NCBI GenBank assembly: GCA_016186495.1
Contig: JACPLO010000001.1
Coordinates: 75,907 to 110,716, forward strand
DNA: 34,810 nucleotides
DNA from: Candidatus Niyogibacteria bacterium
GTDB lineage: Bacteria; Patescibacteriota; Minisyncoccia; JACROR01
Reading direction: 5' to 3'
Part shown: positions 1 to 34,810 of the stretch, piece after piece
Layout of the letters: each line of letters opens with the position of its first letter
Position numbering within the stretch: position 1 is the stretch's first letter
The notes under the pieces: generated by a model
Told to the model about the DNA's origin: nothing
Databases searched by the model: none
What the model saw: the letters and a program-made list of their open reading frames with translations, nothing else
Translations under genes and position numbers: made by a program

Positions 1-2
1 AG

Positions 3-185
3 CTTGAAAATTCTTCTTATGATAATGATGAATTAATTGCTTTTTTGATGGCGATATATAAAGAGAGCGCGGCAATTGATTTTGTTCAGTTGTGGAGTTT
101 AGAGGGAGGGAGCCGCTCTAATGAAAATAAACAAAAACTAATTCCATTTGTTGATTTAATTGCCAAAAAATTAAAAATAGATTAA
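3..185 (+). CDS. C-terminal fragment of an unrecognised protein
   Basis: An open frame runs in from the left edge and ends at TAA 183-185, giving the last 60 residues of a protein whose start lies outside the window. The tail is hydrophilic and probably helical, ending in K-K-L-K-I-D. I see no motif that allows a function call. It is followed by a 138-base gap with a possible promoter, so it is probably not co-transcribed with the radical SAM gene downstream. The lack of in-frame stops and the plausible composition support a real gene, but 60 residues is a short sample. Confidence 0.5.
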   Translation, partial: LENSSYDNDELIAFLMAIYKESAAIDFVQLWSLEGGSRSNENKQKLIPFVDLIAKKLKID

Positions 186-240
186 AAATTATTTTTTAAG
201 CACAGTTTTCTTAAAGAACAGAATTTATGCCGCATTTATG

Positions 241-268
241 TTGACTTCTTTGTATGTTTTGATAACTT
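241..268 (+). promoter_or_regulatory. Putative sigma-70-type promoter
   Basis: A TTGACT box at 241-246 (five of six matches to TTGACA) is followed after 16 bases by TAACTT at 263-268, a weak -10. It lies in the gap between the partial first gene and the radical SAM gene starting at 324. The region is AT-rich, so chance matches are likely. Confidence 0.3.
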
Positions 269-323
269 ATCATTAGACGAAATTGAGTATTTTCTGAACT
301 TTTAAAAAGAAAGGATATAAAAG

Positions 324-2298
324 ATGGCCTCTGATAAAAGGTTGATAATTTTTCTGGCTGATTTGGATCATTTTCGCCTCGGTAATCGTTATTCTGTGCC
401 GTTAGGCATAGGGTCTATTACCAGTTACTGCCGGAATATTTATGGCAAAGCGATAGATATTTTTCTGTTTAAAAATCCTAACGAATTGATGGCGGCAATT
501 ATGCGGCAACCTCCGGATATTTTAGGCTGTTCTTTTTTTATGTGGAACGCCAATCTTACGCTCGCGATAATAAAGGCTTGTAAAATTATCAGCCATCGGA
601 TGATTACGGTGGTTGGCGGACCGAATGTCGCCAGAAACTCTGATCGTTATAAGGAGCTTTTAGCAATCTGTCCGGAGCTGGATATAGTGGTATTGGATCA
701 GGGAGAGAGGTCGTTTGGCAATATCTTAAAAAGGGTTTTTCAAAGCGGCCGGCAATTTGAGATGATTTTTGCGGAGAGTATTAACGGCAACGCCATCCGT
801 TTGGGCGGGAACGGGCCGGTTGCCAGAGGAAAAGTTGAGGGGCAAAGTATTGATATTAACTCCTTTCCTTCGCCATATTTGATGGGGTATTTTGACAAAT
901 TTTTGCAAGATGGATTTTTGCCGACGTTTGAGACTGTGCGGGGTTGTCCTTATCAGTGCACTTTTTGCGGCGGAGGTATAAATTCATTCTTACCTCTCGG
1001 GGTTAAAAATGAACAGACAGTTTATGATGAATATCAGCGCCTTTATGTTGGATTTATTCCGAAAGACCGGATTCCCGCGGATTAACAGCGGAGCGTCAAA
1101 TAAGCGAAAAACCAAAACTTCTATCGCTATTATCGCCAATATGGCGGAGATGATGGGTTATCTGTATTTTGCTTTGCAAACTTTAACGGAAGACGTGCTG
1201 GCCAATACCAAAAGAGTGAATATCCCGGTTGAAATTATTGAAGAATTGGTGGCTCTTTCCAAAAAGAGCCGCCGGCCGATCCACGTGGATATGATTTTTG
1301 GATTGCCCGGCGAAACGTTAAAATCATTTCTGGAAACTATTGACAAGGTTTTATCGTTGGGTATCGCGGTGCCCGGAATTTACATATTGAAAATGTTGGC
1401 CGGTACGGCCATTGCCGAACAAGATCGCAAAAGATACGGTTATAAAACCAAATTTAGGCCGCTTAATGGCCGTTATGGCGAATATGAATTTATTCCGGGC
1501 CATCTGACGCGCGTTATTGAAACGGAAGAGATAGCTTGGCAAAACAACAGTTTTAGCGCGAATGATTATGCGGCGATAAGAAATTTCGGTTTTATCTCAA
1601 TGCTTTTAGTGGGTCTGGGAGCATTTGCCGATACGATTTTTTATTTGCTGTCTCGGGGCGTAAAATTTACAAAAGTTTTTAAAATTATCCAAAGTAATTA
1701 CTTTCGTTATCCTCGCCTAAACGCTCTGCTCAATGAGTATCGGTTGTATTCCGAAAAAGAATTATTTGACAACCAAGATGAGCTAATTAGCCGGATAACC
1801 AATAATAACAGCTTGTGGGATGACTTGCTTAATGGCCGAGGAATATTTTTTAAGCTGGACCACGGATTTTCCGGTTATTGTTTGTTTGAAGACCCGCAAA
1901 TATTGGACGACATTGAGGAGATTATCCGCCAAGAGGGAAAGAGCATGCTTTCCGATCGGGATTATGTTGGTCTGGAGGCGGTGTTGAGTCGTGATCGATT
2001 GCATCGGGTTATTCCGAGTAAGGCGGCCAGCAGATTAACAAGAGCGGATATCGCGTTGGAGATAGTTGCAAAAGAAGAGTTTGATTATGAAAGGTGGAGA
2101 GACGCTAATTTCTCTGGTTATCTTGAGGATTATCGTTTGCCGGTTTCGGTGAATAAAATTTATGTTCTAGAAAATTGTGATTTATTTGGCGCGGTAATTG
2201 ACCAATACTCCGAACTGACCGGCTTTGTGTTTTACGAAAAAATAATAATCTGGGGGCCTAAGAATTTGAGGCGAACCTGCCGCTCGGAAAAAATATGA
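324..2298 (+). pseudogene. Cobalamin-binding-type radical SAM protein, broken by frameshift and internal deletion
   Basis: Two overlapping frames encode the halves of one radical SAM enzyme. The first (324-1085) has a B12-binding-like alpha/beta N-terminus with a VVGGPN motif, then the iron-sulfur motif C-P-Y-Q-C-T-F-C (Cys208, Cys212, Cys215). The second frame is recognisable from about 1045 to 2298. It reads LFRKTGFPR and then HVDMIFGLPGETLKSFLETI, typical of the C-terminal half of the radical SAM barrel. The part between them, which in relatives I recall includes a D-D/A-N-F-G strand, is missing. I estimate 25-30 residues lost, out of frame, near 1041-1053. An AAAGGA site precedes the ATG at 324. 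Intact members are oxygen-sensitive enzymes, often modifying lipids, cofactors or sugars; this copy is probably inactive unless the break is an assembly error. The call is firm as to family, not substrate. Confidence 0.75.
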
Positions 2299-2313
2299 CG
2301 CGAAGCGTTGAAA

Positions 2314-2341
2314 CCGCCGGATTTAAACCGGCGGCTTTTTA
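2314..2341 (+). terminator. Rho-independent terminator
   Basis: A 7-bp GC-only stem, CCGCCGG (2314-2320) paired with CCGGCGG (2328-2334), has a 7-base loop and is followed by C and five T. It lies just after the stop of the broken radical SAM gene. Confidence 0.85.
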
Positions 2342-2475
2342 TTCGGTATTTTAGAGAGATAAAATATGATGTTTTTGCGCGTCTTGTAATTTATTAATAT
2401 TAAGTATATTGTTTTAAGAGTTAAAATAGGATTTTTTAGAGAACTTTGAAAATTTGATACAAGGAGAGATACACA

Positions 2476-3342
2476 ATGAAAAAAACAGCGCAGGACGTGA
2501 TAATCAGCGGCGCAAGAGCCGCTTATTACGCAATCGTAGAACCATTAATGTTAAGCAATGCAAGACTTCTTTATGAAAAAGAATATCGGCAAAAGGACAG
2601 GCCTCTAATCAGTGTTTATTGTCCGACTTATAACAGAGGCCGGCTTTTTATGGAGAGAGCGGTAAAGTCCGTGTTAAGCCAAACTTACGAAAATTTTGAA
2701 TTTATAATCGTAGGTGATTGTTGCACGGATAATACCGGTGAGCTGGTTGCGGGTATTGCGGATAAGAGGATCAGATTTTATAATCTTCCTCAAAAAAGCA
2801 GCGGTTATCCGTTAACCGCCGAAGGCAGATGGCTTGCGGGTCCTGTTAAAGCGGCAAATCAAGCGTTGGAATTGGTGCGGGGAAAATGGATCGCCCGCAT
2901 TGATGACGACGATGTTTGGACTAAAAATCATTTAGAGTCTCTTTTAGGGTTTGCCCAGGAGGGACAATATGAGTTTGTGTCGGCGTTGCATGAGGAAGAA
3001 AGGCGCGGCCAAAGAAAAGTTGTGGACGGCGAGCCGGCTGACGGCCCGTATTATAGGGGCAAGAAGAAATTTGCGGAAGCTCATGGCCCAAAGATTGGCT
3101 GCACGCAGACTTGGTTTTACCGATCTTACCTTAGGTTTATGAGATATAACATAGATTGCTGGCGGAAAAATTGGAATCGCGTGAATGACGCTGATCTTTC
3201 TGTAAGAATTTTTAAGGCCGGAGTTCGGATGGGTTTCTTGGAGGAGGTTTTAGCTTTTATTTATCCAAGGCCGGGAGAAAATACGGTAGGCTTGGAAGCT
3301 TACAGAGAAGCAGAAAGTTTGGGTTATAAAGTTCATAATTAA
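2476..3342 (+). CDS. Family 2 (GT-A fold) glycosyltransferase
   Basis: This 288-residue protein transfers a sugar from a nucleotide donor, probably at the inner membrane face during surface glycan assembly. After about 45 N-terminal residues comes the GT2 start ISVYCPTYNRGRLF, then SVLSQTYENFEFIIVGDCC and the acidic metal/nucleotide site RIDDDDVW near residue 145. The donor and acceptor cannot be read from the sequence. The start is supported by AAGGAG at 2461-2466, 9 bases before the ATG. It is followed after 21 bases by the radical SAM gene at 3364, and the two share the terminator at 4264, so they look like one transcript. The length is normal for a single-domain GT2. Cys residues following the usual GD strand (GDCCTDN) replace the more common DDGS-type sequence. 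Confidence 0.85.
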   Translation: MKKTAQDVIISGARAAYYAIVEPLMLSNARLLYEKEYRQKDRPLISVYCPTYNRGRLFMERAVKSVLSQTYENFEFIIVGDCCTDNTGELVAGIADKRIRFYNLPQKSSGYPLTAEGRWLAGPVKAANQALELVRGKWIARIDDDDVWTKNHLESLLGFAQEGQYEFVSALHEEERRGQRKVVDGEPADGPYYRGKKKFAEAHGPKIGCTQTWFYRSYLRFMRYNIDCWRKNWNRVNDADLSVRIFKAGVRMGFLEEVLAFIYPRPGENTVGLEAYREAESLGYKVHN

Positions 3343-3363
3343 TCAGCAAGGAGGATAAATGAA

Positions 3364-4254
3364 ATGAGATCATTGTATAAAGCAAAGTTGATCCAGATAG
3401 AAATAACCAACAGATGTTGGTTGCGATGCGCAAATTGCACCAGATTCGTCGGGCATCATAAGAATCCTTTTATTATGGATTTAGAAACAGTTGAGAGGGC
3501 ATTGCAGTCGCTTGAAGGATTCCCGGGAAGCGTCGGTTTGATGGGCGGAGAGCCGACGCTGCATCCGCAATTTTCGGAAATATGCGGGCTCTATCAAAAA
3601 TATTTTCCCGATGAAAAAAGAAGGCAGCTTTGGACTTCCGGGTATAAATGGAAAGAATATAAAGATATAATCACCGCCACTTTTCCTGCTGAAAATATTC
3701 TTTATAACGACCACTCGCAAGAAGATGAAGGTTTTCATCAGCCTTTGCTTATTTCGGCGGATGAGATTATCGCAGATAAAGAATTGATGTGGCGGTTGAT
3801 CGATGATTGCTGGATTCAAAAAAGATGGTCGCCGTCCATTACTCCAAAGGGATGCTTTTTTTGCGAAGTGGCGGCGGCCGCAGATATGCTCTTTAACGGT
3901 CCCGGGGGCTGGCCTATAGAAAAAGGTTGGTGGAAAAAAAATCCCGAAGATTTTCAAGATCAAGTCAAAAGGTATTGCAAAGATTGCAGCGCCGCCATTC
4001 CGCTTGAGATACCAAGCAGCCATCAGAAGTTTGATTTAATTTCGCCGCGTAATTTGGAGCGGCTGAAAAAAATCGGTTCGCAAAAAGTGAAAGAGAATAA
4101 TTTTAAGATTTATAATCAGCCATATACACTGGCTGATTATAATAAGTTTGCGCCGACTTGGGCTCCGGGGTATTTTAGGGATTTTATCCAAAAAGAGCCT
4201 ATCAAGAAAGAGCCGCATACTAAGAGAACGGATAAGTGCGGTACAAAAAAATAA
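3364..4254 (+). CDS. Radical SAM protein with Cys-rich C-terminal region
   Basis: A 296-residue radical SAM enzyme. The cluster motif C-W-L-R-C-A-N-C lies at Cys18, Cys22 and Cys25, right after IEITNR, and GGEPTLHP (SAM-binding GGEP) follows near residue 62. A second cysteine set, GCFFCE near residues 163-168 and CKDC near 204-207, suggests an auxiliary SPASM/twitch-type iron-sulfur cluster. The substrate is unknown; with a GT2 gene 21 bases upstream, a sugar or lipid-sugar is plausible. AAGGAGG at 3348-3354 sits 9 bases before the ATG. An overlapping ATG at 3359 would encode only Met-Lys before TGA, so 3364 is the real start, although that mini-frame could affect initiation. The C-terminus is Lys-rich. 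Confidence 0.8.
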   Translation: MRSLYKAKLIQIEITNRCWLRCANCTRFVGHHKNPFIMDLETVERALQSLEGFPGSVGLMGGEPTLHPQFSEICGLYQKYFPDEKRRQLWTSGYKWKEYKDIITATFPAENILYNDHSQEDEGFHQPLLISADEIIADKELMWRLIDDCWIQKRWSPSITPKGCFFCEVAAAADMLFNGPGGWPIEKGWWKKNPEDFQDQVKRYCKDCSAAIPLEIPSSHQKFDLISPRNLERLKKIGSQKVKENNFKIYNQPYTLADYNKFAPTWAPGYFRDFIQKEPIKKEPHTKRTDKCGTKK

Positions 4255-4263
4255 ATAAGCATC

Positions 4264-4290
4264 AAGGCTGCTCCTACGGGCAGCCTTTTT
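4264..4290 (+). terminator. Rho-independent terminator
   Basis: AGGCTGC (4265-4271) pairs with GCAGCCT (4280-4286) around an 8-base loop, followed by a T run to 4290. It closes the glycosyltransferase/radical SAM pair. Confidence 0.85.
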
Positions 4291-4322
4291 ATATATTTAA
4301 TAATGTGGTATAGTTTTACCTG

Positions 4323-5099
4323 ATGAAGAGGCGGATAAACCAAAAGAAAAACATTATTAGCGGATTAAAAGTGCTTGCTATTATCCAGGCCCGTTCAGGG
4401 TCTAAAAGGGTTCCGAATAAAAATATTAAAAATTTTTTAGGCAAGCCGTTGATCGCTTATACCATTGAACAGGCGCTTTCTTGTGTTTTTGTGGATAGAG
4501 TTGTTGTTGATACTGATTCGCCAAAGATTAAGAAAATTGCCGAAAAATATGGAGCGGAAATCCCGTTTTTGCGTCCTCGGTATTTGGCGACGGATAAGGC
4601 GCAGGGCATAGACAGCGTTTTATATCTGATTAAAAGATTAATGAAAGAGGAAAATTATATGCCTGATTATGTTTTGAATTTACCGCTCGTCGCTCCTCTT
4701 AGGGATAAAGCGGATATTGAGGATTGCTGGAAATTAATCAGACAGACTCGCGCGGATTCTGTCGTAACAGTTTATTCAGGGTCGCCGCGGATATATTATT
4801 TGGATAGCGATCAGAATTTGGCTTTAGTGAACGGCTCAAAAAAAGAAAGGCAAACAACCAACACGCAAGAATGGCGCGCGGGATATTATTTAAATAACGG
4901 AGTTTTTCTTACAAAAACCGACGCCCTTCTAAGGGAAAAAAATGATATTACCAAAAAAACAAAAGCGATGATTTATCCTAAATGGCGTTCCGTGGACATT
5001 GATACTCCGGAAGATTGGGCGATTGCGGAAGTATTATATAAAAATCGGCAAAACATTGTTCGGCGCATTAAACAAATTAAACCAAAATCCAAGCGATAA
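4323..5099 (+). CDS. CMP-nonulosonic acid synthetase (cytidylyltransferase), cassette 1
   Basis: A NeuA/LegF-type enzyme that activates a nonulosonic acid with CTP to give the CMP-sugar. The N-terminal nucleotide loop ARSGSKRVPNKN (about residues 23-34) is the family signature. It is followed by GKPLIAYTIEQAL, VVVDTDSPKI, IPFLRPRYLATD, the NLPLVAPLR region and, near the C-terminus, VDIDTPEDWAIAE, where the Asp residues are metal ligands in this family. The ATG at 4323 gives 258 residues with a Lys/Arg-rich head of about 16 residues; an in-frame GTG at 4371 directly before the first strand is an alternative. No clear Shine-Dalgarno site is seen for either. It opens the packed operon ending at 10592. 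Neu5Ac and legionaminic acid cannot be told apart by sequence; the neighbouring genes favour a legionaminic-type product. Confidence 0.88.
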   Translation: MKRRINQKKNIISGLKVLAIIQARSGSKRVPNKNIKNFLGKPLIAYTIEQALSCVFVDRVVVDTDSPKIKKIAEKYGAEIPFLRPRYLATDKAQGIDSVLYLIKRLMKEENYMPDYVLNLPLVAPLRDKADIEDCWKLIRQTRADSVVTVYSGSPRIYYLDSDQNLALVNGSKKERQTTNTQEWRAGYYLNNGVFLTKTDALLREKNDITKKTKAMIYPKWRSVDIDTPEDWAIAEVLYKNRQNIVRRIKQIKPKSKR

Positions 5100-5111
5100 A
5101 TAAAAATTTTT

Positions 5112-6053
5112 ATGAAAATCGGCTTAATCGGTTTCGGCTCCATCGGCCAGCGGCATTATAAAAATTTACAGAAATATTCCAAGGACATCACTGTGCTGAC
5201 TAAAAGAAAAGATGTTTTTTTGCCAAACATAGTTAAAAATTGGAGGAAATTTTTGAATAACGGCCCTTTTGACGTTATTTTTATCGCTAATGAAACGCAT
5301 AAACATATACCAACCATTAAAAAATGCATTAGTTTGGAGCCAAGGGCGATTTTTGTTGAAAAGCCGCTTTCTCACGACACGAAAGAATTAAGGCGCGTGG
5401 AAACATTGTTAAGGCATAGAAAAATCAGTCTTTGGGTCGGATATTGTTTACAATTTTATAAACCGCTTTTGCGAATCAAGAAAATTATTCAAAGTAAAAA
5501 ACTGGGCAAGATTTATTATATGCGGATTTTTGCGGGAGGAGATCTGCGGGCGTGGAGAAAAAGAGATTATCGCGGATCTTATTCTGCCAAAAAGGAAGAA
5601 GGAGGAGGGGTGATGCTGGATTTGGTCCATGATATTAATTATCCGGCCTGGATTTTAAATGATATTTTAATGCCAAAATCCGCGTTTGCCGGAAAAATAT
5701 CAAAGCTTAATATCAATTCTGAAGATTTGGCGGAAACCGTCATGATTTCAAAAAATAAAGGCGTTGTTGTTTCCGTTCATCAGGATTACTTGACTGTTCC
5801 GGGAGGGCGAATTTGCGAAATAGGCGGCGCAAAAGGCACTTTACGCTGGAATTCCGCGGATGACGCCATAACTATTTTGCTTAAAAAAGGATTTTTTAAG
5901 GAGAAAATTAAGATTGATCGCAATGATATGTATGAGAGGGAGTTGGATTTCTTTTTTCGGCAAATGAAAAGAAGTAAATTTTTTACTAACCTTAATCAAG
6001 CGATTGCGGATATGTTTAACGTGGAATATTTAAAAAAATTGGCGCGAATATGA
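5112..6053 (+). CDS. Gfo/Idh/MocA-family oxidoreductase
   Basis: A 313-residue NAD(P)-dependent sugar oxidoreductase. The N-terminal Rossmann motif is GFGSIGQRH (residues 7-15). The cofactor/catalytic motif EKPLS has Glu83, Lys84 and Pro85. The C-terminal domain contains GGGVMLDLVHDINY, matching the family's GGG...D..H..D pattern, so the usual catalytic Lys and His are both present. It lies 12 bases after the CMP-synthetase and overlaps the next gene by ATGA. Such enzymes often accompany nonulosonate clusters, where they oxidise or reduce a precursor or side chain; the exact substrate here is unknown. The start is the first ATG, right at the beginning of the Rossmann fold. Confidence 0.85.
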   Translation: MKIGLIGFGSIGQRHYKNLQKYSKDITVLTKRKDVFLPNIVKNWRKFLNNGPFDVIFIANETHKHIPTIKKCISLEPRAIFVEKPLSHDTKELRRVETLLRHRKISLWVGYCLQFYKPLLRIKKIIQSKKLGKIYYMRIFAGGDLRAWRKRDYRGSYSAKKEEGGGVMLDLVHDINYPAWILNDILMPKSAFAGKISKLNINSEDLAETVMISKNKGVVVSVHQDYLTVPGGRICEIGGAKGTLRWNSADDAITILLKKGFFKEKIKIDRNDMYERELDFFFRQMKRSKFFTNLNQAIADMFNVEYLKKLARI

Positions 6054-7039
6054 TAAAAAATCCATTAACATTTTTACAAATAGGGCTTGGTTCAATGGGG
6101 AAGCGCCGGATTCGCAATTTAATCGCCAATGGAGAAAAAAATATCATTGGTTTTGATTTTTCCGGTGAACGGCGAAAGGAGGCGGAAGAAAAATACGGCA
6201 TAAAAACCATTGAAGATTTGAATGAAATTTCCGTGAGCGATTTTGACGCGGTAATTATTTCTACTCCGCCGAATCAGCACGGAGATTACATCAGGTTTGC
6301 CTTGCAAAACAAAAAACATTTTTTTACGGAAGTTGCGACAAGCGATGACGGTTATAAAGAAATTTTTAAAAACACGGACACCGATATAGTTGCGGCGCCT
6401 TCGTGCACATTTCGTTATTTTTTGCCTGTCCGGATGATAAAAAAACTGTTGGCTGAAAATAGAATTGGACGCATTCTTGCTTTTCAGCATCACAACGGCC
6501 AATATCTTCCGGACTGGCATCCGTGGGAGGATTACCGCAAAGTATATTTTGCCAAAAAAGAAACAGGCGCTTGCCGCGAGATTTTGCCGTATGACCTTAT
6601 TTGGCTGAATTGGCTTGTAAATTCTGAAATTGACGGGATTTTTGGTTATATAACAAAAGTTTCAGATTTGGATATGGAGGCCGATGATTTAATCATGAGC
6701 AGCGTAAAATATAAAAATAATATTTTCGGCAATATTATTATTGACGCCATTTCCAGAAAACCGTTTGTCACATTGCGGATTTTGGGGGATAAAGGCGTTT
6801 TGGAATGGGATTGTATGGATTCAATAATTAAGCTTTATAACGGCGAATCAAAATCTTCCGAAACAATTAAGGTGCCGAAAGGAAATCCCGAAACCGGATA
6901 TCTTGCTCCCGAAGAGATGTATATTGATGAAATTAAGGCGTTTTTGGACGCCGTGCGCGGCCGGACGAAATATCCGTATTCTTTTGAAGAAGATGTAAAA
7001 AATTTACAAACTCTTTATCAATTAGAATTAAAACAATGA
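6050..7039 (+). CDS. Gfo/Idh/MocA-like protein lacking usual catalytic residues
   Basis: A 329-residue member of the same family as its upstream neighbour, with the Rossmann motif GLGSMGKRR (about residues 13-21) and IISTPPNQHG. The family EKP motif is replaced by EVA (Glu94, Val95, Ala96), so the catalytic Lys is gone. In the later GGG...D..H..D region the sequence reads EILPYDLIWLNWL, placing Tyr where His is expected. It overlaps both neighbours by ATGA, so it is translationally coupled to the apparently intact paralogue at 5112. It could be a non-catalytic partner subunit, a binding protein or an enzyme with altered chemistry. Family membership is clear; loss of activity is inferred from my motif alignment. 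Confidence 0.8.
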   Translation: MIKNPLTFLQIGLGSMGKRRIRNLIANGEKNIIGFDFSGERRKEAEEKYGIKTIEDLNEISVSDFDAVIISTPPNQHGDYIRFALQNKKHFFTEVATSDDGYKEIFKNTDTDIVAAPSCTFRYFLPVRMIKKLLAENRIGRILAFQHHNGQYLPDWHPWEDYRKVYFAKKETGACREILPYDLIWLNWLVNSEIDGIFGYITKVSDLDMEADDLIMSSVKYKNNIFGNIIIDAISRKPFVTLRILGDKGVLEWDCMDSIIKLYNGESKSSETIKVPKGNPETGYLAPEEMYIDEIKAFLDAVRGRTKYPYSFEEDVKNLQTLYQLELKQ

Positions 7040-8100
7040 AGCGCGTTAAAGACATGATTATTATAGGAAAGAAACGAATCGGCAAAGATTATCCTGTTTT
7101 TATAATTGCCGAAGCGGGGGTTAACCACAATGGTTCTTTGCAAATCGCTTTAAAACTTGTTGACGCGGCGGCAAAGGCCGGAGCGGACGCGATTAAATTT
7201 CAGACTTTCAAAGCTGAACAGGTGGCCACGCCGGAAAGTAAAATGGCGAGTTATCAAAAAAAAAACATCGGCAAACAGGAAAGCCAGTTGGAGATGTTAA
7301 AAAAACTGGAATTAAAAGAAGATTTTTACGCACCGATCATTAAAAGATGCCATGAAAAAAATATAATTTTTTTATCAACTCCGCATGGAGGATTTGAAAG
7401 CGTGGATTTTTTGAAGTCGCTTAATGTTCCGGCTTTTAAATTTGGTTCAGGAGACATCAATAATTTTCCCGTGTTGGAATACGCGGCTAAATTTAACAAG
7501 CCGATGATTATTGGCGCGGGTATGGCTTCAATGAAAGAGGCGGCATGCGCGATTGCGGCAATTCAAAAAGCGGGGAATAAAAAAATTATTGTATTGCATT
7601 CCACTTCAAATTATCCCACTTTTCCTTTTGAGGTAAATCTTCGCGCTATGCAAACCATGATGAAAGAGCTTGGTGTTTTGGTCGGATATTCCGATCACAC
7701 ATTGGGTATTCAGATTCCGATTATGGCAGCAACTCTCGGCGCTTCAATAATAGAAAAACATTTTACTTTGGACAGAAAAATGTCCGGGCCGGACCATAAG
7801 GCGTCTTTGGAGCCGAAAGAACTTCGCGCGATGGTAAAAGCGATACGAGATGTTGAGATTATTATGGGCAGTCACGTAAAACAGCCCGTGGCTTCTGAAA
7901 AAAAACATAAGCTGCTGGCCAGAAAAAGCATAGTGGCTGCCGGAAATATTAAAAAAGGCGTTAAAATTAAGGAAAATATGCTGGCAATAAAAAGGCCGGG
8001 TAAGGGCACAGAGCCGAGGTTTTGGAATAAGATTATAGGCAAAAAAACAAAAAAGAATTTAAAAAAAGACCAATTTATCGTTTGGCGCGATTTAATATGA
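7036..8100 (+). CDS. Nonulosonic acid synthase (NeuB/LegI family), cassette 1
   Basis: Condenses phosphoenolpyruvate with a six-carbon amino sugar to give a nine-carbon nonulosonic acid. The TIM-barrel signature runs IIAEAGVNHNGSLQIALKL (residues 23-41), AIKFQTFKAEQV, KFGSGDINN, and GYSDHTLG with metal-binding His221. Then come EKHFTLDR with His242 and GPDHKASLEP. A C-terminal antifreeze-like SAF domain (about residues 293-354) reads RKSIVAAGNIKKG and RPGKGTEPRFWNKIIGKK. The total of 354 residues is normal. The first ATG overlaps the previous stop as ATGA; an in-frame ATG at 7054 is an alternative. It is flanked by the CMP-synthetase operon and the NeuC/LegG-like epimerase, giving synthase, epimerase and activating enzyme in one transcript. 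A legionaminic product is favoured over Neu5Ac only by context. Confidence 0.9.
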   Translation: MKRVKDMIIIGKKRIGKDYPVFIIAEAGVNHNGSLQIALKLVDAAAKAGADAIKFQTFKAEQVATPESKMASYQKKNIGKQESQLEMLKKLELKEDFYAPIIKRCHEKNIIFLSTPHGGFESVDFLKSLNVPAFKFGSGDINNFPVLEYAAKFNKPMIIGAGMASMKEAACAIAAIQKAGNKKIIVLHSTSNYPTFPFEVNLRAMQTMMKELGVLVGYSDHTLGIQIPIMAATLGASIIEKHFTLDRKMSGPDHKASLEPKELRAMVKAIRDVEIIMGSHVKQPVASEKKHKLLARKSIVAAGNIKKGVKIKENMLAIKRPGKGTEPRFWNKIIGKKTKKNLKKDQFIVWRDLI

Positions 8101-9254
8101 GAAAGAAAAGAAAAATTTGCTATATTACGGGAACTCGGGCGGATTACGGATTAATGGAAAACGCTCTTATGAAATTAAACAAGCAGTTTGATTTGTCTTT
8201 GGTGGTAACAGGCGCGCATTTGTTGAAAGAATTCGGTTATACGATTCGGGAGATAGAAAAATCAGGGCTTAAAATAGCGGGCAAGGTGCGAAGCATCGCG
8301 TCCGGAGATACTAATTTGGATATGGCTGTTTCTTTTGGCGCGTGCATTCGCGGAACAGCTAAAATATTGGCAAAAGTGATGCCTGATATTATTTTGGTTT
8401 TAGGAGATAAAATAGAACCTTTGGCGGGAGCGATGGCGGGAGTGGCGTTAAATATTCCGGTGGCTCATATTCACGGCGGAGATCAGGGAGATGGCAAGGC
8501 GCATATTGATGATATGGTCAGGCACGCTATTACTAAATTTGCTCATATTCATTTTCCCGCGACCAAAATAAGCGCTGAAAGGATTATAAAAATGGGAGAG
8601 GAAAAGTGGCGGGTTCACATCATCGGTTCACCGGCTTTGGATGATATTTTTTCGCAGAATTTTTATTCAAAAAAATATATTGAAGAAAAATACGATATTG
8701 ATTTAAAAAAACCGCTGATTCTTGTTATCCAGCATCCGACGCCGTCTCAGGCAGATGAAGCGGGACAGCAGATGAGAGAAACTCTTCAGGCGCTGAGGGA
8801 TATCAATGAAAATACGATTCTGATATACCCGAATGCCGATGCTGGCTGGAAAAATATAATTAAAGCCATAAAAGAATATGAAAAATATGATTTTTTGCGC
8901 GCATATAAAAGTCTTCCGCGCAAAGATTATCTTAGCATTATGAAGTATGCGCGTGTTATGGCAGGCAATTCTTCCAGCGGGACTATAGATACTCCATTAT
9001 TTAAATTGCCGGTTGTGAATATCGGAACAAGAGAATCCATTAGAGAGCATGCCGCTAATAAGATATTCGTTCCGCATAAAAAAGATTTGATAAAGCGGGC
9101 CATAAAAAAAGCTTTGTTTGATAAAAATTTCAGAATGGCCGTGAAAAAATGCAAAAATCCTTACGGCGATGGCCGAGCGGGCTCCAGAATGGCGAATATT
9201 TTTAAAAAAATAAAAATTAACGACAAATTATTAAATAAGCGCCTGACTTATTAA
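8097..9254 (+). CDS. UDP-sugar 2-epimerase (hydrolysing), NeuC/LegG-like
   Basis: A GT-B-fold epimerase that releases UDP while inverting C2 of a UDP-N-acetylhexosamine, supplying the amino sugar for NeuB. Visible motifs are CYITGTRADYGLM at the N-terminus, ILVLGDKIEPLAGA, HIHGGDQGDGKAHIDDMVRHAITK, and near the C-terminus MAGNSSSGTIDTPLFKLP and VVNIGTRE. In this family a HxGGD..G..DD..RH block and the SSG loop bind UDP. Starting at ATG 8097 gives 385 residues and the ATGA overlap seen throughout this operon; the frame extends upstream to a TTG at 8082, which I reject. NeuC (UDP-GlcNAc to ManNAc) and LegG (the 2,4-diacetamido sugar) cannot be separated by eye; the dehydratase and aminotransferase at 12.6-14.8 kb fit LegG. 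Confidence 0.87.
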   Translation: MRKKRKICYITGTRADYGLMENALMKLNKQFDLSLVVTGAHLLKEFGYTIREIEKSGLKIAGKVRSIASGDTNLDMAVSFGACIRGTAKILAKVMPDIILVLGDKIEPLAGAMAGVALNIPVAHIHGGDQGDGKAHIDDMVRHAITKFAHIHFPATKISAERIIKMGEEKWRVHIIGSPALDDIFSQNFYSKKYIEEKYDIDLKKPLILVIQHPTPSQADEAGQQMRETLQALRDINENTILIYPNADAGWKNIIKAIKEYEKYDFLRAYKSLPRKDYLSIMKYARVMAGNSSSGTIDTPLFKLPVVNIGTRESIREHAANKIFVPHKKDLIKRAIKKALFDKNFRMAVKKCKNPYGDGRAGSRMANIFKKIKINDKLLNKRLTY

Positions 9255-9255
9255 A

Positions 9256-9927
9256 ATGATCGCGAGCATCCATCAGCCCGCGTATATTCCTTGGCTTGGT
9301 TATTTTGATAAAATAGCCAGAAGCGATATCCATATTTTTTTGGATGACGCGGAATACAGTAAAAATAATTTATTTAACCGCAATAAGATAAAAACTTCGC
9401 AGGGAGAAATGTGGCTGACTGTGCCGGTTCAATATAAAAGCGACGCGCCGATCAATCAAATAAAAATTGACAACAGCGTTAATTGGCGAGAAAAGCACTG
9501 GAAAGCGATAAGTATTAATTACGCGCGAGCGCCGTATTTTAAAAAATATTCAGATAGTTTTAAAGAGATTTATTCTCAAGATTGGGAATTTTTATCCGAT
9601 TTAACCGTTGAAATGAATAAAAATATTGCCGGTTTGCTTGGCATAAAAACGAAATTTGTAAAATCTTCCGATCTTAATGTTGAAGGAAGAAAAAATGAAA
9701 AACTAATTAATCTTTGTCTGGCAATAGGCGCTGATTCTTATCTTTCAGGGCAAGGAGCGAAAACATATATGGATGGCGAGTTATTTTTGCAAAAGAATAT
9801 CAAAGTTCAATACCAGGAGTTCCAACCTTTTGTTTATGAGCAATTGTGGGGAAAATTCATTCCCAATTTATCTGTTATAGATTTTTTATTTAATTGTGGC
9901 GGAGATGCGTTAAAAAATGTTGTATAA
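9256..9927 (+). CDS. WbqC-like family protein
   Basis: A 223-residue member of the WbqC-like family, recognised by the N-terminus IHQPAYIPWLGYFDKIARSD, followed by FLDDAEYSKNNLFNRNKI, WLTVPVQ and SYLSGQGAKTYMD. Members occur in O-antigen and sialic-acid-like clusters, but their reaction is poorly defined; an acyl- or aminotransfer-like role has been suggested from context only. The ATG lies one base after the NeuC/LegG stop, and the next gene begins 8 bases downstream, so it belongs to the cassette 1 operon. The length is typical and all the family landmarks I know are present. The job here is unknown; modification of the nonulosonate N-acyl group is an inference. Confidence 0.8.
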   Translation: MIASIHQPAYIPWLGYFDKIARSDIHIFLDDAEYSKNNLFNRNKIKTSQGEMWLTVPVQYKSDAPINQIKIDNSVNWREKHWKAISINYARAPYFKKYSDSFKEIYSQDWEFLSDLTVEMNKNIAGLLGIKTKFVKSSDLNVEGRKNEKLINLCLAIGADSYLSGQGAKTYMDGELFLQKNIKVQYQEFQPFVYEQLWGKFIPNLSVIDFLFNCGGDALKNVV

Positions 9928-9935
9928 TAAATAAT

Positions 9936-10592
9936 ATGAAGATATTAATTATAGCGCCGCATCCTGATGATGAAGTTTTAGGATGCGGAGGAACAATGGC
10001 AAAATATAGCGCGCGCGGAGACGAGGTGTATCTTTGTATCGTAACTAAAGCGTATACTCCGGATTGGTCTGAAGAATTTATTGAAAATCGTCCGAAAGAA
10101 GTTAAAGAAGCCGGTTCTATTTTAGGCGTAAAACAGGTTTATTTTTTAGATTTTCCTACCGTGAAGTTGGATACCGTGCCTCAAAAAGAATTAAACGGCG
10201 CTTTAGCGGGCGTAATAAATGAGATTGCGCCGGACGTTGTGTATATTCCGAGTAAAGGAGATTTGCATAAAGATCATCGTTTGGTGTTTGAATCCGCTTT
10301 GGTGGCTGCGAGGCCTGCCGAAGGACGCGCGATGAAAATTTTGTCTTACGAGACTTTATCGGAGACGGAGTATGGCGGAGCCGTAAACCAATTTATTCCC
10401 AATTTTTATGAAGACATATCCCAAACGTTCCAGAAAAAACTTGATGCGATGAAGGTTTATAAAAGCGAACTTAAATTATATCCTAATCCTCGCTCTTTGG
10501 AGATTATGGAAGTTTTGGCTAAAAAACGCGGATCAGAAGCAAGCCTTGAATTAGCCGAGGCTTTTATGCTGATAAGAGAGATTTCTATTTGA
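9936..10592 (+). CDS. PIG-L-family N-acetyl-sugar deacetylase
   Basis: A zinc-dependent deacetylase of the PIG-L/LmbE family, 218 residues. The metal-site motif APHPDDE (His9, Asp11, Asp12) follows the first strand, and the second metal motif HKDH (His111, Asp113, His114) follows DVVYIPSKGDL. Both halves of the zinc site are intact. Known members remove N-acetyl groups from GlcNAc-containing lipids or related sugars. The frame extends to 9894, but that head is Cys/Arg-rich and lies inside the WbqC gene; ATG 9936 begins directly at the first strand and is preferred. As the last gene of the cassette 1 operon, next to WbqC, it might expose an amine on the nonulosonate or its precursor for another acyl group; this is inference. 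Confidence 0.87.
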   Translation: MKILIIAPHPDDEVLGCGGTMAKYSARGDEVYLCIVTKAYTPDWSEEFIENRPKEVKEAGSILGVKQVYFLDFPTVKLDTVPQKELNGALAGVINEIAPDVVYIPSKGDLHKDHRLVFESALVAARPAEGRAMKILSYETLSETEYGGAVNQFIPNFYEDISQTFQKKLDAMKVYKSELKLYPNPRSLEIMEVLAKKRGSEASLELAEAFMLIREISI

Positions 10593-10676
10593 CTTGATGC
10601 GGCAAGAGTAGTAATAAATGAAGGTAAAAGCGATTTGCTCTTTTATAACATACTAATTAAATGAAAGGAGGGCGCG

Positions 10677-12122
10677 ATGATTGATTGTATTCTTTGTTAT
10701 CCGGTTCCCACGCAGGATAGCCCCACTAAAGGTCCGGCGCTTTCCATTTTTTATCCGGGAGCGATGCTGGAAAAGCGCGGTTTTCACGTTGAATATTTTG
10801 ATGAGCGATTTGATGACTTTAAAAAGTTGCTGTTTTTATTGAAACAAAATCCTTTGTGCGTGGGCGTTTCTTCCATGACCGGCTATCAGCTGATTGGCGC
10901 ACGCAGGATTATGGAAACGGTAAAAAAATTCAATCCTAAAACTTACACGGTTTTTGGAGGAGCTCATCCGTCCATTCTGCCCGCAGAATGCATGCGGGAA
11001 GATTTTATTGACTTCGTGGTTGTAGGCGAAGGTGAACAAACTATACTTGAACTGGTTCAGGCCTTAAAAAGCGGAAGCGATTTTAGCGCGGTTCCCGGCA
11101 TTTATTGGAAAAAGAGCGCGCAAATTATAGCTAATTCCCCGCGTAAATTTATGAATTCTTTGGATTGGCCGTTTCCCATGACTGACACAAGCCAAGGATA
11201 TTTTAAGATAGCCGCTGACAGAGGAGAATTAATGTTTCCGGCAAGCCGCGGTTGTCCTTTTAATTGCAGTTTTTGCTATAATCAGCTTTTTAACCATAGA
11301 AGATGGCGGGCAATGCCGGCGGATAAGTTTAAGGATGAATTAGAAATATTCGTTGAAACATTTACATTCAGTAATATCTTTGTAAATGACGACGAAATAG
11401 GTTTCAATGAAAAAAGGATTAAGGAAATAGCCGAGGCAGTGCGCAGTTTCGGTTTGACTTGGAGTACCAGCATTAGATGTTGCGATGTCAATCGTAAAAT
11501 CGCAAAAATACTTGACGAGAGCGGATGCCGAGAGCTTCTTTTGGGGGTGGAATCCGGCTCTGATCGGATCCTCAACGAGGTAATCAATAAAGGTTTTCCT
11601 CGCGGGGTGGCGGATATTCGTGAATGCGCTCAAGCGCTTGGCAAAACTAATATTCGCGGCCGGTATAACTTTATGGTTGGCATTCCCACTGAATCTTTGG
11701 AGGAAGTGCGCCAGAGTGTTCGCTTGGCAGATTGGATATACAAAATTCATTCAAAATCAATATTCAATTTTGATGCCTATGCTCCTTATCCGGGCACCCG
11801 CCTTTATCAAGAAGCGTTGAAAATGGGGTTGCAAGAGCCTAAAACTTTTGAAGAATGGAGTAAGATGACTTTAAGCAATTCTCTTGTTCCTTTGGCGCAG
11901 AATCTTTATTATATCTGCGGATTGAGATTTCGGGGCAAAAAGGGTGATGCAACTTCTCGTAATTTTCCGGGATTGAAGCGGCTTTTGATTTTACCTTTTG
12001 AAATTTCCGCGCGCTTGCGTTGGAAGATGAAATTTTTTAAGTATTACGCGCTTGAGAAAGCGGTTGTGAAGGCATTATTTTCTTGGGCAAGCAGAAAGTT
12101 ATCTTTTATGGACAAGAATTAA
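10677..12122 (+). CDS. B12-binding-type radical SAM protein
   Basis: A 481-residue enzyme with a cobalamin-binding-like N-terminal domain (about residues 1-150, containing VFGGAHPSILP and VVGEGEQTI) and a radical SAM barrel. The cluster motif C-P-F-N-C-S-F-C is at Cys193, Cys197 and Cys200. The segment FVNDDEIGFNEKR holds the conserved acidic strand, and LLGVESGSDRILNEVINKG and YNFMVGIPTES are typical of the barrel's second half. A C-terminal extension of about 90 residues rich in Arg, Lys and aromatics may contact membrane or lipid. AAAGGAGGG ends 5-6 bases before the ATG, so translation should be strong. It lies 84 bases after the cassette 1 operon and 23 bases before the acyltransferase gene. 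Substrate and reaction (methylation, cyclisation or other) are unknown. Confidence 0.85.
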   Translation: MIDCILCYPVPTQDSPTKGPALSIFYPGAMLEKRGFHVEYFDERFDDFKKLLFLLKQNPLCVGVSSMTGYQLIGARRIMETVKKFNPKTYTVFGGAHPSILPAECMREDFIDFVVVGEGEQTILELVQALKSGSDFSAVPGIYWKKSAQIIANSPRKFMNSLDWPFPMTDTSQGYFKIAADRGELMFPASRGCPFNCSFCYNQLFNHRRWRAMPADKFKDELEIFVETFTFSNIFVNDDEIGFNEKRIKEIAEAVRSFGLTWSTSIRCCDVNRKIAKILDESGCRELLLGVESGSDRILNEVINKGFPRGVADIRECAQALGKTNIRGRYNFMVGIPTESLEEVRQSVRLADWIYKIHSKSIFNFDAYAPYPGTRLYQEALKMGLQEPKTFEEWSKMTLSNSLVPLAQNLYYICGLRFRGKKGDATSRNFPGLKRLLILPFEISARLRWKMKFFKYYALEKAVVKALFSWASRKLSFMDKN

Positions 12123-12145
12123 ATGATGGCAGAGGAGGATGATAA

Positions 12146-12559
12146 GTGTTAAAAAAATCGAACAACAATAAAAGATTTAAAAAATGGCGGCCTCCGCATA
12201 TTTCAGAAAGGAAGATGACCAAATGGTTGTGGGTGGTTTGGCATGTCAACAGATTAAAATTAGGCAAGATGACCGACATCGGAGTTTTTACTTACATTAA
12301 TGCCGAATACGGAGTTACTATTGAAGATGAGGTTGAGATCGGATCACATTGTTCTGTTTTTTCGGTTTCAACGATTGACGGCAAAAAGGGCCCGATAATG
12401 CTGAAAAAAGGCTGTAAAATAGGAAGCCATACCATAATTATGCCCGGCGTGACAATAGGAAAAAATACTATTGTCGGGGCTCACAGTTTTGTTAATAGAA
12501 ATTTGCCGGATAATGTGGTGGCATTTGGAGTGCCGGCAAAAGTCGTTAGAGGATTATAA
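12146..12559 (+). CDS. Hexapeptide-repeat (LbH) acyltransferase
   Basis: A 137-residue left-handed beta-helix acyltransferase. Imperfect hexapeptide turns run from about residue 48 onward (IGVFTYINAEYGVTIEDEV, EIGSHCSVFS, KIGSHTIIMPGVTIGKNTIVGAHSFV), ending in the family tail VVAFGVPAKVV. It likely uses acetyl-CoA to O- or N-acetylate a sugar. The start is GTG 12146, supported by GAGGAGG ending about 7 bases upstream. It is in the transcript of the radical SAM gene and closed by the strong terminator at 12570. Next to the DegT aminotransferase and the 4,6-dehydratase it is a candidate for the N-acetyltransferase step (LegH-like) of a legionaminic route. However, it is shorter than typical PglD/LegH enzymes and could be an O-acetyltransferase. 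Confidence 0.85.
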   Translation: MLKKSNNNKRFKKWRPPHISERKMTKWLWVVWHVNRLKLGKMTDIGVFTYINAEYGVTIEDEVEIGSHCSVFSVSTIDGKKGPIMLKKGCKIGSHTIIMPGVTIGKNTIVGAHSFVNRNLPDNVVAFGVPAKVVRGL

Positions 12560-12569
12560 CATCCGAACC

Positions 12570-12601
12570 AACTCCGCCATTGCGATAATGGCGGAGTTTT
12601 T
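12570..12601 (+). terminator. Strong rho-independent terminator
   Basis: A perfect 12-bp stem, AACTCCGCCATT (12570-12581) paired with AATGGCGGAGTT (12587-12598), closes a 5-base loop and runs into a T tract. It separates the acyltransferase from the aminotransferase 14 bases later, which suggests the aminotransferase has its own promoter or depends on read-through. Confidence 0.9.
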
Positions 12602-12614
12602 ATATCATTGTTTT

Positions 12615-13730
12615 ATGAATATAAGAAAATATTCCGTTGCCAGGCCTTATATTGCAGCCCAAGAAAAAAGATATATTCAAGAAGTATTGGATTCCGGCGT
12701 TTTAAGCATGGGTCCCAAACAAGAAAGATTTGAGAAAGAATTCGCTCAAAAAATAGGCGTAAAATACGCCTGCGCCGTAAATAGCGGCACGGCAGGGCTT
12801 CATTTGGCGATGATCGCGGCCGGCATAAAAGAAGGAGATGAGGTTATCACCAGCCCTTTTTCTTTTATTGCTTCGGCTAATTGCATTATTTATGTCGGCG
12901 CCAAGCCGATTTTTACGGACATTGATCCGGCAACTTTTAACCTTAATCCGTTTGAAATTGAAAAGAAAATCACTAAAAAAACCAAGGCGATTTTGGTTGT
13001 TCATATTTTTGGCCAGGCGGCGGATATGTCGCCGATTTTTAAAATAGCCAAGAAATATAAATTAAAAATTATTGAAGACGCCTGCGAATCTGTTTGCGCC
13101 GCTTATAAAGGCAGAAAAGTGGGGACTTTCGGCGAATCGGCTGTTTTTGCTTTTTATCCCAATAAACAGATGACCACCGGCGAAGGCGGAATGATTGTCA
13201 CTAATAATAAAAAAGTTTATGAATTATGCTGCAGCCTTCGCAATCAAGGAAGAGCAAAAAATATGCAGTGGCTGGACCATAAGTATTTGGGATATAATTA
13301 TAGAATGAATGAGATGAGCGCCGCTTTAGGTTTAGCGCAACTGGAACGGCTGGATTGGATGATTGAACAAAGAAAAAAAATAGCCGGATGGTATGATGAA
13401 ATTTTATCCTTTTATCCCAAGTTAATTCAAATTCCGCACGTCTCTTCATATAATATGCATACTCGGTTTGTTTATGTGGCAGTCATAGCAAATAAAAAAA
13501 GCAATCGTGATGCCGTTATAAGAAAATTAGCTGAAAAAGGAATCAGCGCTAAGCCGTATTTGCCGTCCATTCATTTATTTGATTTTTATCGCAAGAGATT
13601 TTTATATAAAACGGGAGATTTTCCGGTTTCAGAGAGGGTCAGCCGTTATTCTTTGGCTTTGCCTTTTTATATCGGCTTAAGAAAATCTGACATTAAATAT
13701 ATTTGCCAAAAGTTGATAGAAGTTTTATAG
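12615..13730 (+). CDS. DegT/DnrJ/EryC1/StrS-family sugar aminotransferase
   Basis: A PLP-dependent aminotransferase that converts a 4-keto nucleotide sugar to the 4-amino sugar. Family landmarks are CAVNSGTAGLHLAMIAAG (cofactor phosphate loop), EVITSPFSFIASAN, IIEDACES, and FAFYPNKQMTTGEGGM with the likely Schiff-base Lys184, then YNYRMNEMSAALGLAQLERLD. The frame opens at 12471 inside the acyltransferase gene, but the family start (MNIRKYSVARPYI) begins at ATG 12615, giving 371 residues. No clear Shine-Dalgarno site is visible. It sits 7 bases before the CapD-like dehydratase, whose 4-keto product it would use. It could serve the legionaminic route (LegC role), the pseudaminic route (PseC role) or both; no second aminotransferase is present in the window. 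Confidence 0.9.
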   Translation: MNIRKYSVARPYIAAQEKRYIQEVLDSGVLSMGPKQERFEKEFAQKIGVKYACAVNSGTAGLHLAMIAAGIKEGDEVITSPFSFIASANCIIYVGAKPIFTDIDPATFNLNPFEIEKKITKKTKAILVVHIFGQAADMSPIFKIAKKYKLKIIEDACESVCAAYKGRKVGTFGESAVFAFYPNKQMTTGEGGMIVTNNKKVYELCCSLRNQGRAKNMQWLDHKYLGYNYRMNEMSAALGLAQLERLDWMIEQRKKIAGWYDEILSFYPKLIQIPHVSSYNMHTRFVYVAVIANKKSNRDAVIRKLAEKGISAKPYLPSIHLFDFYRKRFLYKTGDFPVSERVSRYSLALPFYIGLRKSDIKYICQKLIEVL

Positions 13731-13737
13731 ATGGTAT

Positions 13738-14784
13738 ATGCAGAAATTTGTCAAAGCCTTTAAAAATAAAAGGATTTTAGTAACTGGAGGAACCGGTTCC
13801 ATTGGTTCGGAGATCGTCAGGCAGCTTATTAATTTTAAACCAAAGACGATAAGAGTTTTTGCCAGAAGCGAATACGGCCATCATAGATTGAGGCAAGAAT
13901 TAGGTTCAAAATATGAACCGCCGGTTCGTTTTATTATCGGAGATATAAGAGACCGGAACAGATTAAAATTGGCTATGGAAAATATCGATATTGTTTTTCA
14001 TGCCGCGGCTATGAAACACGTGGATATATGCGATAACGATCCTTTTGAGGCGGTGGCAACCAATATTTTAGGAACTCAAAATATAATAGATATCGCGCGA
14101 GCGTTCAATATAGAAAAAGTGATCGTTATTTCCACGGATAAAGCGGTTAATCCCGAAGGAGTTTTGGGCGCGTCAAAATTAATGGCGGAGAAGCTGGTTT
14201 TAAACAGTTATTCTTATCGCGGCGAAGGGCGGACTCATTATGCCTGCGTCAGATTCGGCAATGTGATGGGCAGCAACGGCAGTATTTTGCCGCTTTTAAA
14301 AAAACAAATCGCTACGCAAGATTATGTGACCGTCACTGAGCCGGAAATGACTCGTTTTGTCATGACTATTTCCCAGGCGGTTAATTTAGTTTTAAACGCT
14401 TCTTTGCTCGCCCAAGAAGAGGAAATCTTCGTGTTTAAAATGCCGGCCGTGCGATTGGAGGATTTGGTTAACGCCGCCATAAAATATTACGCGCCTCTTT
14501 ACAATAAGAAGCCGTCAGAGATCAAAATTAAATTCATTGGCGCGCGTTTCGGCGATAAAATGCATGAAAAATTATTGACCGATTGCGAGGCGGAATATGT
14601 TTTGGAAAATAAAGATATGTACATTTTGCCGCATAAAAAAAATATTCAAAACTATAAAAAAGCCAATCCTTTTGGCGCGGTGGCCAGATCGGCGAGTTTG
14701 GATTTTTCTTCGGAAAATGCGAAAAAATTAACGGAGAAAGATATAATCAAATTGATCGGAGATATTGATGGCTCTTCAAAATAA
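13738..14784 (+). CDS. UDP-N-acetylglucosamine 4,6-dehydratase-like SDR (CapD-type, short)
   Basis: A 348-residue extended short-chain dehydrogenase. The NAD(P)-binding motif is VTGGTGSIGSE near residue 15, followed by IGDIRDR, HAAAMKHVDICDNDP and VISTDKAVNP (Asp134, Lys135). In the position where PseB/FlaA1 has the catalytic Tyr, this protein has Leu143 (EGVLGASK). Large CapD/WbpM-type dehydratases also lack that Tyr, so this is a family trait rather than damage. The C-terminal part (RFGDKMHEKLLTDCEAE) is also CapD-like. It follows the aminotransferase by 7 bases and overlaps the ABC transporter, so dehydratase, aminotransferase and flippase look co-transcribed. A LegB-like role in making the 4-keto-6-deoxy sugar is plausible. 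Confidence 0.87.
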   Translation: MQKFVKAFKNKRILVTGGTGSIGSEIVRQLINFKPKTIRVFARSEYGHHRLRQELGSKYEPPVRFIIGDIRDRNRLKLAMENIDIVFHAAAMKHVDICDNDPFEAVATNILGTQNIIDIARAFNIEKVIVISTDKAVNPEGVLGASKLMAEKLVLNSYSYRGEGRTHYACVRFGNVMGSNGSILPLLKKQIATQDYVTVTEPEMTRFVMTISQAVNLVLNASLLAQEEEIFVFKMPAVRLEDLVNAAIKYYAPLYNKKPSEIKIKFIGARFGDKMHEKLLTDCEAEYVLENKDMYILPHKKNIQNYKKANPFGAVARSASLDFSSENAKKLTEKDIIKLIGDIDGSSK

Positions 14785-16549
14785 TATAATTTTAAAATTT
14801 TTCTATTTATTAAAAGAAGCTTTCGGCCAATATAAGTGGCAGATAGTTTTGATGGCCGTTTTGAGTTTTTTTAGCGGCATTCTGGAGGGTATCGGCATTA
14901 CCGCGATCATTCCCGTTTTTTCCATTATGTCTGGCGATAAAGCCTCGGATGCCATATCGCGCGCCATAGCGAAATTTTTTGAATTAACGGGATTCCATTA
15001 TACGGTAAAATATTTGCTGATTTTCATGGCATTTTTGTTTATGAGCAAGGCGGCATTATTATTTTTTTCCCAGTATATAACCGTTAAAATAACTTCGGAT
15101 TACGAAAAAGATATTCGACTTAATATTTTTAGATTGATGCTGGAGAGCAAATGGCCGTTTTTATTGCGCCAAAAAGTCGGATATTTGGATCAGATATTGA
15201 CTACGGATATTAATGCCAGTTCCGCGTTATTGAAGCATATCAGCACAATAATCTTGATTGCGGCTAATTTAATGGTTTACAGTTTTTTGGTGATAAATAT
15301 TTCTTTTGTCATCGCCATACTCGCTCTTGCCTTGGGTGGTTCAGTTTTTTTGATATTTAAGCCGCTTTTTTATAAAAACAGGGCGGCGTCGGCGGAAATG
15401 GTTGAACAGCATAAGCGGCTGGCGCATTTTGTAAATGAGAGCGTAACCGGGATGAAATCCATAAAATCATTATTGGCGGAGAGCGGAGTATTATTTCGGG
15501 GATTGGAATATTTTGACCGAATGAAGAATTTGCGCGTGCGGGTAAATTCTTTAAAGAATTTTACCAATGCCGCGCTCCAGCCATTGGCGTTTTTTTTTGT
15601 GATGGGAATATTCGCGTTTTTTTATAAAACCTCGGCATTCAATTTTGCTTCTTTTGCGGTGATAGTTTATGCGGTGAACAGAGTTTTCGCCAATATTCAA
15701 TTCGCGCAGTCGGAAGTGCATATGATTAGTTCCAGTATTCCGCATTTGTTGAGTATTTTAAGCTATCAGAAGGAAACTTTAAAAAATAAAGAAGTTTCGC
15801 GCGGCGATAAAAAATTTATTTTTAACAGCGGGTTGGAATTTCGAAATGTGGGATTTGCTTACAATGAGCATCGGGAAGCTCTTTCCGAAGTTAATTTGGT
15901 TTTAAAAAAAGGTGAGATGTTAGGGCTTATCGGGCCTTCCGGCGCGGGCAAAACCACGGTGGTGGATTTGTTGTTGCGGCTTTTGGAGCCGGAGCGGGGA
16001 GAGATTATGGTTGATGGCGTAAACGCAATTGACATAAGTCCGCGGGAATGGAGGATAAATATAGGATATGTGTCCCAAGATATTTTTTTGATCAATGACA
16101 CGATAGCCAATAACATAAAATTTTATGATTCCGCGATTAGCGATAAGGATATGATGGAGGCCGCGAAGATAGCCCACATATATGATTTTATTAAGGAACA
16201 ACCGAATGGTTTTAACGCGGTAGTGGGAGAGCGCGGCATGCAGTTGTCCGGCGGACAGCGGCAAAGAATCGTTTTGGCGCGTGTTTTAGCAAGGCATCCG
16301 AAGATTTTAATCTTAGACGAAGCAACGAGCGCGTTAGACAATGAATCGGAAATTTTGATCCAGAAAGCCATTGAAAGCATGAAAGGCAAAATAACGGTTT
16401 TAGCGATTGCCCATAGATTATCCACGGTATTGCGCGCCGATAAATTGCTGGTGTTGGAGAATGGAAAAATTATTGAAGAGGGTTCGCCCCAAACATTATT
16501 GCGGGATAAAAAATCTTATTTTTATCAGGCGTATAATTTGAGACAGTAA
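14768..16549 (+). CDS. ABC transporter, MsbA/PglK-like flippase (fused membrane and ATPase domains)
   Basis: A half-transporter with six predicted membrane segments in residues 1-330 and an ATPase domain from about 345. Walker A is GPSGAGKTT (near residue 388), the signature is LSGGQRQR (near 493), Walker B is ILILDEATSALD and the switch is AIAHRLS. All ATPase motifs are intact. The loop EILxQKxGYLxxxxTTDIN-type segment (LRQKVGYLDQILTTDINAS) is typical of exporters. The ATG at 14768 overlaps the dehydratase stop by 17 bases; a TTG at 14765 is the extreme alternative. In this position, between nucleotide-sugar genes and transferases, flipping a lipid-linked oligosaccharide (PglK role) or a glycolipid is most likely. 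Substrate identity is inferred from context. Confidence 0.9.
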   Translation: MALQNNIILKFFYLLKEAFGQYKWQIVLMAVLSFFSGILEGIGITAIIPVFSIMSGDKASDAISRAIAKFFELTGFHYTVKYLLIFMAFLFMSKAALLFFSQYITVKITSDYEKDIRLNIFRLMLESKWPFLLRQKVGYLDQILTTDINASSALLKHISTIILIAANLMVYSFLVINISFVIAILALALGGSVFLIFKPLFYKNRAASAEMVEQHKRLAHFVNESVTGMKSIKSLLAESGVLFRGLEYFDRMKNLRVRVNSLKNFTNAALQPLAFFFVMGIFAFFYKTSAFNFASFAVIVYAVNRVFANIQFAQSEVHMISSSIPHLLSILSYQKETLKNKEVSRGDKKFIFNSGLEFRNVGFAYNEHREALSEVNLVLKKGEMLGLIGPSGAGKTTVVDLLLRLLEPERGEIMVDGVNAIDISPREWRINIGYVSQDIFLINDTIANNIKFYDSAISDKDMMEAAKIAHIYDFIKEQPNGFNAVVGERGMQLSGGQRQRIVLARVLARHPKILILDEATSALDNESEILIQKAIESMKGKITVLAIAHRLSTVLRADKLLVLENGKIIEEGSPQTLLRDKKSYFYQAYNLRQ

Positions 16550-16553
16550 TTTT

Positions 16554-18053
16554 ATGCGTTTGTTTTTAATTTGGGCGGGCAGAAAGTCGCTTCCGGAATT
16601 AGGAGATTTAATTTTAAAGTTGAATGAATCTCCGCATGAGCTTGTTTATTGGGTGGGAGTGCCGGAAGGAGAAAAATTTAAACCTAAAAATACCATTTTT
16701 CATTCTTATGACGATGCAATGCTGGCAAGGCCCGCCAAGGGTATTGATATTGGTCAATTCGCGCCGCCCGGCGCAGATATAATCAGCAAGATGTATCAAG
16801 CGGAGTCCATAGTTTTAACTATGATGAACAGGGTATTTGGCGGTTTATGCGTGGATGAGCGCAGGCATATTTATTACAAAATGGTTCAGTATTGGTTTGG
16901 AGTGTTGAAAAAATATAAGCCGGAATTGATTATTTTCCCCAATACGCCGCATTTTGTTTATAATTATGTTATTTATGAATTGGCGCGCATATTGGATATC
17001 CGGACCATAATGTTTGATGATACGCGGATTCCGGGCCGGCTTTTATTTTACTCCGATTTTCGCAAAGGCAGCGATGTTTTGCGCGAAAGGATTTTGGCGA
17101 ATAAAGAGAAAAAATTTACTTTAGACGATTTAAGCGCTGATATCCGGAATTATTATAAGCCGCGCACGGGCAATGATTACAATGCCCAGCCGGATTACAT
17201 AGCAGATCAAAAGAAGAAATACTCGGTTATCTATTGGCTGTTACGCGAACCTAAAATTTGGAAGAGCGTTAAAGATTTTACGATATTAATGAAAGCTCCT
17301 CGTTATGTTTTCAGAAGGCTACGGCAGCAAAATATTTCTTTTATTAAAAACTTGTCGGTTTGGCTGTCTTATTTTTTCAGAAATAATTTAAAAAAAGAAT
17401 ATATCGGCGCGCAATCTCGGCCGAATTTGGATAAAAATTTCGTATATATGCCTCTTCAGAAACAGCCGGAACGCACCACAAGCCCGCAAGGAGATATGTT
17501 TGTGGACCAAATTTTGGCATTGGAGATTTTATCGGCTTCATTGCCGGATGGCTGGAAAATTTATGTTAAAGAACATCCGCTGCAGTGGATGGATTTGGGA
17601 TATGGATTTTCAAGTTTCAGATACCGCGGATATTATCAAAGGATAGCTGATATAAAAAATGTGGAACTGGTGCCGGTGGACGAAAGTTCTTATGCTTTGA
17701 TAAACAAATCTCGTTGCGTGGCTGCGGTAACCGGTTCGGCCGGATGGGAGGCAGTCATGCGGTCAAAGCCGGCCATTATATTCGGGCACGTGTGGTATCA
17801 TGATTGTCCGGGTATTTTTTTAGCCGATGGCGTGCTATCTTGTGCGGGAGCATTGCAAAAAATTGCCGGCGGTTTTACCGTAAATCAACAATCAATTATT
17901 AATTTTTTGAAAAGTTTTGACGAGGCCACTATCCATGGATTTATCGCGACCACCGCTGCTCGCGCTTCCGGGCTTACCGGACAAGAAAATATGAATAATA
18001 TCGCGCAATTATTGTTAAAAGAGATGGAAAAATTTTTAAAAAAGTCTTCATAG
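16554..18053 (+). CDS. Capsule biosynthesis (KpsC/KpsS-like) putative nonulosonate glycosyltransferase, copy 1
   Basis: A 499-residue GT-B-like protein resembling the capsule-synthesis/Kdo-transferase family. The best marks lie in the C-terminal half: FVDQILALEILSASLP, IYVKEHPLQW (His-Pro), VAAVTGSAGWEAVMRSKPAI and IIFGHVWYHDCPGI. The SxGxEA-x-KP block is the donor-site signature of that family. Those enzymes use CMP-Kdo, a CMP-ulosonate, so a CMP-nonulosonate donor is a reasonable inference here. The N-terminal half (MRLFLIWAGRKSLPELG) is less recognisable and is shared with the next gene. It starts 4 bases after the ABC transporter. Without structure-based comparison, acceptor and linkage cannot be stated. 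Confidence 0.65.
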   Translation: MRLFLIWAGRKSLPELGDLILKLNESPHELVYWVGVPEGEKFKPKNTIFHSYDDAMLARPAKGIDIGQFAPPGADIISKMYQAESIVLTMMNRVFGGLCVDERRHIYYKMVQYWFGVLKKYKPELIIFPNTPHFVYNYVIYELARILDIRTIMFDDTRIPGRLLFYSDFRKGSDVLRERILANKEKKFTLDDLSADIRNYYKPRTGNDYNAQPDYIADQKKKYSVIYWLLREPKIWKSVKDFTILMKAPRYVFRRLRQQNISFIKNLSVWLSYFFRNNLKKEYIGAQSRPNLDKNFVYMPLQKQPERTTSPQGDMFVDQILALEILSASLPDGWKIYVKEHPLQWMDLGYGFSSFRYRGYYQRIADIKNVELVPVDESSYALINKSRCVAAVTGSAGWEAVMRSKPAIIFGHVWYHDCPGIFLADGVLSCAGALQKIAGGFTVNQQSIINFLKSFDEATIHGFIATTAARASGLTGQENMNNIAQLLLKEMEKFLKKSS

Positions 18054-18078
18054 CGTTTAACCGGTGAATTTAGAAATT

Positions 18079-19515
18079 ATGCGTTTATTTTTAATAGGAT
18101 GGTGCGGTTCTTTGCCGGAAGTGGCAGATGTGGCGTTTATGCTGAAAAACAGGTCTTATGAAATTAAATATTGGGTGGTCAGCGACGATTCAGCGATAGA
18201 CAAGTCTAAGTTTTCGGAAACTGTTTTTCATAACTCTTTTGATGCCGCGGATAATTTACCAGCTGCAGGTTTTAACGGCGTTGAATTTGAATTTCCCGAT
18301 AAAAATTTTGTAAAGCGATTTTCAGAGGCCGAATCGGTTGTTATGACTATGATGAATAAGCATTTTGAATTGATGGGAATTGAGGAGCGCAAGCATTTGT
18401 ATTACGGCATGCTTAAGTATTGGTGCGGCGTTATCCGGCATTTAAAGCCGGAAGCGATTATTTTTAGCTCCATTCCTCATGCGCCGTACGAATATGTCAT
18501 TTATTCCATTGCCCGCGAGCTTAATATAAAAACGATACTTTTTGAGCCATTTTGGCTTAATGACAGAATGCTTGTTTTGAATGATTATAAGATCGGCTCT
18601 GAATATGTGGCTCGGGAGATTGGGCGCAATCGCGGAAAACAATTTACGCCAGCCGATATTAGCAATGATTTGCGGGAATATTATCAGATGCAGATGAATA
18701 AAGCCATGGATTCCACTCCGGGATATATGAAGGATTTTCAAAAGGCGCGTTCCGGAAAAAATTGGCTTAGATTAAAGATAATGGCGTTGGTAAATGTTGT
18801 CAGGAGCGGTATTTTTTTTGAAAAAGCAGCCAATTTTTTATTTAAAAAATTTCGGCACAATCTTAAAAAAGAGTATATCAGAGCGCAATCAAGCCCTGAC
18901 CTTAAGAGGAAATATGTTTATTTTCCCCTTCATTATCAGCCGGAGTGCGCGACCAGCCCTTTGGGTGACATATTTGTCGATCAATTGCTTGCGGCAGAGA
19001 TTTTATCCGCGTCTTTGCCTGTTGGCTGGTTTCTTTATGTAAAAGAACATCCAACGCAGTGGTGGATCAGAGGCGCTGGTTATTTTAGTTATCGTTACAA
19101 AGGATACTATGAAAAAATGTCAAAGTTGAAAAATACAAAAATTGTTTCCATGCAGGCGGATACTTATTCTTTGATTGATAATGCGGCAGCCGTTGCCACG
19201 ATAACCGGCACGGCCGGCTGGGAAGCAATTTTGCGGCAAAAACCCGCTTTAATTTTTGGCTATCCGTGGTATAAGCACGCTCCGGGCATTTTAGAAATAG
19301 ATAATGTTAAATCGTGTTCCGAAGCGCTGCAAAAAATAGCAAACGGATTTATTCCATCCAAACAAGAGATTATTAATTATTTCGTGGCTTTGGACAGGGG
19401 AAGTTTTCGCGGATATTTTAAATATCGCAAACAGATTTTAAATAAAATCAGCCAAAAAGAGAATACAGCGAACCTGTTAAATGTTTTGCTTAAGGAGCTT
19501 GAAAATATCGGTTAA
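18079..19515 (+). CDS. Capsule biosynthesis (KpsC/KpsS-like) putative nonulosonate glycosyltransferase, copy 2
   Basis: A tandem paralogue of the preceding gene, alike along its whole length: MRLFLIGWCGSLPE against MRLFLIWAGRKSLPE, then FVDQLLAAEILSASLPVGW, YVKEHPTQWW and ATITGTAGWEAILRQKPALI, followed by FGYPWYKHAPGI. The frame opens at GTG 18064, but ATG 18079 starts exactly where the paralogue starts, so I prefer it (478 residues). The region between about residues 220 and 270 differs most, including length differences near the DFQKA segment. Two diverged copies suggest two linkages or two CMP-sugar donors, matching the several CMP-synthetases in the window. The function is inferred as for copy 1. 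Confidence 0.65.
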   Translation: MRLFLIGWCGSLPEVADVAFMLKNRSYEIKYWVVSDDSAIDKSKFSETVFHNSFDAADNLPAAGFNGVEFEFPDKNFVKRFSEAESVVMTMMNKHFELMGIEERKHLYYGMLKYWCGVIRHLKPEAIIFSSIPHAPYEYVIYSIARELNIKTILFEPFWLNDRMLVLNDYKIGSEYVAREIGRNRGKQFTPADISNDLREYYQMQMNKAMDSTPGYMKDFQKARSGKNWLRLKIMALVNVVRSGIFFEKAANFLFKKFRHNLKKEYIRAQSSPDLKRKYVYFPLHYQPECATSPLGDIFVDQLLAAEILSASLPVGWFLYVKEHPTQWWIRGAGYFSYRYKGYYEKMSKLKNTKIVSMQADTYSLIDNAAAVATITGTAGWEAILRQKPALIFGYPWYKHAPGILEIDNVKSCSEALQKIANGFIPSKQEIINYFVALDRGSFRGYFKYRKQILNKISQKENTANLLNVLLKELENIG

Positions 19516-19537
19516 ATAAGTGAATATATGCTTGCGT

Positions 19538-20560
19538 ATGAATAATTCTAATTTGCTCAAAGATAAAGCGATATTGATTACGGGCGGCACCGGTTCATTT
19601 GGGCAGAAATTTGTTGAATGGCTTTTAAAATTCGGCTCTTGCAAAAAAATCATTATATTCAGCAGAGACGAATTTAAACAGCACCAAATGCGGCAAAGAT
19701 TGTTGAATTATGATAAGAAATTGAGATTTTTTTTGGGGGATGTGCGGGATTTATCCAGATTGCAGCGCGCTTTTAACGGTGTTGATATTGTGGTGCACGC
19801 CGCCGCATTAAAGCAGGTGCCGGCTTTGGAATATAACCCGTTGGAGGCGATTAAGACCAATATTTTGGGAACGCAAAATGTTGTTGATGCGGCGATTGAC
19901 CAAAAAGTTTTAAAGGCTCTTTTAGTTTCCACCGATAAGGCGGCTTACCCGGCTAATTTATACGGCTCTACAAAACTTTGCGCGGAGAAGTTGTTTGTTT
20001 CCGGCGGCGCGTATGCCCCCGGCGTAGACAGAGCGACTAAATTTAGCGTAGTCAGATATGGGAACGTTATTGGCAGTCGGGGCAGTATTGTGGAAACACT
20101 TTTAAATAACGATAAAAACAGCGAAGTGCACATAACTGATCATGAAATGACTCGATTTTGGATTGATTATGATCGTGCTATTGAATTGGTGATATTCGCT
20201 TTGAATGAAATGGTCAGCGGAGAGATATTCGTTCCTAAGATTCCGAGTATGAAGCTCGTTGATTTGTTTGATGCGTTGGTTCCGCATGCTCCAAGAAAAA
20301 CCATTGGCATAAGATCCGGCGAGAAAATCCATGAAATCTTGTTAACTGCGGAAGAAGCAAAGCATTCCGTGGAAGTGGGCAGGTATTTTGTGATTTTGCC
20401 GGAATTTCCGCATTGGACCGCTGTTAAACGATATGAGAAATATCTTAAAAAAGGCAAAGAATTAAAGCCAAAATTTTGTTTTACGAGCCATACTAATCCA
20501 GATTGGATTACCGCAAATGATTTGAAAAAAATTATTAAAAATAATATAGGATTAATTTAG
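19538..20560 (+). CDS. pseB: UDP-N-acetylglucosamine 4,6-dehydratase (inverting), PseB-like
   Basis: A 340-residue SDR closely resembling PseB/FlaA1, which dehydrates UDP-GlcNAc and inverts C5 in the first step of pseudaminic acid synthesis. It has ILITGGTGSFGQKFV, IFSRDEFKQHQMRQRL, FLGDVRD, HAAALKQVPALEYNPLEA and LVSTDKAAYPANLYGSTK. The catalytic Asp133, Lys134 and Tyr142 fall one position from the numbering I recall for FlaA1 (132, 133, 141). The C-terminus has IRSGEKIHEILLTAEEA. The frame opens at GTG 19520; ATG 19538 is preferred because the family starts just before the Rossmann motif. It ends the 12.6-20.5 kb gene group. Its pathway partners appear to lie on the opposite strand at 27.2-29.5 kb. 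Confidence 0.88.
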   Translation: MNNSNLLKDKAILITGGTGSFGQKFVEWLLKFGSCKKIIIFSRDEFKQHQMRQRLLNYDKKLRFFLGDVRDLSRLQRAFNGVDIVVHAAALKQVPALEYNPLEAIKTNILGTQNVVDAAIDQKVLKALLVSTDKAAYPANLYGSTKLCAEKLFVSGGAYAPGVDRATKFSVVRYGNVIGSRGSIVETLLNNDKNSEVHITDHEMTRFWIDYDRAIELVIFALNEMVSGEIFVPKIPSMKLVDLFDALVPHAPRKTIGIRSGEKIHEILLTAEEAKHSVEVGRYFVILPEFPHWTAVKRYEKYLKKGKELKPKFCFTSHTNPDWITANDLKKIIKNNIGLI

Positions 20561-20634
20561 TGATTTCTTGATTGCTCAAATTAACGCCTCTTGCGAGCAA
20601 AAGCTGTTAAAGTAATTTTAGGAGTTGCAGATAA

Positions 20635-20712
20635 ATGGATGTTGTTGTTTTTTTTCTTAAAGAGTGTTATTTTAGCAGAAGGATCTTTTATAAATTTATC
20701 TTGATAAGATAA
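20635..20712 (+). CDS. Possible 25-residue leader peptide
   Basis: A small frame starts at ATG 20635, 10 bases after an AGGAG (20620-20624), and stops at 20710-20712, two bases before the Shine-Dalgarno of the next gene. It encodes a hydrophobic and basic peptide starting MDVVVFFLKECYF. Position and spacing suit a translated leader, but nothing else supports it and it may be chance. Confidence 0.2.
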   Translation: MDVVVFFLKECYFSRRIFYKFILIR

Positions 20713-20727
20713 GAAAGGAGGGTGAAT

Positions 20728-21819
20728 ATGATTCGCGTAAAAATTTATGGCGCCGGATCAATCGGCAACCATTTAGCTTATGCTTGTCGCCAAAAAAATT
20801 GGGATGTTTCAGTGGTAGATAGGGATACGCAGGCGCTGAAGCGCATGAAGGAAGAAATCTATTCTTCGCGTTATGGAGCATGGGATTCAGAGATAAAACT
20901 TTTTACTCTTCAAGATCAGCCTCGACGAAAATTTGACGCAATTTTTATCGGTACCCCGCCGGATACTCATCTGGCAATTGCTATTGATGTGTTGAAGCAG
21001 GAAGCCCCGCGTGTATTACAAATTGAAAAGCCATTATGTTCTCCGACCCTTGAGGGTCTTGCGGAATTTATGCGGGAAACAAGGCATCATAGCGATACCG
21101 CGATCATTGTTGGCTTCAATCATCTTTTGGCAGAAAATACAGAGCTACTAAATTTATTTATCCATAAAAGAAATCTTGGTTCACTTGTGTCAATCGATGC
21201 GGAGATCAGAAGCAGTTGGAAAAATATTTTTCTTGCGCATCCATGGCTTGCTGGCCCGGAAGACACATATCTTGGCTATTGGAAACGCGGAGGGGGCGCA
21301 GGCGGAGAACATTGCCACGCGTTAAATCTTTGGCAATATTTTGCTCATCAGTGCGGGCGCGGCAAGGTTACCGAAGTAAGCGGCACATTTGAATACATAC
21401 ACAATGAGAAAATTTATTACGATCGCCTTTGTTTTTTAACATTAAAAACAGACAGCGGGATGGTCGGACGAGTAGCGCAAGATGTGGTCGCTCAGCAAAA
21501 AAGCAAGGTTGCGCGCCTTTGGTTTGAACGGGGCATTGCGGAATGGCATAATGATGCAACCAAAACCACTGATCAGATTATTTTTCAGGCTTATGGAAAA
21601 GGCCGCGAAGAGATTGTGATTAAAAAAAAACGGATTGATGAATTTTTTCGAGAGGTTGTCCATATCAATCGTCTATTAGACGGAACAGAAAAGATCGAGA
21701 ATTCTCCTGTCCGTTTAGAACGCGGCATAGACACAATGCTGGTTTTGGCAGCCGGCCATAAATCATACGCTAATCGTAAGGTTGTGGCGGTTGATTATAG
21801 TATTTATTCTCTTCTTTAA
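20728..21819 (+). CDS. Gfo/Idh/MocA-family oxidoreductase, cassette 2
   Basis: A 363-residue NAD(P)-dependent oxidoreductase. The N-terminal Rossmann motif is IYGAGSIGNHLAYA, then IFIGTPPDTHL and QIEKPLCSP with the EKP catalytic Lys. The second-domain segment GGGAGGEHCHALNLW keeps the His of the family pattern, so catalysis looks intact. ATG 20728 lies 6 bases after AGGAGG (20716-20721); the GTG at 20722 overlaps that site and is rejected. It precedes a second CMP-synthetase, phosphatase, kinase and synthase fusion, but is separated from them by the palindromic terminator at 21838. Substrate unknown; oxidation or reduction of the cassette 2 sugar is the likely role. Confidence 0.83.
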   Translation: MIRVKIYGAGSIGNHLAYACRQKNWDVSVVDRDTQALKRMKEEIYSSRYGAWDSEIKLFTLQDQPRRKFDAIFIGTPPDTHLAIAIDVLKQEAPRVLQIEKPLCSPTLEGLAEFMRETRHHSDTAIIVGFNHLLAENTELLNLFIHKRNLGSLVSIDAEIRSSWKNIFLAHPWLAGPEDTYLGYWKRGGGAGGEHCHALNLWQYFAHQCGRGKVTEVSGTFEYIHNEKIYYDRLCFLTLKTDSGMVGRVAQDVVAQQKSKVARLWFERGIAEWHNDATKTTDQIIFQAYGKGREEIVIKKKRIDEFFREVVHINRLLDGTEKIENSPVRLERGIDTMLVLAAGHKSYANRKVVAVDYSIYSLL

Positions 21820-21837
21820 AAAAGTAAGAAAGTAAAT

Positions 21838-21867
21838 AAAAACACTCAGCAATTGCTGAGTGTTTTT
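21838..21867 (+). terminator. Perfectly palindromic terminator
   Basis: A 30-base perfect palindrome: AAAAACACTCAGCAA (21838-21852) pairs with TTGCTGAGTGTTTTT (21853-21867). The physical loop needs at least 3-4 of the central bases, leaving an 11-13-bp stem flanked by A and T runs. Its symmetry could let it work in both directions. Confidence 0.88.
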
Positions 21868-21949
21868 AATTTGACAATTTGTCTATTTTAATTTAATTTA
21901 ATTAGCAGAAACCTTAAAAACTTTATATTTAAGAAAGGAGAAAATTGAT

Positions 21950-22702
21950 ATGGGCGGGCAAAAAGTTAAAAATAACGTCTTATGCGTTATTCAGGCGCGC
22001 GGCGGTTCAAAAGGATTGCCTGGTAAAAACATCCGTATTTTGGCTGGAAAGCCGCTGATCGCCTGGACGATTGAAGCGGCGCTGACAGCTTGCCGCATTG
22101 ATCGCGTGATTGTCAGCACAGAAAATCAGGAGATCGCGGCGGTCGCTCGAGCATACGGAGCAGAAGTTCCGTTTATGCGTCCGGAAAAACTTGCTCTAGA
22201 CAATGTTAAAAGCATCGGCCTTTTAAATCATGCCTTGCTGTGGTTCATGGAACATGAGAATTATTATCCCAATACGGTAGTCCAGCTTAAGCCGACTAAT
22301 CCTCTGCGAACGGCGCAACACATTGATTTGTGTGTTGAAAAATTCTTTGCTAATCCGGGGATTGATTCATTAATTACTGTGACAAGATCATCGGCGCATC
22401 CTTTGAAGATGTGGAAATTTACAGAGAATAGCATAATCATCCCATTTTTATCGGGAGAAATTTTTAGCCTAAAAGAGGCGGTGAAGCTCCCGCGACAAAT
22501 GTTACCGCAAGTCTTTGTGCAAAATTCTTGCGTGAATGTCATATGCTCCAAGACCATCTTGGAAAAACACTCATCTATCGGATCGCGCGTTATCGGAATT
22601 ATAATGGAGCGGGAAGACGCCATAAACATAGATGATATTTTGGATTTTAAGATCGCCGAGATGATGATGAACGAGCGCATTACAGGAGGTGGACAGCTAT
22701 GA
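21950..22702 (+). CDS. CMP-nonulosonic acid synthetase (cytidylyltransferase), cassette 2
   Basis: A 250-residue NeuA-family enzyme with VIQARGGSKGLPGKNIR (nucleotide loop, about residues 11-27), GKPLIAWTIEAAL, RVIVSTENQEIAAVARAYG, PFMRPEKLALD and VQLKPTNPLRTAQHID. The C-terminal block is DAINIDDILDFKIAE. It differs clearly from the other two synthetases in the window: it has KGLPGKN rather than KR.P.KN and ends without the VDIDT or VQDID motif, reading NIDD instead. AAAGGAG lies about 8 bases before the ATG. It overlaps the phosphatase gene by ATGA. It should activate the cassette 2 acid with CTP; which acid is not known. Confidence 0.87.
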   Translation: MGGQKVKNNVLCVIQARGGSKGLPGKNIRILAGKPLIAWTIEAALTACRIDRVIVSTENQEIAAVARAYGAEVPFMRPEKLALDNVKSIGLLNHALLWFMEHENYYPNTVVQLKPTNPLRTAQHIDLCVEKFFANPGIDSLITVTRSSAHPLKMWKFTENSIIIPFLSGEIFSLKEAVKLPRQMLPQVFVQNSCVNVICSKTILEKHSSIGSRVIGIIMEREDAINIDDILDFKIAEMMMNERITGGGQL

Positions 22703-23355
22703 GAACAAATATTTTTCTTTTAAGACATGCTCAAAGTCAGGCAAATATGCTTAATATTGTGCAGGGCAGAGGGCTTTTGATACCCCTTACGGAAAAAGGC
22801 GCAGAGCAGGCTCGGAATGTTGCGAAGGCGTTAAAAAATTTAATGTTTGACCGAATTTTTACAAGCACCGCTTTGCGCGCCGTTCATACGGCAGCGGCAA
22901 TCAGAAAATATCATCCAACTCCTTATGAAGAAATTTTTGAGCTTAACGAACTTTCAAAAGGGAATGCGGAGGGTATGTCAATTGATAATTTTGCGAAACG
23001 TTATCCGGAGATTATTGAACAATGGAGCCGTGGTGTTGATGTCCGGTCGGATGGAGGAGAAAATTTTTCTGATGTTGAAGCGAGAGTTATTCCGGTATTA
23101 GAGCGGCATCTTATTGAGCATGCCGGAAAAAATCTTCTTTATGTGATCCATGGTAACGTCATCCGGGTTATTATTGGATACATTCTCGGTGTGCCGTATG
23201 GACGGCGTGCGCGCATTCAACAAGATTATTGCGCGTTGACAGCGTTGGAATACGATAATTCAACGAAGCGTTGGCTTGTCAAATTTATCAATCAGGCGTT
23301 ATTCAATGATTGGAACAGAGGAGAAATGTTATGGCCGAGAAAACGGAGAAGATAA
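22699..23355 (+). CDS. Histidine phosphatase (phosphoglycerate-mutase-like) superfamily protein
   Basis: A 218-residue histidine phosphatase. The phosphohistidine motif is LLRHAQSQAN (Arg-His near residues 8-9, Asn conserved), followed by DRIFTSTALRAVHTA (second Arg), EIFELNELSKGNAEGM (acid) and VIHGNVIRVII (second His). All four active-site positions are present, so it should be active. AGGAGGT lies about 8 bases before the ATG, and the gene overlaps both neighbours. Between a CMP-synthetase and a kinase and near a NeuB-type synthase, it could remove the phosphate from a nonulosonate-9-phosphate. In other organisms a HAD phosphatase does this. The substrate is inferred from context. Confidence 0.86.
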   Translation: MRTNIFLLRHAQSQANMLNIVQGRGLLIPLTEKGAEQARNVAKALKNLMFDRIFTSTALRAVHTAAAIRKYHPTPYEEIFELNELSKGNAEGMSIDNFAKRYPEIIEQWSRGVDVRSDGGENFSDVEARVIPVLERHLIEHAGKNLLYVIHGNVIRVIIGYILGVPYGRRARIQQDYCALTALEYDNSTKRWLVKFINQALFNDWNRGEMLWPRKRRR

Positions 23356-24452
23356 GATTTATTGCTCTTGCCAAAAAAGAAGCAAAAGAAGTCTTGCAAA
23401 TTATTACGGAGAATTATGAAGAGGAATTTCATTCACCGGTGCGTATTGAGCGATTTTTAGAAGAAATCGCATCTAGCAGAGTGTATTGCATTACTTTTCG
23501 TAATGGTTGGCGAGCTGTTTTGAAGCAATCGTTTTGGTATTCCGGCAAAGGGGCTATTGAGGCCATTGAGAAGGCGCAGGAAGTAAGTCAGGCGCTTCGT
23601 CTTCAAGGAGTTCCTCTGCCAATGGCGTATCTTACTTTAAAAGGCAAATATACTGCCGGATATAATGGCGATCAAATAACGCTTTTAGAATATATTGAAG
23701 GCGAATATTTCACCGCTGATGACCGGCAGTTTATTGAAGCGGGAAGGGCTTTAGCCGTATTTCACCGAGAAGGAGAAGCATTTCTTCGGAAATATCCGAT
23801 TGAGCGTGCCATGATCGCAGAAAAAATTCCCGTAGAAAAACCTTATGAAGAGTCGCGTGTGATTTATGATAAATTGCGGCGTGATTTTTTAACAGAACAC
23901 CAATGTTCTGTTCCGGATGTTTGCGCCGCGGTGCGCGATCATATTCACATATTTGATCAAACGATAAAGATGCTGGATGGATCGGGTATCAGTAATCGCA
24001 AACTTTCTTCTGGAATCGTGCATAACGATTTTAACGTGAAAAATTGTTTTTTCAAAAAGGATGGAGCATTCAGCTGTTTTATTGATACGGACCAACTTGG
24101 CGTTGCCCCTTTTGTTTGGGATGTCGGCAATACACTGCTCTCATTTTTATCAAGTATATCAAGCACATCAAGAAGCAATGTAAACTATGAACATTCTGCT
24201 GAACTTTTTCTCGCCGCGTATCACCGAGAACATCCATTGCCGCTAAATGAATATTTACTCATTATCGCCGCGGCGGTAAGATGGAATATGATGCGGATAT
24301 TGCGCAGTTTAAGGCGCCATCACTATGAAAATGATCGGCTTGTTAATCTTTTGCCGAAGATTAAAAGCCGGCTCATCGCCCGAATAATACAAACTCCGCA
24401 AATATTTTCATTTTTAGATGAGAATTGGCTTAGAAAGAAAATAGTTATTTAA
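23331..24452 (+). CDS. Aminoglycoside-phosphotransferase-fold kinase
   Basis: A 373-residue small-molecule kinase of the APH/choline-kinase fold. The N-lobe has AVLKQSFWY with the likely ATP Lys, and LLEYIEGEYF at the hinge. The catalytic loop is HNDFNVKN (His231, Asp233, Asn238), and the magnesium motif is IDTDQ with Asp252 and Asp254. The catalytic residues are complete. The frame extends to TTG 23310, but ATG 23331 has GAGGAG about 7 bases upstream and is chosen; it overlaps the phosphatase gene by 25 bases. Terminator 24455 follows the stop directly. In this setting a sugar kinase supplying a 6-phosphorylated hexose or hexosamine to the synthase is attractive, but choline or another small molecule is possible. 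Confidence 0.8.
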   Translation: MAEKTEKIRFIALAKKEAKEVLQIITENYEEEFHSPVRIERFLEEIASSRVYCITFRNGWRAVLKQSFWYSGKGAIEAIEKAQEVSQALRLQGVPLPMAYLTLKGKYTAGYNGDQITLLEYIEGEYFTADDRQFIEAGRALAVFHREGEAFLRKYPIERAMIAEKIPVEKPYEESRVIYDKLRRDFLTEHQCSVPDVCAAVRDHIHIFDQTIKMLDGSGISNRKLSSGIVHNDFNVKNCFFKKDGAFSCFIDTDQLGVAPFVWDVGNTLLSFLSSISSTSRSNVNYEHSAELFLAAYHREHPLPLNEYLLIIAAAVRWNMMRILRSLRRHHYENDRLVNLLPKIKSRLIARIIQTPQIFSFLDENWLRKKIVI

Positions 24453-24454
24453 GA

Positions 24455-24478
24455 AAGCGGCGCAATGCGCCGCTTTTA
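24455..24478 (+). terminator. Rho-independent terminator
   Basis: AAAGCGGCGC (24455-24464) pairs with GCGCCGCTTT (24468-24477) around a 3-base loop. The GC core is 7 bp. It begins just after the kinase stop. Confidence 0.88.
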
Positions 24479-24605
24479 ATTTTCAATTCAACAGTAAAAT
24501 ATACTAAAAAAAATTAATGTCAATATAGTCAAGATATTTACTCCGTGCTATTTTTGGTATTAGATAATTCAGCATCATTAACAATTAAAAAGGAGGCATA
24601 TTAAT

Positions 24606-26129
24606 ATGATTGCGCCTGGGAATGACAGGTTTGATTTTAATAATCTGTTTATTTTTGAAATGGCAAATAATCATCAAGGCAGTATTAAGCACGGCTTGCG
24701 CATTATTCGCGAGATGGCGAAGGTGGCGAAGGTGGCCGGGGTGCGTGCCGCGATTAAGCTGCAATTTCGCGATTTAGATTCTTTTATTCATCCAAAGCAT
24801 AAAGAATGCTCTGACAACAAGCACATTCCGCGTTTTCTTGCCACGCGGCTTTCTGAAGAAGAATTTGGCGCGTTGGTGAATGAAATTAAGCGCCAAAGAT
24901 TAATCAGTATGGCAACGCCGTTTGATGAGTTATCCGTTGATATGGCTGAGCGTCTCGGCGTGGAAATACTAAAAATTGGCAGTTGTTCGGCAACTGATTG
25001 GCCGCTTTTGGAAAGAGTGGTAAAGGCGGGAAAGCCGGTTATATGTTCTACCGGCGGATTGAATGTCAGCCAAATAGATAGGATAGTCAGCTTTTTTCAA
25101 CATCGGGGAGCGCGCTTTGCATTAATGCATTGTGTGGCAATTTATCCTACTCCGGTTGAAAAAATGCGGTTAGGCAGGATTGAGCAACTTTGTAAGCGAT
25201 ATCCGGGCGTGACAGTAGGATTTTCTACGCATGAAGATCCGAATAATTTTAACGTTGTTCAGATTGCTTATGCCAAGGGTGCGCGCATATTTGAAAAGCA
25301 TGTCGCTGTTCCTACTAAAGCATTTAAGAGTAATGCGTATTCCGCGAATCCTAAACAAGCAGCTAAATGGCTGGCGGCGTTAAATGACGCGATGTCTATG
25401 TGCGGCAATGAAGAAGATTTAGCCGAATCATTATCATTAAATTCGCTGATGCGAGGAGTCTATGCTAAAAAAAATATTACTATTGGCAGTAAGCTTTCTC
25501 GAGAGAATGTTTACTTTGCCATACCGCTTTTGAATCGGCAATTGGCGAGCGGTGAATGGAATGCGAATATGGTTGCAGGCCGCGCTTATGCTGTTGACGA
25601 AGCTATTTTCTTTGAAGCAGCAAGTTATTATGCGGCAGAATTTAAGCATTTGATTCCTAATTTTATCCATCAGTTAAAGGGGATTATTCACGAAGCTGGC
25701 GTGCCGGTTGGGCCGACTCCGGAAATTGAGCTTTCGCACCACTATGGATTAAAACATTTTCTTGAATGGGGCGTAGCAATTATAGACTGCATCAATCGTG
25801 AATATTGCAAAAAAATTTTGATTATGCTCGCCGGACAGAAACATCCTATTCATTTCCATACAAAAAAAGAAGAGGCCTTTCAGGTATTGTACGGAGAACT
25901 GATTGTAGAAATGGAAGACAGAGAAAGAATTCTTTATCCCGGGGATGTTTTAATGGTTCCGCGCGGCGCGTGGCATAGTTTTTACGCTTGTAATGGGGAT
26001 GTTATTTTTGAGGAAATATCCACTACCCATTATAACGATGATTCGTTTTACGCCGATCCATCCATAAATAAGATCGCCCGTGACGAGAGAAAGACTCGTC
26101 TTGTAAATTGGGGCAGACATCAAATTTAA
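24606..26129 (+). CDS. Nonulosonic acid synthase fused to SAF and cupin domains, cassette 2
   Basis: A 507-residue three-domain protein. Residues 13-265 are a NeuB-type barrel: IFEMANNHQGS, AAIKLQFRDLD, LKIGSCSATDWPL, GFSTHEDPN with metal-type His209, and FEKHVAVP with His232. The GPDH loop seen in the two other NeuB copies is absent, so the substrate may differ. About 280-335 is SAF-like (RGVYAKKNITIGSKLS, LASGEW). About 365-480 is a cupin resembling D-lyxose isomerase: KHPIHFHTKKEEAF supplies His416, His418 and Glu423, and RGAWHSF supplies His457. AGGAGG lies 9 bases before the ATG, and its own terminator follows. It could isomerise a sugar and condense it with phosphoenolpyruvate. The fold calls are sound; the reaction is inference. 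Confidence 0.85.
   Translation: MIAPGNDRFDFNNLFIFEMANNHQGSIKHGLRIIREMAKVAKVAGVRAAIKLQFRDLDSFIHPKHKECSDNKHIPRFLATRLSEEEFGALVNEIKRQRLISMATPFDELSVDMAERLGVEILKIGSCSATDWPLLERVVKAGKPVICSTGGLNVSQIDRIVSFFQHRGARFALMHCVAIYPTPVEKMRLGRIEQLCKRYPGVTVGFSTHEDPNNFNVVQIAYAKGARIFEKHVAVPTKAFKSNAYSANPKQAAKWLAALNDAMSMCGNEEDLAESLSLNSLMRGVYAKKNITIGSKLSRENVYFAIPLLNRQLASGEWNANMVAGRAYAVDEAIFFEAASYYAAEFKHLIPNFIHQLKGIIHEAGVPVGPTPEIELSHHYGLKHFLEWGVAIIDCINREYCKKILIMLAGQKHPIHFHTKKEEAFQVLYGELIVEMEDRERILYPGDVLMVPRGAWHSFYACNGDVIFEEISTTHYNDDSFYADPSINKIARDERKTRLVNWGRHQI
24716..24733 (+). repeat. Two tandem 9-base units inside the synthase gene
   Basis: The unit GGCGAAGGT occurs twice in a row in frame, encoding the Ala-Lys-Val repeat in MAKVAKVAGV. 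Compared with the cassette 1 synthase (DAAAKAGADA) the segment is longer, so an in-frame duplication is plausible. Confidence 0.6.
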
Positions 26130-26162
26130 CCCGTGTTGCTTTGTAACGCGGGTTTTTTTTTA
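26128..26162 (+). terminator. Rho-independent terminator
   Basis: AACCCGTGTT (26128-26137) pairs with AACGCGGGTT (26145-26154) with one G-U pair and a 7-base loop, followed by a long T tract. It overlaps the synthase stop codon. Confidence 0.88.
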
Positions 26163-26218
26163 TTTGTTTTGGGTGCCCAGTGGTGATAATCTTAATTTAT
26201 ATTTAATATTTGCGATTT

Positions 26219-27115
26219 ATGAATAACGCAAACGCTGTGAAAAAAACTGGAGAGCAGTTGGGATTATCCTTTTTTAAGGATGAATTATTTTACGAATTCC
26301 ACCCAAGAATTTATGAGGGTGATAAATGGAAGGTGTTTGTAAATGAACAGAACGATTTTGCTGTTATTTATCCTAAACTGGAAGTTAATTATTCTGCTTA
26401 TGTGCCAAGAAGCCAGAAATTTGGCATTAAAGATTCTAAACTTCAAATAGTATATTTAAATAACAGAATTGATAAAATAAATTTTTTTTTGCAGGAAAAA
26501 AAATTGAACCCGTCATCTATTTTAGAAATTGGCGCGAATGATGGAACTTTTTTGAAATTACTCTCTAATGAATTTTTTGGAGTGCAATTTTGCGGCGTGG
26601 AGTTGAGCGCATCTCATCGTAAATTGGCGCATGAGAAAGATCTTATGATCTACAAAAAGATCGAAGATTGTCGGCAGAGATCTTTTGACGTAATCTGTAT
26701 GTTTCATACTTTTGAGCATTTTACCAACCCAGTTACGGCACTTGGGGAGATGCGCAAGTTTTTATCCAAAAAAGGAATTTTTATCATAGAAATTCCATCG
26801 CTTACTGATCCATTATTGAGCGTTTACGGCATAGAGGCATTTAAGGATTTTTATTTTCAAACCCAGCATCCTTTTGTTTATTCTTCATCATCGTTGTCTA
26901 AATTATTGGAAGGAGCAGGATATGATAAGATAACAATTTTGCCATTTCAGAGATATGGTTTAGCAAACCATATGAATTGGTTAAAGAATAATAAACTGGG
27001 CGCTTTGCCGTTTATTGCGGAACATTTTACCTTTATTGATAGGGAGTATCGTAAAAAGTTAGAAGAGCTTGGTAAAACAGATACTATTTTTGCGTGTTTT
27101 CGGCCAAAAAAATAG
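26219..27115 (+). CDS. Class I SAM-dependent methyltransferase
   Basis: A 298-residue methyltransferase. The SAM-binding motif is ILEIGANDGTFLKLL (near residue 100), followed by the acidic strand CGVELSASH and FDVICMFHTFEHFTNP, typical of the Methyltransf_23 type; IFIIEIPSL follows. The N-terminal 95 residues are not recognised and may bind the substrate. The frame reaches TTG 26210 but ATG 26219 is preferred; no strong Shine-Dalgarno site is seen, unlike the genes just upstream. It lies between the cassette 2 terminator and the convergent minus-strand operon, so it is probably transcribed separately. Methylation of a sugar or polysaccharide end is suggested by its surroundings only. Confidence 0.83.
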   Translation: MNNANAVKKTGEQLGLSFFKDELFYEFHPRIYEGDKWKVFVNEQNDFAVIYPKLEVNYSAYVPRSQKFGIKDSKLQIVYLNNRIDKINFFLQEKKLNPSSILEIGANDGTFLKLLSNEFFGVQFCGVELSASHRKLAHEKDLMIYKKIEDCRQRSFDVICMFHTFEHFTNPVTALGEMRKFLSKKGIFIIEIPSLTDPLLSVYGIEAFKDFYFQTQHPFVYSSSSLSKLLEGAGYDKITILPFQRYGLANHMNWLKNNKLGALPFIAEHFTFIDREYRKKLEELGKTDTIFACFRPKK

Positions 27116-27126
27116 CAGTTTTTTTT
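27106..27126. terminator. Weak AT hairpin between convergent genes
   Basis: Seven A (27106-27112) can pair with the T run at 27119-27126 around TAGCAG. It lies between the methyltransferase stop and the converging minus-strand operon, and could work in both directions, but an all-AT stem is weak. Confidence 0.25.
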
Positions 27127-27175
27127 ATTTATTTTCAAAATGAGTAGCGTAATATTTGAATCAAGCAAGTCTTAT

Positions 27176-27868
27176 TTAAAGAAAATCTTTTAATAACTTA
27201 TATTTAATTTCCGCAACTTTCCAATCTTGTTCATTATCTATATCTTGGACTTCAGTCTCCGGTATTTCTAAAGGCACAGTAAATCTTGGAAAGAGCCTTT
27301 TTTGCTTAAAAATGACGTCAGTTTTTAAGAAATAGAATTGGCCGCAGTCATGGTAAGCGGGTTCCAGATCTTGGGAGCGGGAATTATAATTTTTAGGCCA
27401 AAACATTTTTGCAATTCCATTTTTTATTTTAAGAGCCCTCTGTATGGGATAGCTGAACTTCACAACTGGCACTATTGCTTCTGCGTTTTTTTCTATCATC
27501 AGCTGTTTGGCTAACTTCAATCTTTCTGCCGTGATAAACGGGGCGGTCGGGAATATGCAGCAAATATATTTAAATTCTTTCCCGCGTTTTTTATACTCCG
27601 TTATCACCTCTTCAAGGACGGGAATAATCATAGCCATGTCGGTTGAGTTTTTTTTGGATCTTAAAAACGGGACGCTTGCTTTAAAAGATTTTGCCAGCTT
27701 GGCTGTTTTTTTGTCGTCTGTTGAGACCATCACTTCAATAAAACATTCGGATTTTATTGCCGCGTCTATGGAATATTTAATAATTGGCTGCCCGGCAAAG
27801 TTTTTAATGTTTTTTCCGGGTATTCTTTTGCTTCCGCCTCTGGCTGGGATTATTGCTAGAATTTTCAT
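27176..27868 (-). CDS. pseF: Pseudaminic acid cytidylyltransferase-like (PseF), cassette 3
   Basis: A 230-residue CMP-transferase of the PseF branch. Besides the nucleotide loop IIPARGGSKRIPGKNIKNF it has features I associate with PseF: SYPIQRALKI, YNSRSQDLEPAYHDCGQFYF and the C-terminal VQDIDNEQDWKVAE. It should form CMP-pseudaminic acid or a close relative. It is the last gene of the minus-strand operon, starting 14 bases after the GNAT stop. The first ATG begins exactly at the family's N-terminus, and no strong Shine-Dalgarno site is present. Among the three synthetases here it is the one with the most specific assignment. Confidence 0.85.
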   Translation of the reverse strand: MKILAIIPARGGSKRIPGKNIKNFAGQPIIKYSIDAAIKSECFIEVMVSTDDKKTAKLAKSFKASVPFLRSKKNSTDMAMIIPVLEEVITEYKKRGKEFKYICCIFPTAPFITAERLKLAKQLMIEKNAEAIVPVVKFSYPIQRALKIKNGIAKMFWPKNYNSRSQDLEPAYHDCGQFYFLKTDVIFKQKRLFPRFTVPLEIPETEVQDIDNEQDWKVAEIKYKLLKDFL

Positions 27869-27882
27869 GATTAAATGCGCGG

Positions 27883-28419
27883 TTATTTTTTATATTCTTT
27901 GTTTAATAAAGAATAAATGTGCGAGTTCCAGTATTTGCCTTCTTTAAAACAATTGTCCCTTAATTCGCCGTCCTTTTTAAAATTTAATTTTTTGGTGAAA
28001 AAATCTATTTTCTTTTTATCAAATTCATAAAGTTCCATCCATATTTTGTGAAGATTCAAATTGTTAAACCCATAATCCAATAACAATTTTGCTGCCTCCA
28101 AAGCATATCCTTTAGTATCAATATATTCTTCGTTTAATCCAATATAAAAGGAAAGGTCTGCGGAGCGGGAAATCCAGTTAATATAAACAAGCCCGCAGAC
28201 ACCGACTGAAAGTTTGTCTTTAAGTCTTTCAATTATAAACATAAAGTCATTCTGGCTGCCGACGACAATATTTTCAAACCATTTTTTTTGATTATCTAAA
28301 TTTAATTCTCTGAATTCTCTAAAATTTTTTCTAAATTTTGGAATATTCCTCCAGTCCTTAAGCATGGAAAGATCTTCTCTTTCTACAGCCCTTAATCCAA
28401 CTAATTTTGACTTAATCAT
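27883..28419 (-). CDS. GNAT N-acetyltransferase, PseH-like
   Basis: A 178-residue RimJ/RimL-type GNAT. The N-terminus VGLRAVEREDLSMLKDWRN is the usual first strand and helix. Then come GVCGLVYINWISRSADLSFYIG and the acetyl-CoA segment GYALEAAKLLLDYGF. The tail FKKDGELRDNCFKEGKYWNSHIYSLL is typical of sugar-amine GNATs such as PseH. It overlaps the NeuB-type gene by ATGA. Acetylation of the 4-amino group of the pseudaminic precursor (PseH step) fits the neighbours, but a GNAT acting on another amino sugar is possible. Confidence 0.82.
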   Translation of the reverse strand: MIKSKLVGLRAVEREDLSMLKDWRNIPKFRKNFREFRELNLDNQKKWFENIVVGSQNDFMFIIERLKDKLSVGVCGLVYINWISRSADLSFYIGLNEEYIDTKGYALEAAKLLLDYGFNNLNLHKIWMELYEFDKKKIDFFTKKLNFKKDGELRDNCFKEGKYWNSHIYSLLNKEYKK

Positions 28420-29486
28420 ATAAAATCGTTTAATGAGATTAATTCCCCCTTTTTTATGTCTTTCATAATTTTCTTGCCTATTATTTCCGGTGCCTTATAT
28501 GGCGGCAAACCGCCTTCAGGAATCGGCCTTAGAAAATCAAAATCATTGTAGTCTAAAATAGAACCTGCTTTAAGATCAAATTTAGCTCTAATTGCTCTTC
28601 TTTGCAATATAACGGATTCTTTCTCATTTTCTTCCACAATTTTTAACCCATCATTCCTAAGAGCTAAAAATAATTCATTTGCTCTATCAATCATTTCTCT
28701 CCAAGTTTTAGGATTCATAGCGAACTTATGATCCGGGCCGTCTCTATTGTTGTCATCGGTAAAGTGCTTCTCAAATACTGTAGCGCCCAATGCGATTGCG
28801 CCCAAGACCGTGGAATGGCTTGAGGTGTGGTCAGACAATCCTAAAATAATATCCGGGTATTCCTGTTTAAAGCTTTTCAGAACATTTAAGTTGATATATT
28901 TAAAATTTTCGGCGCTGGCAGTATAATTCGTATTGCACTGCAAAAGAATAATGTCGTTTACGTGTTTTTTTAGCGTGTTCATAGCTCTTTTAACGTCTTC
29001 TATAGATGAAGCTCCGGTTGAGATTATTACTGGTTTTTTCTTTTTAGCTATGTATTCAATAATGTCAAGCCAGGTGATATCGCCGGAACCTATTTTATAG
29101 ACACTGACAAAAGGTTCCACTTTGTCCACCGATTCAAAGTCATAAGGAGAGGTAAAATATTCTAAACCGACTTCGTCGCATTTCTTTTTTAGCTTTTTCG
29201 TCCAATCAAACGGGATGCTCGCGTCTTTATATGTTTCATAAACCGATTTTTTCCATGAGGCCTGATGCGACATTTTGCGGTTTAAGGATTCAAAGCCGGA
29301 TTTACTCACGATTTTATCAGCTTGAAAATTTTGAAATTTGGCCGCATGTGCGCCGGATTCTTTGGCTAATTCAATCAGTTTATATGCTCTGTTAATGTCA
29401 CCGTCATGATTTGCCGCAATATCGGCGATAAAAAATAACGGACCGTTTTGGCTTATGCTGATATTCCCAATTTTAATTTTTTTCAT
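28416..29486 (-). CDS. Nonulosonic acid synthase (NeuB/PseI family), cassette 3
   Basis: A 356-residue synthase condensing phosphoenolpyruvate with an amino sugar. Landmarks are FFIADIAANHDGDINRAYKL, AAKFQNFQADKIV, YKIGSGDITWLDI, LGLSDHTSSH with His220 and FEKHFTDDNNRDGPDHKF with His241. A SAF domain near the C-terminus reads RRAIRAKFDLKAGS and LRPIPEGGLPPYKAPEIIG. The use of IADIAANHDG rather than IAEAGVNHNG separates it from the cassette 1 enzyme. Between an RmlD-like SDR (14-base overlap) and a PseH-like GNAT it is assigned to the pseudaminic-type route, although the sequence alone only secures the NeuB family. Confidence 0.88.
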   Translation of the reverse strand: MKKIKIGNISISQNGPLFFIADIAANHDGDINRAYKLIELAKESGAHAAKFQNFQADKIVSKSGFESLNRKMSHQASWKKSVYETYKDASIPFDWTKKLKKKCDEVGLEYFTSPYDFESVDKVEPFVSVYKIGSGDITWLDIIEYIAKKKKPVIISTGASSIEDVKRAMNTLKKHVNDIILLQCNTNYTASAENFKYINLNVLKSFKQEYPDIILGLSDHTSSHSTVLGAIALGATVFEKHFTDDNNRDGPDHKFAMNPKTWREMIDRANELFLALRNDGLKIVEENEKESVILQRRAIRAKFDLKAGSILDYNDFDFLRPIPEGGLPPYKAPEIIGKKIMKDIKKGELISLNDFI

Positions 29487-30393
29487 ATTTTGATTTCTTG
29501 ATTTCCTTTAAGTAATCTTTTTTAAGTTCGGAAAGCCCTTTAGAAATTTTTAACGTTTTTCCTCCTAAAATCTTTTTTAATTTATTAATATCCAATATCG
29601 TATTTTTCGGTCTAATTGTCTTTAAATCGGAAGTGTTGACTAATACTGGTTTTATAAGCGTTTGTGCTTCAAAACGGCTTGCTAAAGACTTTAAAAATTC
29701 ATATTTATTCATTGATTCTTCTGAACCAATGTTTAGTATTCCTTTTATATCGTTTTTTTCCAGAATATACTTAATTATTTTAGCAAGCTGTCTGGTGTAG
29801 ACCGGATTAAAAAACACATCCGTAAAACCATTTATGCTCTTTTTTGAGGTAAAATTTTCAAGCGCCCACTCCACTAAGGAATTTCCCGGAGGCACGTGAA
29901 AACCGTAAATATTTGTGCGAATAACGAGGGAATTTTTATTTATTGCCATTGCCGTTTTCTCGCCCATTAACTTACTTTGGGCATAATAATTCAAGGGATC
30001 AGGCCGATCAGACTCTTTATACGCGCCTGTTTTTCCGTTGAAAACAGAATCAGTGGATATATAAACGAATTTTGTCTTATTTTCTTTGTAAGAAGCTAAA
30101 ATCTCCGTTGCCTTAATATGTAAAAGATCCGCTTCTCTTTTGTTTTGTTCGCATAAATCCAGGTTAACTATAGCCGCAGAGTGTATGATTATGTTCGGTT
30201 TGACGCTTGATACAATCTTTTTTAGACTTTTTATGTCTCTCAGATCGGCTATTATAAAACAGACTTTCGGGTTTTTCGGTTTTCTGCTTCTTATGATGCC
30301 GAAGACATTGTATTTTTTGTTTTTACTGAAAATATCGGTTATTTCTCTGCCAAGCATCCCGTTGGCGCCGGTTATGAGAATTCTTTTGGGCAT
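29473..30393 (-). CDS. RmlD-like NAD(P)-dependent sugar reductase/epimerase (SDR)
   Basis: A 306-residue extended SDR. The cofactor motif is ILITGANGMLGREI, then IHSAAIVNLDLCE, VYISTDSVFNGKTGAYKESD and the catalytic YYAQSKLMGE (Tyr-x-x-x-Lys pattern). The C-terminal substrate domain is like dTDP-4-dehydrorhamnose reductase (FFNPVYTRQLAKII). It is the first gene of the minus-strand operon and has a good promoter just upstream with almost no leader. It may reduce or epimerise a keto-sugar feeding the third cassette; a standard pseudaminic pathway has no such step, so the product may be a variant. Confidence 0.84.
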   Translation of the reverse strand: MPKRILITGANGMLGREITDIFSKNKKYNVFGIIRSRKPKNPKVCFIIADLRDIKSLKKIVSSVKPNIIIHSAAIVNLDLCEQNKREADLLHIKATEILASYKENKTKFVYISTDSVFNGKTGAYKESDRPDPLNYYAQSKLMGEKTAMAINKNSLVIRTNIYGFHVPPGNSLVEWALENFTSKKSINGFTDVFFNPVYTRQLAKIIKYILEKNDIKGILNIGSEESMNKYEFLKSLASRFEAQTLIKPVLVNTSDLKTIRPKNTILDINKLKKILGGKTLKISKGLSELKKDYLKEIKKSKYEKN

Positions 30394-30407
30394 ATATTTA
30401 TGAATAT

Positions 30408-30436
30408 AAAATACTATCCGTAATCTTACATGTCAA
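30408..30436 (-). promoter_or_regulatory. Promoter of the minus-strand nonulosonate operon
   Basis: On the minus strand, a perfect TTGACA (30436 to 30431) is followed after 17 bases by TATTTT (30413 to 30408). Transcription would begin about 7 bases further on, only about 8 bases before the ATG at 30393, giving an almost leaderless message without a Shine-Dalgarno site. Confidence 0.65.
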
Positions 30437-30517
30437 GAAAATCTGATGGTAATATTTCTTGTACATTTCCTTTTTTCTTTTTTGTAGAATTTTTGTGAAA
30501 ATGTTATCCTGTATTCA

Positions 30518-32730
30518 ATGTCTCAACAATATTCAAAAATATTAAGTTACGCGGTTAAAGCCGGAATTTTTATTTTGCCAATCACGGCTTTTATGGTTTC
30601 TTCCGTCATGTTTTTCCCGTTTATTACGGGAAAAAATTTTTTCTTTCGCGCTGCGGTGGAAATTTTATTCGCGCTTTGGCTGGTTTTGGCGATTTTGGAT
30701 AAAAAATACCGGCCGGGCATTTCGCCGCTTTTTTACGCGGTTACCATCACGGTTTTAATTTTGGTTTTTTCCACGATTTTCGGCGATAATCCGTATCGCA
30801 GTTTTGGTCCAATTATGAAAGAATGGAGGGTTTAATCGGCCATTTGCACCTTTTTGCTTATTTTTTGGTTTTAATCAGCGTTTTAAAAGCCGGGCGCGAT
30901 TGGCGCTGGTTTTTCTATGTTTTAGCCGGTTCCGGCGCGGCTATGGCTTTTTACGGCTGGCTGCAGTATTTTGGCGCAGCCGCCATTTCTTCACAGAGCG
31001 GACCGCGCGTTGACGGAACTTTTGGCAATGCTTCCTATCTGGCGATTTTTATGGTTTTTCAGGCGTTTTTGGCGTTTTATTTTTTCTTAAAATCTCGGCA
31101 AAATTGGCTAAAAATTATTTTTGCCGCGCTTTTTATTCTGGAAGCGCCGATCATAATTTTTACTTCAACGCGGGGCGCGATTCTTGGTTTTTTGGGCGGA
31201 TTGTTTTTGTCAGCTTTGTTTTTGATTATTTTTTCAGAAAATAAGCGGGTTAAAACTGCGGCAATCGCGGCGGCCGGCGCGATTATTTTATTTGTCGGCC
31301 TTTTTTGGATTTTTAAAGATTCGGATTTTATCAGAAACAATTACATTCTTGTCCGTTTCAGCGATATTTCTTTTCAGGAAGGAACCGTTGAATCTCGTTT
31401 TACCATTTGGAAAATGTCTTTTAAAGGATTTAAAGAACATCCGATTTTAGGTTGGGGAATTGAAAATTATAATTTGGTTTTCAATAAATATTATGATCCG
31501 GTTATGTGGAAGCAGGAACCATGGTTTGACCGTTCGCACAATGTGATTTTTGACTGGCTTATTTCCAGCGGCTTATTCGGCCTTTTGGCGTATCTCGGCA
31601 TTTTTGCCAGCACTCTTTATATTCTTTGGCGTAAATATGTTAAAGATTCAATGTTTAGCGCGGAGGCGATAGTTTTTACCGGCCTTTTCGCCGCTTATTT
31701 TTTTCATAATCTCTTTGTTTTTGACAATTTAATTTCTTATTATATGTTTTTTTCCATTTTAGGATTTATTCATTTTCAATTTCAAGAATCTCAAGATGAA
31801 AAAAATATAAATATAAATGAAAATATCTCAAAGGAAGTTTCTTTAGGATTAGGCCAAATGCTCGGCATCTTCGCGGTTTTTATTGTTCTTCTTTTTTCTC
31901 TTTATTTTGCCAATCTTAAACCGGTTCTCGCTAATCGCGCTCTTTTAGACACTCTAAAAGACATAAGTATTAAAGGACAAGATGCAGATGCTATTCTAAA
32001 GGACTTTGATAAAGTTTTTGCTTATCAGACATTTGGCACCGGTGAAGCCAGAGAACAATTATCCGGTTATACTAATGATATTATAAAGATTAATCTGCCG
32101 AATGAAGTAAAAATTAAAGTTGTCAATAAAAGTATAGAAGAAATGCTAAAGCAAGTGGCGGAAAATCCTGAAGACGCGCGCGGCTATATCTTTTTATCCG
32201 CGCTTTACAGTGATGTCGGAAAACAAAATGAAGCGCTCGCGGTTTTAAATAAAGCGCTGGAACTTTCTCCAAAGAAACAGCAAATATATTTCTTGGCGGC
32301 CGATGTTTATATGGCTTTAAATCAGAATGATAAGGCGATGAAAGCCATGCAACTTGCTTATGATTTTGACCAAAACAATACCGCGGCTGCCGAAGGTTTG
32401 GCTATTACCGCGATTGTCGCCGGTAAGCCGGAATATGCCGAAGAACTTCTTTTAAAGCATTTTAACGCTGTTATTATCGGGGATCAAAAATTTGTTAACG
32501 CTTACGCTCGCGTCGGAAATTTCGCCCGGGTTAAAGATATTTGGCTTTTAATCATAGAAAAAGAGCCAAATAACGCCCAGTACCGCGTTAATCTCGCCGC
32601 TACTTATCTGCAATTAAATGAACGAACCAAAGCTGTTAAAGAACTGGAAAAAGCCATTGAATTAAATCCTGATTTTAAAGGACAAGGAGAATATTTTATT
32701 AAGGAAATAAAGGCCGGAAGAAATCCATAA
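30518..32730 (+). pseudogene. O-antigen ligase/polymerase-like membrane protein with TPRs, split by a 1-base frameshift
   Basis: Two frames (30518-30835 and 30823-32730) together encode one protein of about 737 residues. Adding one T to the run at 30802-30805 makes the sequence read SFWSNYERMEGLIGHLHLF through the junction, the sequence expected for this family, so the break is a single missing base. The first half has several membrane segments. The Wzy/WaaL-type core follows, with GTFGNASYLAIF, FTSTRGAILGFLGG and GFKEHPILGWGIENY. The last 200 residues contain TPR-like helices (ALAVLNKALELSP, AVKELEKAIELNPDF). Such proteins ligate or polymerise surface glycans at the outer membrane-side face. 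It is either a sequencing error in a homopolymer or a true inactivating, possibly phase-variable, slip. Confidence 0.85.
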
Positions 32731-32755
32731 GTTGATTGGGCGTCATTTTGCATAG

Positions 32756-32764
32756 TTATCCACA
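32756..32764 (+). other. Isolated DnaA-box-like 9-mer
   Basis: TTATCCACA matches the consensus DnaA box exactly. It lies 26 bases after the ligase stop in an AT-rich 158-base gap. I saw no other box nearby, and one chance match in a window of this size is not surprising. The rest of the gap is AT-rich with a small GTGTTT/AAACAC hairpin at 32809-32825. Confidence 0.3.
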
Positions 32765-32888
32765 GTTTTATTTTAGCGTCTTTCTTAAATGTTGTATTAT
32801 TAAATTAAGTGTTTTAAAAAAACACAAAAGTTTTATTAAAAATAGTCGTCTAAAATTATTAGCTTAATTATTATTTAAAAATTATTCT

Positions 32889-34073
32889 ATGAATAGATTT
32901 TTTAATACGCGAAAGACATCCGGCATTATTTTTGCCAGCGTGATGTCTTTTCTTTTAGTGGTTTTAGTTACGCAGGCGGCCTCAACGATCAGCACGAACA
33001 TTTCTACCGGCGGCACTTTGACAGTTAGCGGTTTATCCACATTTAACGGGAGCGTCCATGCTTCTTCTACGCTTCTGGTGACTGACGTGACAAGGCATTA
33101 TGAAACAGTGGCTTTCAGCAATTCTTCCGCCGCTCCTACGGCAGTGAATGGCGGTATTTATTATGATACCGATGATTTATTACTTAAACTTTATGACGGC
33201 ACGAACTGGGTGAATGTCGCGACTTCCACCGGCGGATCGGGTATTGTTGTTTCCGGAAACCGGATGCAGCTTAATTCGTTAAGCAGTTATTTTACGTTTG
33301 GCACAACCACCCAACAAGGGCTTTCAATGATGACTTTGGAAGGAACTTCTACGGCCGCCATTCCTTTGACTTTAGTGGCGTATAATGCCGCGACCGCCAA
33401 TACTTTTCAGATCCGAGACAATACCAGTGGCGTCAGTCTTCTTTATGTTAATGCTACGGGCGGTCTTTTTGGTTCCAGCACCGCGCAATTTACCAGTCCG
33501 CTGACCACTTATGGTTCTGATGTTTTGGGTGACGCGGTTGGCGACACGCTTACCATTAATTCCGGCACCGTGGCGATGGGTAACTTGGCGACTACGACTG
33601 TAGCCAATGCTAAACACAATGTTTGGAGCATTGCGACTTCTACTTCTATTATTCCAACTTTTACTGTAAGCACTATTTCCTCGCCAAGCGGACGAGTCGG
33701 TATTGGCACTCGAGCTCCAAATACCACTTTTGAGGTTGTCGGCACGGCCAGTTCAACTAGTTTAGTGGTCGGCGGCGACAGCACCAACGGCACAATAACG
33801 GGAATAATTTCTGGTATTTGTACTTTTAGCAATAAAACTATTGCGGCATCCACTACCGTTGGCGTACAATGCGCGGCAACCGGAGTGCGGACCGGCGATA
33901 GAGTTTTTGTGACCGCGACAAGTTCTTTGCCTCAAAACTTTATTATTTCTTCCGCTTCTTCAACAGCGGCTGACACTATTGGTTTGTATATTTACAACAG
34001 TGGCCAGACAAGTACGACGACGACCTCGAGCACTAATAGCAATACCGCTCTTAATTTCTTCGCCATTCGTTAA
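32889..34073 (+). CDS. Exported Ser/Thr-rich surface protein, tail-fibre-like
   Basis: A 394-residue protein with a basic start (MNRFFNTRKTS) and a hydrophobic segment at about residues 11-30 (GIIFASVMSFLLVVLVTQAA), a signal peptide or membrane anchor. The rest is rich in Ser, Thr, Gly and Ala. It contains a GGIYYDTDDLLLKLYDGTNW segment like phage tail-fibre and surface-adhesin domains, and a GRVGIGTRAPNTTFEVVG motif common in CPR surface proteins. Two Cys, in GICTF and VQCAATG, could form a disulfide. It may be a carrier or neighbour of the surface glycan. The next gene is also exported. No enzymatic motif is visible. Confidence 0.8.
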   Translation: MNRFFNTRKTSGIIFASVMSFLLVVLVTQAASTISTNISTGGTLTVSGLSTFNGSVHASSTLLVTDVTRHYETVAFSNSSAAPTAVNGGIYYDTDDLLLKLYDGTNWVNVATSTGGSGIVVSGNRMQLNSLSSYFTFGTTTQQGLSMMTLEGTSTAAIPLTLVAYNAATANTFQIRDNTSGVSLLYVNATGGLFGSSTAQFTSPLTTYGSDVLGDAVGDTLTINSGTVAMGNLATTTVANAKHNVWSIATSTSIIPTFTVSTISSPSGRVGIGTRAPNTTFEVVGTASSTSLVVGGDSTNGTITGIISGICTFSNKTIAASTTVGVQCAATGVRTGDRVFVTATSSLPQNFIISSASSTAADTIGLYIYNSGQTSTTTTSSTNSNTALNFFAIR

Positions 34074-34108
34074 TTAATCTTTAACAACCAAACTTATTAT
34101 GACTAATT

Positions 34109-34810
34109 ATGACTAAGATTTACTTAATAATCTTATCGTTAATGGTGATGCCGATATTGGCAATGGCCGCTTATGATGACGTGATTTTAAACCCGAATGC
34201 GGTTATCACAGTAGGAGGGATTGATCTTACCGTATCCGGCAATGGCGGTTCTATGGAATCTATTTCCGTTGATGGAAGTACTATTACGGTGATAATGCCC
34301 GCCAGTTCTTATTTGCAGATTACTTCTTCTGATCGCCGGGTGATGACTGTTGCTAATGCTGACGCGGTGGAAGTTTCCTCCACTTGTTCTTCTTCAGAAA
34401 GCGTTTATACTTTTAGCGCTCCGGCGTTGATTACCACTGATACTTTTACGATTACGCCTACTTCTAGCACTTGCGCGTCCGGCGGTGGCGGCGGCGGAGG
34501 CGGAGGCGGAGGCGGCGGTGGAGGCGGAGGCGGTGGAGGCGCTCCCACTATTCCATCTCAAACTGCGGCAGCAGTTGTTCCCGCGGTTACAACAGTGCCG
34601 GCTGTCTACATAGCCCAGCCTTCAGGCGCAGCGATTAGTGTTTCCCCGGTTTTCAGCCGAACTTTAAAAAAAGGAATGAGCCATTCCGATGTTAAGCGCC
34701 TTCAACAGTTCTTAAACTCTGATCCTGACACTAAGATTACTTCTTCGGGCATTGGTTCTCCGGGAAACGAAACCGAATATTTCGGTTCTCTCACGGAAAA
34801 AGCGGTTCAG
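34109..34810 (+). CDS. Exported protein with poly-Gly linker and peptidoglycan-binding domain (partial)
   Basis: The frame opens at ATG 34109 and runs past the right edge (234 residues seen). A signal peptide (TKIYLIILSLMVMPILAMAA) is followed by a beta-rich region with VITVGGIDLTVSGNG, a run of 20 Gly at 34481-34540, an Ala/Val/Pro-rich linker, then LKKGMSHSDVKRLQQFLN and SGIGSPGNETEYFGSLTEKA. The last part matches the PG_binding_1 fold, which binds cell-wall peptidoglycan. An earlier ATG at 34099 reads only five codons before a stop. The C-terminal end, where a catalytic domain might follow, lies outside the window. Confidence 0.85.
   Translation, partial: MTKIYLIILSLMVMPILAMAAYDDVILNPNAVITVGGIDLTVSGNGGSMESISVDGSTITVIMPASSYLQITSSDRRVMTVANADAVEVSSTCSSSESVYTFSAPALITTDTFTITPTSSTCASGGGGGGGGGGGGGGGGGGGGAPTIPSQTAAAVVPAVTTVPAVYIAQPSGAAISVSPVFSRTLKKGMSHSDVKRLQQFLNSDPDTKITSSGIGSPGNETEYFGSLTEKAVQ
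34481..34540 (+). repeat. Poly-glycine GGN repeat (20 codons)
   Basis: Sixty bases of GGC, GGA and GGT codons encode 20 consecutive Gly between the beta-rich domain and the Pro-rich linker of the exported protein. Codons are mixed, so it is not a simple microsatellite, but it is much more GC-rich than the surroundings and could vary in length. Confidence 0.85.

Follow-up and report, generated by a model that had tools for sequence, protein, structure and literature searches.

A conserved NeuB–SAF–isomerase fusion synthase in a candidate ulosonate-phosphate locus of a Candidatus Niyogibacteria bacterium

The window is a 34,810-nucleotide stretch of contig JACPLO010000001.1 from a Candidatus Niyogibacteria bacterium (assembly GCA_016186495.1), an organism with a tiny genome. 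It contains five ORFs with predicted roles in ulosonate biosynthesis, together with three terminator-like hairpins (Table 1). A sequence-only reading had placed these ORFs and named their superfamilies; Pfam profile search found all five in place and of the superfamilies proposed, with intact active-site motifs.

Table 1. Genes and terminator-like hairpins of the cassette, in window positions
Feature	Position	Strand	Evidence or comment
Gfo/Idh/MocA-family oxidoreductase (Gfo), 365 aa	20722..21819	+	GFO_IDH_MocA PF01408 1.7e-8
Terminator-like hairpin, Gfo/CMP-synthetase gap	21837..21868		Scored on minus strand; stem near-palindromic
CMP-ulosonate synthetase, PseF/NeuA-like	21950..22702	+	CTP_transf_3 PF02348 2.3e-22, 80 bits
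Histidine phosphatase (HisP), branch 1	22699..23355	+	His_Phos_1 PF00300 1e-45, 156 bits
APH-fold kinase	23331..24452 (alternative TTG start 23310)	+	PF01636 4.6e-14
Terminator-like hairpin, 11-bp stem, 3' of APH kinase	24453..24477	+	
NeuB-SAF-(D-lyxose/D-mannose isomerase-like cupin) fusion synthase	24606..26129	+	Pfam, AlphaFold2, Foldseek
Terminator-like hairpin 3' of synthase	26128..26154	+	

The CMP-synthetase and HisP ORFs share 4 bp, and the HisP and APH ORFs overlap by 25 bp (ATG start) or 46 bp (TTG start). Strong hairpins follow the APH and synthase genes and a third lies between Gfo and the CMP-synthetase; hairpin pattern counts overall are close to chance, and those in the gaps have the strongest stems and fall exactly in the gaps. 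Because these hairpins set off Gfo and the synthase, only CMP-synthetase, HisP and APH form an overlapping unit, and the genes probably comprise three transcription units. A single five-gene transcript is unlikely, as terminator-like hairpins follow both Gfo and APH. No Rfam elements were found within the window.

The synthase consists of a NeuB domain (residues ~13–270), a SAF domain (~280–342) and an isomerase domain (~345–507), and its AlphaFold2 model has a mean pLDDT of 90.4. It scored 145.7 bits against NeuB PF03102 (cut-off 22.1), and fell short of the NeuB/PseI equivalogs TIGR03569 (134.8 bits versus a cut-off of 399.65) and TIGR03586 (127.9 versus 340.25). Foldseek matched the N-terminal part to 3g8r and 1xuu, and the NeuB fold also to KDO8P synthases. 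Among solved structures, the SpsE-like protein of Chromobacterium violaceum (3g8r; 309 bits by phmmer, 44 % identity by Foldseek) came closest to the NeuB-SAF part; its solved chain of 350 residues, unlike the window synthase, has no cupin domain, and no functional assignment was found for it. No Pfam SAF match was obtained for the synthase; structurally, however, the SAF part is there, as the alignment with 3g8r spans 335 columns and has a TM-score of 0.93 by target length.

The equivalents of the PEP/metal residues of Neisseria meningitidis NeuB, K53, Q55, T110, K129, S132, S154, Y186, S213 and H236, were present in all 86 aligned homologues, and that of H215 in 85. The sugar contacts differ, E134 being replaced by S and D247 by L (S in the window synthase). 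The loop at NeuB positions 70–85, which reads sugar carbons C4–C6 (PMC7371886), is replaced by one with invariant H62 and R76 and mostly K72, with R55. On this residue pattern, the PEP and metal chemistry of the NeuB half is predicted to be retained, and its sugar pocket differs. The equivalog cut-offs and pocket residues rule out an ordinary NeuB, PseI or LegI. Plasmid and phage collections yielded nothing for the synthase beyond canonical NeuBs and loose matches to cupins.

The C-terminal part, a "cupin" in the earlier reading, is a D-lyxose/D-mannose-isomerase domain, an identity that reading had missed. It scored 40 bits against Cupin_2 and 37.9 bits against D-lyxose isomerase PF07385 (cut-off 20.8), and was matched by Foldseek to 3kmh, 3mpb, 7nzp, 7nzq and 2y0o, with D-lyxose isomerases as the best structural matches. 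The key D-lyxose isomerase residues K62, H75, H77, K86, E88, H143 and E156 (PMC8378251) map to K403, H416, H418, K421, E423, H457 and E470 of the synthase, which are kept in 84–85 of the 86 homologues. The metal-ligand set H, H, E, H and the catalytic Lys and Glu are present, and the equivalent of D163 is ambiguous. In its cupin fold, its metal ligands (three His, one Glu) and its catalytic Lys and Glu, the domain resembles the D-lyxose/D-mannose isomerases (2y0o, 3kmh, 7nzo–7nzq); those enzymes stand alone, whereas here the domain is fused to a NeuB-type synthase. Among clades taken from a FastTree tree, only that of loci L037 and L090 has a degraded isomerase site, and an extra DERA-like aldolase gene is found there.

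The isomerase similarity raises the possibility of an octulosonate product, in which this domain would convert xylulose to D-lyxose or its 5-phosphate, and the NeuB domain would yield an eight-carbon Kdo isomer. A sugar pocket unlike that of all compared NeuBs of known substrate and the fold match to KDO8P synthases also point this way. The CMP-synthetase, however, is far closer to PseF than to KdsB (128 versus ~30–46 bits), and the genes of Lachnospiraceae members of the NeuB-cupin family are surrounded by those for Maf/PseD-like flagellin glycosyltransferases, enzymes that as a rule transfer nonulosonates; an octulosonate is accordingly considered improbable. By its profile scores the CMP-synthetase, with an intact GGSKGLPGKN motif, is assigned to the CMP-ulosonate synthetases as a class, its score falling below the PseF equivalog cut-off (128.5 bits against TIGR03584, cut-off 205.7).

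Relatives of the NeuB-SAF-isomerase fusion number more than 559 and span many phyla, with carriers among CPR bacteria, Alphaproteobacteria, Nitrospirota, Verrucomicrobia, Lachnospiraceae and others. Among the best 80 loci of these relatives, the synthase has a CMP-synthetase neighbour in 72, a phosphatase in 60 and a Gfo homologue (40–59 % identity) in 46; CMP-synthetase homologues adjoin NeuB-cupin genes in other genomes, and the Gfo orthologue, which in the window has intact GAGSIG and EKP motifs, is the usual neighbour. Of the five-gene neighbourhood proposed for a conservation search, Gfo, synthase and CMP-synthetase therefore co-occur across phyla, while the APH–HisP pair is absent elsewhere. 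A conserved APH–HisP pairing was ruled out: HisP adjoined no other NeuB-cupin gene examined, only distant APH-family kinases occur in two CPR clusters, and the pair is unique to the window. No earlier description of this gene set was found in the open-access literature, in keeping with the suggestion of an undescribed pathway.

The phosphatases in the 60 loci were HAD proteins in 43, small HAD domains fused to the CMP-synthetase in ~15 and KdsC-type in two. The usual partner is a HAD adjoining the synthase, and in one locus (L030) a single 760-aa ORF encodes NeuB-SAF-cupin-HAD. No phosphatase was detected nearby in 20 of the 80 loci, some of which have short flanks; among the 63 loci whose flanks reach at least 3 kb on each side, the number is 13. 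This partner HAD occurs in only two of 380 genomes of the phylum, both of which carry NeuB-cupin. The window cassette has no HAD gene and no homologue of the usual partner was detected in the window genome, where HisP overlaps the CMP-synthetase instead; HisP is probably a non-orthologous replacement of the HAD phosphatase. Its PF00300 match exceeds the cut-off of 21.7 bits, and it has the catalytic RHAQS motif near its N terminus and the second His.

Since the synthase family travels with phosphatases, and is once fused to one, a phosphorylated ulosonate intermediate is supported, although phosphatase linkage alone is no proof that the synthase takes a phosphate. In an unphosphorylated alternative, the cupin domain would make a free aldose from a free ketose for direct condensation by NeuB, leaving HisP and APH to another process, such as adding phosphate to, or removing it from, a glycan substituent or some other metabolite. 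Free sugars are the substrates of D-lyxose isomerases (PMC8378251) and of bacterial NeuB and PseI (PMC7371886), and in the window a terminator-like hairpin separates APH and HisP, neither conserved with the synthase, from the synthase gene. Set against the phosphatases at most synthase loci and the basic, invariant C4–C6 loop, this alternative appears rather unlikely.

The APH-fold kinase scored 53.2 bits against PF01636 (cut-off 23.2) and keeps the catalytic residues H231, D233, N238 and D252 (HND....N and D). Its nearest NCBIfam family was homoserine kinase (48 bits versus a cut-off of 271), and a single-sequence structure model was unusable (mean pLDDT 37). It is the only APH in its genome, and searches of 53 genomes with NeuB-cupin and of 380 genomes of the phylum gave no close relative. 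The APH-family kinases of the two other CPR clusters (L037 and L011) are 18–21 % identical to it. Across 11 CPR loci, three had an APH within 6 kb of the synthase where fewer than 0.1 were expected, on a post hoc estimate from ~0.6 APH per 0.95-Mb CPR genome that APH enrichment in glycan loci could inflate. This suggests colocalization with the synthase in CPR bacteria beyond chance.

The kinase could instead act after condensation, placing on the ulosonate or a linked sugar a phosphate that serves as a glycan substituent and that HisP trims, as its position in a glycan locus and the overlap of APH and HisP with the CMP-synthetase gene, not the synthase gene, would allow. In L037, however, the synthase cassette has its APH gene after Gfo and next to a phosphatase of the KdsC type, a class used on ulosonate phosphates, and a post-condensation kinase is viewed as very improbable.

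For the phosphate route, the cupin domain would interconvert a ketose and an aldose, in the simplest case fructose and mannose or their 6-phosphates, and the NeuB domain would form a 3-deoxy-ulosonate phosphate by condensing phosphoenolpyruvate with the aldose phosphate. Mannose 6-phosphate may not need the cupin domain, because the window genome already encodes a candidate bifunctional PGI/PMI (PF10432). Dephosphorylation would fall to the adjacent HAD in most genomes and to the histidine phosphatase here, after which the CMP-synthetase would activate the free ulosonate for capsule-type transferases encoded upstream. The Gfo oxidoreductase would tailor the product or precursor, and in this CPR bacterium APH would most likely phosphorylate a free sugar to supply the sugar phosphate. 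The earlier proposal of an ulosonate pathway through a phosphate keeps the support of the phosphatases, the basic loop and the co-occurring Gfo, synthase and CMP-synthetase, and loses that of the APH–HisP pair.

That the locus represents a variant of the ulosonate-phosphate route, similar to that of Kdn 9-phosphate, with a bifunctional synthase, is judged an even prospect. The complete scheme is offered more tentatively, as possible but somewhat doubtful: one polypeptide isomerizing a ketose phosphate and making a new or Kdn-type ulosonate phosphate, swappable phosphatases (HAD, KdsC or histidine) releasing it for CMP activation, Gfo tailoring it and, in CPR bacteria, an APH kinase channelling in free sugar, all within a widespread, undescribed pathway.

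The Kdn-9-phosphate pathway is known from Bacteroides thetaiotaomicron and Prymnesium parvum (PMC6200933). It likewise has a NeuB-fold synthase, a phosphatase and a CMP-synthetase, and its order of sugar phosphate plus PEP, dephosphorylation and CTP activation is that predicted for the window. However, it uses mannose 6-phosphate directly, with no fused isomerase, Gfo oxidoreductase or dedicated APH kinase described, and the B. thetaiotaomicron phosphatase is a HAD (KdsC-type) rather than a histidine phosphatase. NeuB, PseI and LegI synthases and nab clusters share the fold, PEP and metal residues, SAF domain and neighbouring CMP-synthetase, but the window synthase differs at E134, D247 and the C4–C6 loop and in its isomerase fusion, and the phosphatase partners of the NeuB-cupin family are absent from nab clusters.

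If the phosphate route is correct, a large NeuB subfamily without an assigned function would gain concrete, testable chemistry, in which a single fused enzyme would draw on ketose phosphates of central metabolism to begin ulosonate biosynthesis, with no UDP-sugar stage. It would also provide a clean case of phosphatase swapping within one conserved cassette, and acidic surface or flagellar sugars would be predicted where annotation reads only 'N-acetylneuraminate synthase'.

The five ORFs named in the sequence-only reading were all found in the window (positions 75907–110716 of contig 1 in a 654 kb genome), and family profile scores bore out their memberships. The small genome and the hosts of the nearest synthase relatives would suit a CPR-like organism. 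The CMP-synthetase, histidine phosphatase (HisP) and APH-fold kinase genes overlap one another. A single transcript of all five genes is less likely: terminator-like hairpins lie 3' of both the kinase and the synthase, with a further one in the gap between Gfo and the CMP-synthetase, and therefore three units (Gfo; CMP-synthetase, HisP and APH; synthase) are more likely. Two more ulosonate modules flank the finding; about 26 kb of the genome carries three NeuB and three CMP-synthetase genes. The left-module NeuB scored 437 bits, over the NeuB equivalog cut-off. A full pseudaminic-acid gene set adjoining the PseB-type dehydratase was absent.

Features of the window and of related loci (L numbers)
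Feature	Location	Remarks
Left ulosonate module	window 4323-15000	CMP-synthetase, two Gfo, NeuB, NeuC-like epimerase, PIG-L deacetylase, DegT, dehydratase
Tandem Capsule_synth-family genes (PF05159)	window 16554-18053 and 18064-19515	
PseB-type dehydratase	window 19520-20560	directly upstream of finding; 418 bits vs cut-off 407.75
Terminator-like hairpin, strong	window 24453-24477	3' of kinase
Terminator-like hairpin, strong	window 26128-26154	3' of synthase
Right ulosonate module	window 27176-30393	minus strand; NeuA/GNAT/NeuB/RmlD-like genes
NeuB-SAF-cupin-HAD ORF	L030:9962-12244	760 aa
CMP-synthetase/EcbF-like HAD fusion	L066:8833-9861	about 14 similar loci
Possible IspD-matching genes	L021:4829-5557; L023:8508-9233	upstream of CMP-synthetase
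DERA-like aldolase and deoxyribosyltransferase-like pair	L037:8763-9951; L090:12149-13427	found only in the clade with a degraded isomerase metal site

With each species represented by a single genome, the search recovered at least 559 relatives of the NeuB-cupin synthase, from CPR lineages, Alpha- and Deltaproteobacteria, Nitrospirota, Verrucomicrobia, Planctomycetes, Actinobacteria, Bacteroidetes, Chloroflexi and Lachnospiraceae. Among the best 80 loci, a CMP-synthetase was within 6 kb of the synthase in 72, a Gfo homologue in 46, a HAD phosphatase in 43, a CMP-synthetase with its own small HAD domain as a fusion in about 15 and a KdsC-type HAD in 2. At least one phosphatase was near the synthase in 60/80, or 50/63 where at least 3 kb was available on each side. 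In L030, a Gemmatimonadales MAG, the HAD lies in frame behind the isomerase domain of a single ORF. In Lachnospiraceae, the fusions of CMP-synthetase to a small EcbF-like HAD adjoin Maf-type flagellin glycosyltransferases; some Bacteroidetes loci have such fusions too. IspD, a second cytidylyltransferase, was matched by 2 of 70 otherwise unclustered neighbours, possibly the tabulated pair, judging by size and position.

The partner HAD had two matches in 380 phylum genomes, both in genomes carrying NeuB-cupin, and was not detected in the window's genome, which has two histidine phosphatase domains. Given this non-detection and the overlap of HisP with the CMP-synthetase gene, replacement of HAD by HisP is the simplest reading.

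The window APH kinase is the only one in its genome. No close relative was found in 53 genomes, searched with no positive control, or in phylum genomes, where the window gene itself was recovered. Other APH-family kinases occur directly 3' of Gfo and followed by a KdsC-type phosphatase in L037 (Magasanikbacteria), and adjoining a KdsC-type phosphatase in the CPR locus G072/L011, but are only 18–21 % identical to the window kinase. The kinase is therefore a CPR accessory outside the core cassette, and a tie to the pathway is plausible.

An open-access library yielded no account of a pathway built on a NeuB-cupin or NeuB-isomerase fusion, although subscription papers could hold one. In the AlphaFold2 model (mean pLDDT 90.4; 52-sequence alignment), Foldseek matched the first 340 residues to 3g8r, Neisseria meningitidis NeuB and Campylobacter jejuni PseI. 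The matches of the final 160 residues were D-lyxose isomerases whose structures had been determined with fructose or mannose, and Pfam matches of this C-terminal cupin were D-lyxose isomerase and Cupin_2. PEP and metal residues of the NeuB half are invariant or almost so. The positions that contact the sugar, however, depart from those of N. meningitidis NeuB: the family has Ser for E134, Leu for D247 (Ser in the window synthase) and a hydrophobic residue at the SAF-domain Arg314 position. In place of the loop 70–85 that determines specificity at sugar C4–C6 in the N. meningitidis enzyme (PMC7371886), the family has a segment in which H62 and R76 are invariant and K72 is mostly kept; it adjoins invariant R55. 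Such basic residues close to C6 would fit a phosphate at that position.

The metal- or sugar-binding residues K62, H75, H77, K86, E88, H143 and E156 of the Thermofilum D-lyxose isomerase (PMC8378251) align with synthase K403, H416, H418, K421, E423, H457 and E470. Because these are kept in 84–85 of 86 homologues, the isomerase domain looks catalytically competent. Its metal site is heavily damaged only in L037 and L090, with one change in L067. The L037 and L090 loci both encode a homologue of deoxyribose-phosphate aldolase (profile E 4e-6 against DERAs of known structure), together with a small protein resembling nucleoside deoxyribosyltransferase (weak match); the two loci form a single clade (support 0.97) and therefore represent one evolutionary event. 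This coincidence suggests that the isomerase domain provides the aldose and was lost once another supply arose. With a candidate bifunctional phosphoglucose/phosphomannose isomerase and one PfkB kinase encoded in the window's genome, Man-6-P could be obtained without the cupin, which weakens the simplest reading of Fru-6-P to Man-6-P conversion.

The PF05159 family includes KpsC/KpsS-type CMP-ulosonate transferases. The cassette is close to Capsule_synth-family genes in the window, L012 and L022, and adjoins Maf/PseD-like flagellin glycosyltransferases in Lachnospiraceae. In L022, a gene 46 % identical to the window Capsule_synth follows NeuB-cupin and an ABC transporter. Both the flagellin-glycosyltransferase and the Capsule_synth settings would suit a CMP-ulosonate donor.

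Follow-up and report, generated by a model that had tools for sequence, protein, structure and literature searches.

Organization of the locus and domain architecture of the fusion protein

The window analyzed here, a stretch of 34,810 nucleotides from Candidatus Niyogibacteria bacterium, contains on its forward strand a gene (24606–26129) for a 507-aa protein in which a NeuB-type synthase is followed by a lyxose-isomerase-like domain, as identified from the open reading frame, Pfam, homologues, and an AlphaFold2 model. The ATG start codon is preceded by the Shine-Dalgarno sequence AAGGAGG (24590–24596, +). Three domains were distinguished, all on the forward strand. A NeuB-type, PEP-condensing TIM barrel (residues 1–271; 24606–25418) was assigned by the Pfam NeuB profile, fold matches, and conservation; a diverged SAF (antifreeze-like) domain (about residues 272–341; 25419–25628) was recognized by superposition with 4ipj/1xuu; and a D-lyxose-isomerase-like cupin domain (residues 345–507; 25638–26126) was assigned by PF07385 and fold matches. 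The Pfam NeuB match covers residues 39–269 (2e-42), with a score for the NeuB family PF03102 of 145.7 bits against a cut-off of 22.1, and at the C-terminus Cupin_2 and Lyx_isomer each score above their cut-offs. No Pfam SAF match was obtained in the fusion protein despite the SAF-like fold between barrel and cupin. Both profile and fold match place the start of the isomerase-like part at approximately residue 345, i.e. ahead of the cupin barrel proper. The AlphaFold2 model of the whole protein had a mean pLDDT of 92.9 and that of the cupin alone 89.7. Thus, the combination of a NeuB-type barrel and a lyxose-isomerase-like C-terminal cupin in a single reading frame, as proposed in the initial annotation, was borne out by Pfam, homologues, and predicted fold.

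The fusion gene stands alone between two hairpins, both of which fold well below shuffled sequence. The first (24453–24477, +; −18.6 kcal/mol, z −4.75, weak T tract) is predicted to close the upstream unit, the second (26128–26154, +; −17.2 kcal/mol, z −6.12, strong T tract) to act as intrinsic terminator of the fusion gene. The upstream genes, on the same strand, encode a GFO/IDH/MocA oxidoreductase (20728–21819) of the family usually located ahead of the fusion (1.9e-142), a CMP-sugar cytidylyltransferase (CTP_transf_3; 21950–22702) of the family usually found near it (8.5e-80), and, according to Pfam, a histidine phosphatase (22699–23355) and an APH-type kinase of putative role in the pathway (23310–24452). 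Downstream lies a class I methyltransferase gene (26210–27115, +) matching the MT23 family often located beside the fusion (2.8e-62). The host genome comprises 653,689 bases in 12 contigs and has three NeuB genes, all within the window. Roughly 25 kb of this 654-kb genome thus hold three different NeuB synthases and three CMP-transferases (4323–9254, 19520–27868, and 28416–29486).

Distribution of the fusion

Among 192 genomes of the same phylum that were searched, the full-length fusion occurred in four others, with 46–53% identity. In species genomes, at least 485 relatives were confirmed, and the 80 retained among them all match over nearly the whole protein. Carriers include Uhrbacteria, Magasanikbacteria, Lachnospiraceae, Alphaproteobacteria, and Desulfobulbaceae; Niveispirillum irakense, Desulfofustis glycolicus, and Thalassospira are cultured representatives. 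The homologue search of viral contigs yielded 19 fusion loci, while phage and plasmid records gave distant partial matches only, none covering >80% of the query. All conservation counts refer to an alignment of 97 full-length fusion members, drawn from marine viral contigs as well as numerous bacterial phyla, and the profile comparison to a second one of 92 cupin domains. The 97 full-length homologues with their invariant sites rule out a chance resemblance, and recurrence of the fusion across many phyla rules out a local gene-fusion artefact. One copy (L040:9683-11389) is missing most of the SAF-like segment; its N-terminus is lengthened by a long Arg-rich stretch, probably because the reading frame was called too far upstream.

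In viral loci, the signature cupin is always fused (59/59), the sole three cupin-only matches being of another cupin type. The barrel subfamily also occurs without the cupin, in 37 of 80 viral loci, one of which is cut by a contig end.

Conserved gene neighbourhood

Neighbours within 3 kb were counted at those 50 genome loci whose flanks reach 3 kb or more on both sides of the fusion. A CMP-transferase was found at 44, an oxidoreductase at 35, and a HAD phosphatase at 29 of these. The arrangement is often tight: an oxidoreductase gene ends directly upstream of the fusion in 49 of 79 loci, and a HAD gene begins directly downstream in 35 loci with a median gap of 4 nt. All three were missing from the 3 kb around the cupin-less viral loci (0/31), a comparison that sets genomes against viral contigs, although most fused viral loci also have the CMP-transferase. 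The cupin-less viral loci are instead accompanied by a TPP enzyme and a short-chain dehydrogenase. These sister barrels (L239, L247, L251, L270, L275, and L280, among others) lie in a tight cassette with a dehydratase, the TPP enzyme (31/31), and the short-chain dehydrogenase, often together with a DHQ-synthase-like gene, which looks like a sugar pathway.

The window shares the oxidoreductase, CMP-transferase, and methyltransferase families with other loci. No HAD gene lies beside the fusion in the window, where the histidine phosphatase and the APH kinase take its place; the histidine phosphatase is a possible stand-in for the HAD enzyme. By phmmer, neither of these two proteins had homologues beside the fusions of 79 genome loci. 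According to Pfam, an APH kinase accompanies the fusion of one relative (L034) together with a CMP-transferase, a HAD protein, and an oxidoreductase. In some Lachnospiraceae, genes for flagellin, FliS, FlgN, and an MptE-like/Maf-type protein are located near the fusion; Maf proteins transfer nonulosonates to flagellin. Several IMG/VR contigs of putative viral origin (L042:2516-13918, L045, L047–L049, L054, and L058) display a recurrent cassette of glycosyltransferases, a SAF-less NeuB, and a CMP-transferase, followed by the NeuB-cupin fusion. In L042 (13919-15505) and relatives, this cassette is adjoined by a gene fusing a nucleotidyltransferase to an APH-type kinase.

The cupin half is of the lyxose-isomerase type

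Structure prediction and comparison with D-lyxose isomerase, which the initial annotation had put forward as a check, identified D-lyxose isomerases as the best solved matches of the cupin. With the cupin alone, 7nzo ranked first (Z 19.5, rmsd 1.7 Å over 145 aligned residues), followed by 2y0o (19.1) and 3kmh (17.8), and the group as a whole spanned Z 17.5–19.5. L-ribose isomerases came next at Z 15–16, and all other listed cupins reached at most 14.7. The Foldseek ranking likewise opened with lyxose isomerases. On the cupin domain alone PF07385 scored 42.6 bits against a cut-off of 20.8, the match including the N-terminal helices of the lyxose-isomerase fold, and the profile was matched by 92/92 members at E 1e-3 or better. 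The score for the NCBIfam D-lyxose/D-mannose isomerase equivalog NF051472 was below the cut-off (33.1 of 350 bits). As another candidate, the type II phosphomannose isomerase cupin (PF01050) was matched by only 6/92 members (best E 1.2e-4), and both PMI-type and RmlC-type cupins fitted less well than lyxose isomerase in profile and fold.

The active site is similarly preserved. The full metal set claimed for the cupin, His416, His418, Glu423, and His457, was found in place and corresponds to the Mn ligands H75, H77, E88, and H143 of the lyxose isomerase TsLI. Likewise, K403, K421, and E470 align with the substrate and catalytic residues K62, K86, and E156. The segment from K403 to E423 (25812–25874, +) thereby contains metal ligands and substrate lysines of an isomerase-like site, and that from H457 to E470 (25974–26015, +) the fourth metal ligand and the equivalent of the catalytic Glu. 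Seven of the eight sugar and metal contacts of TsLI are kept, K403 and H416 in 96/97 and H418, K421, E423, H457, and E470 in 97/97 members. The exception is D163, essential in the E. coli enzyme, which in a gapless alignment falls on the variable N477 (N, K, D, R, or P); two residues on, D479 is invariant. One may speculate that the change at this position goes with another distal group, for instance a phosphate.

Compared to the D-lyxose isomerases of B. subtilis (2y0o), Thermofilum (7nzo), and E. coli (3kmh), all PF07385, the cupin thus has fold and metal set in common as well as the equivalents of K62, K86, E88, and E156, and its HxHxxKxE spacing is that of the E. coli chain. Unlike these enzymes, it sits behind a synthase and has the D163 equivalent out of register.

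The synthase half lacks the N-acetyl-placing arginine

The barrel retains its metal-type residues H209 and H232, as previously noted (96/97 and 97/97 members, respectively), and also K51, Q53, K123, S126, S207, and E230; all PEP and metal residues are kept at 97/97 or 96/97. The nearest fold was 3g8r (Z 40.2), an SpsE-like protein of Chromobacterium violaceum from structural genomics which shares barrel and SAF-like domain at about 45% identity. Judged from its crystallized chain of 350 aa alone, it has no cupin, and we know of no functional test of this protein. N. meningitidis NeuB followed at Z 32.8; its structures (4ipj/1xuu) superpose on residues 7–340 of the model, hence including the SAF-like domain.

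Two features of the synthase half have changed. The initial annotation had pointed out that the fusion lacks the GPDH loop present in both other synthases of the window, and this holds: the loops read SGPDHKAS (gene at 7036–8100, +) and DGPDHKFA (28416–29486, −) in the latter two, while FKSNAYSA stands there in the fusion, with N243, Y245, and S246 each conserved in 97/97 members. In addition, ManNAc is bound in N. meningitidis NeuB by Arg314 of the SAF domain, a residue that helps position the N-acetyl group of this sugar (PMC6795526). The Arg314 column was set from the R314A and R314K entries (4ipi and 4ipj), whose printed alignments disagree at a single residue. The position is taken by I306 in the fusion and by Met (82), Ile (9), or Phe (6) among the 97 members, Arg occurring in none; 3g8r also has Phe. 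Arg is kept in both other NeuBs of the window and in six of seven comparable NeuBs of 345–386 aa, the seventh having Gly. Loss of Arg314 points to an acceptor without an N-acetyl group. However, R314 is also lost in the cupin-less sister barrels, which reside in TPP-enzyme cassettes, so its loss alone does not mean Kdn.

These changes bear on the idea of an ordinary synthase for an N-acylated nonulosonate (Neu5Ac, Leg, or Pse) with the cupin as an accessory. The protein belongs to the NeuB family and a PseB-like gene lies upstream in the window (19520–20560), but the fusion is far below the equivalog cut-offs for N-acetylneuraminate synthase (TIGR03569, 134.8 of 399.65 bits) and pseudaminic acid synthase (TIGR03586, 127.9 of 340.25 bits), and neither the GPD loop nor Arg314 is retained. 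We therefore regard such an activity as highly improbable.

Proposed function and alternative explanations

Given the occurrence of the fusion in dozens of unrelated bacteria, the protein probably generates the sugar that it uses as substrate and goes on to form an unusual acidic sugar for the surface, a reading drawn from sequence and predicted structure. We favor a bifunctional isomerase-synthase, with a probability of roughly 0.6. In the first step, the metal-dependent cupin would act on a ketose to give an aldose with manno configuration at C2; fructose 6-phosphate or a similar phosphorylated ketose is the most likely starting compound. The NeuB-type barrel would then join this non-N-acetylated aldose to PEP, yielding a 3-deoxy-ulosonate, of which Kdn 9-phosphate is the simplest candidate; here the reaction class is taken from homology, and we infer the substrate. 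Subsequently, the phosphate would be removed by a phosphatase, the HAD enzyme in most members and probably the histidine phosphatase in the window, and the neighbouring cytidylyltransferase would activate the product as a CMP sugar destined for a surface glycan or, in some Lachnospiraceae, probably for flagellin. The phosphatase adjoining the fusion in most members suggests that the intermediates are phosphorylated. Kdn itself as the product is a tentative assignment, somewhat less likely than not.

That one polypeptide performs two successive steps, as initially proposed, gained indirect support from the lyxose-isomerase fold, the conserved site, the loss of Arg, the neighbours, and the Kdn precedent in Serratia described below, the one catalytic Asp out of register being a point against it. 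The proposed mannose-type acceptor formed from a ketose has strong indirect support, and phosphorylated intermediates extend the earlier proposal. Two observations are not matched by the bifunctional reading: the oxidoreductase has no assigned step, and the window has no HAD gene at the fusion. Furthermore, no type I PMI was detected by search of the host's own genome, which does encode a PGI/PMI-type protein (PGI/PMI_C). Mannose 6-phosphate may hence not need the cupin, and the cupin cannot be called its sole source.

The two activities might also serve a different sugar, the cupin supplying a pentose (lyxose- or arabinose-type, 5-phosphate) for an eight-carbon, Kdo-like ulosonate, or the sugar being modified by oxidoreductase and methyltransferase. 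The Thermofilum lyxose isomerase strongly prefers a C5 sugar, and KdsB-type models score on the CMP-transferase; with an oxidoreductase directly upstream in 49 loci and a methyltransferase common, the product may be more elaborate than plain Kdn. On the other hand, the PseF model outscores KdsB on the CMP-transferase, the nearest barrels are NeuB/SpsE and not Kdo8P synthase, and the Serratia precedent is Kdn, leaving this version unlikely. Cupins often serve as binding modules, and the existence of a sister barrel group without the cupin would also fit a non-catalytic domain for sensing of sugar or product, oligomerization, or regulation. Yet hardly any variation is seen at the metal ligands, the two substrate lysines, or the catalytic Glu, a stricter conservation than structure alone would demand, and presence of the cupin tracks the gene context (CMP-transferase at 44/50 fused genome loci versus 0/31 cupin-less viral loci), which makes a non-catalytic role quite unlikely. 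Since cupins catalyze many reactions and D163 is not kept in register, the domain could instead act on the product or another substrate, e.g. as epimerase or dehydratase. We consider this very unlikely, as lyxose isomerase is a clearly better match than other cupins in both fold and site.

If the bifunctional isomerase-synthase is correct, many genes resembling those for sialic acid synthases would in fact open another pathway, one independent of amino sugars, and sialic acid predictions would have to be revised for hundreds of genomes. A clean one-enzyme test is offered by the protein, as its two catalytic sites are separately removable. More broadly, it is possible, albeit doubtful, that the fusion represents a widespread route by which one protein leads from a ketose phosphate of central metabolism to a Kdn-type ulosonate phosphate. 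Occurring in many bacterial phyla and on marine viral contigs, such a route would feed surface glycans and, probably, the modification of flagellin, and would have arisen in parallel to a second, unrelated NeuB-isomerase fusion.

Comparison with known systems

NeuB and lyxose isomerase are known families, and fusion of NeuB to an isomerase has been described once before, in that case with an isomerase of another fold. In the open-access literature, to which our search was mostly confined, we found no account of a fusion of NeuB with a lyxose-isomerase cupin, and Serratia NeuB was the only related precedent.

The route from Man-6-P via Kdn-9-P and Kdn to CMP-Kdn is established in B. thetaiotaomicron (BT1714) (PMC6200933; reviewed in PMC13214540), as are the synthase and CMP-transferase steps in Prymnesium parvum (PMC6200933). 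The fusion loci share with this pathway the order of synthase, phosphatase, and CMP-transferase; adjacent phosphatase and CMP-transferase genes are present at the family level, the phosphatase being of the histidine type in the window. The B. thetaiotaomicron and Prymnesium Kdn-9-P synthases differ in that they start from mannose 6-phosphate, and we found no mention of a lyxose-isomerase cupin fused to them in these papers.

The NeuB of Serratia marcescens KL1/KL2 carries a COG1082 isomerase/epimerase domain; these strains, which require neuB for sialic acid production, display a Kdn:Neu5Ac ratio of about 20:1 (PMC9000132). The extra domain was left unexplained in that study. Proteins of about 626 aa with the architecture NeuB-SAF-AP_endonuc_2 and a CMP-transferase nearby are common in the same phylum as the window's host (L012:1438-3315; L018:613-2595, −; L146–L153). 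Ser occupies the Arg314 position in 11/11 proteins of 625–670 aa from this phylum, two of which (L012 and L018) were assigned the architecture by Pfam, and no HAD gene lies beside the eight inspected loci of this type. Like the cupin fusion, the Serratia KL1/KL2 NeuB and the L012 and L018 proteins join NeuB to a sugar isomerase domain, but theirs is a TIM barrel. With the cupin, two different isomerase folds are now seen joined to NeuB, the first having been described in Serratia.
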